Assembly (NCBI GenBank): GCA_963978545.1 | Contig: OZ021724.1 | Span: 29,749,933 to 29,813,932, forward strand | DNA: 64,000 nt | Reading direction: 5' to 3' | Source of the DNA: Linyphia triangularis | Taxonomy: Eukaryota; Arthropoda; Arachnida; Araneae; Linyphiidae | Shown: positions 1 through 64,000 of the stretch, one piece after another | Position numbering within the stretch: position 1 is the first letter of the stretch | Layout: each line of letters begins with the position of its first letter | Translations under genes and position numbers: made by a program | The notes under the pieces: model-generated | The model's database searches: none | What the model was told of the DNA's origin: nothing | Seen by the model: only the letters and a program-made list of their open reading frames with translations

Positions 1-1641
1 ATGCGTTTATTTTCAATATAAACCGTAAATTGTAGGTTCACGGTCAAAAATATGAACTCTATTAACACGTAAAATATTTTAAATAGTTAGCTTGCATTAA
101 AGAATAAATAAAAAAAAATTTCAACCGGAAGTCGTTACAATTTCAACCAGAAGTCGTTACAATTTCGACCGGAAGTCTATCCCTAATCGACTCCAACAGC
201 TTGGAATACATACATAAAACACATTCTATATATAAAAGGGTTGATTTTGATAACGTACCAAATGGAATATTCTACTCGGATATTACTTCCGGTTGAGGTT
301 TTAGACTTTTTTTTTTAGAGTTTGGCTTAAAAATGGGCCTTTTTTAAACTCCCCCTTCATATAAAGGGTCACTCTTAAAAACTAGTATACTTCTTTCATG
401 TTCTATACATCAAATTGTAAGAATGAATATGCTAAATTTAAAATGAAAAATATCAACCGGAAGTGACTAAAATTCTGGAAATCAACGCATAAGCAAATTT
501 CAGAGCTTACACCGATTTTTTGTCTTATAGTAGAGCGGCAAGAAGGAAAAAAACTGCATTTCGTGAAACAAGTCTGTAATTTTGGAACATCGATAGAATA
601 TATCATTCTAATCATTTTACGAAGTGGAGCCACTCGGTTTCACTTTCGGTCGAGTTTTTATACTAGTTCAAAGTTAGGCATAAAATATTCATTTTTATCA
701 ATAAAAATAGTTATACGTGGGGTCATAACCAAAATCATGAACTTTATAGACATGTGTAATATGTTAAATATAGATAAAAGGTTAAAAAAAAAAATAGTAA
801 AAAATGTTCGACCAGAAGTGATATGCATTTTGACCGGAAGTCTATCTTTAACAGCTAAAACTGCATCTAATAGCTTATACTACATGTATGAAACATACGC
901 TATCAAAAAAAGGGAATTCTGGTGATGTTTCATGATAAACTAAATTTAAAAAGTTACTTCCTGTCGAGGTTTTAAATTATTTTTTTTTAAATAAGATTTA
1001 AAAATGTGTTTCTCTATATTTTAACATCTTCTTATACATCTATTTATAAGGATAGATATGCTGAACATGAAATGGAAAACTCCAACTGGAAATTACTGAA
1101 ATTCCGACCGGAAGTCTACTTATAATTCATTGATACTGCCCTTATACCAATACCTTTATGTATCACGGTGATATCGTCTCAGATAGCCGGAAGATTTCAT
1201 TTGATATTTCAGAAAAGGAATGATGATTATGCTAAGTATAAAATGGTAAATTTCAACCGAAATGACTGGAATTCTGACAGGAAGTTCGCTTGTACGATTT
1301 TCTTTTTATTTTTTTCAATACATTTAAGATATAACCAAAATATAAATCTCACTAGTTGCAATCCTCTCAAATATGGACTAAGACAGGAGATTATTTTTAA
1401 AGGAATTCACATCGCACTCTCCTTCTTTTTTTTTTGGGGGGGGGGGGGATGATGGAGACACGGAAGTTGAACATTTTATTTTTTTCATTGATTATATTTT
1501 CAGATATTTAATTGTATTTTAGACTCAGATTAGGCTATCTGAGACGATATTACTGTGATACTTATATGTATTGGTATATGGGCAGTATCAGTTCCTTATA
1601 AGCAGACACTCACTTCAGATTGAAAATTTTCATTTTACATC
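1..1641. repeat. Left outer array of ETS-motif (ACCGGAAGT) repeats
   Basis: AT-rich DNA in which the motif ACCGGAAGT or its complement recurs, exactly at 124-132, 168-176, 285-293, 456-464, 833-841 and 1107-1115, with one-base variants (for example CCAGAAGT) between. Longer blocks also repeat: the stretch near 1-60 resembles that near 680-760. The same sequence family flanks the palindrome on the right (16.65-17.59 and 19.14-19.31 kb), so this is the border repeat of the palindromic element. ACCGGAAGT is the textbook ETS/GABP binding consensus; binding here is inference. No convincing gene is visible. A G-run lies at about 1,434-1,449. Confidence 0.75.
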
Positions 1642-1704
1642 CAGAAGTAGTTAGAAATTGGGCATCCTGAGCCATGGAGGGATGAGGGATGGGATGAGGG
1701 ATGA

Positions 1705-1796
1705 TGACGTCACCGGAAGGGGGCGTGACCGGATATGACGGCACAGGAAGTGACATCACCGGATATGACGTCACCGGAAGTCACGTGACCGGAAGT
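1705..1796. promoter_or_regulatory. ETS/CRE/E-box cluster, left arm
   Basis: Within 92 bp there are TGACGTCA at 1,705-1,712 and 1,766-1,773, ACCGGAAG at 1,712, ACCGGAAGT at 1,773-1,781 and 1,788-1,796, a CACGTG E-box at 1,782-1,787, and several CCGGATATGACG half sites. Sites abut or share a base. The segment is much more GC-rich than its surroundings. The motifs match ETS, CREB/ATF and USF/MYC-type consensus sites, suggesting a dense enhancer or promoter for the downstream AlkB-like gene; occupancy is inferred. Confidence 0.65.
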
Positions 1797-1857
1797 GTAG
1801 TTGAGTTGTTCCCCTCTTGCTGTTGTTTTAGTTTCGGTTTCGTTATAAGCTGTTTGT

Positions 1858-2360
1858 GTATGACGTCACAGTGGGAATGACGTCATAATGTGTTTTATAT
1901 CAAAGTTTTGAGTGGTGGCAACACTTTTTTAGTTTCGGTTTATCTAGCAGACGGAGTTGAGTTGTTCTAGGACTGCTTCTTAGTGAATAAGTTAGAGTGA
2001 TAGGTTTTTATTGCATGACGTCACAGTGGGTATGACGTCATAATTTGTTTTATATCAAAGTTTTTGAGCGGTGGCAACATTTTTTAGTTTTTTTTTGCTT
2101 CCAGTTAAATGGGGTTGAGTTGTTCTAGGGCTGCTTCTAAGTGAATAAGTTAGAGTTATAGATATTTTTACTAGTGACGTCACAGTGAGTATGACGTCAT
2201 AACTTGCTTAACGTTAAAAGTTTTGAGCAGTGGCAACACTTTTTAGTTTCGATTTACCTTTCAGGTGGAGTTGAGTTGTTTTAGAGCTGCTTCTAAACGA
2301 ATAACTTAGAGTTATAGATATTTTTACTAGTGACGTCACAGTGGGTATGACGTCATTCAA
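1858..2360. repeat. Four tandem ~157-bp repeats with paired CRE sites, left arm
   Basis: Units begin with TGACGTCA at 1,861, 2,016, 2,175 and 2,331 (spacing 155-159 bp). In each, a second TGACGTCA follows 17 bp later, separated by CAGTGGGTA or a close variant. Between pairs come a conserved GGCAACA(C/T)TTTTTAGTTT block and a GTTGAGTTGTT block. Full palindromic CRE sites in this periodic layout look like a regulatory array upstream of the AlkB-like gene. The copies are diverged enough to be old. Confidence 0.85.
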
Positions 2361-2427
2361 TGTTAAGATTGAGAATTTAAGATATGGCAACATCTTGTGA
2401 GAGATCTAGATACGAGCAGGTGTTAAT

Positions 2428-2670
2428 CGGATGAGTCATTCTGTTTGAACAGCTTGGAACAGGATATTGCACGGCGATAAAGGTGGATAGGTGTTAACCA
2501 ATCAGATTTCACCCTAGAGGGCGTTGTTTCGACTGCCAGCCAATCAGAAGGGATGAGCTGCGTCACTCACGGACTTGTATTCAGCGAGGACACCATTTCT
2601 CTCCTGATTTTGTCAAGTGAAGGTGCGTTTGCTGTTTCTTCGAAGTTGTGCTTGTTAGTTTGAAGTGAAA
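2428..2670 (+). promoter_or_regulatory. CCAAT/AP-1 promoter of the AlkB-like gene, left arm
   Basis: Contains an AP-1-like TGAGTCA (2,432-2,438) and two CCAATCAG boxes (CCAAT at 2,498-2,502 and 2,540-2,544), followed by GC-richer DNA up to the candidate ATG at 2,671. A 35-bp block here (GGATGAGTCA, then TTGGAACAGG) recurs at 5,838-5,870 in front of the 57-codon frame, so the element carries two related promoter modules. No clear TATA box. Mirrored at about 15,625-15,867. Confidence 0.5.
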
Positions 2671-3557
2671 ATGTCGTCTGATTTACATATTGAACTCGTT
2701 GAAAGTTTTTACGATGCAGCTAAATCACAGCAGTTTTTGCATGAATTGTTGAACTACGAGTATGAGAATCTCCAATTGAACTTTAATGGAAAAAGTTACA
2801 CGCCTCAAAGGAAGTGCTCGGTTTTGGTGATACTGGCGTGAAATATGCCTTTTCTGGAACGTGCGTCTTTTCCAAACCGTGGACTTCTACACTGCTTGAT
2901 ATTAAGAAGGAGGTTGAAAACAAGACTGGACAAGAATACAACTATGCCCTTCTCAACTACTATGCAGATGGAAATGCCAAGATTGGAGCTCATAAAGACA
3001 GCGAAAAAGACTTGGATCCAGACTTCACTATTCCAACCCTAAGTCTCGGAGCTATCAGAACCATGCAGTTTGCCCGTCCGGATTTCCAGCCCAACAAAGT
3101 TCCGTTGCCAAGTGGATCTCTCCTTCTCATGAAGCCACCCACCAATCAGTTCTGGACCCATGAAATTTCAACCGAACCTGCTGTGACGGAGCCGAGAATC
3201 AGTATCACTTTCCGGAACATCGTAGCGAGACCGCAAGATATTGTAGAGTATCCCCACAAGTCCCTTTCTCGGAAGAGACCATCAGATGAAGTGATCGTCG
3301 AAGAAGAAACAATTCCCGATGACGACTGGATGACTCGCCTTTATGCCTCTGTAAAGAAAACCAGTGAATGCCTCAAGGAATGGAACCTTGGATTTGGTTT
3401 CATAGTGTCTCTTCATCAATATGACTCTCGTCTTTTCATCCACATGTCTCAACATAAGAGTCAAGGAAGTACTCAGAAAATTATGATGAACATGGATACC
3501 TTTCAGGACTTTTATAACAAACTCTTACACGTGAACACGAAATACGCAGCTAAGTAG
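2671..3557 (+). CDS. AlkB-type 2OG-Fe(II) dioxygenase with PC4-like tail, left arm (frame break)
   Basis: AlkB proteins oxidatively remove alkyl groups from nucleic-acid bases using 2-oxoglutarate and Fe(II); this one looks closest to ALKBH2. A frame from the ATG at 2,671 runs to a stop near 2,840, while the main domain is in the -1 frame, open from 2,787 to the TAG at 3,555-3,557. Homology seems to continue across the junction near 2,808-2,814, so one base appears missing there. Counting from 2,814 (247 codons): NYY (N48, Y50), H60-x-D62 and H116 for iron, and R128-x5-R134 for 2OG are all present. Residues 151-155 (LSRKR) could be a nuclear signal. Residues ~172-240 resemble a PC4/p15 ssDNA-binding domain (weaker call). 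No introns. GC content is well above flanking DNA. Whether it is active depends on how the frame break is resolved. Confidence 0.75.
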
Positions 3558-4083
3558 CGTTGTGTGTAACAATCAACTCCTGGTTCTATCACATAAGGGT
3601 GAGTTAGTTTTAAAACAACTCTTTTATTTTAAACTTAAGGAAAGTTCCTTAAAAGTAAATGAAAATAATCTTGCTAAAATTAGAGATCTCATGCATGAAA
3701 TATGTGAAACCATCAAGGAGTCTCTTATAAATTTACTGCGAGTTGAAATTCTTAATCATTGTGTTCAAAATGTAAATATACCACCCAATATAGACTTATT
3801 TCATGAATATGTTTGTGCTTTTCGATGTGAGTTAGAAAGTAATGTTTTAAAATTGTTTCGCTGTGATGCTTGTGCTATTGGTGACCCCTCGCAAGAAAAT
3901 CATGTCTGTATAACTACTTCATTGCAAGATCAGTCTTGGTGTGTTGGAGACGATGCTATACTTGTACTTAATGTTAAAAATGTGATTGAAACCTTACAAT
4001 GTAAAAATGTCATACAATTCTTTAATGAAGATTTCTTTAAATGTATATCATATGGTGCTTTGAAAGATTATTTGAAATTGTAA
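3535..4083 (+). CDS. Unknown 173-codon frame downstream of the AlkB-like gene, left arm
   Basis: An open frame directly after the AlkB-like gene, overlapping its last codons in another frame. It is open from 3,535 and ends with TAA at 4,081-4,083. It has no early ATG: the residues before about codon 43 are reached only from non-ATG codons (a GTG at 3,562), so it may be a downstream exon, a shifted extension of the AlkB-like frame, or start late. The protein is Leu/Asn/Cys rich with a Cys-containing segment (FRCDACAIGDPSQENHVC) that could bind metal, and helical ends. It is unchanged in the other arm. I do not recognise the family. Confidence 0.55.
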   Translation, partial: TRNTQLSSVVCNNQLLVLSHKGELVLKQLFYFKLKESSLKVNENNLAKIRDLMHEICETIKESLINLLRVEILNHCVQNVNIPPNIDLFHEYVCAFRCELESNVLKLFRCDACAIGDPSQENHVCITTSLQDQSWCVGDDAILVLNVKNVIETLQCKNVIQFFNEDFFKCISYGALKDYLKL

Positions 4084-4289
4084 AAAAAAATTATTCAATG
4101 GAAATTTGTGTGTGATTTTCTTATGTGAAATAATAGAACAAAAAATGTTAAAGCAATATCACTTTATTGAATCATAAATTTTCCCACTTTTTAGGTGGTT
4201 TTACATTTCGTCTCAACTTTGTTTGAACAATTTTTCTGATTTTTGGATACTCTAATGCATAAATAAGAGAGAAAAAGTAACATACTTGA
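4084..4289. other. Short AT-rich spacer after the 173-codon frame, left arm
   Basis: Contains AATAAA on the minus strand (within TTCAATAAAGTGATATTG, about 4,155-4,172) but no clean AATAAA on the plus strand, so a poly(A) site here would serve a transcript arriving from the tandem repeats. No frame of note. Confidence 0.3.
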
Positions 4290-5755
4290 ACATCTTACAA
4301 CTAAGAATTCAAAAGTGAACGTGAAAATTTACTTTACGAATAAACATCATGTCTTTAAAATGTGTAAGAATATCACTAAATAAGAGAAAAAAGTAACATA
4401 CTTAAACTTTGTACGACAAATAACTTTGACATTAACGTAAAATTTGTTCTTCACATATAAAAATCACAACTTTAAAATGTGACGTGTAAGAAGAATTAGC
4501 ATACTTAAAATTTCTACGAGAAATAATTTTAACCTTTACGCGAAAATTTACTATATACATAAAAATCATGTCTTTAAAATATGTAAAATATTGCTAAATA
4601 AAGAAAAAAGTAACATACTTAAACTTTGTACGACAAATAACTTGAACATTAAAGTAAAAATTTACTTCACATATAAAAATCACGACATTAAAATGTGACA
4701 TGTAAGAAGAATTAGCATACTTAAAATTTCTACGATAAATAATTTTAACATTTGCGTGAAAATTTACTACATATATAAAAATCATGTCTTTAAAATATCG
4801 CTAAATAAAAGAAAAAAGTAACATAATAAACTTTCTACGACAAATAACTTTAACATTAACGCAAAAATTTACTTTACACATAAAAATCACGACTTTAAAT
4901 TTGACGTGTAGGAGGAAAGTATAACATACCTATAATTTTTACGACAAAGAATTCAAACATTGCCATTCATGTATTTAAAATGTATAATGACAACTCTAAT
5001 TTTTAGAAAAAAGAAACACTAAAAATTTACAAAGCAAAGAATTTAAAATTGAACGTGAAAATTAACTTTACATGTACAATCATACTCTTATATCAACGAT
5101 AAATAAGATAAAAAAGAAGCTCTAAAAATTTATAAGGTAAATAATTTAAATAATACGCGAAAATTTACCACACATATAAAAATTATGTCTTTCAAATGTG
5201 TAAGAATAACGCTAAATTAGAGAAAAAGAAATACTAAAAATTTATAAGGTAAGGAATTGAAACAATATGCGAAAATTTATTTCACGCAAAAAATTTTTAT
5301 CTTTAAAATGTGTAAGAATAATGCTAAATTAGAGAAGAAAAAAAATAACATACTTAAACTTTCTTCGACAACAATTTAAACAATTCGCGACATTTTCATA
5401 CACAATTATTTTCTTAGGTTAATGTTAAATAATGGGAAATTTAACAGAATAAAAACTTCAAAGATAAAGAATTTTAACCTTTACACGAAAATTTACCTCA
5501 CAAAAATATCATATCCTTAAACTTTAACGTGACAATTTACTCTTCATATACAATTAAACTCTTGGGTTAATGTTAAATAAGAAAAAAAAATAATATACTT
5601 AAAATTTCTAAGATAAACATAACGTAAAAATTTCGTATCATGTGTTTAAAATGTAACATATAAGAGAAAAAAACTAACATACTTGAACTTTCTATAGCAA
5701 AGAATTTAAGCATTAGCGTAAAAATTCACTTTACATATAAAATTCACATCTTTAA
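4290..5755. repeat. AT-rich ~110-bp tandem repeats, left arm
   Basis: About 13 diverged copies of a unit containing the blocks AACATACTTAAA(C/A)TTT, ACGACAAATAA, CGTGAAAATTTAC and CATATAAAAATCA, followed by TTTAAAATGTG. Some neighbouring copies agree better in pairs, suggesting a dimeric ~220-bp unit at the outer end. Short frames inside are by-products of the repeat. It separates the two promoter-plus-frame modules of the arm. Confidence 0.8.
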
Positions 5756-5759
5756 ATGG

Positions 5760-5840
5760 GAAGATAAGCAGGTGACGGTAATTAGCCAATCAGGGTAGCA
5801 GTAGGTAATACGCCATTCGCCGGCATTTTTAGATCGGAGG
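5760..5840 (+). promoter_or_regulatory. CCAAT promoter of the 57-codon frame, left arm
   Basis: GC-richer island in AT-rich DNA, with GCCAATCAGGG (CCAAT 5,786-5,790) and GCCGGC. It leads into GGATGAGTCA, where the AP-1-like TGAGTCA overlaps the ATG of the 57-codon frame. It resembles the promoter module at 2,428-2,544. Mirrored at 12,455-12,535. Confidence 0.4.
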
Positions 5841-6014
5841 ATGAGTCACGCTAAAACTTGTTGGAACAGGTCGGGAGATTTGTACAGCAAGAACAACAGC
5901 ATCGACGCGCAAGCAGTGGGTGATGCTGTGATGTGTCAGCAGGTCTTTGAGATTATCGTTTTCCTACTTTGCCGTTTTCATAATGAAATGTTAGTGAAAA
6001 CTTGGAATGAATGA
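5841..6014 (+). CDS. Small 57-codon frame, left arm
   Basis: ATG at 5,841 in fair context (GGAGG before it), TGA at 6,012-6,014. The predicted peptide begins MSHAKTCWNRSGDLY and ends CRFHNEMLVKTWNE; it is mildly basic with a short hydrophobic stretch (FEIIVFLLC) about residues 38-46. It sits just after a CCAAT-containing promoter-like island, and the open frame survives in the other arm despite three residue differences. It could be a short protein, a first coding exon, or chance. No family recognised. Confidence 0.35.
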   Translation: MSHAKTCWNRSGDLYSKNNSIDAQAVGDAVMCQQVFEIIVFLLCRFHNEMLVKTWNE

Positions 6015-9000
6015 AGTGGATTTCAAAGACACATTAGTAAGTGAAGGTAGAATTCGCATGGACTTTCTTCCAAAAAGTATGATTCACTTGGAGAATTTAC
6101 GATCATTTCTACTTGAAAACTTTTCTATTATTTAAAACATTGAATATTGTTCAAACTCAGTGGGATTATATGCTACAATACGGGTAAAACTTAACAAAAT
6201 TGTTACATAGAAGAAAAATAGTAAGAGATTTAAAATAAATATTAGTTATAGATACTCCAAAGAAAAAAATTCACCTCTACTTTTCAATCGGAAAATCAGT
6301 ACAAGTTGGAAATTTATGTTACTTCAAGAAAGACTTAGACAATTTACTTTGTAATAATATACGTTAAGGTGTCATATTAACTCGTGCAATAAATGCTGAC
6401 TAAGGATTATTTTACTTATCAATCTAAGAAAGGTGAATTGGGGGAAAATATTAAATAAATTGTAGATATTAAATACATTGTAGATATGCATTCAAGTTTT
6501 GAAAATCGCCTGCAAGACTTTTAAAACATCTTAAGATAATTTGAAAGAAACTTGCGAATTATATGTAAACTACATAACTTTTTATACTCTGAAAGGAAAT
6601 CACAAGTAACTTAGTTAACTTTTTTCATGGTAACACTCATATTCAATGACATGTTTTTAAAATTTAACCTTCTTTACATGATATTAGTTATAAATTTGTT
6701 CAATCTCAGATGCGATATACTATTATTTCCAACGTATATGTTAGGAATTGTGTAAAGTTTTTAAAAGAGTATATGCAAATCACCAATCAGAAACATAAAA
6801 ATCTAACATCATTCAAACAAACTAAAATAATAAGATATTTTCCTTAGTGGAAATAGTTAACTACTCATGCGATGGAATATACTTAGAAAACTTAAATACT
6901 GAAAAAAGTTTGCTAGGCAAACTTAAAGAATATTTTTTTTTTCTTGTGAAAAACTAGCATAAATTTGAAAAATGTAGAGTTTGTTACTACGTAAAATTGA
7001 ACATCATCTGGACAAACTAAATTATACGTGAAATTTTTTATTTTTTTATTTGAGAGGTGCTGACAATATATCATTAATATAAAGATTTTTAACTTCCACC
7101 CATAATTTCTAAATAACTTATACATAAATACATAAATTTCAGAAAACTGAAACGGAATGTGTTTTACAAGAGGCTTATTTTGTAAGATGAATATTCAATA
7201 TTAATATAACTGAGCAAAGTTCATTCCGGAAAAAACTTGTGAAAGATACTTATATTTTGAAAATAGTTTGAAATATCCTTTTAAATTTATGAATGCTCGC
7301 TTTCGAAAGACACAAATAAAACTGATATTACTCATGATAATTAACACATGCATAACATTAGTCAAACAAAGTGAAATTTTTATTGCTTGTGACCGATAAC
7401 TTTTCAGTGAAGCAGAACTTACATAGGAAATGTGTGCAAACTTTTTCAACTTTTTCAACTTTTAAACCAAGTATCATGTAAAATTATAAATTACGATAGG
7501 AAATAGCCTACTTCAGAATCGGAACAAGTCTTGTAGTTAAGCTAAATTTATTTCTCAAGGAATTGAAAGCATACCAGAGAAGTCCTTATCATTTCGCATC
7601 TTTTCTCATGTTGCAAGAAGACATACTTTGTAAAAGATCGTCGTAGCACTTAACAAAAATCAGTAAAAATAAATATATTTTCTATGGCAAAGATAAAACT
7701 TCACAACTTAATTACTGAAATTTAGCTAAGTTGCATATGGTTTATTCACATAACTCGCATATGCTTCGAATGTTGAAATATATTTGTCAGTTGAAATCAA
7801 ACTCATCGAAAATAAATGCTATCTACATTTTCAAGTCGGAAATTACTATTAAATAAACTTTACATGTAAGACATTATCATGTTAAAATTAAAAATCTACA
7901 AAAATGTAAATGATAATTTTACTGTTGGTACATAAATGATGAATAATTTATGATTTTATTCTAGGCAAACGTTTTATTGTCTAACAGAAAACTTAAACTT
8001 TAGCAGAAAAACGAAAAAATACAATTTTTATATCCTATCATGCTTGTCGAAAATTGAATTTATTAGCTGTTGTAATAGATTTTTATTGTCCAAATTTCTA
8101 TAGTTTTTCTTCCCAGTGCAATAAAATTAAGTTCATGTGTAATGAGTAGGTTTTTTTTTTATGAATCTTTTAAATTTAATGAAATTATTATTACCTAAGA
8201 GATTGAGTGAACTGAATAAATCAATGATGTAAATTTAAACAGTGACTTGAACTGATACATACTATAACTGTAAAGAAGTATGACAAAGTGGTAGATGAAG
8301 TGAAAATAGAAGTTGAGTGAAATGTGTTGAAAAAAGTTGAAGACGACAAGAAATTCATAAATGAGAATTATCATTGACTTAAATTAACTTCGTTTTTCTT
8401 GCTTATGACAAGAAAATACACTCTTTCTTATTAAGAACCAACTTGATATCTTATCATAGAATGACAATATTGAAATATCTATACATTAAAAAAAAATACC
8501 AAACTTAGACATAGCAAATTTCTTGAAATTCATGTATAATGTGAGAAGTTTTACTGGAAATATAGAAGATACAACATTGAAAGATGTGAATGTTTCGAAG
8601 TACTTTATCAGAAATAAAAAAAATAAAAAAAATGCGCCGAGGTCCGCTATAAAATTTTTTAGGAGAAAGTTTAAACAAAATTTAAAATCAAACATGCTTT
8701 TAAGTGGGAACACATATATTAAAACTATAGCACATTTAACAATTTATATTATGTCATCTCAGTTGGTATCAAACTGAATAACATGAAAAACAACCACAAA
8801 CTGAATAAACATGAAAATTATCACTATATGTGGAAAAGTTTCCTTTTTTCACATATAAAAAAAATAACACATTGACATACGTTAAGATCACGAAACATGC
8901 GTAATCATATACCGATAAGAGCAACCAATGTTGCGGGGAGATATTCACGTGATGGTCAATATCCCATGAATAAATTGATTGATTGAATTTCTAATGCTAA

Positions 9001-9133
9001 TTCCAATAGTATTCCACGTAACTTTAACTTTACACTATAGATCTATTTATTTTTCAAATATATTGACTTTCGAAAAATCATCCTTCAATATAAGAATGAA
9101 CATAGTAAGAATAAAAGAAAAGATACTAAGCAT
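6015..9133. other. AT-rich inner arm, left
   Basis: About 3.1 kb of very AT-rich DNA running to the palindrome centre. The only frames are short (up to ~85 codons), in both strands, Lys/Phe/Asn rich and typical of chance in such composition; they are matched in the other arm only because the DNA is duplicated. No repeats or promoter signals stand out. Confidence 0.5.
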
Positions 9134-9156
9134 TGATTTAAAGTGTATTTATTTCG
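9134..9156. other. Palindrome loop (centre of symmetry)
   Basis: A 23-nt AT-rich spacer between the two arms. Immediately outside it the arms pair base for base (ACTAAGCAT at 9,125-9,133 against ATGCTTAGT at 9,157-9,165). With so short a loop the 7.5-kb arms could extrude a cruciform, or fold on themselves when single-stranded. Confidence 0.9.
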
Positions 9157-12100
9157 ATGCTTAGTATCTTTTCTTTTATTCTTACTATGTTCATTCTTAT
9201 ATTGAAGGATGATTTTTCGAAAGTCAATATATTTGAAAAATAAATAGATCTATAGTGTAAAGTTAAAGTTACGTGGAATACTATTGGAATTAGCATTAGA
9301 AATTCAATTAATCAATTTATTCATGGGATATTGACCATCACGTGAATATCTCCCCGCAACATTGGTTGCTCTTATCGGTATATGATTACGCATGTTTCGT
9401 GATCTTAACGTATGTCAATGTGTTATTTTTTTTATATGTGAAAAAAGGAAACTTTTCCACATATAGTGATAATTTTCATGTTTATTCAGTTTGTGGTTGT
9501 TTTTCATGTTATTCAGTTTGATACCAACTGAGATGACATAATATAAATTGTTAAATGTGCTATAGTTTTAATATATGTGTTCCCACTTAAAAGCATGTTT
9601 GATTTTAAATTTTGTTTAAACTTTCTCCTAAAAAATTTTATAGCGGACCTCGGTGCATTTTTTTATTTTTTTTATTTCTGATAAAGTACTTCGAAACATT
9701 CACATCTTTCAATGTTGTGTATCTTCTATATTTCCAGTAAAACTTCTCACATTATACATGAATTTCAAGAAATTTGCTATGTCTAAGTTTGGTATTTTTT
9801 TTTAATGTATAGATATTTCATCATTGTCATTCTATGAAAAGATATCAAGTTGGTTCTTAATAAGAAAGAGTGTATTTTCTTGTCATAAGCAAGAAAAACG
9901 AAGTTAATATAAGTCAATGATAATTCTCATTTATGAATTTCTTGTCGTCTTCAACTTTTTTCAACACATTTCACTCAACTTCTATTTTCACTTCATCTAT
10001 CACTTTGTCATACTTCTTTACAGTTATAGTATGTATCAGTTCAAGTCACTGTTTAAATTTACATCATTGATTTATTCAGTTCACTCAATCTCTTAGGTCA
10101 TAATAATTTCATTAAATTTAAAAGATTCATAAAAAAAAAAAACCTACTCATTACCCATGAACTTAATTTTATTGCACTGGGAAGAAAAACTATAGAAATT
10201 TGGACAATAAAAATCTATTAGAACAGCTAATAAATTCAATTTTCGACAAGCATGATAGAGGATATAAAAATTGTATTTTTTCGTTTTTCTGCTAAAGTTT
10301 AAGTTTTCTGTTAGACAATAAAACGTTTGCCTAGAATAAAATCATAAATTATTCATCATTTATGTACCAACATTAAAATTATCATTTACATTTTTGTAGA
10401 TTTTTAATTTTAACATGATAATGTCTTACATGTAAAGTTTATTTAATAGTAATTTCCGACTTGAAAATGTAGATAGCATTTATTTTCGATGAGTTTGATT
10501 TCAACTGACAAATATATTTCAACATTCGAAGCATATGCGAGTTATGTGAATAAACCATATGCAACTTAGCTAAATTTCAGTAATTAAGTTGTGAAGTTTT
10601 ATCTTTGCCATAGAAAATATATTTATTTTTACTGATTTTTGTTAAGTGCTACGACGATCTTTTACAAAGTATGTCTTCTTGCAACATGAGAAAAGATGCG
10701 AAATGATAAGGACTTCTCTGGTATGCTTTCAATTCCTTGAGAAATAAATTTAGCTTAACTACAAGACTTGTTCCGATTCTGAAGTAGGCTATTTCCTATC
10801 GTAATTTTTAATTTTACATAATACTTGGTTTAAAAGTTGAAAAAGTTGAAAAAGTTTGCACAAATTTCCTATGTAAGTTCTGCTTCACTGAAAAGTTATC
10901 GGTCACAAGCAATAAAAATTTCACTTTGTTTGACTAATGTTATGCATGTGTTAATTATCATGAGTAATATCAGTTTTATTTGTGTCTTTCGAAAGCGAGC
11001 ATTCATAAATTTAAAAGGATATTTCAAACTATTTTCAAAATATAAGTATCTTTCACAAGTTTTTTCCGGAATGAACTTTGCTCAGTTATATTAATATTGA
11101 ATATTCATCTTACAAAATAAGCCTCTTGTAAAACACATTCCGTTTCAGTTTTCTGAAATTTATGTATTTATGTATAAGTTATTTAGAAATTATGGGTGGA
11201 AGTTAAAAATCTTTATATTAATGATATATTGTAAGCACCTCTCAAATAAAAAAATAAAAAATTTCACGTATAATTTAGTTTGTCCAGATGATGTTCAATT
11301 TTACGTAGTAACAAACTCTACATTTTTCAAATTTATGCTAGTTTTTCACAAGAAAAAAAAAATATTCTTTAAGTTTGCCTAGCAAACTTTTTTCAGTATT
11401 TAAGTTTTCTAAGTATATTCCATCGCATGAGTAGTTAACTATTTCCACTAAGGAAAATATCTTATTATTTTAGTTTGTTTGAATGATGTTAGATTTTTAT
11501 GTTTCTGATTGGTGATTTGCATATACTCTTTTAAAAACTTTACACAATTCCTAACATATACGTTGGAAATAATAGTATATCGCATCTGAGATTGAACAAA
11601 TTTATAACTAATATCATGTAAAGAAGGTTAAATTTTAAAAACATGTCATTGAATATGAGTGTTACCATGAAAAAAGTTAACTAAGTTACTTGTGATTTCC
11701 TTTCAGAGTATAAAAAGTTATGTAGTTTACATATAATTCGCAAGTTTCTTTCAAATTATCTTAAGATGTTTTAAAAGTCTTGCAGGCGATTTTCAAAACT
11801 TGAATGCATATCTACAATGTATTTAATATCTACAATTTATTTAATATTTTCCCCCAATTCACCTTTCTTAGATTGATAAGTAAAATAATCCTTAGTCAGC
11901 ATTTATTGCACGAGTTAATATGACACCTTAACGTATATTATTACAAAGTAAATTGTCTAAGTCTTTCTTGAAGTAACATAAATTTCCAACTTGTACTGAT
12001 TTTCCGATTGAAAAGTAGAGGTGAATTTTTTTCTTTGGAGTATCTATAACTAATATTTATTTTAAATCTCTTACTATTTTTCTTCTATGTAACAATTTTG

Positions 12101-12280
12101 TTAAGTTTTACCCGTATTGTAGCATATAATCCCACTGAGTTTGAACAATATTCAATGTTTTAAATAATAGAAAAGTTTTCAAGTAGAAATGATCGTAAAT
12201 TCTCCAAGTGAATCATACTTTTTGGAAGAAAGTCCATGCGAATTCTACCTTCACTTACTAATGTGTCTTTGAAATCCACT
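9157..12280. other. AT-rich inner arm, right
   Basis: Inverted copy of 6,015-9,133 with scattered substitutions (for example GCGCCGAGG versus GCACCGAGG near 8,635/9,655). No gene supported. Confidence 0.5.
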
Positions 12281-12454
12281 TCATTCATTCCAAGTTTTCA
12301 CTAACATTTCATTATGAAAACGGCAAAGTAGGAAAACGATAATCTCAAAGACCTGCTGACACATCACAGCATCACCCGCTGCTTGCGAGTAGATGCTGTT
12401 GTTCTTGCTGTATAAATCTCCCGACCTGTTCCAACAAGTTTTAGCGTGACTCAT
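12281..12454 (-). CDS. Small 57-codon frame, right arm
   Basis: Counterpart of the left frame. It keeps start, stop and length but has three residue changes in one stretch (IYSQAAG here, IDAQAVG on the left). Upstream the frame is open a further 12 codons, to 12,490, without an ATG. Substitutions without a stop are weak support for coding. Confidence 0.35.
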   Translation of the reverse strand: MSHAKTCWNRSGDLYSKNNSIYSQAAGDAVMCQQVFEIIVFLLCRFHNEMLVKTWNE

Positions 12455-12539
12455 CCTCCGATCTAAAAATGCCGGCGAATGGCGTATCACCTACCGCTAC
12501 CCTGATTGGCTAATTACCGTCACCTGCTTATCTTCCCAT

Positions 12540-14005
12540 TTAAAGATGTGAATTTTATATGTAAAGTGAATTTTTACGCTAATGCTTAAATTCTTTGCTA
12601 TAGAAAGTTCAAGTATGTTAGTTTTTTTCTCTTATATGTTACATTTTAAACACATGATACGAAATTTTTACGTTATGTTTATCTTAGAAATTTTAAGTAT
12701 ATTATTTTTTTTTCTTATTTAACATTAACCCAAGAGTTTAATTGTATATGAAGAGTAAATTGTCACGTTAAAGTTTAAGGATATGATATTTTTGTGAGGT
12801 AAATTTTCGTGTAAAGGTTAAAATTCTTTATCTTTGAAATTTTTATTCTGTTAAATTTCCCATTATTTAACATTAACCTAAGAAAATAATTGTGTATGAA
12901 AATGTCGCGAATTGTTTAAATTGTTGTCGAAGAAAGTTTAAGTATGTTATTTTTTTTCTTCTCTAATTTAGCATTATTCTTTTACATTTTAAAGATAAAA
13001 ATTTTATGCGTGAAATAAATTTTCGCATATTGTTTCAATTCCTTACCTTATAAATTTTTAGTATTTCTTTTTCTCTAATTTAGCGTTATTCTTACACATT
13101 TGAAAGACATAATTTTTATATGTGTGGTAAATTTTCGCGTATTATTTAAATTATTTGCCTTATAAATTTTTAGAGCTTCTTTCTTATCTTATTTATCGTT
13201 GATATAAGAGTATGATTGTACATGTAAAGTTAATTTTCACGTTCAATTTTAAATTCTTTGCTTTGTAAATTTTTAGTGTTTCTTTTTTCTAAAAATTAGA
13301 GTTGTCATTATACATTTTAAAGACATAAATGGCAATGTTTGAATTCTTTGTCGTAAAAATTATAGGTATGTTATACTTTCCTCCTACACGTCAAATTTAA
13401 AGTCGTGATTTTTATGTGTAAAGTAAATTTTTGCGTTAATGTTAAAGTTATTTGTCGTAGAAAGTTTAATATGTTACTTTTTTCTTTTATTTAGCGATAT
13501 TTTAAAGACATGATTTTTATATATGTAGTAAATTTTCACGCAAATGTTAAAATTATTTATCGTAGAAATTTTAAGTATGCTAATTCTTCTTACATGTCAC
13601 ATTTTAATGTCGTGATTTTTATATGTGAAGTAAATTTTTACTTTAATGTTCAAGTTATTTGTCGTACAAAGTTTAAGTATGTTACTTTTTTCTTTATTTA
13701 GCAATATTTTACATATTTTAAAGACATGATTTTTATGTATATAGTAAATTTTCGCGTAAAGGTTAAAATTATTTCTCGTAGAAATTTTAAGTATGCTAAT
13801 TCTTCTTACACGTCACATTTTAAAGTTGTGATTTTTATATGTGAAGAACAAATTTTACGTTAATGTCAAAGTTATTTGTCGTACAAAGTTTAAGTATGTT
13901 ACTTTTTTCTCTTATTTAGTGATATTCTTACACATTTTAAAGACATGATGTTTATTCGTAAAGTAAATTTTCACGTTCACTTTTGAATTCTTAGTTGTAA
14001 GATGT
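12540..14005. repeat. AT-rich ~110-bp tandem repeats, right arm
   Basis: Inverted copy of the array at 4,290-5,755, with the same copy order and a few substitutions, so the array was present before the arm was duplicated or has been homogenised since. Confidence 0.8.
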
Positions 14006-14211
14006 TCAAGTATGTTACTTTTTCTCTCTTATTTATGCATTAGAGTATCCAAAAATCAGAAAAATTGTTCAAACAAAGTTGAGACGAAATGTAAAACCAC
14101 CTAAAAAGTGGGAAAATTTATGATTCAATAAAGTGATATTGCTTTAACATTTTTTGTTCTATTATTTCACATAAGAAAATCACACACAAATTTCCATTGA
14201 ATAATTTTTTT

Positions 14212-14760
14212 TTACAATTTCAAATAATCTTTCAAAGCACCATATGATATACATTTAAAGAAATCTTCATTAAAGAATTGTATGACATTTTTACATTGTA
14301 AGGTTTCAATCACATTTTTAACATTAAGTACAAGTATAGCATCGTCTCCAACACACCAAGACTGATCTTGCAATGAAGTAGTTATACAGACATGATTTTC
14401 TTGCGAGGGGTCACCAATAGCACAAGCATCACAGCGAAACAATTTTAAAACATTACTTTCTAACTCACATCGAAAAGCACAAACATATTCATGAAATAAG
14501 TCTATATTGGGTGGTATATTTACATTTTGAACACAATGATTAAGAATTTCAACTCGCAGTAAATTTATAAGAGACTCCTTGATGGTTTCACATATTTCAT
14601 GCATGAGATCTCTAATTTTAGCAAGATTATTTTCATTTACTTTTAAGGAACTTTCCTTAAGTTTAAAATAAAAGAGTTGTTTTAAAACTAACTCACCCTT
14701 ATGTGATAGAACCAGGAGTTGATTGTTACACACAACGCTACTTAGCTGCGTATTTCGTGT
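14212..14760 (-). CDS. Unknown 173-codon frame, right arm
   Basis: Mirror of 3,535-4,083, with an identical predicted protein and the same absence of an early ATG. It lies directly downstream of, and in a different frame from, the right AlkB-like gene. Function unknown. Confidence 0.55.
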   Translation of the reverse strand, partial: TRNTQLSSVVCNNQLLVLSHKGELVLKQLFYFKLKESSLKVNENNLAKIRDLMHEICETIKESLINLLRVEILNHCVQNVNIPPNIDLFHEYVCAFRCELESNVLKLFRCDACAIGDPSQENHVCITTSLQDQSWCVGDDAILVLNVKNVIETLQCKNVIQFFNEDFFKCISYGALKDYLKL

Positions 14761-15624
14761 TCACGTGTAAGAGTTTGTTATAAAAGTCCTGAAAGGTATC
14801 CATGTTCATCATAATTTTCTGAGTACTTCCTTGACTCTTATGTTGAGACATGTGGATGAAAAGACGAGAGTCATATTGATGAAGAGACACTATGAAACCA
14901 AATCCAAGGTTCCATTCCTTGAGGCATTCACTGGTTTTCTTTACAGAGGCATAAAGACGAGTCATCCAGTCGTCATCGGGAATTGTTTCTTCTTCGACGA
15001 TCACTTCATCTGATGGTCTCTTCCGAGAAAGGGACTTGTGGGGATACTCTACAATATCTTGCGGTCTCGCTACGATGTTCCGGAAAGTGATACTGATTCT
15101 CGGCTCCGTCACAGCAGGTTCGGTTGAAATTTCATGGGTCCAGAACTGATTGGTGGGTGGCTTCATGAGAAGGAGAGATCCACTTGGCAACGGAACTTTG
15201 TTGGGCTGGAAATCCGGACGGGCAAACTGCATGGTTCTGATAGCTCCGAGACTTAGGGTTGGAATAGTGAAGTCTGGATCCAAGTCTTTTTCGCTGTCTT
15301 TATGAGCTCCAATCTTGGCATTTCCATCTGCATAGTAGTTGAGAAGGGCATAGTTGTATTCTTGTCCAGTCTTGTTTTCAACCTCCTTCTTAATATCAAG
15401 CAGTGTAGAAGTCCACGGTTTGGAAAAGACGCACGTTCCAGAAAAGGCATATTTCACGCCAGTATCACCAAAACCGAGCACTTCCTTTGAGGCGTGTAAC
15501 TTTTTCCATTAAAGTTCAATTGGAGATTCTCATACTCGTAGTTCAACAATTCATGCAAAAACTGCTGTGATTTAGCTGCATCGTAAAAACTTTCAACGAG
15601 TTCAATATGTAAATCAGACGACAT
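14738..15624 (-). CDS. AlkB-type 2OG-Fe(II) dioxygenase with PC4-like tail, right arm (same frame break)
   Basis: Inverted copy of the left gene. The main frame (15,481 down to the stop at 14,738) encodes the same 247 residues, including the HxD...H iron triad and the RxxxxxR 2-oxoglutarate motif; a silent CGC/CGT difference was seen. The ATG-proximal frame (ATG at 15,622-15,624) is offset by one base from the main frame at the same place as on the left. Finding the same break twice means it predates the duplication, was copied by gene conversion, is functional, or reflects one consensus error used for both arms. Confidence 0.75.
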
Positions 15625-15939
15625 TTTCACTTCAAACTAACAAGCACAACTTCGAAGAAACAGCAAACGCACCTTCACTTGACAAAATCAGGAGAGAAAT
15701 GGTGTCCTCGCTGAATACAAGTCCGTGAGTGACGCAGCTCATCCCTTCTGATTGGCTGGCAGTCGAAACAACGCCCTCTAGCGTGAAATCTGATTGGTTA
15801 ACACCTATCCACCTTTATCGCCGTGCAATATCCTGTTCCAAGCTGTTCAAACAGAATGACTCATCCGATTAACACCTGCTCGTATCTAGATCTCTCACAA
15901 GATGTTGCCATACCTTAAATTCTCAATCTTAACATTGAA

Positions 15940-16434
15940 TGACGTCATACCCACTGTGACGTCACTAGTAAAAATATCTATAACTCTAAGTTATTCGTTT
16001 AGAAGCAGCTCTAAAACAACTCAACTCCACCTGAAAGGTAAATCGAAACTAAAAAGTGTTGCCACTGCTCAAAACTTTTAACGTTAAGCAAGTTATGACG
16101 TCATACTCACTGTGACGTCACTAGTAAAAATATCTATAACTCTAACTTATTCACTTAGAAGCAGCCCTAGAACAACTCAACCCCATTTAACTGGAAGCAA
16201 AAAAAAACTAAAAAATGTTGCCACCGCTCAAAAACTTTGATATAAAACAAATTATGACGTCATACCCACTGTGACGTCATGCAATAAAAACCTATCACTC
16301 TAACTTATTCACTAAGAAGCAGTCCTAGAACAACTCAACTCCGTCTGCTAGATAAACCGAAACTAAAAAAGTGTTGCCACCACTCAAAACTTTGATATAA
16401 AACACATTATGACGTCATTCCCACTGTGACGTCA
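15940..16434. repeat. Four tandem ~157-bp repeats with paired CRE sites, right arm
   Basis: Inverted counterpart of the left array. CRE pairs lie at 15,940/15,957, 16,096/16,113, about 16,255/16,272 and 16,410/16,427. All eight TGACGTCA cores are intact, in contrast with the eroded ETS cluster just outside. Confidence 0.85.
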
Positions 16435-16498
16435 TACACAAACAGCTTATAACGAAACCGAAACTAAAACAACAGCAAGAGGGGAACAACTCAACTAC

Positions 16499-16590
16499 AC
16501 TTCCGTTCACGTGACTTCCGCTGACGTCATATCCGGTGATGTCACTTCATGTGCCGGCATATCCGGTCACGCCCCCTTCCGGTGACGTCC
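16499..16590. promoter_or_regulatory. ETS/CRE/E-box cluster, right arm (diverged)
   Basis: Mirror of the left cluster. The outer TGACGTCA/CACGTG framework survives, but the two exact ETS sites have changed to ACTTCCGTT and ACTTCCGCT and the innermost CRE to TGACGTCC. The GGAA core is kept. This is among the most diverged parts of the arms. Confidence 0.6.
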
Positions 16591-16641
16591 TCATCCCTCA
16601 TCCCTCCATGGCTCAGGATGCCCAATATCTAACTACTTCCA

Positions 16642-17589
16642 GTAATCCATCCTTATAATTTGATGTAACAACATGTAATTTTAACAGTTTTTAATTGCGA
16701 CCATTTATAGTTTATTTGAAGGGGGTATAATTTCAAAGAGTGTATTTTTAAGTCTAACTTTAAAGAAGTCTAAAACTTCGACCAGAAGTCGCTTTTTAAT
16801 TTTAGTTTATCATAAAACATCACTAAAATTCTCTTTTTAATGATAACATATGTTTCTTATATGAAGTTTGAGCTGTTGGATGCAGTTTAAGTATTTATAA
16901 ATAGACTTCCGGTCGAATGCAAATCACTTCCGGTTGAATTTTTTACTACTTTTTTCAATCTTTCATCTATACCTAGAAATTTAACATATTACACATGTCT
17001 ATAAAACTCATGATTTGGCTGTAACCCCACATATATTTATTTTTATTGAAAAAAAAACGAAATTTTATGCCCAACTTTGAACTTGCATAAAAACTCGACC
17101 GGAAGTGGATTTTGAGTGTCTCCACTTCTTAAAATGATCAGAATGGCATATTCTATCAGTGGTGCAAAATTTCAGATTTGTTTTACGAAGTGCAGTTTTC
17201 GGCTATTTTTTGGCGTCATGCCGCTCTACTAATACGTATATAGATATTTTACAAACTTCCGGTCGTAACTTGCTTTCTTATTTTGGTATATATTTAATAT
17301 ATTATAATATTTTTATTTGATAAGTTTTATAATATATTAAATTAACTCTTTTATAAATGGAATATATTTTATGTATATAGTTAAAGTTGTTGGAGTTGAA
17401 TAGGGATACACTTCCGGTCGAAATATTAATAGCTTCCGGTTGAAATTTTTTTTTTATTCTCTAATAAAAGCCTAACTATTTAACATATTATGCGTGTTAA
17501 TAAAGTTTATATTTTTGGCCGCGAACCTATAATTTACGCTTTTTAATGAAAAGAACCGCATATTTTATGCCTAACTTTGAAGTAGTATA
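16642..17589. repeat. Right outer array of ETS-motif repeats, proximal part
   Basis: Same sequence family as 1-1,641 but not in register with it. Exact ACCGGAAGT or its complement occurs at 16,905-16,913, 16,926-16,934, 17,098-17,106, 17,255-17,263 and 17,410-17,418. A long unit ending in TTTTACGAAGTGCAGTTTTC and GCCGCTCTACTAATA (17,190-17,235) is repeated after the Tc1 element at 19,225-19,285. A small AT hairpin lies at about 17,290-17,342. Confidence 0.75.
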
Positions 17590-19140
17590 CACTACGGGAA
17601 AAAAATAGAAGGACAGTCATATTTTGTAATTTATGCTTTGTATTTTGATCCTCCTGATCTAAATTTCTTTTTTATGTAGTTTGGCTATTTTTTCTTTTTT
17701 ATAAATGAGTAAATTTTATCTACCACTAGTAAAAATTAAGGAAAACAGTACTTAACGATTTTTGGTGAGTGAAAAAAGTAGAAGGACACGTGCTAAAATA
17801 ATTTGTTTTGGAATATTGTAAACCTCAAAGGTAGGTGTTTCATTCTTTTTAACTGTTTTTGTTAAGAAAAACATACTATTTTATTGAAAACCCGTCGTTT
17901 TCATCTTTTTAGAATGCCTAGAGGAAAACCTTTAAGTGAGTTTGAAAAAGGCCAAATTTATGCCTACAAAAACGATGGCAAAGGTGTGAGAGAGATTGCA
18001 CGCCAGCTACATATTAGTCCAAATACTGTTTCAAACTAAATAAGAAATCCTAGTTGTCAGGGAACCAAAAAGAAGACTGGCAGACCTAAAAAACTGACGC
18101 AACGCGATCAAAGAAAAATCATTCGGGAACTAAAAAAACCGGATGGAAGTATTGCCAAAGCTCAAAATAATGCAGGCATCACACACGTTTCAAGAAGAAA
18201 TGTCTACAACTATATAAAAAGGTCCGAAAATTTAGTATTCCGAAAAAGGAAGCACCATCCCAAATGGAATGAAAGGCACATTGAACACTCTGGACTAAAA
18301 ACCACATGTCCTGGACGTCAGAATGGACCTCCGTTATATTTTCTGACGAGAAAAGATCTAATTTAGACGGTCCAGATGGCTACAAATACTATTGGCACTG
18401 TCTCGGTAGTGAAGAAAAGACTTATTCTACCTGACAGATGGGAGGAGGGAGTTTAATGATTTGGTTGGCAGTCGGGTACGGAAGAACAAGCCTAGTGTTC
18501 CTGAGTGGCAGGCAGAAACACACAGATTACATCCAAGTCTTGAATTCAGATCTCCTTCCCTACGGCGTTGAGCTAGGCGGAAATGACTAGATTTTTCAAC
18601 AGGACGGAGCATCAATTCACACAGCTAATGGGGTTAAAAATTGGTTTGCAGCAAATAATGTTCGGGTTTTGCCATGGCCTGCTAAAAGCTCGGACCTCAA
18701 CATTGTAGGGAACATATGGGCAATGAATGTTCGTAGCGTTTACGCGGAAGGCAAGCAGTTTGAATCATTAGTTGAGCTTCGGAGAACTTTGAATTATGTA
18801 TGGGACAATTCCTGCCAAACAGAAATTCAAACTTTATATTATTCGATGCCAAATCGAATTTTTGAAGTAATCAAAGCCAATGGTGGAAGAATTCCCTATG
18901 AATGAGACTTTTATTTGCATTATTTAGAAGTGTCCTTCTACTTTTTTCACAGAGTATGATGAAGTGAAAACTGATTTATTGCTGTACTTGACCTGTATTT
19001 TTTTGTTTCAATTTTCAGATACAGTTATCTGTTTGTAATTAGTAATTTAAAGTGTTACTCATTAAATTGTTATGGAAAAAAATCAGTGTTTTTTATTTAT
19101 AAAAAAAAATCATGTGTCTTTCTACTTTTTTCACGCAGTG
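17590..19140 (+). mobile_element. Tc1-like DNA transposon inserted in the ETS array
   Basis: Ends are inverted repeats (CACTACGGGAAAAAAATAGA on the left; reverse complement of the right end CACTGCGTGAAAAAAGTAGA) flanked by TA dinucleotides at 17,588-17,589 and 19,141-19,142, as expected for Tc1/mariner insertion. About 1.55 kb, the usual size. It interrupts one unit of the ETS-motif array, so it is younger than the array. Confidence 0.9.
17914..18905 (+). pseudogene. Tc1-like transposase, inactivated
   Basis: Begins at ATG 17,914 with MPRGKPLSEFEKGQIYAY and a helix-turn-helix (GVREIARQLHISPNTVSN), then TAA in frame at 18,037-18,039, a second HTH-like part, and a DDE catalytic domain read in shifted frames. 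The first Asp (FSDEK, about 18,335-18,350) and second (QQDGASIH, about 18,600-18,620) are visible. The third position, usually Glu in N-P-I-E-N-L-W, reads NIVGNIW near 18,700-18,720, so the catalytic Glu is Gly. Ends GGRIPYE, TGA at 18,903-18,905. Clearly dead. Confidence 0.9.
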
Positions 19141-19310
19141 TAAAACCTCGACCGGAAGTGAAATCCGAGTGGCCCCACTTCTTAAAATGATTAGAATGTC
19201 ATTATCTATCGATGTGCAAAATTATAGACTTGTTTCACGAAGTGCAGTTTTCGGCTATTTTTTGGCGCCTAGCCGCTCTACTAATAGGGTAAGGAAAGTA
19301 TAGCATTCGG
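19141..19310. repeat. Right outer ETS-motif array, distal remnant
   Basis: Resumes the unit cut by the Tc1 element: ACCGGAAGT at 19,151-19,159, then CACTTCTTAAAATGAT, CACGAAGTGCAGTTTTCGGC and GCCGCTCTACTAATAGGG, all matching 17,098-17,235. The array stops where the LINE poly(A) begins. Confidence 0.75.
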
Positions 19311-19321
19311 TCAAAAAAAAA

Positions 19322-19324
19322 TTC

Positions 19325-19363
<39 letters not shown>

Positions 19364-19620
19364 GTTTCTTCACGTATTGGAACATCCCGATTTCCAAAAA
19401 GTGATCTAAAAAGATATATGTCTGTGTGTCTGTGGTCAGCATAACTCCCGAACAAATTGACCTACGATGTTCAAATTTAGTGTGCGGGGTGGCCATGGCA
19501 CCTACCATAAATGTTTTCGTCAAAATCGCGCATGCGCATAAGGTAGCTGCCATTGAAAAAATCAGGTTTTTCAATGATTGCCAAAACACTGCTCTAACGA
19601 TTTGATCAAAATCGCTGTGG
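19322..19620 (-). repeat. LINE 3' UTR and poly(A)
   Basis: On the minus strand it runs from the end of ORF2 through AATCGCGCATGCGC-type sequence and TATGCTGACCACAGACACAC to an A-run of about 35. The same sequence is recognisable at 35,070-35,410 and, more diverged, at 54,020-54,410, each with its A-run on the same (minus) strand. Confidence 0.75.
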
Positions 19621-19639
19621 TAAGTGCTGATCGTGTGAT

Positions 19640-22600
19640 GGAATCTGCGCGTTCATTACCCATGATCCCCACATGATCTGGGATCCAACAAAAAAGAACT
19701 TTAAAATTTCCGTCTAAAAGTGTGAGATAATGTTTTAAAATTTCTAAAATATAAGGATGGGCCTGGTTAAGCGGATTACATAGTGCATTAAACAGCTCTT
19801 AAAATCTGTGTAAATAATCCATCGACCATAGCCTTGCTTTAAAATAAATTCCAAGTCCAATAGAATAGCCAGGGACTTTGGTGAAAAGATGGAGCTGCTA
19901 TGGAGCAATTCTTGAGACATGATGGTATTGTCATGAACTGCAGCAGCTCCAACATGCCCTTGACTTTTCGACCCATCCATAAATATTGGTTTAAAATTAG
20001 AAAAGTTGAATCTTTAATAATAAAAAATGTTTGTAAAAGCAGCGTCCGGTGTAAAACACTTTTTAAAATTATTAAAAATATTAAGAACTACGATATCATG
20101 ATGAAACCAGAGTGGAATGGAGAATGAGATAGGTTGAACCATAAAATCATCGATATTATAAGATAAGAGAATGAAATTAATTCTTAATGCAAATGATGGT
20201 ATGCAAAATGGACATGCTATAAAAAGTCGATGATAAAGAGGGTTAAAAATATGTTCTAAAAGAGGATGACTTTTTATTTTAAAATAATACTTTAAAGAAA
20301 GTCTGTCGCGTCTTATCCCTAGAGAGGATTCCAGACAAAGCACGTATAAACTTTGCACCGGTGATGTACTAAATGCTCCTGATCCGATCCTGAGACCTAG
20401 ATGGTGAACATGATCCAGAAGCATTGCAGCCGATTTTCTGGCTGATCCGTACACTACCGAGTCATAGTCAAATATAGAACGGACCAGGCATCGGTATATC
20501 TTTAACATGGAGGTGATGTCAGCTCCCCAGGAAGTGTTAGAGAGAACTTTCAGGAAATTCAAGACTTTATTGCACTTCAATTTATGATGTTTGATATGAG
20601 GCAGGAAAGTGAGCTTAGAGTAGAAGATTATCCCAAGAAATTTGTTTTCATGAACAATCATATTTGAACACCATTTAGTTAAATTTCTGGATCGCGGTGA
20701 AGCTCACGTTTCCTGCAGAAGCGCATAGCTACGGTTTTTTCGGCAGAAAAAGTGAACCCGTTTTTAATAAAGCAGTCTGTAATTCTCCTGATAGCCAACT
20801 GAAACTGTCTCTCTAGGAGTGACATATTCGTTTAGGCGCAAGACATCTGAAAGTCGTCAACAAACGAAGTTACCGACACTACTGGTGTAAGGCAGGTTAA
20901 AAGGCTGTTAACTTTGACGATAAACAGTGCGCAGCTCAACACACTTCCCTGAGGGACACCTTGCTCTTCTATGACCTCATCAGATAATATCAAGTTTATT
21001 CGTACATGGAAGATTCTTCGCCTTAAGACATTTTCAATGGATATTGGTTAATTTCCTCTCACAATTAAATCATGTATGTCTTTGAGTATACAATATCTCC
21101 AAGTACGATCATAAGCTTTCCCCATGTCAAAGAATACAGATACCAAATAGTTCCGCTTGTCAAAGGCTTTCCGAACTGAAGTTTCGAGGAGGAGCAAGTT
21201 GTCAATAGTGCTTCGACCACGACGAAAACCACTCTGGAATCGAGACAGACAATCGTTGAATTCGAGATAAAATAATAGAAGTGGATTAACTAGTTTCTCC
21301 AATAGTTTACAAAAACAACTAATTAATGCAATTGGGCGGTAACTAGAGGGATTCTTGGGGTCTGTACCAGGTTTTTCATATTTGGAATTATAAAAGCTCG
21401 CTACCAATTAGACGGAAATGTATTTTCCCGCCAAATGCGTTAAACAATTTCAGTATAAGCTTGAGCTAGAGTGGCTGTAGATGTTTAAACATTGAATAAT
21501 ATATGTTGTCTGGTCCAACAGCAGAATTGTTGGAACCAGATAAAGCTTGCATCAACTCAGCCAAAGTAAATTCTGAATTATAATCTTCAGAAGTAGAAGG
21601 GAAATTTAACTTTGTTCTCGCAGCTCGAAGCTTATATGATGCGAACGGCTCTTTATGATTGGAATTGCTTGGTGAATTCATTTGCAAGAGTATCGGCAAT
21701 ATCCTCCCCTGGTGGGACACAACTCCCTGGTGGTTCTCTAAGATGGAGATAGAGTAATTAGGTTAATAGACCTTGATTTTATTGACCTTTTCACAGACCC
21801 TCTTGGAAGACGTTGAGGAAGTTATGGTGCTAACATTATTCCTTCAAGAATCCTTCTGGCTTCGGCGGCGGATCTGACCCCTTGAAATTGACTAAATTAG
21901 TCGTAGTGGGGTACCTGTGAAAAATACCCCAAAATTTCTTTTGTTTCTTATGAGCAAGTCTGCAGATTTGATTCCACCACGGTTTGGATTGTTTCGGTAG
22001 TTTTGTTGATGATACAGGTATAGAAAGGTGAGTAGCTTCAATAATGGAGTTGGTGACAGATTGTACAGTTGTATCAATGTCACCCTGGTTCACCATCTCA
22101 TCAGACAGATATACAAAAGAAAAAAAATATTTACCAATCCACCCTTTCGATGATGAATCGGGGCTGGCGGATTACAGGAGTAGATGCACCTCCTAGATAA
22201 TTAAGGATTATTGGAAATGATCACTACTAAAAGGATAATTTTCTACAAAAAACGTCCAATCAGGGAAAAGAGATGGTGAACACAGGGCAAGATCGATGGC
22301 GTGAAAAGCCTCGATGGGGCGTGGAAGTAAATATTTTGCCCACTGTTAAAAATACAGAGATGTTAGTCTGTAATTAATTGCTCGACTTGCCTTCCACGAT
22401 TGTTGATATCTGGGCTATCCCAAAGAAGATTGTGGCCATTAATGTCGCCCATTATAATAAAAGGGGAAGGAAGCTGGTCGCAAACTCTGTTCAAATCTGT
22501 TTGTCGTATAATAAGATTAAGGGGAAGGTAAATAGAAGATATTGTAATTAATTTATTTTTTTATGTCGTCCCTGACAGCAATATCCTGAAGATTTGTCGA

Positions 22601-22842
22601 GAGCTTTAGCGGGTGGATGGATTGCTATTTAATGTAAATATAGCGACACTACCGCTAGCTCTGTCGCCGCTGACATAATCTTTACGGAGTGGGCCATACC
22701 CCTAACAAGAGAGCTATGAAAAGGCTTCAAGAGCGTCTCTTGCACACAGATGGAAATAGGCTTATGTAAATCAACTAGATGTTTGATGTCTACCGAATTG
22801 TGATGGAAACCGCGACAATTCTAAGAAAGGAGACTGAATTTT
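19640..22842 (-). pseudogene. LINE ORF2 (endonuclease, reverse transcriptase, RNase H), broken
   Basis: Endonuclease (about 22,825-22,130): NCRGF near the start, ICVQET, and SSDHF near the end. Reverse transcriptase (about 21,720-20,640): SSYRPIALISCFCKLLEK, GFRRGRSTIDNL, FFDMGKAYDRTW and the catalytic SFVDDF. RNase H (about 19,980-19,640): DGSKSQGHVGAAAV and YTDFKS, with the Glu-containing segment altered (FSPKSLAILL). At least half a dozen stops or frameshifts. The domain order with a C-terminal RNase H fits the I/Jockey/LOA group. Confidence 0.85.
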
Positions 22843-24604
22843 AAGATGGGTTTTTATCAGTCCGCCATTCTTTTGACTTGCTCCTAGGTTGGAGATTAAT
22901 AGGAGTCTCCAAACCCAAATCTACTTCCATTTCATTGGAATTAGATAAGCTTGATATGGCATCTTCTTCCGATGACAAATCCTGATTTACCCGGACTAGT
23001 TGGTTTAGTAATGGAAGTTTTCTGTGCAAAGGTATTGTTTTCAGGTTCAGATGGTTTTTTTTTTTTTTTTTTTTTGTAGAGAACCTTGAGTTTAAGAGTT
23101 TCTCCAGGTTTAGTTGTGGATTTCACTGCTGGTTTAGAAATTGTAGTTTGTGGAGATGAAGATATTTTATTAGATTTTATTCCGACTAGTTTAGTTTTAA
23201 TTGCAGTTGTTACAGTATTGGGTTTGATTGAACTATTGGAATTAGATGAACTGGAGGTTTGAATGAGGAACTTGCACAAGTGAGGAAAATGAATATATTT
23301 GAGCAGTGCAATTATTTTTTTTATCTTTATGCTTTCAATTAATCAAAAATCGAGTTTGAAATTAGCCGAAATCAAAGCAAAAGTCACGTGACCAAAAACG
23401 CATGAAAAAACAGTAACGTGGTTACGCAGAGATAAAGTCGCAAAATGAAGGAGAAACCATACTTATTCCTCGTCTAAAACAGGTTTTAGACTGGTTCATT
23501 ATCTGCGCGTTGACGTTTCACGTAAAAGTGGCTTTTTCCCGCCAAATTGCAAAGTAAAAAACTAAATATTTTTTTAACTATCTATCCGAGCTCAAATTTT
23601 TGAAAGAATGGTATTGTTTTTCATGATTTTTTCTCTACTTTTATTTAAAAATAAAACCAAAAAACGTGAAAGTTCCTCATTGGCAAGGATACGTGAGATT
23701 GGTTTGAACACTAATGCTGTTTGATGATTTGGGTTGAAGTGCATCTGAGTATGTTTTTTGACCAGTTTTAGATGATGATGCCTGAATCATTGCCTTTGTC
23801 TCGGCTTAGGGCACATTGCTTTCTGCTTTGAATTTTTTTTTTTTCGTTGCCATTCTGGGCACGACCGGGAAAACGCAGGGTGGGCACCATTGAAATTTAC
23901 ACAATGGGCATCTGCGATGCACTCCCGATCGGCATGGCCAGCAGTTCCATATTTAGCACACAAGTGTTTTTAGAATGCCCGTACCGTTGAAACTTGAAAC
24001 AGTGCAACGGATTCGGGATATATAGGCGGATGCGACAATTTAAATAGCCGGCTTTGATAGTTGTAGGTAGTACTGAGGACTCAAAAGTTAGAATTATATG
24101 TTTGGTTGGTAGTATTTCTCCGTTACGTTTCATTGTGATTCGATGACTGGAAAGTTCAGCGACGAACTCGGCTTCATCTACACATTGTATGTCCGTTTCG
24201 GAGATAACACCTTGGCTGTAGTTAAGGCTTTTGTGAGGTATAGTTGAAACAAGAATGATAGCAAGAGTTTTGAGTGACATGAGTGATTTAGATTGAAAAG
24301 GAGTGGCCGTTTCTACCAAGAGATCTCCAGAACGAAGGCACTTGATATTTTTGGCCTTTTCAATTGTATCTTGGATTGCCTTGTTAATGAGGAAGGGAGA
24401 TTTAGTTTTGAAACTAGGATCTGATGATTGAACAATAAAAAATACAGGGAGGTTAGTAGACAGTTTTTTTGGGGTTTGCAATGTTTCAGTTACCTGGTCA
24501 GATGTTCGCTTAGATTTTGGTTGGTTGGTTGGGTTTTGGGGGCTCAAAGCTCCACCCGAGCCGGAAGAAATTAAAGTGTCCATAATTAAAAGGATGATGT
24601 TCAT
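22843..24604 (-). pseudogene. LINE ORF1 (gag-like nucleic-acid-binding protein), broken
   Basis: Intact for 235 codons from the ATG at 24,604 to 23,897. A zinc-knuckle region follows RIYIPNPLHC: the first knuckle reads HCFKFQRYGHSKNTC, with Phe replacing the usual second Cys. After a frameshift the next knuckles read GTAGHADREC...HC and the HPAFSRSCPEWQ segment typical of jockey gag proteins. The C-terminal Ser/Thr/Lys-rich part (23,279-22,843) lies beyond the inserted element at 23,251-23,690. The protein normally packages LINE RNA. Confidence 0.8.
23251..23690. mobile_element. Short TIR element inserted in the LINE gag
   Basis: Bounded by AATGAGGAACTTGCAC at the left and its near reverse complement GTGAAAGTTCCTCATT at the right. 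It interrupts the LINE ORF1 and has no coding capacity. The interior contains GTCACGTGACC and paired GTAACGTGGTTACG. A target-site duplication is not obvious, so class is unassigned. Confidence 0.5.
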
Positions 24605-24950
24605 TTCGATGCTTCCCCACCCATCACGAAGTCCAAAAAGGTGAGACCCTTGGGATCTCTGGGATAGTATCGAGATATAGCATTACGGCTTCTGGTTGTT
24701 GATCAGCAGTGCAACCCTAACCACAATGCTAACCCTTGGCAGTGAAGATGGAATTTACACCACCAACCGATTGACAGGAGGGGGCTACTTTCTGCTACCC
24801 GCCTACAGTGAATCTTGGTCCAAAGGGCAAATATGCGAGGACCCAACCATGTGAATCCTACGCAAAGTAATCCCAGGATCCCATTTTCCCCCTTACGGGA
24901 CGCCGAACACGTAGGTTGGTAAAATTCAACAACAAAAATCATATAAATGA

Positions 24951-25384
24951 ACTCAGAAGTATAAGAATTATAACTAAACCCAGAAATATAAGTAAAAAAC
25001 TAAAATTAAAAATGTATAACAAAAAATGAAATCAAATTAATGAACAAAACAAAAATTAACAAAATAATACATACGGTAGGGACTAACATAAAAGGAAAGA
25101 AAAAATAGTGTCAAAGAAAACTATAATGTATTAATTATGAAAACTATTAATTATTTTTTATTAAAGTACGCAAGTGTCATTATTTCATCAAAGTTTACAA
25201 GTGCCAAGAATATCTCATTTTAAGCACCCTCCCATCCCTATCTCTTACCCTAATACATCGCCCAGATTCCTCATCTACAATAGAAAACGAGGGAGAGGGG
25301 GAGGAGAGATAGTATTTTTTTTGTTATGTGTCATTAGTCAAAGCGTCATAAGCCAACAATCTTTTTTAATCCTTTACATTAACC
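24951..25384. other. AT-rich gap between LINE and dispersed repeat
   Basis: Low-complexity A/T-rich sequence with a short purine run (GAGGGAGAGGGGGAGGAGAG, about 25,288-25,308). No gene, promoter or repeat border is convincing. Confidence 0.4.
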
Positions 25385-26060
25385 TCGATTTTGTATGTTT
25401 GTTTGTATGTGGCTGAAGGGCAAATCTGAGGAAGCTTAATTTACCCACTTGCTGTCATCTGATCAGGTTGAAACTTGGCAGATAGATTTGATGTCGATGA
25501 CAATGCATTCTATCAAGTCTTGGGGGCTGTCACTGTCACTAAAACGCCACTTTTACACACGTTTCTATAATTGTTTTGGAATACTAATAGATCCCATTTA
25601 ACCGCCATTGTTGAAACTCTTTCCTGTTGCCAAAACTATTTTAATCAGAACAAATCAAAGATAATTGGACTTGAATGCATAAATTCATTATGAAGTGTGG
25701 TCCAATCAATTCAACGTTGCGTTGCGTAGTAACGCAGCGTTGAAAGAATTTTAACCGATTACTGTTGAAATTCTTTCCTGTTTCCAAAACTGTATTAATC
25801 AGAATAAATAAAAGGTATTTAGACGTTAATGCATAAATTCATTCATTTTTAATGAATAAATTTTGAGATGTGATTTGCCGCATATTTTACTGATAAATAT
25901 TTTAATACATATTTAAAATTAGATGCAAACACGAAGCACATGCTAACAACAGAATTGGCGCTATGTTAATGAATATAAAAAGTGGCAATGAATATAAATA
26001 ATTTATATTAAAAGCTTTGTTTTCATGGATTATATTAAATCCTTAGATGGAAGAAAATAT
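25385..26060 (+). repeat. Dispersed repeat family A, copy 1
   Basis: Shares with 37,365-37,945 the blocks GATGTCGATGACAATGCATT, CTTTTACACACGTTTCT, AAAATTAGATGCAAACAC and ACAACAGAATTGG. This copy has an internal duplication: the TTGAAA(C/T)TCTTTCCTGTT block occurs at about 25,610 and 25,765, with ACGTTGCGTTGCGTAGTAAC between. No coding capacity; class unknown. Confidence 0.7.
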
Positions 26061-26220
26061 ATCGCTTTTCCCACGGATGTAATTTAATACAAAATTACTA
26101 GTAAATTTAGCAGAGTTAATTTAAATTTTCTTCATTGTGGAATTCTTCTCCAAACAAACTCATTACAGTGACCCAATATTTCAACACGCCACACACAAAA
26201 CCAAAAACATCACTAAAACA

Positions 26221-26485
26221 TAAACAGTAGAACCTTTTTCACCTCCTTCGTTAATGTCTCAAACCGATTTCGCGCATGCGCATATCCCCCATCGCGTGCC
26301 GCCGAACAAGATGATCCCGAACAGTTTCGGAATGAAAGGGGTGGGGGGAAGAGGGAGTGTTTCGGGATGCGGGGGATACAATCACCAGAGGTCGCCTCAG
26401 TAGTCGGGATGAAGATGCTGCGGCGGCAAGAGAAATCGTCTGCGTTCCGTCCCGAGGGCCGTCGCTCCTGATTTTAGGCCTATCC
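26221..26485 (+). promoter_or_regulatory. GC-rich promoter/5' leader of the DYRK gene
   Basis: GC content and CpG density rise sharply from about 26,260. An NRF1-type site (CGCGCATGCGCAT) lies at 26,271-26,283. A short upstream frame starts at ATG 26,409 (MKMLRRQEKSS...) and stops before the proposed start at 26,486. This is the only CpG-rich stretch upstream of the kinase exons. No TATA box, as usual for a housekeeping-type promoter. The assignment to the kinase rests on strand, phase and the absence of other genes between. Confidence 0.5.
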
Positions 26486-26536
26486 ATGGCCGAAGACAGA
26501 CAGCTGCCCAACATACAGGAGGATTGCCTCCTCAAG
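26486..26536 (+). CDS. Dyrk: DYRK exon 1 (candidate first coding exon)
   Basis: ATG at 26,486 begins a 17-codon exon (MAEDRQLPNIQEDCLLK) followed by a good splice donor AAG|GTTAGT. It ends in phase 0, which matches the phase-0 start of the next recognised kinase exon at 48,372, giving a 21.8-kb first intron. The frame is also open upstream but without an ATG. Context, phase and donor agree, but no transcript is available; the true first exon could be elsewhere. Confidence 0.5.
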
Positions 26537-28519
26537 GTTAGTTTAAAAATTATCCGAATTCTCCAAAACTGCCAAACGATTCGATATCGCTCCATCCCGC
26601 CCGGTGTTGTGTCCACTCTCATCTCCCCACCACCCAACCCTCCCCTTCCCACTTTCCCGTTCGACTAATAGCTTCGTAGATACCGAGGAATTTATATTCG
26701 AATTAATTTTCTTTTAATTATCCATCAAACCCTAAATGTTTCAAACATTATGACCAACCTCTTCACCCTAGCATAAATATCTCCCATACTCCCACCAATT
26801 TCTTCTTTCCCGTTCGAATGTTTTGCTCCACACTCAATAAATTATAATTCGAATGAGAATAAAGACTAGGATCAGCGCAGATGTCTTATGATTTTTTTCT
26901 CTCGTTGGGTTGGGATTATACTAGTGCGTAATAATCGTCTGATTAGGCTTAGTGGCTATCGGTCGTGTTCTGACCGGTCGACCCCCCGGTGGGATGGATG
27001 CGGCCCTTCTGGCATAGGATGTCCGGCAGGGATAGACGAATGTTCAGGAATGTATAGGGGGAAAGATAATATCTAAACACTGTTGTCAAATGGGAGAAAT
27101 ACTCGAAAGTTCTCGCATATTAATTATTTGAGATGAGATAAATTTTAGTTAGGAGTATTTAAATAATGTTATCAAACCAAAATAGTGTGATTCTTAATTA
27201 TAATTTTCATTAATAATTTCAATAAATTTTCTATTTATTTCTTAGAACCAGATTATAATCAACTTTGTTGAGTTATCAGCAATGGATAAAAATTACTGAA
27301 TTGAAATTTTCAAACTTTAGGGGACGGAACTTTGATTTGGTTTACATATTTCGAAGCACAAATGTTTAATTCTTATTAAAGTAACTCTTAAGATAATAGA
27401 AAATGGGTACTTATAACTAATATAGATTTAATATTAATATCTATAAGATTAATATAGATTATTTCTATGATTAATTCAAGAATGATTCCTGGAAAACGTT
27501 TTACGTTGTTGACAATAAATTCAAACTTTTGAACACGTTCTCAATCGTTCTATATCGATCACATTTTACTCTATTTATCAACTAGAACTTTGACTGATGT
27601 GAAAAAAATTTATGCTTAAATCTCAAAATGTTTTTATTACTCGTTTGTTATCTTTAATTTAATTGCGAATTCTTGATATTTTCATTTTTCCTAATATACA
27701 CCAGTAAATCAAGTAAATTATGTACTGGTATTTTTCATTTTATGAAACAATTATTTAAATGAGTATTTAAATTTTTAAGTAATTGAATATGAACACTTTG
27801 GTTTTATAAGCATCCTATGAAAAGGCGAGTACCTATATATTCAGAAGAAAAAAAACATAAACCTATCACGTTCACTATTTTATTTCCATTGAAATAAAAA
27901 CAAACAATATTAATCTCTACTAATTGACTTTTTTTAATCTATACAACATGAATATATCTAAAGATAAATTCTCAAAATATTGTATGTGTCGATTTAAACA
28001 AGAGCTACATTTTAAAAGTTGCGACGTATTTGGAATATATGTTTGTTTATGAATATATAAAAAGGTATAAAATATGTAGATACAAAATAACTGTAAATAG
28101 TTTGCATTTATAGTCTTTAGTAAATAGTTTGTAAAGTAGTAAAGTTATTCGAAGAACAATACCAATTACATATTCCAAACTGCATCAAAATTTGGTTTAA
28201 CTAAAAAGTATCATAATCGAATATTGAATGCAGGTAGGAGACTTTGTAACGTTTGTTCAAATATATATTTTTTCTTTCTTTGGCTGACATTAACAAACTG
28301 AAAGAAATAGTTATTGTAAAATTGAAGACATTAAGAGAATAAATATCTTAACTATTATTTAAAATAAAAGAATATGTGAATACTTTCATCAATAGTTAAT
28401 AGAAAAAATGTAATCTGTTATCAACGAAAATATAAAATTAGAGAAGTAACACCGGTGTAAGTTTCTACTCAAAAGAAAAGAATTTCATCAATATTTGATA
28501 ATAGTCAGTTTTATAGTAT

Positions 28520-29175
28520 TTAAGAGGAAATTTTTGTAAGGATCATTCCCTAAACTCCTTATGTTACAATCTTCTAGTTCAGTGCATTTAGAAACTACTT
28601 ATTATAAAATCTTGAAATTTGGTGAGTGGATACGAAAAAGATCACTTAATAAAATGGCATAAATTGTTTTCATTTTATGTCTATCGATTATAAATGAAAA
28701 TTAAAATAGTAAAAGATAAAATCAGGTAGAGCCACTTCATATACATTGGAGTAAAGATTTCAAATATAAAATAAAATATATTAGACACTATTTTCGAGTT
28801 TTTAATATGTCATTTCATTAATTGATCCTTTTCGTACTTACTACTAATTTCAAGGCTTTAACAAAGTAGTTTCTAAATGCACTGGGCTAGAATATTGTAA
28901 CATAGCGAGTATAGGGAATGATCCTTATTATACTAAACTTCAACTTAACTTGATATCACTAGACGATAGATCTTCACCTAATCCATTTTAGTGAAGTGAA
29001 GACATAATTTTCGCAAAACCTTATAGCCTTTTGTTCTCTACAGGGTTGTGGTTTTGCGAACATTATGCTTTCACGCCGCCAAAATGGATAAATTGCCTAT
29101 GAGCACTGTGACGATCTACCGTCTAGTAATGTCAAGTTAAGTTGAAGTTTAGTATAGGACTTCCTCTTAAAATTT
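28520..29175. mobile_element. Fold-back element family B, copy 1, carrying a nested fold-back element
   Basis: Arms of about 150 bp: the left begins near TTTGTAAGGATCATTCCCTA and includes CAGTGCATTTAGAAACTACT; the right contains the complement AGTAGTTTCTAAATGCACTG and AGGGAATGATCCTTA. The second copy (30.80-31.24 kb) has the same ends without the nested insert. Non-coding. Probably a non-autonomous DNA transposon. Confidence 0.75.
28937..29155. mobile_element. Fold-back element family C, copy 1 (nested)
   Basis: Almost fully palindromic, about 220 bp: starts CTAAACTTCAACTTAACTTG and ends with the complement AGTTAAGTTGAAGTTTAG. Centre CTTATAGCCTTTTGTTCTCT. It is flanked by TATA on both sides, a likely TA or TATA target duplication within the right arm of family B copy 1. 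About 18 bp missing from its left arm compared with copy 2. Confidence 0.8.
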
Positions 29176-30539
29176 GAAAGATGGTTAAATAGTTTCAAAA
29201 TAAATATGTGATATTCGAAAAACTGTACTGGTAAAAAAATTTTAAAGGGAAGCATCACTCAGTTTTTGTTTCTTGGCAATGGTTTGCAATTGGCGTAAAT
29301 TTTTTCCACCCGTTCCAATTTGATTTAGTACTTTTACAAAATGACAAAAATAATTTTATTTATAAAGACAGAAAAGTGTATTACAAATGTAATAAAATGT
29401 AACTATGGAAAACTGAACTGAAAATGAAGCTTTCTAATTTACCTTCTTTCATAATTAGTTTTCTAAAATAAACAAAAGCGTTCAAAAAAGTAATATAATA
29501 AATGTATTACTTTCTTGACAATTTAGTTTATAAATGTACAAAACAATATTTCGTTATTGCAGAGTTTAAAGGGGTTTCTGCTAAATCTATAAAAAATAAT
29601 TATTATAAAAAGACAATTATTTGCAGTTTGTGCAGAAAACACATTTTAGAATAATTTTATGCAGTCTCTAAATAACTCTCTTAAATTTAACTTAATAAAC
29701 AAAATAAAACGCGGTAGTTTATTGTTATTATTCCTGAAAGAAAAACTGTGTTTCAAAATATGATTTAATATTAAAGTTTCATAAAAGTTAAGAATAAAAT
29801 TATTTCAAATGTCACAAATTAAAAAGTATCAGTAACTACTTACACATCAGATGTTTGTCACTATAATATTAAAACTGAAAATTATTAAATTAATTTGATT
29901 CCATATTATGTGTGTTGATATTGAGTAGGCAGTTGTACCATTTTATTCTCATTCTTGAGCGGCTCAATAAAAATGTGTTTAAAGCAATTTCTTTGAAATA
30001 TTGGTAAATTAAAATACGTTTCCACAACAATATTTCTCATCATTATAATTTATTTCATAATCCATATAACATACACTGAATAATAATTAAAAAGTTAGAA
30101 TAATGTTTTAAAATTTATATTGAATTTTTATAACATGATTTGGATATTTTTCTACTGTTACCAAATAGAATTTTCTTGTGTTCATTTAAACAGTTCTCGA
30201 CCAATTTTCAATTTAATTGCTGCATTTTAACAGAACTTTTTTTATTTTCTACTTAAGGTTTCGTAACACTAAATATTCATGAAAAGTTAACACGGGCTGT
30301 TTTAAATAAATATAGTAGATACCGTTAAATAGTACTGATTAACAGTAATTAATTTAGCTAGTGATTGGATAATCACTTAATGTCTTGCTCATAATATTTT
30401 TTAAACTTTTCAATCCTAATTAAAAGCTGTAAAAAACACTAAATTCTCCTGATTATAGCTGGAGTTTAAATAAATTACAAAAATTTATTCAAGTTAATGC
30501 TTTTTCTACATTTTTTTTTCATACTAAAATACATAATTA

Positions 30540-30800
30540 TATTAAAAAATAAATATACTGTGACGTTACTGCACGCCTTCTGACAGCTTGAAGTGTATTA
30601 TTAGTGATTGGCTCCTGACAGGACTCAGTATCTCTGTGAAGGACTCTCAGAGGGTCATTAAGTCCTGAAGCAATTTAGTTAGTGTAAAGTGGAAAGATGC
30701 AAATGAGCGCAGCTGCTATAAATAGCTAGCGCGCAATGTGTAATCAGTCTCAAGCTAATCCGGATTACCTGTTTCAGCTCCTTTCTAAATTGGTAATTAA
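30540..30800 (+). promoter_or_regulatory. Candidate TATA/Inr core promoter inside DYRK intron 1
   Basis: A GC-richer island in AT-rich DNA. It has an octamer ATGCAAAT (30,697-30,704), TATAAATA (30,717-30,724), an arthropod-type initiator TCAGTC (30,744-30,749) whose A is 29 bp from the TATA start, and the palindrome TAATCCGGATTA (30,756-30,767), which contains two OTX/bicoid-type TAATCC cores. The TATA-to-Inr distance is ideal. It could be an alternative DYRK promoter, a promoter of an unseen transcript, or a promoter left by a retroelement LTR. Confidence 0.45.
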
Positions 30801-31245
30801 GAGGGATTCCTAGTAAGGACTATTCCTTATACTCGCTGTGTTGCCATCTTCGATCACAGTTCATTTAGAAACTGCTTTATGTGAAATCTTGAAATTTGAT
30901 GAAGACGTACGAAAATGATTACTGAATGAAATGGCATAAATTAAAAACTTGAAAATAGAGTCACATATTTTTTTTTTTTTGAAATCCTTACTTCAATGCC
31001 TATTGAGTGGCGACACTTGCAATAATCTTTTTTTTTTTTCCTCTTTCCTTTATTTTTTTTAATTTTCATTTATAATAGATGGACATGAAATGGAAACAAT
31101 TTCTGCCATTTCTTTATGTGATCATTTTTGTACCTACTCACCAAATTTCAAGGTTTTATACAAAGCAATTTCTAAATTAACTGGGATACAAGATAGTATC
31201 ATAGCTAGTATAGGAAATCATCCTTACTAGGACCTCCTTTTAAGA
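30801..31245. mobile_element. Fold-back element family B, copy 2
   Basis: Left end AAGAGGGATTCCTAGTAAGG, right end CCTTACTAGGACCTCCTTTT. Arms share CAGTTCATTTAGAAACTGCT and its complement with copy 1. The centre holds T-runs and GTGGCGACACTTGC. No coding capacity. Confidence 0.75.
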
Positions 31246-32091
31246 TACAAAATCATTTACTATTAATAATGATCGTTCAATAAAATTTAGTGGTTTTCAA
31301 TTCCGTCTCGTTCCTGATTCTACCATATTCTCTGAGGACGTCGTACTGCTGTGCATCCTATTTGTGAATTTAAACATAGCCGAGATAGCTCTAAGGTAAA
31401 CAGTAGACTCATCTTATTCTATTTATTCTATGCAACTCACACTGTACACTAATCTACGCCCCTTAATGCTAATAAAATAGTATCAGTAGTTTTTATAGAT
31501 GTTATTAAATTCAGATTTCTTTTTATAAGGTAGCCAAAATATTTGCACCCCTAAGCATTTTAATTATTCTAAATTTTGTTTCCACAGATAAAAATTTGAA
31601 AATTGGTCTATGTATTTTCCTTGCATTTAAACATCAGATAGTTTCAATAATGGACAGTGGCCGTATTGGGAACCTATGTCCATATTTGGAACCCTTGCCT
31701 AATATGGATACCCGTCAAAATTATGCACTTTGATGACAATAGACTGTCATGGACAAAATTTCAAAAATCGAGTCAAGACTATTTGAAATATAAAAAACTC
31801 ACTTTAATTCTCTCAATAGAGATTAATGATCAAGTCAGAATCTCTTTAAGTAAAAAAGACTCGGTTATGAATGAAATTTATAAGAACAATTTCTGCTATT
31901 TTGCAATAACGTGCAGTATTGCTTCATTGCTTTGCTTCGTCGCATACTGGGGTATTAGCATTGAAAAGTTAGCCAAAATTATTTTCACGCCAGAATAGTG
32001 TTTAAATGCAATAATAATTTAATTTATTGAATAAAATAGAGAATTATTATCTTTAGATGAAAAAAATATATATATATTTATTAAAAATAAA

Positions 32092-32124
<33 letters not shown>

Positions 32125-32479
32125 ACACTAATATCATTATCATTGGATCTCTTCATCTGATGACTTATCGAAGATTTTATTCAGATTCTAATCTAGCTTT
32201 ATTTGGTTTTGGTTTTAATAATACTCGAGAAAAACAGAGTCAGTGTATTCTTATGAAAGTCTTTACTCTTTATATGACGTAAAATCCATCGCATATTTAT
32301 TATGAACTGGTCAGAGCTCAACAGCAGCCTATTCCACACATCTGTATTGTATTCTTTTCTTAAATTTTTTTTTTATCTAATTTAAATGATATTACATTAA
32401 ATGTGTATTCCTTACCTCTTCAATTTCTTATTATAACCTCCCAATAAGCAATAAGGCATTTTTTACAAATATGGGACTA

Positions 32480-33010
32480 TATGACAGTATTTTATGCTTT
32501 ATGCAATTATAGGATGCCGATGGTATGGCTGTACACAGAGTTTTGCCGTATCCATGGTGTTGTTAAAAAAAATTATTTTTATCAGTTTTATAACTACTAG
32601 ATAATATTTCGAAAACTATCTTCAATCAGTGAATCAAAGGGACATTAATTCCCTTGGTTTCGGCATTACTGTTTCCAAATCTGGGTTTTGGTACTTCAAC
32701 AATGTAACCAAGCTTGCTTCTGAACTCTTCTTGGATTTCAGTTTTTTCTTTTTAACTGTATTTTTATCTTCTAGTGTTCGAAGATTATACTTTTTAACAT
32801 GCCAGTTTGCACGTTAAATGGGGTATGTTCTCAAGCAAACGAATACGCGCATGTAAAATAGATAATCTGAATTGAAGAGCCTTTTCATCAATCTCCTGTG
32901 TTTTTGTTAAATCGTTTTAAGTTTTTGGATGTTGCACCGCATATGTAACACTTCTTGGCTGGTTTTGTGTCAGTAACAACATGGAACCACCTATGGTAAA
33001 AGATAATGTC
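32480..33010 (-). pseudogene. Transposase relic resembling Transib/RAG1-like proteins
   Basis: On the minus strand, broken by stops and frameshifts, are the segments VVTDTKPAKKCYICGAT (CxxC), ALQFRLSILHARIRLLEN, and IQEEFRSKLGYIVEVPKPRF followed by GNSN. These order and space like a repetitive arthropod protein family that I associate with Transib/RAG1-type transposases (the part around LHxxIR...K-LG-V...NGN). The assignment is from memory of the family and is tentative; that this is a decayed coding sequence is much firmer. Confidence 0.45.
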
Positions 33011-35064
33011 TGCTTAACTTATACACCTCCATCATCTTTTGTGTTTTTGAGTGAACTGATTTCTGTTTGGATGTAATCTGCCTTGAATTTTTTTCTATCT
33101 ATTGTCTTTTTAGTGAGTTGTAATCTGATTGTTCGGCAATATAGAGGCGATGAGTTATGGGGTTTTTTACAAATGACTTTTTTCTCAGTTGTTCTCCAAA
33201 AAAATTATAAAGGCACCAAAGAACTTTGGAAAATATTGACGTGTGACTCTTTAGAATTTTGAAGTGTTTGTTTGTATTTCGTTTGTTGGTATCTGTCACA
33301 ACCACATTTCGTTATTAATTCTAATGACTTTCTCTCATTAACACTTATTGTTTCTATAATTTCCTGCCAATAAGTAAGTATAAGTGTATTCGCGTAAATC
33401 TAACTGAACCTGCATATTTATTCAGCCAAAGCATCTGCAACGGTGTTCTCAGAGGAGAAGGTTAAAAATCATTTTTTTACCAAAAAAAAAATTTCTTAGT
33501 TATCTTTTAAAGAATTATACTCTTTATAAGTGAACTTTCTTTAAGTGTACCTTTGTTTCTCATTATAAGATTAATTTCATTACTATCTTAACTTTCCTTA
33601 TATGCTTTTCAGTAGTAAACTAAAAAATATCTAAAATATTCATTATGTTTAAACTTTTTCTTCAAATTAGTTATTTTATGATTATATATGGTGTTATTCA
33701 AATACCATACGAAATTTTCATTGTAAATTATTATAAATAACGATAAACAGTAAACAAAATAGAAGTTTTTGCAAGAACGTCAAAATGATGTCATCGACGT
33801 CAACATTTGTAATATTCGCATCCGCAAAAATCTGCAAAATGGTTTTAAGGTTTACGGAACTAGAATAAGTTGTCTTTAAAATAGTATAAAAGCCACTACT
33901 CAATAAGACACAATCGTATAACAAAAACACTCAGGAAAATAAAATATCGCACGAAAAATTAGCAAATTTTGTGATTGAACAAAATTTAAATTGCTCATTA
34001 CATTTAGATAGATTTAAATTTTAAGTGGTAAATTCTTTAATTATAAACCTTAAGAAGACACATATATCTTAATGAATTTAAAATTGAAAAAGAAATTTTT
34101 TCAAATTTTGCTTGTTAAAATATTGTGATAAAAATTGGTGATAAAAAAGAGAAATGCACACTTCGTGAAAACATCAACTTTTGATTAATCGCTATGACAT
34201 TTGGAATCTCAGATTAAAAAAATTTATACGGGGTAATGTTCTATACTTAATAAAGTACGTATGTGAAAAAATTCAAGTGTCTAGATGGAATTGTGAAAAA
34301 TCGATTTTCTGCCAGCTTTTAGAGGCAAATACCCCAGTGTGCGTCGTTTTGAATTGTAAAAACGAAAGACTCTTAACTCTCCTTCACCTCATTAACATTG
34401 CTTTGCCGGCATATACTGTCATCTGCATTCAAAATAATGAGCTAAACTTTTTTTTACAGCAATGCCCATATTAGGTATGGAACCCATATTTGGATGACTT
34501 ATATTTGTATTTTCTATTATACTAGTTGATAAATACTATTTAATTGTGTTTAGTAGTTACTCACGTATAATAAATTAGCCATAATCTTAAAAAATGCAAA
34601 TGCTTGTTTGTATTTAAAACTTGTAACAAATCTAGGATCAAGATTACTAGTTCACCGGACGTTATGTACTTTAGAAATCACCAAATATCCTAGGAATATT
34701 ACTCAGGGGATTAACAATAAAGTCTGCTTCTAGCTAAACATTAAAACTAAGGCTCAAATTGAAATTTTAGAAAGAAAAACATACTTATTACTTTTTATAT
34801 AAATAATATAAAAATAACAGCATTACATACTAAGTAATTACTCAATTATAAATAACACAATATACAATTTACCCAACCTCATGTTAAAAATCATATAAAT
34901 TATATTTCATGCCCCAATATCTGACAACTCACAATGCATATATATTGATTTAAAAACTTTAATTGAAGACAAAAGCTTCACTTTTGCTTTTTACTTTCAA
35001 CCACCCATATGTTAACATAGACGAGTAATGAAATTTATTGTTTTCGGTAAAAAAGATTTCGATT

Positions 35065-35415
35065 TTTTTTTTTTTTTTTTTTTTTTTTTTGCATTTCGCA
35101 ACATCTTGGAACAACCTGATTTCAAAAAAGTGGTCAAGAAAAAATGCGTGTCTATGTGTTCTTGGTCAGCATAACTCCTTAAAAAATTGATTTACAATGT
35201 TCAAATTTGGTGGACGTGTTACTAGTGGCCATAGGACCTACAATTAAGGATTTCGTCAAAATTAGGCATACGCATATAGTAGCTGCATTGAAAAAAAAAA
35301 GTTATGTTTTTCAGCAATTGCTAAAAACGGCCTTAACTATTTTGATCAAAATCGCAGTGGAAATTTCTTTTAATGTGATCTACCATAGAAATGCGATAAA
35401 AACGTAAAAAGTTTA
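35065..35415 (-). mobile_element. 5'-truncated LINE copy (3' end only)
   Basis: T-run at 35,065-35,090 followed by sequence matching the LINE 3' UTR at 19,380-19,610 (TGGTCAGCATAACTCC, ATGTTCAAATTTGGTG, TTTTGATCAAAATCGCAGTG). Same orientation as the 19-25 kb LINE. It ends near CGTAAAAAGTTTAAAAACTA before a T/C-T tract. Confidence 0.7.
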
Positions 35416-36235
35416 AAAACTAACGTCGTCTTTTTTTTTTTTTCTTTCTTTCTTTTTTTTTTTTTTTTTTTTTTTTTGGTTAATATAAAAGATTTTGCTG
35501 AGAAATTATGAAAACTGTAAACAATACCATTTCCTATTACATTTCAATGCAATGACCATTATTATAGTGCATTTGTAAGTTTTGCGATGTTTCACTCTCC
35601 CAGTTTTCAAAGAATTTAGAGTTCTAAAAGATTCTGAAACTGCCATGCAGTAAATGCTAGAAAATAGAATTTAAAAGTATGATTATATTGAATATAACAT
35701 GACTGAATATTTATCGACACGAAGCATACACTTTTCGACACAATTTATGTTTTAAAGACAAAATAGTAAAGTAATTTATTAACAGTAGTCTTGGTTTATT
35801 TTTTCATCTACGATTATATTTAAAATCAGTAATTTATCATAGATTGAATTGTACTTACTATCCCCTCTATTATTAGAAAAACATCATCCGAATTATGGTA
35901 ACACAAGAACACCAAAATACTTAAACGTTTAATGCTTGCTAAAGATAAAATAAAACTTCGATTCAGTGAACTATTTTTAAAGAATAAATGCAAATACACA
36001 CTCGAAGACCAACAACAGGCTTTAGGCCCAACAAGGATGGTCTAATTGCTAACTTGTTAGGAAATTACCAATATTATTTGCACATTATTATCAACATTAC
36101 TGTATCAAAACTGTTATCTGAAAGTGCATAATTTGTTCGGCTAATTTAATTTTCTTTGTGTTGTTTTATCAGTAGTTTTTAAAATTTCATTCATAGTTTC
36201 ATTTTCATTCATAACTTTAGAAACACCAACTATAC

Positions 36236-36469
36236 TAAACTTCAACTTAACTAGATATCACTTAGACGGTAGATCGTGACAGTGCTCATAGGTATTTAAT
36301 CCATTTTGGCGGAGTGAAGACATAATTCTCGCCAAACCTTATAGCCTTTTGTTCTCTACAGGGTTGTGGTTTGGCGAACATTATGCTTTCACGCCGCCGA
36401 AATGGATTAAATACCTATGAGCACTGTCACGATCTACCGTCTAAGTGATGTCTAGTTAAGTTGAAGTTT
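36236..36469. mobile_element. Fold-back element family C, copy 2
   Basis: About 234 bp, almost fully palindromic: CTAAACTTCAACTTAACTAG to CTAGTTAAGTTGAAGTTTAG, with complementary ACGGTAGATCGTGACAGTGC and GCACTGTCACGATCTACCGT inside. It is more complete than the copy at 28.94 kb. Long hairpins of this kind can be transcribed into dsRNA. Confidence 0.8.
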
Positions 36470-37364
36470 AGTTTTGCATTGAAGTTAGTAGTAAGCATTT
36501 TTATGCTAATTTATGCAAACACGTGTTGCAAGTTGGATATCTGCCAAAACTATTGTCCTGTAGTGCGTTATTGATGTAACAAGAAATTTGAACAATTTGG
36601 ATATCAACGAATGGCATTTTATAGTACAAATTTGATGTGTTTGATAATCCATTTGTTCTACAGTTGTTCTTAGTTTTTCTTCTTCGTGTGTGTTACTTCA
36701 AGTTATATACTCAGAATTATACTCATAAAAATGATTCCTTAGCGATATTGTTTATCTCCCAAACTGAAATGCTACATAATTCAAAGTTTGTGATGGTAGA
36801 TAATTAAGTTACAAAAAAGTTATATCAAGTTCTTGTTTGGTAGTACTAAGAAAAAAATTTAAAAAATTTTCATTTATTTTCCCATATCCAAAATTTAAAC
36901 AAGAACTTTTTAAATACTTTTACAAAGTTCTCATTTCAGCTCCTAAATATTAAAATTGATTAAATTAAAGAGATTCTGCGCTTTTGAGATTTAGTCGAAA
37001 AAATAAAAGTTAGGATAATATCAATAATCGTTTTATTTGGTACTACTAATTTTCTTACCATGAGTTACGCCCTCAACTGCACTTTAATGCCTTTTCGTGA
37101 TGCTTACTTGAAATTAATAGTCTACTGAAATAGTTTCTCGAATTTTCTTAGGGTCTCTTTTTGCTCATCCTTCATCCTTTGAATGTTATAAATCATATGA
37201 TTGTCACGGGTTGTCTTTTTGGAAATAATCCAAATAGTTAATATCAAATTCAGAAAAGATTTTGACTTAATGGTCAGTTATTTATTAGTAATCTATTTCT
37301 TATACTTTATTATTTCTAACAAAAGTACAAAAAATTATTAAATATTTATATTATATTGATTTTC

Positions 37365-37945
37365 AAGGACGGAGCAACTTTTTAAATCCTTTATATTACC
37401 TTCAACTTTGTTTGTGTGTGGCTTCCGGATAAATCAGCGGAAGCCTAATTAACCCACTAGCCTCATCTTATCTCGTGGAAACTTGGTAGATAGATTCGAT
37501 GTCGATGACAATGCATTCTATCAAATTTTGGGGGCAGTCACTGTCTCTAAGATTGCTTTTACACACGTTTCTGTAATGGATTTCTTATACTAATAAATCC
37601 CATTTAAACTTCCCATCATTGATAAAACTCTTTCTTGTTGCAAACATTTTTTAATCATATAAATAAAAGATATTTGGACGTGAATGTATAATTTCACATT
37701 AATTTTTTAATAAATAACTTTTGAAAAACGTAGTTGGCTGCATATTTTCTCATAAAGATGTTTTTAATATTTAAAATTAGATGCAAACACCAAGCACATG
37801 CTGACAACAGAATTGGTGCTATATTAATGAATAGAACAATGTCCAATGCCTATAAAGGATTTATACATAAAACTTTGTTTTTAGGGATTCTATTATCGTA
37901 CGTAATGTGTAGAAGTCTAGATGATAGTCAAAAATCGTAATACTT
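37365..37945 (+). repeat. Dispersed repeat family A, copy 2
   Basis: Same orientation as the copy at 25.39-26.06 kb and lacks that copy's internal duplication, so it shows the simpler arrangement. A 68-codon frame near its end is not conserved as a frame in copy 1. Confidence 0.7.
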
Positions 37946-38064
37946 ACAAACATTGATTTTCATACCCTCAAAATAAATTGATATTTCTACCATATTAAGG
38001 TATAAATTCCTTATTAAATAAGGTATAAAGGTATACTTAAGATATTCCTTAATTTGATGAAAAT

Positions 38065-38340
38065 TATAATTACATTAATTCTTGAAACCATACTTTTGAT
38101 TTGATATGCATACATTTAAATCATTTAGCTAGTGAATAATGCTTGTTTTTGTAGTTCAAGTTTATTCTATCATGAATTCTACGATAGACTAAACTTGATG
38201 TACAAAAAGAAAAGAAAAAAAAGGAAGGGAAAAAAAAAAGAGAAAAAAAACACACACATTATTTTCTAACTAAAGTATTTAAATGTATGCATATGATATC
38301 AAAAATATAGTTTCAGGAATTTATATAATTAAAATACGAA
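38065..38340. mobile_element. Small fold-back element
   Basis: Inverted arms of about 80 bp: ATATGCATACATTTAAAT on the left and ATTTAAATGTATGCATAT on the right, extending outward through TTGAAACCATACTTTTGAT and its diverged complement. The centre contains a purine run (A/G) and ACACACACA. Confidence 0.6.
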
Positions 38341-39664
38341 ATTTTTCTTGAAATAACACTTTAAAATATGTTAAAAACAGTGCACTTGTAACTTGACATC
38401 TTATATTTTATTTATTACTTATTTTGTAGGTAATTAACAATAACAGTATTTGTTAATTTCTGCACTTTATTCTATCCCCCCCCCCCCCATCTCCATTCTT
38501 ATCCCTCCATTTTAATTCACCTTCAAAAATTCTGAAGCACATCAATTTAATAACACGCATAAGTTTATTTAATTTTTTTGTGATAATCTTTAATTATGAT
38601 TTGGACTTGGATTTTAAATTAAGGTAAAACATTCGAAAACTCATTAAACAAAAAGCATTTGTTTTATAAAATATATTCCAGAACATGTTTATACAAGCTA
38701 TTTTAAAAACAAAATAGTTAAAAACAAATCCATGAGAATTAGTGTAATGCATTTTAATTAAATGTTGCTTAATTAAAGGACGCTTTAAATTAAATATTGC
38801 CGAAAGATAAAAAACTACGATTTCCAATAAGTTTTTTAATCATACAATATATTTTGCATTTCATTTGATAGTATACTTAATAAATTGTTCTGAGTTTATT
38901 ATGTTTTACAAATATTTGTTCACATGATCGTATGAAGAAAAATTTTAATTTTGTTTAACATATAAATTAAGTATTTGGATATTTTTTTTAAGAGAAGGGG
39001 TTTTATTTAGAATTGTTTTAAGAGTCAAAACTGGAAATAATGAAGGAAGTTCATAAATAACGGTTTGAAGCCATTTTGTAGAAGTGAATATAGTTTTCAA
39101 CATTATTTGATTAACGATCGTCTGAGAATTGTCTAGACTTTTGATTGCATTGTTATTGAATGCTTACACATTTAATGATAGTGAAACCAAATACATATAA
39201 GTATTATAGTGTTTAGTTAATAATAATTGAATAAACTTTAATTACCTTATTGTTTTAAACATTAAATATTCTCCCATATATTGAGGCAGTATTACTTTTA
39301 TTATAAAAAGTTCTTAGCTAGCATTTATTATTTTTAATCGTTATTAATGCATGTTTAATATCTTGTATTTATTCACAGTTTAATATGATTTTAATGAGTT
39401 TGTTATAATAATTACTGCAGTAGCATAAATTCGCTGGCTAATATGGGTCAACACTGGGCTATCCCGTTGTGGGCCGAAGTTGACTGTCCGTTGTTATGGA
39501 TCTTGGCCAATCTCGCACAGTGCTGAATAAAAAATACTGGAAGTTTTAAAATATTAATGCAGAATTTAAAAAATGAAATGTATTTTTATAAGGAAGAGCG
39601 GAAGGTTTAAACATATATTTTGTGACGATTTTGACTTGTTTATATTTTAAAAAATCATGTATTT

Positions 39665-39760
39665 TGGAATGATTTTTGAGTTTCGGCATGGAATGACCTA
39701 TATTTCTAGAATCCTGTTTCTGACGTTAGCCAATACCACTGTGCTACCTAGGTATATGCG
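39665..39760 (-). repeat. Possible tRNA-derived SINE fragment
   Basis: On the minus strand the sequence reads AGGTAGCACAGTGGTATTGG (A-box-like) and about 25 bp on AGGATTCTAGAA (B-box-like), the layout of a degraded tRNA-derived SINE head. No duplicated target site was found. Confidence 0.3.
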
Positions 39761-40777
39761 ATTAGTATGATTGGTATGCAATCATATTATCCAAACTTAT
39801 CTAGATATTGTTTTTCTTATGTTCTCTTACTTTTTCTATCATAGAATCAAGTAGGAAAAAGAAGGGGTCTAATCCATAAGCAAATGTGTCCGATTTAGTT
39901 GTTACTGTATTGTAAATTTTTTTACTTATCACTGTATAGTTGCCATTATCTGTATACTTGCCAATATCAATTACCATTTTTAAGGAAGTTTAAAAATAAA
40001 TTGAATTGGTAATTCTTAAGAGACTTAAATTAGAAAATTTAATGCAATTCAAAAGTTTTTTTTTTTTTAGTTTTTTTTAAATTTATTTGTCTGATTCATT
40101 GCGTTTAAATTTAAAGCTATCATCATATCATCAGAAAATAAATATTTTCACCTTGAAATTTTAAAAACTTTTCAAGGTTCCCAATGTTAAATTTATATTA
40201 ATACATTTGAACAATAAAAAAAATGGAGAAGATTAGTGCAAATATAAACTTGCATATCCTACTCTGTGTGATATTACTATTTAATTCAAACATTAAATTA
40301 TGTAAAATGAGTATGTTTTACAAAACTAAAATCTTACGTACTTTAAAAATAAAAATATTACTATGCGTTTGTATTAATTATAAACTAATTGTAGTGCCTG
40401 GAGTTTCCTAGGTCCAAATTCCTGTGGCTAAGAGTTGGCCGGTACTAACCGGATCAAATTGTTTCAGATGATGGCAGTCTAAGAGTATGACTCCTTTAAC
40501 TTATCTTTGATTTCCCCACAGTAACCATATAACAACGGAATGAAATTGAGTTACCAATAATCTGGATTGCTGAATATATCTAGAGAAAAAAACCTGATTC
40601 AAATTGGTTCAGCAGATTTCAAGCTATTATTGGTAATTATTAGTATTTTGGTTTTTCGAAATCTCGTGCAAACAGTTAACTTCCTCTTGTTTAGACAAAA
40701 AGAACAAAACTTCATCAAGGGCAAATTAAACTAAATTTGGGTAAAACACACACATTCTCTTTTATATATGTATTTAT

Positions 40778-41240
40778 AACAGAGTGGCCACATAACCTTA
40801 ATATCGGGTAAATGCCAGGGAGCTTTTTGATTCTGAAAAAAATCAGGGAAATGTCAGGGAATTTTTTTAAATCAAATGAAAACCAGGGTATTTTGCTATC
40901 ATTGTTTTGAAGGTACGCTTTCCCTTTCATCCGTGCTTTGGCGCCATTTACCCGGAGAATTATGACGGCAATCTTTAGAAATTTCATGTTACAGAGTAAT
41001 TTAAATTTTTCATTACCGCCAAAACTATTTTTTTTTTAAATGCTATATTTTCTTTTTGGCATATATAATCTATTTGATCAGGTTGTCTATACATCTGAAA
41101 ATCTTGGAAAAGTTATGGACATTTTAAAAAAGTTTGCCATAAAATCAAGGAATTTTTTTTAGAAATCTATCGGGGAAATCAGAGAATTAACAGGAAACTT
41201 TTTGTTGTTGTTGTTGTTCATGAATTTTGAGGTCGCCCTC
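40778..41240. mobile_element. Possible hAT-like non-autonomous element
   Basis: Left end CAGAGTGGCCACATAACC and right end GGTCGCCCTCTA are imperfect inverted repeats, and the interior has repeated CAGGGAA(A/T) motifs as in a common class of short hAT-type elements. No clear 8-bp target duplication. A separate perfect 15-bp hairpin lies at 41,257-41,297. Confidence 0.35.
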
Positions 41241-44200
41241 TATAATAAATTATAATAAATGTATAAGACATTTAAAGATTATATGTCTTATACATTTATG
41301 ATGTATTTATATTTATGATGTATTAATATCAATATTTCTAGCTCGTGAGGTTATATACAATGTTTCGAAGAACAAATGAATTATCATTGTTCTGTTCCCC
41401 ATATGACAGAAAGAGATTACTGATCATGCACTATTCTCATGAAAAAATGAGTACTTTTAGTGATAGGCAAACACGAAAGCCACATTAAGTCGTCATTTTT
41501 ACTGTTAAAAACAAGATACCCATTTAGAAGACACAGATGGTTTGCATTTCTCTTACCAACTCTCTGTGACTTTAATCTCATGACATGATTTTTTGTTGTC
41601 ATTTGAAGAGCATCCTAACCATCAATGTGCTATTTTCATGAAAATAAGTGTATATCCGAAAAGAGTACAAAAGTCTGTTTGAACTTATTTTATAAATGTC
41701 AAAATAGAGTGGGTACTTAGGAATAGTATTGAAGATTTATCTTGAGGTATTTGAAATTTTTTCTTTTTGAAGATGGTTTTTAGCCCCGAAAAAACAACGA
41801 ATGGTCCATAGATGATTCTAATGTGGTCTGGATTGTCTTTAAAGCTTAAGGCAAGCGTGATACCAACAGGGGACCAAGTAAAACGTTTATAGTTTATTTT
41901 GAATATTATATGCCCGTTTGCCATTTAAAGAAGTAAAATATTTAGATGATAATATAGACAAAGAACTAAGAAAAATAACGGTACTAGTATGAAAATATAG
42001 AATTTAGGCATTATTTGTGGCATTTTGGAAAGTCTATTTCATCCTCAAAATAAATTCGATTGCACAAATAAAAAAAGTCTTTTAGGTGGGAAAAAATATA
42101 AAATTGTTTATAAATTTGTTTAATTTACTTTTAATTAAACAAGTTTTTCAACTTTATAACATAGTCAATTGTTCTAGAAACAAATTAATAAGAAATTTTA
42201 TAAATCCTGAAATTTCAGTATGCAGTTAAATTATATTAAAATGATATGCATACAATAATATAATTTTTAATCAAAAACGCATAATCAATTAGTATCTACA
42301 AAGTATGATAAATTAAAGAAAATCAAATATAACAAATTTTAATAAATAAAATAAATTTACTAAAGAAAATAAATTAAATTAATCATTTGTTAATATTTAA
42401 TTACATTCCAGAAATAAAAATTCAAAGTTTGACACTAAATTAATACTAATCTATCGATTTAGCATGAAATTTGCAATGAAACATTCATTTATTTTTTTCT
42501 CCCTAAAAAATAATTTCTTGGAAATCTCTTAAAATTTAACCTTTGCAATTCTTTAAATTTCTAACCGTAGATAATAATGAATTTAATTAAAATTATTCAT
42601 AAACCATAATTGAGATCGTCAACAATGACAGTTTATAAGCAATATATACAGTCTATAAGTACTATTATGCATATTTATGCAACTCAATCCATAATTATAC
42701 AAAATCCGTACATTCAAATAAAAATAACCATCTTCTGTATATTCAGTTTGAAAAATATAGGTCCTATAAAATTTGAGCATTATTAATTTAAGGGTAAATA
42801 ATGGTTAATAGTCTAAAGCAACCCATAAAATAATACACCCATAACTCAGATTAAGTTGTTTTTAAAAACTGGACTGGGGTCCAACCATTTTCATACCTCC
42901 TTTTGGCATTAGTTGTATTTGTTTCGAAGTGCAAAAATATCGTCGAGACTAACCGTAACCGGCAATCTACTGCCACTTTTTGTACCATGTTCTTTGTGGA
43001 AAGATAGTTTTACAGACCTATTAATTGTAGGTATATTTATTGTCAAATTATATTTATTCAAATTTGGACTGATTTTTGTTACGAAACTATTTTGAAATTT
43101 CTGTTTGCTTAGTTTTTCTTAAGAGCCATTATATGATTGGTTCTTGTCTTCTACTAATTTCATAAAGTGCTTTTGATCCTACGGGTTGATGCAAGCTGAA
43201 GTAACTGGATAGACTGGCATAAGGCTAAGAGAACATTAGATCTTATTAGACCATCTGGCGAAATCAATTGAAGATTTGCATTCAGAATTTCCAATGACAA
43301 CTATTCTAATCTAATATCCAAAAACGGCTTTACCTTAATTTTCTTTTAACTTTTAACCCAATCAAATCAAGAACAAATAAATGACAACATAATATTTTAA
43401 TGAATCTTCAAATATATAATTCAGGAAACAAATTATGAAACCTGCCAAACTTTCGATTCTCTACTTCTAAAAACTATACTATTTTATGTATAAATTTTCT
43501 TTTGCTATAAATAGTTCGAAAAATAAGTATTTCTTTCAATTTTTTTATTTTTTTTTTTACTGACGCTTTACTACGCAGAATCTGTCTGCGTACAAGATGA
43601 GCTTAAAAATGTTTCTTTAAAAATAAAGTGTAAAAAAAAATAAAAAATGCATACTTACTTACCCTACGTATCAATGACGAGACTTCTATTTTATCAGTAT
43701 CAAAACCCCGCGATTCTACAAAAAAATAATAATAATAATAATCATAGGAATTCACAAAAATCGAAAAATATTGGTTCATTAAGTTTAGAATCTCTTGGAT
43801 CATTTTCTTCCACACATTTCAAATTTTTTAAAATTTATATGGATTCTCAAGCGTTAAACAAGTTGCTAACGATATGTTTTCTCTCTAGTTCTTTTCCTAT
43901 TCATTACATACATAATGTAAAAATGACATCCAAATATAGGTATAACACTTCCTTTCAATTTCACTATGAAAATCAATCTATCTTTCAATGCAATTTAATT
44001 TGAAAGAATTAACAATGCGTTTCCGAAAGTTGTTGATTTTACCATGATCAATCATGAAAGTTTGTTTTCTTAATTTCTAAATTAAAATGATGTGTTTACT
44101 TGTTTACTATTAGCACCTGTTTTATTGTCAGTACCTCCAAATTCTTGGTGTTCTATATTTTTAATCATTAAGCATAAAGTTTTTCTGTAACGTGTTTCAA

Positions 44201-44639
44201 GACCGAAAATACCCATTAAGCGAAACGGAAAAAAGACTATAACGTGTTACGATCATAGTTTTTTCTTGCTCAATAAGCGTTTGTGGTCATTATTTTCATT
44301 CAATGGGCGTTTCCAGACTTTGAGAGTAACAAATGGACATATTTATTTTACGCAGTCAAACTCTATAGTTAATGTTTCAAGTTCATTCATTCATTTATTT
44401 TTTATCGAAACTTGTACACTAACTTTAACATATTAAAAGTTTAAATCAAAGTGCACGATACGGTTAAGGAAAATTGGAACGTAATGTTTTTTAATACCAA
44501 TTTTGAGATTTTTACGTATTGTGAATCCCAAATTTATTCCCTTTCTAATCATGTGTCAGTCAACCTAATTAGAAGTATAGAAAAATGGTATTTTTTATAG
44601 CTGAATTAGTAAAAGGAACTAAGTTTTCTTTACTTTAAA

Positions 44640-46205
44640 TCTTTTTATCTCAAAATATGTTTTTCTGTATTTGACGTACCATTTCTTAGAAATTTCCATG
44701 TATCTATAAATTTTTCATACAAGTTCCCTATGTGTCTAGGTATGTACTGAAATGAGCTTTTGAAATTAAGAGCAAAATTCTGAGAGATTGAGCCACTTAA
44801 CATTATGGGATGATTCACACTATCTCCTATTTTCCCCAAAAAGTTACCAGTAGCTGCTGCCCTTATTTGATGATAAAATCTGAAATTTTTTGTTCCGTAG
44901 TTGTACCGTAAAAATACTATGACCTGTCAAAGATGACCTTTAAAAACAAAAAAATGGTGTTTTTGTGACACATGCAAACTATTTTTATCCGTATAGTACT
45001 GCACAAAAAATTTGCCACCTGCATTTCTACTGTTATGGAATGAACTAACATAGATATTTATGGAACATATAAAAAGTTCATTACAAGTGGATTGCGCCAA
45101 GTCATTCAAGGTCACAAAATGTCGTCGTTTTCATGTTTTTTAAGATTTTCGAGCCTGGATTATACCTTGCGCGTTCGATTTGCAACTGCAAACAAGGTGT
45201 CATTGGATAGAGCTATATTATTACTATTTATTACTACATAAAACATTGAGACAAGCTAAACACGTTGGAAGTTATTTGGTGCCAAAATCGAAAAATCACC
45301 AAATTTAACTCATATTTGAGCACGTATATCTTGTTGCGTGAATAATATATTGACACAACCCTGGGACTATTTAAACATTCCTTTATTATACTTAATGAGA
45401 AATTAAATTCTATTGAGGCAAGTTGAAAAGGAGAAAATCAATGATTTTTATTTTGCACCCCATCCTTACATATTGATACATACCTATTTTCCTTCATGTT
45501 TTCAAAAATAATTCGTTTTTCACTTCACTCTTCCTCATGTTTGTAACAATTTCTTGTAAGTCACCTGTATGACTTTTAAACTAAGAATTATGAATGGATC
45601 GGTTGCAAAGGACCAAAAAGCTGAGCTACCATGCACTGTGTCGATATCATCACGCAATAGCCATTTAAACTCTTCAGCTCCTCTCTGAGAATGAAATTTC
45701 ATTTTAAACATGCCATCTCCACAATCTTCTAGCAGTTTACCAATGTAAAACCGTTTATCGTACATGACAACATAAAAAGAATGGGACTGATTTGGATATC
45801 CGCAGTCCTGATCAGCAATTAGCTCTATCTCTTTTATGATACCCTCCATTTGGTGGGGGACAATAATTTTGATTTCAACTGCGAATTTATCATTATCCAT
45901 GCAATAAGTTCCAGGCACAAGTCAGACCAAACATTAAAGACAAAGACGATATCACTCAGACGAGAATTTATAACTCTTGTGAATTGCCCACAAAAAAAAT
46001 TGCAAATTATCTTTTGAAACTGCCGAGAATTTGTCCCTACATATTGCTAGAGGAGAACACCAAATCCCTAAAATAATTATGTCAAGAAAAATTCAGAAGT
46101 GCATTTGCTAAAAGAATGTAAGCAGTGACATGCAAGACCAATTATGAAATTACTGCAGCTATTTTGAAGAATTCACTACAGAGAATAAAAATTACATCTA
46201 TTCAA
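44640..46205 (-). repeat. Left arm of a 3.5-kb inverted pair with unknown broken frames
   Basis: Inverted and diverged copy of 46,548-48,210. On the minus strand it has a 127-codon frame (45,918-45,535, starting MPGTYCMDNDKFAVEIKI, with GAEEFKWLLRDDID and SFATDPFIILSLK) and a 62-codon frame (45,115-44,927). A second frame family runs on the + strand from about 45,945, opposite in direction. I cannot name the family; the repetition and decay suggest transposon proteins. Spacer 46,206-46,547. Confidence 0.7.
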
Positions 46206-46355
46206 GTCTTGTGCGCAAAGAAGAATGGGCACTGAAACCCAAAAAGGAATGTTACACGTTTGAACCAAAATCAAAAAGTTTTTTTCTAGAATACTTCAAC
46301 AACAACAAAACAAAACAAAATAGAAAGTAAATTAACACCCCAAACGGTTATAAAT

Positions 46356-46547
46356 ATGATGAAAATTCCCTCAGCTGATGGAAAGAAGAAATTTTGTCCA
46401 AATGAATATTTGACTAGGGAACAAGTTGTGTTACACTTCCACAGAATGAAAGGTACAAGTGAAATATGCAGTGTTATTGAAGATAAAGTCATTGAACAAG
46501 ATTATGAACTTTATCTTGGTATCATTGGAGACAATCAGGTGTGTTAG
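46356..46547 (+). pseudogene. Unknown transposon-like frame in the spacer of the inverted pair
   Basis: Open for 63 codons and preceded in the same general direction by EWALKPKKECYTFEPKSKS-like sequence. Contains KLTPQTVINMMKIPSADGKK (a stop precedes the second part) and CPNEYLTREQVVLHFHRMKG. It looks like the tail of a longer protein joined to the divergent frame of the left arm. Function unknown. Confidence 0.3.
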
Positions 46548-48210
46548 ATGGCTTGAATAGATGTAATTTCTATTCTCTGTAGTGTGTTCTTCAAAAGCTG
46601 CAGTAATTTCATAATTAGCCTTTTTTGACATTGCTTCAATTCTTTTAGAAAATGCACTACTAGATTTCTCTTGACCTGTGATTATTTTAGGAATTTTGAG
46701 TTCTCTTCTAGCAATATAGAGGGACAAATACTCTGCAGTTTCAAAAGTTAATGTGCAATTTTCTTCTGGGCGAAACATAAGAATTATAGATTTTCGTCTG
46801 AGTGATATCGTCTTCATTTTTAGTGTTTGATCTGACTTGTGCCTGGAACTGATTGCATGGGTAATGGGGAATTCGCAATGGAAATCGAAATTACCGACCC
46901 CCCCCCCCCCACCAAATGGAGTGTATCATAAAAGAGATAAAGCTAATTAATTGCTGATCAAGACAGCGGATATCAAATTCAGCCCCATTCTTTTCTGTCA
47001 TGTACGATAAACGGTTTTATATTGGTATACTGTTAGAAGATTGTGCATGTTTAAAATGAAGTTTCATTATCAAAGAGGAGCTGAAGAGTTTAAATGGCCA
47101 TTGCGGGATGATATCGACACAGAGGACGGAAGCTCAGTTCTTTGATCCTTTGCAACCGATCCTTTCATAGTTCTTAGCTTAAAAGACATACAGGTGACTA
47201 ACAAGCAATTGTTACAAACATGAGGAAGAGTGAAGTGAAAACCGATTAATTTTTGAAAAGATGAAGGAAAATAGGTATGTATCAATATGTAAGGATGGGG
47301 TGTAAAATAAAAATCATTTATTTTTTCCTCTTCAACTTGCCTCAATAGAGTTTAATTTCCCATTAAGTATAATACAAGAGTGTTTAAACAGTCCCAGCGT
47401 TGTGTCAATATATTATTCGCTCAACAAGATATAAGCTATCAAATTTGTGTCAAATTTGGAGATTTTTCGATTTTGCCACCAAATAACTTCCAACGTGTTC
47501 AACTTGCCTCAATGTTTTATGTATTAATAAATATTACTAATATAGCTCTATCCAATGACACCTTGTTTGCAGTGGCAAATCAAACGTGCAAGATATAATT
47601 CAGGCTCGAAAATAGTAAAAAAAACCCATGAAAATCAGGACATTTCATGATCTTGAATGACTTGGCGCAATCAACTTGCCATGATCTTTTTATATGTTCC
47701 ATAAAGATCTATGTTAGTACATTCCATAACAGAAGAAATGCGGGTGGCAAGTTGTTTGTGCAGTATTATACGGATAAAAATAGTTTGCATGTGTCACAAA
47801 ACACCAATTTTTTCGTCTCTAAAGGTGACCTCTGACAGGTCATAGAATTTGAACGGTACAACTACGGAATAAAAAATTTCAGATTTTATCATCTAATAAT
47901 GGCAGTAGCAACTGGTAATTGTTTGGGGAAAATCGGAGATGATGTGAATCAGGGGTGGCTCAACTTCTCTGAATCTTGCTCTTAAGAAGTATATTTATTT
48001 TTTTAATATTTTTTGTTGTTGAAGAATGTCAAATTTAAAAAAAAAAATTATAGTGACTGATAGGAAAACAATTATTAAAAAAATATCTAAAGCTCATTTT
48101 AGTATAACAACAAGTGTTCATTTTGTATACAGAAAAAATTTAGACATGTATGTAAGGTGGGTTCTCAGAAAAAGTACATCAAGATATAGCAATTTAACAA
48201 GGCTAGTAAA
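46548..48210 (+). repeat. Right arm of the 3.5-kb inverted pair
   Basis: Matches 46,205-44,640 on the other strand, including a 62-codon frame at 47,647-47,835 similar in sequence to that at 45,115-44,927, and a badly broken copy of the 127-codon frame (about 46,850-47,222). Minus-strand frame 46,817-46,431 (MKTISLRRKSIILMFRPEEN...) corresponds to the + strand frame of the left arm. A C-run at 46,898-46,911 disrupts the coding part. Confidence 0.7.
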
Positions 48211-48371
48211 GGGCATTCCGTTGGGCTCCCCTTAACGGAATTTCATTAAACAATAAAGATGCGAGAGACATAGGTCTCGTGGAGAATTGAGAATTTAATT
48301 ATGCCATTATTTTATAAAAATTTGAATAATGCAATCTGATGCCGAATCAACCTCTTGTTTCATTTTCCTAG

Positions 48372-48637
48372 AGCCCCTCCTGTTCTCGTCGCGACCGTGT
48401 GTCTCGTCTGGGGCGTGCTTTCGTAAAGCATCTTCAATTCCACAAGAGCCGCCCCATGGCCGCCCTCGCCTCTCTCACTCACCGCCTCTCCCACTCCGCC
48501 TCCTCCTCCTCAGACAACCCACGAAAAGGACTCACACTGCTAGACAAGTCATCCAGCATGCCCGCCATTGCAAGGGTGCCGAAATCGAACCACCACCACA
48601 GGCAACAGAGTACGTCGGCTAGCAGCTCATCACTGGG
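48372..48637 (+). CDS. Dyrk: DYRK exon 2 (Ser-rich N-terminal region)
   Basis: Acceptor TTTCATTTTCCTAG at 48,358-48,371, donor CTGGG|GTAAGT. 266 nt, phase 0 in and phase 2 out. It encodes a basic, Ser-rich, presumably disordered segment with SSSSDNP and a His cluster (NHHHRQQ). This N-terminal part varies among class II DYRKs, so the assignment comes from splicing phase and from in-frame continuity with exon 3, not from domain similarity. Confidence 0.75.
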
Positions 48638-49904
48638 GTAAGTTCGATCACGAAATCAGTGTTGCCCGAAAGTTAAATTAAATGTTTTGGTATTCCATCG
48701 ATCATCATCATCATATTTTTTTTTTTTTTTTTTTTTTAAATTTAAAGTAATACTAGTAGTTCAAGAATTTGCAAACCTTTTGGAGAAAATAGAAAAGCAT
48801 CAGAATAAGTTTTATAAACCTATTGCCAAATCTGTAAAATGAAAGATTTTTATTGTTTTGCACTAACCGCTTCTCAATTTTAAACGGTAAATCAAATCGT
48901 CTGATATTTTCTTTTCTTCAAATGTTCTCTTCTTTACGATACTGGTACCAATTTGAAAAGATTCTTATTCAATAAATTACGTAATCGATGACGTAACAAA
49001 TCATCAAAATGGCTCTAGTTTGAAAAAAATGGAAAGGATTAGCAATAAAAAAACATCGGACATACGGTTTACAAATTTAAAATGAAAAAGTTTTTTATTC
49101 CAGACAAATAAATGTGGCGAGTTATTAAAAGTTTGGATATCTATTTTAATTCAGAACACTTGAATTCAATTTTCAAACACATCCATCTGATTTTTTTTTC
49201 TGTCTGATCTGGATATTCTAATGTTAGATTTTCTCTACATTTTATAAAAGTTTCAGAATGATGTTCCATGACGTACCACTGGAGATTTTGTTATCATTTC
49301 AATATTCTTAGTCCATCAATTCATAGAAGATTGGAAAAGTATTATTTTGTGTGGCTAGATAGCTTCGTTCGTACTTGGACACAAATAACTATTAGAGTCG
49401 GATAAGAAGACCACTCTATATACATGTAATGTTCTCACATGCTGGCTTAAGTTAATGCAGTGTGGAGAGTCATTAAACAGTCTTTTTTAGACAGTAAACA
49501 CATTTAACTTCGGAGGGAGAGAGAAAATTTTTAGATGTGTTTAGCATGACAGATAAGAGAGTGAATGTCAAGTCGAAGAGAGCACTGTATACTAGTATTG
49601 CGTTAAACCGTGAGAATTGCTAAGTTAGCAGCAAGGGTGTGTTAAGTTATAAACAGTCGACTCATGAACCATGAACGAGCAAAGCTGAATATTAATTATG
49701 GGACTCGCGGATTTAAACAAAAACGCCGACACCGCAAATCGCACATAATTAGTTTAGCGTTGGCAGTTGTGGAATGAAATTATTGAATGAATTAGAAAGA
49801 GGAATACGCTCGGTTTGAAATGATAAAATTAACTTCATGTCGGTTCTAAAAGAGATTATTATTACATACATAACATTTTGAATTCCTCTCCCCCAACAAA
49901 ACAG
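48638..49904 (+). other. DYRK intron 2
   Basis: AT-rich, with a T-run at 48,717-48,737 and no recognisable gene. A more GC-balanced stretch at about 49,360-49,720 looks like old retroelement or unique DNA, but I see no defining motif. Confidence 0.5.
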
Positions 49905-50209
49905 GTCTGAGCCTAGCAGCAAGTCCAAAGCCACCTCCTCTCAATCCCTTCCTCGCATCACCCGTTCCGCCTACAGTGTCCAGCGCTGTCCTAACGCCGG
50001 CTCAGATGCCGACTCCATCTCTGCCATTTCCCTGTACCTGGAAGAGAGACGGCGGATGTTGGGCAGGGGAGGTGAAGGAGAGATCGTGGACTTTACACCC
50101 GATGAGCCCCCTCCACTCCGACCCAGGGTCGAGTTCTACCGGAAGAGAAGCCCCTCCCCGAAGCCCAAGAGCGACCCCTATGGAAGAAGACTGCCCCTCA
50201 CGCCACAGG
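49905..50209 (+). CDS. Dyrk: DYRK exon 3 (linker before the NAPA region)
   Basis: Acceptor AAAACAG at 49,898-49,904, donor CAGG|GTAAAA; 305 nt, phase 2 in and phase 1 out, so the frame continues from exon 2 into exon 4. Encodes a Ser/Arg-rich part, an acidic patch (EGEIVDFTPDEPPP), a basic run (KRSPSPKPKS) and RRLPLTPQ, the start of the class II DYRK NAPA-type region (family proteins have LPxT-like sequence here). GC content and codon use are much higher than the flanking introns. Confidence 0.85.
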
Positions 50210-50694
50210 GTAAAATAAATTAGAGATTTATCTATATTTTATAAGTTTTCGTTGTTTACGTAAGCGAGGCAATGATTTATAAATTTTCCAGGAATATTGA
50301 ATAAAAGATTTCATTAATTTTTATACCGTTTAAAATGCCTTTAAGCCTTTACCCAATTTTGAGTAGATAAGTAGTGCACTCTTTTGAAATTTAATCCACT
50401 AATTTTTCCAATATCAACTGAACAACATATTGAGGACTTGGATGGTGGGTATCGATTATTTAACCAGACAGCTATCAGAAACTGGATCCAAATGGTTGAA
50501 ATGCAAATCAAGTAAATTCTAACTCCATCTAGAAAAAACTCTTGTACGATTATTTCTAAAATTTTGATTATTAGAATATTTTTTCAAATTTTTACTTACA
50601 GTTCCTCAAGAACAATTGGGCTATTCTCTGTTGTAAGCACAAGTCATTTTGGCTCATGTATCTATTTGTAAACAGGTTATATTTTTAACATTAT

Positions 50695-50945
50695 GATGAA
50701 TCTAGTAGTTGTGTTTTAGTTTTGTATAATATTAGTTTGTTGCAAAGTTACATGGAGAAATAATTATTTTTACTAGGTCAAATATGCATCTTGTTACACC
50801 GACGCACGGGACACGTCCTGTCGCGGCGTGTATTGGTGGCTTATAAATGTATATTTGCCCTAGTTGAATTGATTATTTTTCAATGTAACTTTGCCACAAA
50901 CTAATATTAAATAAAACAAAAATATAACAACTAGATTCGTCATAG
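50695..50945. mobile_element. Fold-back element in DYRK intron 3
   Basis: Inverted arms of about 100 bp: ATATTAGTTTGTTGCAAAGT on the left and ACTTTGCCACAAACTAATAT on the right, extending out to GAATCTAGTAGTTGT and its complement. GC-rich centre with GGGACACGTCC. No coding. Confidence 0.7.
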
Positions 50946-51633
50946 TTTTACAAATTTAATCCATTTACAAGAAGAAAGAAGAGTGAAAATGTCCCGTACG
51001 TTTTCATCCAGGGAAATGCCCAATTCACTTTTTTTGGCAATCATTGTTAACTAAGTCCCTCATTGCGCAGAGTCGCAATTTTAATTTTAGTAGCCACCGG
51101 TATGTCTTTCATTGGACCCATTTTCAACTTAGAACTAACTCAAACTGACTTTCAAATAATCCTTTATACGCGTATTAACTCTACAGAGGTACTATTTATG
51201 CAAATTTTATCATCAAAGCTGACCAATCACATAATTTTGCAGATATTCATCTTTGGAAGTATTTCATTTTCGTGGAGCATTTCAATAATTTATTTATAAA
51301 ATCTATTAATTTTATAGACACATGTGAAGAATATGTCATTCGTCAGCTTGAATTATCTAAACGTTTGACCACCACTGCAGTAACAGTAAAAGTTCAACAA
51401 CAAGAAAAGGGCGCATGCACAAACAGCTGTGCGAGATAGCTACTCATCTATTCTCAAAGAAACCGCAATTCCGTATCGATTTAAGTAGTTTATTGTTGTC
51501 ACCTAGACGAAAATCGAAATCAACTTCTTTTTGTCATCGATTTTCCATCCGTGCTTTATCGCCAAGTCCATTATGTTTCGTTTCTTACCAAATAAATTCA
51601 ATCAAATAAAACGGCATCTTTGTTTTGTTGCAG

Positions 51634-51797
51634 AGTCCCTTGCGTACTACGGTTCCCGGCTGAACAAGTACGAGCGCGCTGAGGTGGCTCAATATCCTCA
51701 GGTATGGTACTTGGGACTGGAGGCCAGCAAGATAGATGGGGAGCTGAGGGGGGCCCAGAACTGTGGGTACGACGACGACAATGGATCCTATATCAAA
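51634..51797 (+). CDS. Dyrk: DYRK exon 4 (NAPA/DH-box region)
   Basis: Acceptor TGTTTTGTTGCAG, phase 1 in, phase 0 out, 164 nt. Encodes YGSRLNKYERAEVAQYPQVW, YLGLEASKIDG and GYDDDNGSYIK. These match the region just before the kinase domain in class II DYRKs (YPE-x-YFLG and NNGGYDDDxGSY in the vertebrate proteins), which assists the single tyrosine autophosphorylation of the maturing kinase. Donor AAA|GTACAA is weaker than the others. Confidence 0.92.
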
Positions 51798-52922
51798 GTA
51801 CAAATAAAGATCTTTCTTTTTAACTCAACTTGCATTCTAAACGTAGCCCATAATTCTGTACATAGTTCGATAATTCTTTAGTAACCTCTGTTACCGTAAA
51901 AAAATAAGTTGGATTGTGTGACTATTAGTATTAATACTTTACGAAGTTTAATTTTACAAAGTTTAATTTTAAACCCAATAAAATTTCTTTATAATGAAAT
52001 ACAAAAAATGCACTGAAGGGACAATTTAATATGCATAAACCTTCTTAGTGCATCGTTAAACCAACTATCGCATTTAATGTTGCTTGGATACTTTATCACT
52101 AAACAAAAATATTTAATGGTGTTAATTTATGTAATTTTTTTTTTTCTCTTTTTTTTTAATTTTTTTTTTCAAAACAAATAACCTGTAATAATATTGGACT
52201 AGTTTAGATAACATCTTAAATGCAATTATTTGTTATATCAGATCGAGACTTCAATCCATTGATTCTGTTTCACAAAATATCGAACCAAATATTCGAATAC
52301 TTATCCCATGAAACTTAAATTTTAAAGTAACTTTTATACGTACTTAAAAGGGAAATGCGACATACTAACTTTAAATATTTAAAAGTATTTTTTTTTTCTA
52401 ATAAGTTTTTAATATGTGGCATTTTTGTGTCATATTTATAGGGTAATTTCCAAAAATATGAACTATTTAACAAAATAATAATAATAATAATATTAATTAA
52501 CATATTTCTTTACTGTCTCGGCAACACAAATGCAACGTTTTATAAAAACTTGTTGATTTAACCATCAGACTTCTGTAAACATCTTCAATCTGACCACTTT
52601 GAATTTTTGTAAAATATTACTAACATTGTATTGTTTAAAATGAGCATGACTTTATAACTAACAAAAATAATCTTTATTAAAAAATTAATAATCTCAAGAA
52701 GAATATACCTTGAAAGCTGATCAATAATAGCGAGCTAAAAAACAACTTATTTCTTCGTCTAGGACATGGCTGATCTCAGTGACCTCTAGTATTCGTAGTA
52801 ACGGGTAACTTGAATATAAACCGTACTCTGAATGTCACTCATAAATGGTTACACCATTTAATAATAAACTAATAAGAATTATTAATTAGTACATTCATAT
52901 AGTATTCTGAAACTTCACGCAG

Positions 52923-53059
52923 GTTCTTCACGACCACATCGCCTATAGGTACGAAATCCTTGAAGTCATTGGAAAAGGTTCATTTGGCCAAGTTATCCGT
53001 GCACTGGATCACAGGACAGACACCCAAATTGCACTAAAAATCATTAGAAACAAGAAAAG
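52923..53059 (+). CDS. Dyrk: DYRK exon 5 (start of kinase domain)
   Basis: Acceptor TTCACGCAG, phase 0 in, phase 2 out, donor AAAAG|GTACGT. 137 nt encode [24 protein letters not shown] and [10 protein letters not shown]: the DH box, the glycine-rich loop (GKGSFG) and the ATP-anchoring lysine (LK). Close match to arthropod and vertebrate class II DYRKs, with no damage to catalytic residues. Confidence 0.96.
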
Positions 53060-53131
53060 GTACGTATATAAAGAAAATTCTTAATCATCTCTGACATTTT
53101 GTTTCTTTTTACTTTCATATGTAATACAGGG

Positions 53132-53529
53132 TGGTCATAAAATAACTTTGCCAATATATGAACCTATAGTGGCCGTCCCGTTCAACAGATCAAGATGAAA
53201 TTTAAGGTATAGTTATTCAGAAGTATAAGCTCGGGATTCTGTGAATGGAAACAAAATGGTGCTTGCGGTTAAGGTTATAGTTACAGAAAATCGAAATTTT
53301 CGCATGGCAACACCTACTTTTTCCTGTCGCAAAATGCTCAGCGCATGCGAAAACCCTTAAAAGCGTTGGAACGGTACGCGCATCACAAAAACGGACGCTT
53401 TATACACGCGCCTGTGATGGCCTGATGAAAAACTGGATGTTATGGCATCCATGTGAACTTTGGTTTCTGTGCATATGCAAATTTCCACCTTGCACTTCGA
53501 TTGCATTTTTGTTGGTCGTTCGCAGAACT

Positions 53530-53564
<35 letters not shown>

Positions 53565-53815
53565 TGCACGTAACATTCCGACGCTTTTTAGGGTTTTCGC
53601 ATGAGCTGTTCATTTTGCAAGAAGAAAACGTAGGTGTTGCCATTCGAAGATTTAGAGTTTCTGTAACTATAACCGTAACCGTGAGCCCCATTTTATTGCC
53701 AGTCACAGAATCCTGAGCTCATACCTCTGAATAACTATACACTGAAATTTCATTTCGAAAGGGACGGCCACTAGAGGTCTATATCCTCTCGAGACCTGGC
53801 GTCCACTTAAATGAA
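53132..53815. mobile_element. Fold-back element in DYRK intron 5
   Basis: Inverted arms of about 250 bp: AGTGGCCGTCCCGTTC on the left and GAAAGGGACGGCCACT on the right, then TATAGTTATTCAGA and its complement, and ATGGCAACACCTACTTTTTC and its complement. The left end CAGGGTGGTCATAAAATAAC is typical of a short DNA transposon. A T-run of about 30 sits at the centre-right (53,531-53,560). Confidence 0.75.
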
Positions 53816-54019
53816 CACACTTTTGAATTCTTGCACAATAAATTTTTTTTTAAGGTCAATTATTTGTATGTTATTTGATTACCAAAAAAGAGAAAAAGAG
53901 AAAAAAGAAAGGTGAAAAAAAAAATCCTTGCAAGCTAAGGCCTCTAGAGGATATATTGGCAAAATTATTTTATGATCAACCTGTTTATGAAGCAATATAT
54001 AGCAAAAGAAATAAAGTAA

Positions 54020-54410
54020 ATGCGATTTTTTTTTTCGTATTTTTATTAATTTATAGTATTTCCATACGTTTTGAAAGGTTTTCAGATAAAAAAAGTAATC
54101 TATAAAAAATATTTGTGCATCCATGTGTCTGTCCATGATCAGAATAGCTTTTGTATACTGGTGGTAAGTGATGGCCATGAAACCTATCCTTAAAGTTTTC
54201 GTCAAAATATCGTATGCGTATAATTTAAGTACCATTAAAAAATTTTACGTTTTTCAGTAATTGTCTAAAAACAGCTCATGATTTAGATAAAAATCCCTGA
54301 GGTTACTGCCTTTAAATGTATTTTAAACCTTCTCACCACTGAAATTTTCATAAAAATTCGATGAAGGCGTAAAAAGTTGAAAAACTAACGTCTTTAACAT
54401 AGAGTTATCT
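54020..54410 (-). mobile_element. Old 5'-truncated LINE copy (3' end only)
   Basis: Diverged match to the LINE 3' UTR: T-run near 54,027, then GTGTCTGTCCATGATCAGAA, TTTTCGTCAAAATATCG, TTTTTCAGTAATTG and CGTAAAAAGTTGAAAAACTA (the last shared with the copy at 35.4 kb). Confidence 0.6.
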
Positions 54411-54976
54411 TCCCGTGAACATTGTCCTACAACGAATGTTTTTCTTCCGATTCACTTTACATCAAAGGAATAACGTAATAATTATCACCAAAAATAACAC
54501 CAATTCCGCTAATTTAGCAATGTTTCTTTGGCCAATTTAATGATAAACGCCAAAAAATATCATCGAACTGACCATTTTTTTTTTTTAATCAGATCGGTAA
54601 GATCTAAATCAGCTGCTAAAGATGTTTTGGCAACTTTTTCTATCCTACAATAACAGTGTCTACAATATTTTGAACCGTTTTTTGCATTTTTACTAAACTA
54701 ATTTTATTTCTTTGCATAGAAATTTTTAATAAAACTTAAATAATAAAACGTTCACCATTTTTTCATAAGGAATGGTACAGTCAAAAAATATCTACAACTT
54801 GTGTGATTCTATTCTTTGGAAAATTCAAGCAGTTGTGTTTGTTTAAAGTGTTTCTACTCCATAATGATAAAGAATTTCATGCTCGTCTTACTATTTCTAT
54901 TATATTAAAAATTTCCTATTTTTTCATTCTATTTTTTGAAATTTAATTAATACCCCTCATATCATTCCTACTATAG

Positions 54977-55117
54977 GTTCCACCAGCAGGCCCTAGTTGA
55001 AGTAAAAATCCTAGAGCAAGTGACGAAAAAAGACAGAGAAGGTTTTTTCAATGTCATTCACATGCTGGACCACTTCTACTTCAGGAACCACCTATGCATC
55101 ACATTCGAACTCATGGG
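54977..55117 (+). CDS. Dyrk: DYRK exon 6 (C-helix to hinge)
   Basis: Acceptor CTACTATAG, phase 2 in, phase 2 out, donor ATGGG|GTAAGT. 141 nt encode [40 protein letters not shown] and LM. Includes the C-helix Glu (VEVKIL) that pairs with the ATP lysine and the hinge/gatekeeper stretch (ITFEL), as in DYRKs. Confidence 0.96.
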
Positions 55118-55170
55118 GTAAGTACTTCTGTTGTTACATATTGCTTTTTTAAAGAGCATTTCTTAACATA

Positions 55171-55372
55171 CAGGGTTATTCAAAATGAAGAAGCAGAAGG
55201 GGATGGCAAGAAATCGAGTACCGATTCGACGTTTGTCGCATAACAAATGGTAGTTACGTTGAATGCATAAACTCTTTTCTATCCTTTGATGTGTAGTATG
55301 TGGTGCCATTTATTGCCATTCATAGGAAATAAAGGTTTTGAATACGATCCTTCATTTTGAATAACCTTGTAT
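55171..55372. mobile_element. Short TIR element in DYRK intron 6
   Basis: ACAGGGTTATTCAAAATGAA at the left and TTCATTTTGAATAACCTTGT at the right form inverted ends; about 200 bp, non-coding. The ends are of the kind seen on short Tc1/mariner-type derivatives. Confidence 0.65.
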
Positions 55373-55871
55373 ATTGGTAACTTATTCTTTACTAATCATA
55401 AATAAGTGCATTTTCTTAAGCTCTAAGAATTCAATTTTACATTCTGGAACTGAAAATTGACAGGTTAGACACAAAAAGTTTTATTCAAGGATATTTTCTT
55501 GTTAGTTTTCTCAAATTGATCAACTATGCGAAAAGGGGAGAACTCTAAATGGGAACGAACATGGCACAAGTGGATACTTTCTTAAGACCACTATTGAACA
55601 CAGCACAGTAATCTAAACAAAATTCTTAGCTTCAGCAATATAGCAAGTAGTATTTAAAAAATTACAAATGTTTTGTAATAGAAATTTAGTCTTGCAATTA
55701 GTTCAGCTTCAGTTAATTAGTTCAGCTCTTTTCGCAATACAATCTATTCTCTTCATATAGGGTTCTATATTTTGATATTTATACAAAAAAAAAATCATTG
55801 TTCTCCAACAAAAAAAATCATACTCATATAAATACATCGTATTTATGCTTAAAAAGTCTGATTTAAGGGTT

Positions 55872-56459
55872 TAAGGGGATCCGGCACTAGAAAATTTTTC
55901 AGGTGGTTGATTTTGAGTTTATTATTGTTTTAAAATTTAAATTATTTTCTTTAAAATGATACCTCATTTGCAATTATATCCCATTTCAAAGTATTTTTAA
56001 TAATTTTTCGTAGTAAATAAAATGTACGCATGTAAATGCTGTTTTTTAACTTCAAAGTCGAATTTCTCAAAATGCTGTTTTTTCATGTTTGGGAGAACAT
56101 AGCTTAAAATCTATTTAATATAATAGCTTGAAATTTTAAAAATGTGTCTCTAATTCTAATATATTTAATCACTTTAACACGAGGAATAAATTTTAAATAT
56201 CAAACTTTAAAAAAAAAAAAAATAATAATTAGCTCAAAATTTTAGAATTTTTTTTCAAACATATTTTTAAAAAGTCATAACTTTTTTAATATTTAGTAAA
56301 TAATAATAAAAAAAAAACTGATAATAAAGTATTTTAAAGTATCCAAATATTATACTGTGAAAGTTTCAGAATAATAGGAGAATTGGTTGTTAAATGAGAT
56401 GCCCCCCAAGGTTGTCGAATTTGACATGGGCTCTTATGTAGGGAAATCGGATCGCCTTA
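55872..56459. mobile_element. Possible non-autonomous DNA element in DYRK intron 6
   Basis: TAAGGGGATCCG at 55,872-55,883 and CGGATCGCCTTA at 56,448-56,459 form 12-bp imperfect inverted ends around a 588-bp AT-rich non-coding body. Confidence 0.4.
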
Positions 56460-57489
56460 CGAGACGTTGCTGGTGAGGTAGGGGCAAGTAGGATAGAACT
56501 ATATAGTTACCCGAATACCTTACTACTCCCCCCCCCCCCTCCCACCTCCGAATTACGTTCCTGCTCTCTTCGGAAGCGTGCGTAATTGTTCGAAAGCTAT
56601 CGAAGAACGTATGGGATCCAGTCGAGAAATATCAACGAAGCTTATTCAACATAGCAATATGAACTTTAACAATTTAAAGTACTTGGCAGTTAAATAACTT
56701 ACGGTATTAAAAACACTACGCGTAGCTTAACTTTTAACTGCTGTAAGCGGTCTGACAGACCGCAAGTCATTTTTTGTGGAATGCTTCCACCCCTTAAAAT
56801 ATCGCATCTTTGACATTTAAATTAATTTTTCTGGTACTATGTTTCTTAAACTTTGAACTGATGTTCACCAATTTGTTTGGCGCAGTATGGACCGCGTGTA
56901 GCTCTTGCGACAAAAACCTCAAACCATCCAACTACAGCAATTAAAGGTTAATACTCTGGAACGAAAGTAAGTCCGGAGAGACTCGGGATTGATTCACTTC
57001 TGCATGCACCGGTCATTTATATGTAGTAGAAGAGCAGCTGTGACTATTTGCATATCTCCACTTGCATACACAAAACTACATCCTGGAATAACGTTCTTAA
57101 AGATAGTCCTCACATAAGCCGGACACAGGCATTATGATTCACGCTGCTACATCAGACCGATGATCAGTGACACCACACTTTTACATAAAAAAAAATCATA
57201 TTTATGTAAAATTTTATGTCAGTCAACCTTTGGTTGTCTTTTACAGAACAAAGCAAAGAAAAGTCGTCAACTTTCACTTTAACCCTTTTAGTTTCGATTC
57301 AATTTAAATGCAAACTAGTTATACAGTGATTATTTTTCTAATATACCATCATACAACATATCTATCAAGAGAAACTCAGTCAATGGAGAGGTGATCTTAA
57401 AAGTATTTTTAAAATTTAATTAAAATTACAACAAATGGCAATTATTCAAGAACAATAATTATATGACAGATTTTAATAAACTTCTTTGA

Positions 57490-57542
<53 letters not shown>

Positions 57543-58665
57543 CACTATTCACGACATTATCGATAAGGTTCATCATGAGATTTGAGATCATAAATAACTA
57601 TTTAGTGTTTGCTTAAAGGGTTGGCCATTACTATTTCATCACAGTTAGTTCGCAGAGAGAAATGAGAATGTAATAGAGTATAAGGTGATGAGAGCTTGTT
57701 AGAACAATGCACATGTAAGGACATGAAAGCTAAACAAGGTACCCGTACTAAAGTACTATATGGTAGCGAAGCATATTACAAGATCAGGCACATTTGTAAA
57801 TTAGTAAATTAAATTTACTAAATTAATAATAAAAAAAATCAAACAAAATTTCACAAGTCGCACACTTGTATGGTGTATTAAAAGTTTTAATTCAATATAA
57901 ATTAACAAGTGTTCATCCTAAACATTTAACCTACATATACATCCTATATTTACAATTTTGTTTCTAGTGGTGATTATTTTAACTTAAATTTATCTTTTGC
58001 TTCGGGTATAATTTTCCCTTGGTCTAAAATGTATGTAAATCAAATTTTATAAAGATATGTTCATTAGAACTGGCTCTAGACAGCTTTAGGATGTTCAGTT
58101 TAATTCAATAAAAGTAATACACATGTTTGTTTGTTTACCAATCTTTTTCTTTTATTAGGATAGTTTTGTTTGTTTGCCACTAAAAACAACTATTAAAACT
58201 GGGACTTACCCGACACTGTAATGAGTTACAAATCAAGATAATTTTAATGCAATTTTTACTACTATGTCTTTCAAATTTTATTCTAAACATTAAAACTTAG
58301 TCCTCACCTTATTATAATCACGGTTTAAGCGGTATGAAACTAAATTCGTCATCAGTTATATTATGTTGACAAACATTGGACTTCACTAACAGAGATTTAT
58401 AAAAAAAGCCAGCTATCTTGGCAAATAGTTCGTTGTCACTATTAATTAAAGGTAACATTAAAAAGAGTAAGAAATAAATGTTCATGATTTTAGCATCCAG
58501 AAAAAATAATTATATCCACTTTACGAGTAATTTAAAATTAAAATTCTTCATTGTGTCCTTTTGCATAGAGTTTGACAATCCTGGTTTTTTAGTATTGGTA
58601 TGTTCTTTCATTCAACTGGTTCTTTGAATCTGTATTTCACGTATGAATTTTGACGGGTTTTTCAG
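56460..58665 (+). other. Remainder of DYRK intron 6
   Basis: Includes a C-run at 56,528-56,538, a short palindrome GCGGTCTGACAGACCGC (56,747-56,763), unclassified GC-richer sequence to about 57,180, and a (GT)n microsatellite at about 57,497-57,541. No exon or gene recognised. Confidence 0.45.
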
Positions 58666-58804
58666 TTGCAACCTGTACGAGCTAATTAAGAAGAACCAGT
58701 ATCAAGGCTTCAGTCTCGGCCTCATCCGGAGGTTCGCCTTCTCTTTGGTGCAATGTCTTCGTCTGCTGCAGAGGGAAAATATCATACATTGCGACCTCAA
58801 ACCG
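58666..58804 (+). CDS. Dyrk: DYRK exon 7 (catalytic loop)
   Basis: Acceptor GGGTTTTTCAG, phase 2 in, phase 0 out, donor CCG|GTGAGA. 139 nt encode [31 protein letters not shown] and [10 protein letters not shown], the HCD catalytic loop characteristic of DYRKs, with catalytic Asp and Lys present. The next exon should begin with Glu-Asn and include the DFG motif; I do not find it before 64,000, so the gene leaves the window. Confidence 0.96.
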
Positions 58805-60245
58805 GTGAGAATATATTTACCACTCCAATCCTGATCACTCTTATAAACACTGTTGCATACTTAAAACTGATTATTGGTCTTGTGCACAGCTACAGTTTAT
58901 TTACACATTAACCCCGATGTTGATTAGGCATAGGAATATCAAACATTACGACCTCAAACTAGTCAGTATATCTATACCACACCTATCCTGCTCACTCTTA
59001 TTAACAGTATTACATACGTAGATTATTTGTCTTTTACACAACTACAATTTATTGACACATTAACCCCGATCATGATTAGGCATAAGAATATCATGCATTA
59101 CGACCTCAAACTAGTCAGTATATCTATACTGTTAAGAAGAAACGCCGTATTAGATATTAACTTACTTGAACCGTTTTTCCCTGCTAGTTTTTCTAGCTAA
59201 GCACGGGTCTGTTTTGAATATCGCGGGAACCGCCCATCATCACTAGAAGTAATTCACTTCACTTTACTTCTATGTAACGAACAGTAAGTTTGATTTACTT
59301 GAATCTACTTAGGCGTTTATTTTTACTAATAATAATGTCATTTTTTTTTAAATACAAGTTCACTACTATTACGGACTTAATTTTATATCTTGTTTCCGTA
59401 ATTTTTGGAAATATTCTGAACTTATTTGCACTTGAAGTACTTTGCTAATATGAAATGCTTTATGCAAATCTGTTTCCCGGTCATGTGACAACCTTTCACC
59501 TATCTAAAACAGTTATATTGCATAATTCGTTCTCTAGGAGGGAGGATGAAATACTTATATTATTTCACTTGATGCAAATGCATTCCATGTTGTTTGAACG
59601 ATGTTCTTTTACCATTTTTAAAACTTGATACTTATGCTTCAATAAAAGTAACTTTTTATATTTATAACTTAAATTTATGTTCCGAGTTTAATTAACTACA
59701 ATCACCAATTTGCATCACGAGTTATATGAGCAAGTAGTTCTAAATTCCACTGCAATTGTAGAAACTCTGCAATTTTTGGAGGAACTATAAGTCTTAGCTC
59801 AATCATTAAAACCCAAATTCAATTCACAAGAATATTCACAGCCGACCAAACGGTATAGTGGTTAGCATGGGTGTTTGTAAATGTATGTTGGCTTGTCTAA
59901 TGACGAATGTTTTGGCACATTATAGCCCTTGTATTGCTGACGGCGCCAGATAATCTGAAAACAACCAACCAAGAATATTCACATATATCCTTACACTTAT
60001 TAGCAGTGACGCATATTTAAAATTGAGTATTGTACTCTTACACCAATACATTTTTACTACAATCCCAATATTGACAAGGCATAATATTATACATTACGAC
60101 TTCAAACAGGTAAGTAGTTATTTATACACCATTACTTATCCCTGTAGCACTTATTAACAGTGTTGCATACTTAAAACGGAGTATTGATCTTGTGCTCCAC
60201 TATAGCTTATTTACACATCAACCCCCAAGTTGGTTAGACATAAAA
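58779..60245 (+). repeat. Decayed tandem array derived from the exon 7/intron 7 junction
   Basis: A ~155-bp unit starting with the last ~25 nt of exon 7 and its donor is repeated downstream. Copies start at 58,779 (real), 58,936, 59,088 (partial), about 59,971 (start degraded) and 60,084. Each shows ACATTACGAC-TCAAAC, then TTAACAGT(G/A)TT(G/A)CATAC and ACACATTAACCCC-type sequence. The 60,084 copy keeps a donor-like CAG|GTAAGT. About 840 bp of other DNA, including a SINE, separates the two groups. Confidence 0.8.
59828..59983 (+). mobile_element. tRNA-derived SINE with target-site duplication
   Basis: A 130-bp body (59,841-59,970) is bracketed by the 13-bp direct repeat AAGAATATTCACA (59,828-59,840 and 59,971-59,983), a clear LINE-type target duplication. 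The head GGTATAGTGGTTAGCATGGG matches a pol III A box as in tRNA-Glu/Asp-derived SINEs. The B box is not clear. Inserted in the exon 7-derived array. Confidence 0.65.
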
Positions 60246-60819
60246 AATCTGAGAACATCCAAAAGTAGAACGTTAAAAAAGTCAATAATTTATGAATTAT
60301 TAACAGTAAAACTCTGCGATTTTTAAGTAAAGGCACTGAAAACGATCGGTTGTTTCTCCAAATATCAGATTTTTTTTTTTTTTTAATACAATTTCTGTAA
60401 AAATCCAATTGTCTTACTTTCAATCACTCAATAAATAAATTTAAAAAAAAAAAAATAGATTACTTTGTATCTGAGTCGCTTTGGAACTCGCCGCCTTACT
60501 AAGAATTTACTAATGTAAAAATATTTCAATATTTTATTCCACTGGATAAAGCAAAATGCTTCTCTTACACGAATTCTTAAGTAGTCTTAAAAAATATTAA
60601 GGAGAAATATTGGCGCTAAAATTACAGAAATATTTGGAATTAACTTTATGATTTCAGCTAAAAGTATTTATAACTATAAATTTGGATTCAAGTTCATCAA
60701 AACTAAGGATTTTCTACAAAATTGCCTTTTTTCATGGGGACTCATTAGAAACATGTATATTTTTTTTATATCGTTTTCAATAAATTGAAGTATTTATTTA
60801 AAGTATGTATTTGTGTAAT

Positions 60820-63460
60820 CGAGGCGGTGCGCGAAAAACCAAGTATCTTGCTAGATGCTCAGTCTACAAGGCCATAATCCTGAATTTTTAAACGAGTTTG
60901 ACGTCACAGCGCAAAGCTATGAAATTTTGAGTTGTTGTTCTGTTGATTTTGTTTGCACTTGTAAATGGTTTACTTTTTTCTTACGGATATTATTGTTTAC
61001 AATATTTTCGGTGAGTACATTTTTTTCAAAATATTAATATAAAAGCGGATGGAGATTCGGAATGATTCGGACCAAATGCGATTAGGTTGCATTCTATTTC
61101 AAAAACCATTTCTAAAAAATGGTCTTTGAAATCTTTAACGTATACTGCATTAAATATGTGTATATTAAGCCTAAGCTGTTTTCCTGTCAGATTTTATTAG
61201 GTAGCAATTTATTAATGATTTTCAATATTTGAACTGAGGAATCTAACCAAGTTTTGGGGTAATTTTCTAGTTATTGTTCATGATATTCTTAATGTAAGTG
61301 TATTTTTGTAAGGATTGAAAACAGATGTGGTATAGGACATTTAGATTTTTTTTTCTTTCTTTTTCTTTTGGCGTTTAGAAAATTCGCCAAAATTAAAAAC
61401 ACAGTAACTGAAAGAAGATTAAAATATAAATAATTAACTGAATTAAAATATAACTTAAAATAAAATCGTCGCCAAAAATATTTATTTTTTTTAAAAATGC
61501 CAGATAAAATTGCGCCAAAGAATGTCCTATACTACATCTGTACCAAGGATTAATTAGTGATCTTTCTGTGGATACTTATCTTCTTTACCGTGGCTTAAAT
61601 GTTGGCTTGGTAAATAAGGTGGGATTCTGTATTATAAATTTGTATATATGTATAATGATAGCATAAGTACCGAATACTAAATAACAAATTTTCTTATAAG
61701 AAACCAAACGCATGATGATTTGTATTCGCATATTCTAAAAGTATTAGAAATGTTTATTCAAATATTGTGTAGTTCGAGGCCATATTTTCTAGAAATTTCA
61801 AAAAGTTATCGGAGTTAAACATGAAGAAATTTTTTTGAAATTCAAAAATCAGAATTGCAGGAACTAGTATTGAAAAAGATGGATCTTCTTCCTGAAATTC
61901 CTGATCGACAATGTGATTGTGGAATGAAGATGAAAATTTGAAATGAATTTCGTTTGTCAGTGAGCATTACATATTTACTTAATTAGGCTCTTCACGCTGT
62001 TAAGGTTTCCAGCCTACCTTTCCATACCTTCCGATCTTTGGCCAGGGATCTTGCTTCCTCTAGACCATTTAAGTGATTCTTTTTTAGGTCTGATTGCATT
62101 TGACTTTGCCAAGTTGTCCTTGGCCTTCCTCTTTTCCTCTTGCCATCAGGAGCCCAAGAGAGAGAAACGTGTGTTAGATTCTCTTTTGGCATTCTTAATG
62201 CATAACCCGTCCATCGCCACCTTCTCTCACCGATTTCTTCTTCGATTGAAGTAATGTCCGCCCTTTCTAAAATTGCTTCGCTAATAATTTTAACAGGCCA
62301 AAAGATTTTAAGGATTCTTCTAATACAATTATTTTGAAAAATTTCAAGTTTAGCATTAACATACATTTAAAAAATTATGTCAAAATTCATAATGACAAAG
62401 TGAAATCTCAAAGTATGAAAAGAAAACTAGCCACTCTTTCTGTATGATTATATATGTATATTTTTTTTAATTAACCTATTTTAAAATTAAGTCTTGGTAT
62501 CGATGAGATTGATTTCTTTTGTTACCGCTATGCAATTTTTGATTTCCGAAACAGACACGACAGCATATCGAGACACTTGCTTCGATTGTCAAGCTGCCGT
62601 CGGAGTTTTCTGGGTTTCTTCCTAATCAAGGCATAAATGTGAGGCAGCTTCCCTTTAAAATTCCACCCAGAAGGCATCCGCCCTAGATTCTTGGAAATGT
62701 CTTTTGTTTGGACATGATAGTTTCAATTTAGATGAGATATTCTTTATCATTCTAGAACTCTGTTCATGGAAAAGCAACCAATTTCTAAAAAATTAAAATG
62801 AATTTAATTTACTTCGTAATACTCTTAAAAAGTTTTGTAAAAATGTCTTTGAATTATAAAAATATAACTTGTTTAATTACTGACTAAATTTTTAAACTAT
62901 GTTTTGCTTTAAATCTAGGTAAGAGAAGTTTCTTAAATATTAAAAGATATTTTTATATAATTAGTCTTTTTAAAGGAAGAATTTGTGGATAAAGGTTCAA
63001 TTTTTTCGTAAAGGAGTTTCTGGTTTTAAATAAAAGATTATTTATTGAAGTAAAAGATTATTTAAATAATTTTTTTAATATTGGTTTTGTATTTTAGTTT
63101 TTAAGAAAAATTAAACTGAAATTATTTCAGTGTAACCACCAATCAGTTTTGAAACAACAAGCTTTTGAATAAATTATTTTGAACAAATTAATTTTTTAAA
63201 ATTATTCCCTAAAATTATAAGAATTTTTAATTTATTCCTATACTTTAATTTAGAATAGATTATGTAGTTAGGCATTGTAAATATTCCAATTTTGATGCTT
63301 CTTCATCCATCTTCGTATGCAATCTTACCTAAAAAGTGAGTTGTGTTGGGTTTGCGCTGTGTCGTCACGATCTGGTTGTCTCGGGCCTGATACAACTATA
63401 ACACTCCGCTCGTGAAACTGAGCATCTAGCAAGACACTTGGTTTTTCGCGCACGGCCTCG
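60820..63460. mobile_element. 2.6-kb element with ~90-bp terminal inverted repeats
   Basis: Left end CGAGGCGGTGCGCGAAAAAC (from 60,820) and the reverse complement of the right end CGAGGCCGTGCGCGAAAAAC (to 63,460) match, continuing through CTTGCTAGATGCTCAG and about 50 bp further in through ACAGCGCAAA. The body is AT-rich with a LINE fragment inside and no transposase I recognise. A target duplication is not certain (TGTGTAA versus GTGTGAT). Confidence 0.7.
61992..62366 (-). pseudogene. LINE reverse-transcriptase C-terminus, 5'-truncated
   Basis: A 124-codon frame with NNCIRRILKIFWPVKI, ERRWRWTGYALRMPKE, LSWAPDGKRKRGRPRTTW and AKDRKVWKGRLETL. This is the familiar C-terminal tail of arthropod LINE endonuclease-reverse-transcriptase proteins (RTE/CR1-like). 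No RT core is present nearby, so it is a 3' fragment. Lies inside the 2.6-kb TIR element. Confidence 0.85.
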
Positions 63461-63738
63461 GTGTGATGAATCATATTAGAATATTACAGATTTAATAGAA
63501 TTTATAAGTTTGCTTTAAAATAATTTTTATCGTTACAAAAATGCAAATGCAATGCTAATCATTTTACAATGTATTCCTATACTTAATGGTTGGATGGAGT
63601 TTTCAATAAAGGCTAGATTATTTTAGTTGATTAAATTCGTTGCATTTCATTAAATTAACATTAAAATTATTTTAATCCATACGCACATAACGTATTTCCT
63701 AATAGCCATATCTTCTGATATTATATAAGCCTTTTCTA

Positions 63739-64000
63739 GTGTTACTGGACTCATTCCGACTTTTAGTGGTATGTCCCATAGATTTCGCTGGATTCTGCCA
63801 GTCTAAACTAGCTTACACTAGTTCTTAGATTACGCCATGTTTTTCGTACTATTTGTGCATACATCATTCTAATGACCTATAAAAGGCAGATATATTATGC
63901 GTTCCCGAACCAGAAGTCACTCGTCATTCTCCCAGTCTCTTAGAATTAAATTCGTTAGTTGCCATAACGACCTATTATTTCTTGACTCGAACACACTTGC
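63739..64000 (+). promoter_or_regulatory. TATA promoter-like sequence, possibly the start of an LTR
   Basis: GC-balanced DNA after AT-rich DNA, with TATAAAAGG at 63,878-63,886 and candidate initiators about 34-41 bp downstream (CCAGAAG, TCACTC), followed by C/T-rich sequence. TGTTACTGG at 63,739 could be a 5' LTR terminus. The other LTR and any gag/pol would lie beyond the window, so an LTR cannot be separated from a gene promoter. Confidence 0.35.

What the first reader, a model, noticed from the sequence alone, without database searches (positions are those of the whole stretch)
1642..16641. Bounded 15-kb palindrome carrying duplicated AlkB-PC4-like genes and regulatory arrays
Two 7.5-kb arms are nearly identical inverted copies around a 23-nt loop and stop sharply at both ends, where they meet out-of-register copies of the same ETS-motif repeat. 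Each arm has two promoter-like modules, two tandem arrays and three frames, but no transposase, integrase or polymerase that I can see. The organisation does not match a transposon class I know. Options are a hairpin-dimer of a linear replicon or virus, a passenger carried by other elements, or an ampliconic palindrome kept alike by gene conversion. Arm differences argue against a plain fold-back assembly error.
Basis: partly seen in the sequence, partly recalled or inferred. Interest (0 to 1): 0.9.

Follow-up and report, generated by a model that had tools for sequence, protein, structure and literature searches.

The report
Palindromic snap-back Polinton transposon family
The 15-kb mirror-image stretch is one copy of a numerous jumping element, apparently made when one half of a virus-like Polinton transposon folded back and copied itself, and its two halves seem to be made alike again each time it spreads.

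Summary
The palindrome is real and is a mobile element. Arms 1646-9133 and 9157-16637 differ at 39 of about 7,480 aligned sites. A degenerate 29-base pattern of the element's end matches 343 + 324 times in the genome. Among the 100 places listed, 39 adjacent +/- pairs all carry the same one of 8 end variants on both sides; 22 places are unpaired. Twenty of 20 pairs sampled have an exact 6-bp target duplication and 5'-AGTAGT ends.

Nine of 12 centres examined close in a 61-62-nt imperfect hairpin; the window copy lacks about 1.1 kb of centre. Nine of 10 other copies encode one open 470-aa AlkB-containing protein per arm; in the window it is broken. Partner arms are nearest neighbours in 10 of 10 copies, with no difference shared between copies.

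The parent looks like a Polinton/Maverick. Eight of 19 unpaired AlkB relatives lie 12-18 kb from a PolB match, on a constant relative strand. One PolB element is itself an 11-kb palindrome, at every place sampled, with AGTAGT ends and a 6-bp duplication.

Best reading: snap-back Polintons mobilised in trans. Protein priming and integrase use are inferred.

The parts
1646..16637 (.). whole palindromic element (this copy)
   Evidence: similarity to the borders of 10 other inverted pairs starts at 1645/1646 in 16 of 20 borders by BLAST; AGTAGTTAG is readable at the border in 20 of 20
1646..9133 (+). left arm; outer end 5'-AGTAGTTAGAAATTGGGC
9157..16637 (-). right arm, inverted copy of the left arm
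9134..9156 (.). 23-nt loop, read as the scar of a centre deletion; nine other copies have ~540 bp more per arm and a 61-62-nt imperfect hairpin tip
1640..1645 (+). left target-site duplication, TCCAGA
   Evidence: 5 of 6 bases match the right one
16639..16644 (+). right target-site duplication, TCCAGT (decayed; one extra base next to the end)
1705..1797 (+). subterminal 15-bp TGACGTCACCGGAAG array (mirror near 16498-16590)
1861..2356 (+). 156-bp x3 array with paired TGACGTCA sites (mirror 15939-16434); no substitution between arms
2357..2670 (+). promoter-like module (CCAAT and AP-1-type sites; motif names recalled, function not tested)
   Evidence: motif scan
2671..3557 (+). 5' part of the 470-aa gene: AlkB (ALKBH2-like) domain plus middle domain; frame broken after codon 48 in both arms (mirror 14738-15624)
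3562..4083 (+). 3' part of the same gene, in another frame here: orphan C-terminal domain (C..C..DPSQ..H.C) (mirror 14212-14733)
4319..4961 (+). AT-rich 216-bp array; window 4505-5081 is missing from the arms of the ten other pairs but present in a nested eleventh copy inside L025
5095..5344 (+). AT-rich 112-bp array
5760..5990 (+). second promoter-like module; no frame of 70 aa or more starts directly behind it

Best explanation
A copy of a multi-copy snap-back Polinton. An AlkB-bearing Polinton/Maverick (linear, virus-like DNA transposon) gave rise to molecules in which the AlkB-end half of the genome was copied back on itself, so the same terminus lies at both ends and the whole is a palindrome closed by a short imperfect hairpin tip. 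Shown: the palindrome, its numerous ends, the 6-bp duplications, the open gene in other copies, AlkB genes at a constant distance and strand from PolB, and a PolB-bearing palindrome of the same design. Inferred: PolB starts at the AG ends by protein priming and displaces a single strand; that strand folds on itself, mismatches between the arms are erased, and re-copying gives a new element with identical arms; a Polinton integrase supplied in trans inserts it with a 6-bp duplication. The element keeps the AlkB protein, but no polymerase or integrase gene was found in it, so it would live as a satellite of full Polintons. The window copy is an older one: gene broken, centre deleted, duplication decayed, arms the most diverged of the ten compared.
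For: Mobile: 343 forward + 324 reverse matches of the end pattern, 0 + 0 for the reversed control; exact 6-bp duplication in 20 of 20 pairs sampled and in 7 of 10 fetched earlier, read by eye. Same end twice: 39 adjacent +/- pairs within 40 kb among 100 listed places, 39 of 39 with matching end variant (chance 0.15 each). Arms equalised per copy: within-copy difference 0-0.38%, between copies 0.14-2.02% (median 0.65%), partner arm nearest in 10 of 10, 21 differing sites with 0 shared and 0 with both states elsewhere. Hairpin tip 61-62 nt in 9 of 12 centres examined. Polinton link: PF03175 (DNA_pol_B_2) 60 matches, 91 scored of 809 candidates; 8 of 19 unpaired AlkB places 12.3-17.6 kb from a PolB, six at 12.27-12.37 kb, same relative strand, against 0.09 of 40 expected; PolB element C3:60358020-60369070 palindromic at all four places sampled, AGTAGT ends, TSD AGCATC, TGACGTCA near the end.
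Against: No integrase or polymerase was found in the arms, and none of the 40 listed close AlkB copies lies within 543 kb of the 60 listed PolB places. Beyond AGTAGT and TGACGTCA the ends of the AlkB palindrome and the PolB palindrome are not alike. The ends of an AlkB-bearing full Polinton were not read; the search for them did not complete. Eleven of the 19 unpaired AlkB relatives have no listed PolB within 25 kb (both lists are capped). Identical arms could also come from gene conversion after insertion. The fetched copies are those most like the window or first in the listing, not a random sample, and about 1.5 kb of each of their arms was not read.
Confidence: 0.83

Rival explanations
1. 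A foldback-type DNA transposon (FB, Galileo, Tetris kind): cut-and-paste element with very long terminal inverted repeats holding tandem arrays, mobilised by a DDE transposase, arms kept alike by ordinary gene conversion.
For: Long, internally repetitive inverted repeats and almost no middle are the foldback hallmark; Tetris has long TIRs with ~220-bp tandem repeats and no conserved ORF in its complete copies (PMC4079207, passages).
Against: Tetris makes 8-10 bp duplications, here exactly 6 in 20 of 20. Relatives of the arm's gene sit at constant distance from PolB and a PolB element shows the same palindromic design and AGTAGT ends. The arms carry a whole gene and reach 7.5 kb.
Confidence: 0.1
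2. The palindrome is a Polinton derivative, but arm identity is due to gene conversion within the inserted copy, not to hairpin-templated copying at each transposition.
For: Window arm differences are clustered: variance test p 0.001; 3 of 39 substitutions in 1801-4825 (a stretch picked after seeing the data), against 6 in the outer 157 bp. Arms of a human Y palindrome convert (PMC3723533, abstract in listing).
Against: Closely related copies (i and j, 4-5 differences in 2.9 kb) have 0 and 1 within-copy differences, and no within-copy variant is shared by two copies, so equalisation is at least as fast as spread. Both processes may act.
Confidence: 0.35
3. Assembly artefact: one arm read twice or a fold-back chimera.
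For: Copy a (L009/L010) has inverted flanks 99.5% alike over 1.9 kb and no target duplication, as a chimera or a local fold-back would.
Against: Matching 6-bp duplications next to otherwise different flanks in 20 of 20 pairs; arm-specific differences in the window; similar span at 27 of 39 listed pairs. No reads were available here.
Confidence: 0.03
4. A local ampliconic palindrome of host genes kept by selection.
For: Two inverted gene copies, 99.5% alike.
Against: 343 + 324 end matches genome-wide, sharp ends with target duplications, gene broken in the window copy.
Confidence: 0.02

Closest known systems
Polinton/Maverick self-synthesising DNA transposons (15-20 kb, pPolB, RVE integrase; PMC4028283, passages)
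   Same: Size class, 6-bp duplication and 5'-AG ends (both recalled as Polinton traits), AlkB gene related to AlkB genes that lie near PolB in this genome, first six end bases shared with PolB elements
   Different: Palindrome of one half; no PolB or integrase gene found in the arms (capsid not searched as such); hundreds of ends in the genome
Snapback genomes of adeno-associated virus (PMC8235507, abstract and passages)
   Same: Half-genome self-complementary molecules with one end twice, able to replicate when the enzymes come in trans
   Different: Those are defective genomes of a parvovirus found in virions; here the form is inserted, numerous and in most copies read still keeps an open gene
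Symmetric recombinant adenovirus genomes (recalled, not looked up)
   Same: Protein-primed linear DNA with one end duplicated on both sides of a palindrome
   Different: Virus passage product, not an integrated family
Foldback transposons such as Galileo and Tetris (PMC3573991, listing only; PMC4079207, passages)
   Same: Very long inverted repeats containing tandem arrays
   Different: Other duplication length (Tetris), P-type transposase (Galileo, abstract in listing), no whole gene in the arms of Tetris
AlkB-carrying Ty3/Gypsy elements of orchids (PMC9289625, abstract)
   Same: A mobile element that took up an AlkB-family demethylase
   Different: LTR retrotransposon, plant RNA-demethylase type

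Membership tests
Polinton/Maverick | 6-bp target-site duplication | tested here: met
   20 of 20 exact; 7 of 10 exact in the earlier set. That this is typical of Polintons is recalled
Polinton/Maverick | termini 5'-AG...CT-3' with inverted repeats | tested here: met
   AGTAG...CTACT; a PolB element of this genome also begins AGTAGT. That AG ends are typical is recalled
Polinton/Maverick | protein-primed DNA polymerase B encoded in the element | tested here: not met
   no PolB hit: Pfam on six window ORFs, on P0001/P0121, and on six frames of window 5990-9133. The other non-coding stretches and the extra ~540 bp per arm of full copies were not scanned, but hold no long frame in the window or are too short for a PolB
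Polinton/Maverick | RVE-type integrase encoded in the element | tested here: not met
   same scans, same limits
Polinton/Maverick | gene content shared with PolB-bearing elements | tested here: met
   8 of 19 unpaired AlkB relatives 12.3-17.6 kb from PolB, constant relative strand; the stretches between were not read
Polinton/Maverick | capsid proteins | not tested
   not searched in this genome
Foldback transposons (Galileo/Tetris/FB) | long internally repetitive inverted repeats | tested here: met
Foldback transposons (Galileo/Tetris/FB) | duplication of the length reported for Tetris (8-10 bp) | tested here: not met
   exactly 6 bp in 20 of 20
Gene-conversion palindromes (Y type) | single-locus ampliconic palindrome | tested here: not met
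   343 + 324 end matches genome-wide
Gene-conversion palindromes (Y type) | arm-to-arm conversion | tested here: inconclusive
   clustered differences fit it but do not prove it
Snapback viral genomes | self-complementary molecule with one terminus at both ends | tested here: met
   39 of 39 adjacent pairs with matching ends; centre hairpin in 9 of 12 centres
Snapback viral genomes | exists as free replicating molecule with help in trans | not testable with these tools
   needs DNA from the animal

The most novel reading that the evidence does not exclude
A new lifestyle for virus-like transposons: half-genome hairpin molecules of a Polinton became a self-maintaining satellite lineage (roughly 330 copies if the 667 ends pair up; a second AlkB subfamily also occurs as convergent pairs) that keeps one open AlkB-containing gene, moves with borrowed polymerase and integrase, and re-makes both arms from one strand at every move, so that arm divergence is a clock for each insertion, as LTR divergence is for retrotransposons.
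Probability: 0.6. Interest if true: 0.87.

Novelty: new variant of a known kind. Interest (0 to 1): 0.8.

Why it matters
Polintons are seen as both transposons and viruses, but how their linear DNA replicates in animals is largely inferred (recalled). Palindromes that are equalised at each move would be a footprint of single-strand, fold-back replication left in a genome, readable by sequence alone. It would also show defective-genome (satellite) biology of a virus-like element expanded in a host germ line, and would explain long palindromes that otherwise look like assembly errors or gene-conversion amplicons. Four literature searches touching Polintons, AlkB or palindromes showed no title or abstract start on palindromic Polintons among the rows listed (15, 15, 12 and 10 rows of longer or partial lists), which is weak evidence of absence.

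Tried and rejected
Viral-contig scans with the AlkB frame, the orphan-domain alignment, the AlkB alignment and a CRE-repeat pattern gave no relative; a prokaryote genome scan gave none. Protein searches gave one near full-length relative, P0001 with P0121 on one 1,784-bp contig of unknown organism, plus ordinary AlkBs (690 at E 1e-3, 120 listed), where the best named animal ones are from the spider Araneus ventricosus. Rfam (gathering threshold) and tRNA scans were empty. A six-frame Pfam scan of 5990-9133 gave two hits, both below cut-off. I first took the ETS flanks for part of a larger palindrome; the other copies speak against it. I considered the two tip orientations as flip/flop evidence and dropped it: a symmetric element inserts either way round. 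PC4 was not confirmed; the structure job was accepted late and was unfinished when last asked. Twelve interior pieces of four long-span end pairs showed arm pieces, nested copies, gag-like frames (by look) and a second AlkB subfamily; their frames were not scanned against Pfam.
Full report
Observation. The window carries a palindrome: 1644-16639 aligns with its own reverse complement at 99.17% over 15,016 columns. Arm against arm there are 39 substitutions and 20 gap columns in 7,497. The differences are clustered (variance test p = 0.001; longest identical run 1,488 bp, p = 0.006), with 3 of 39 in 1801-4825 and 6 in the outermost 157 bp (the stretch 1801-4825 was chosen after looking).

It is one copy of a numerous element. 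A search of the window's own genome (1.349 Gb, 369 contigs) with 2400-3900 gave 523 first-look candidates; the 40 scored were 96-100% alike, many in inverted pairs about 12 kb apart, as in the window. I fetched both borders of ten pairs. By BLAST the similarity to the window starts at 1645/1646 in 16 of 20 borders (the others start at 1629, 1699, 1719 and 1719), and no hit of 150 bp or more falls in the ETS flank; AGTAGTTAG can be read at the border in 20 of 20. A degenerate 29-base end pattern occurs 343 times forward and 324 times reversed, its control 0 and 0. Of the 100 places listed (C1 and part of C2), 39 adjacent +/- pairs lie within 40 kb and 22 places stay unpaired; 27 of 39 pairs span 14-17 kb, and 39 of 39 have the same end variant on both sides although eight variants occur. 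For 20 of the pairs spanning 14-17 kb I fetched 70 bases per end: 20 of 20 have an exact 6-bp target duplication. In the first ten pairs, read by eye, 7 are exact, one has an extra base, one is unreadable in a TA repeat, and one (copy a) has none and instead has flanks that mirror each other for 1.9 kb. In the window the duplication is TCCAGA/TCCAGT, 5 of 6.

Anatomy of other copies. I fetched the expected centres of the ten pairs and two more. In nine of the 12 the arms run on about 540 bp beyond the window's inner arm end and close in a 61-62-nt imperfect hairpin; of the other three, one has a different centre deletion, one has a TA repeat at the centre, and one stretch missed the centre. 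So the window's 23-nt loop reads as a deletion scar. The part of these arms between about window position 7,400 and the centre piece was not read. In 9 of 10 other elements both arms hold one open 470-aa frame: AlkB (ALKBH2-like), a middle domain, and an orphan C-terminal domain. In the tenth it stops at residue 422. In the window both arms share the same breaks. Among nine intact copies, one arm each, I count 14 non-synonymous and 9 synonymous variants, pN/pS 0.40, p = 0.037: mild evidence for selection on the protein. For the relative P0001, ALKBH2 is the nearest solved structure by sequence (E 1e-27). PC4 did not show in Pfam or PHROGs.

Arms are equalised copy by copy. Over about 2.9 kb per arm in ten copies including the window (copy d left out because one arm lacks a segment), arms of one copy differ at 0-11 sites (0-0.38%; the window is highest), copies differ by 0.14-2.02% (median 0.65%, 200 comparisons, copy d's one arm included). 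The partner arm is the nearest neighbour in 10 of 10. Of 21 within-copy differences, none recurs in another copy and none has both states elsewhere. Old differences are therefore not carried from copy to copy. Either each new copy gets both arms from one strand, or conversion outruns spread.

The parent looks like a Polinton. PF03175 (DNA_pol_B_2, the family of protein-primed PolB as I recall) is common here: 60 matches, 91 scored of 809 candidates; it rang in 0 of 14 control genomes. PolB matches face each other at C3:60.36 Mb. The stretch between them is a palindrome (98.3%); arms are identical at the 3- and 5-kb probes and unrelated at 7 kb, and alike again over the last 450 bp (99.8%). The element is 60358020-60369070, 11,051 bp, with 5'-AGTAGTATATACCCC ends, duplication AGCATC and TGACGTCA near the end. 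Its end occurs 10 times in the genome (up to one mismatch), including a 15.3-kb span on C12 with a PolB match inside. The window's family shares AGTAGT and subterminal TGACGTCA with it, but little else of the end. A second AlkB subfamily met in a long-span locus was used as a query: of 40 scored (470 candidates), 21 at 99-100% make ten convergent pairs and one single; 19 at 86-91% are unpaired under a 13-kb rule (two of them face each other at 29 kb), and 8 of these 19 lie 12.3-17.6 kb from a PolB place, six at 12.27-12.37 kb, always on the same relative strand; 0.09 of 40 would be expected. These look like full Polintons with AlkB towards one end and PolB towards the other; the stretches between were not read, and 11 of 19 have no listed PolB within 25 kb. 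None of the 40 listed close relatives of the window gene lies within 543 kb of a listed PolB, as expected if that family is all satellites. All these lists are capped.

Mechanism. Shown: the form, the numbers, the ends, the duplications, the gene, the PolB link, the equalised arms. Inferred: strand displacement from protein-primed ends gives single strands; a palindromic strand folds into a 7.5-kb hairpin; repair erases mismatches; re-copying restores a 15-kb duplex with two good ends; a Polinton integrase inserts it. The first palindrome would arise when a displaced strand of an AlkB-bearing Polinton folded back at the tip and copied its own end. AAV snapback genomes are a known parallel (PMC8235507, abstract and passages).

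Limits. Copies fetched were the most similar or the first listed. No reads were available. The ends of AlkB+PolB Polintons were not read.

Noticed in passing
1-1639 and 16645-19290: The element sits between ETS-motif (CCGGAAGT) tandem units of about 0.5-0.7 kb that face each other in inverted orientation, about 80% alike, as if it had jumped into the middle of an older inverted repeat. Whether palindromes are preferred targets is open.
   Followed up: partly
17592-19140: Decayed Tc1/mariner-like element inserted in the right ETS array, ends at TA (class from the sequence's look and recall).
   Followed up: partly
L009/L010 (C14:61987900-62013800): Copy a has no target duplication; its two flanks are inverted copies of each other for 1.9 kb at 99.5%: a chromosomal fold-back or an assembly chimera.
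   Followed up: partly
44811-47951: Another inverted repeat: 1.4-kb arms, 86% alike, 345-bp spacer.
   Followed up: no
36234-36472: Short element that is nearly its own reverse complement (87.5%), related to 28929-29157.
   Followed up: no
P0002 (protein search): An ALKBH2-like protein of the spider Araneus ventricosus stands for 82 member sequences: AlkB may be amplified by mobile elements there too.
   Followed up: no
L098 (C6:58962500-58965550): A second close inverted pair of PolB pieces, 429 bp at 99.8%, plus a 770-bp self-inverted stretch: possibly another PolB palindrome.
   Followed up: no
4505-5081: The window copy carries about 576 bp of AT-rich array per arm that the arms of the ten other pairs lack, while a nested eleventh copy inside L025 has it.
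   Followed up: no
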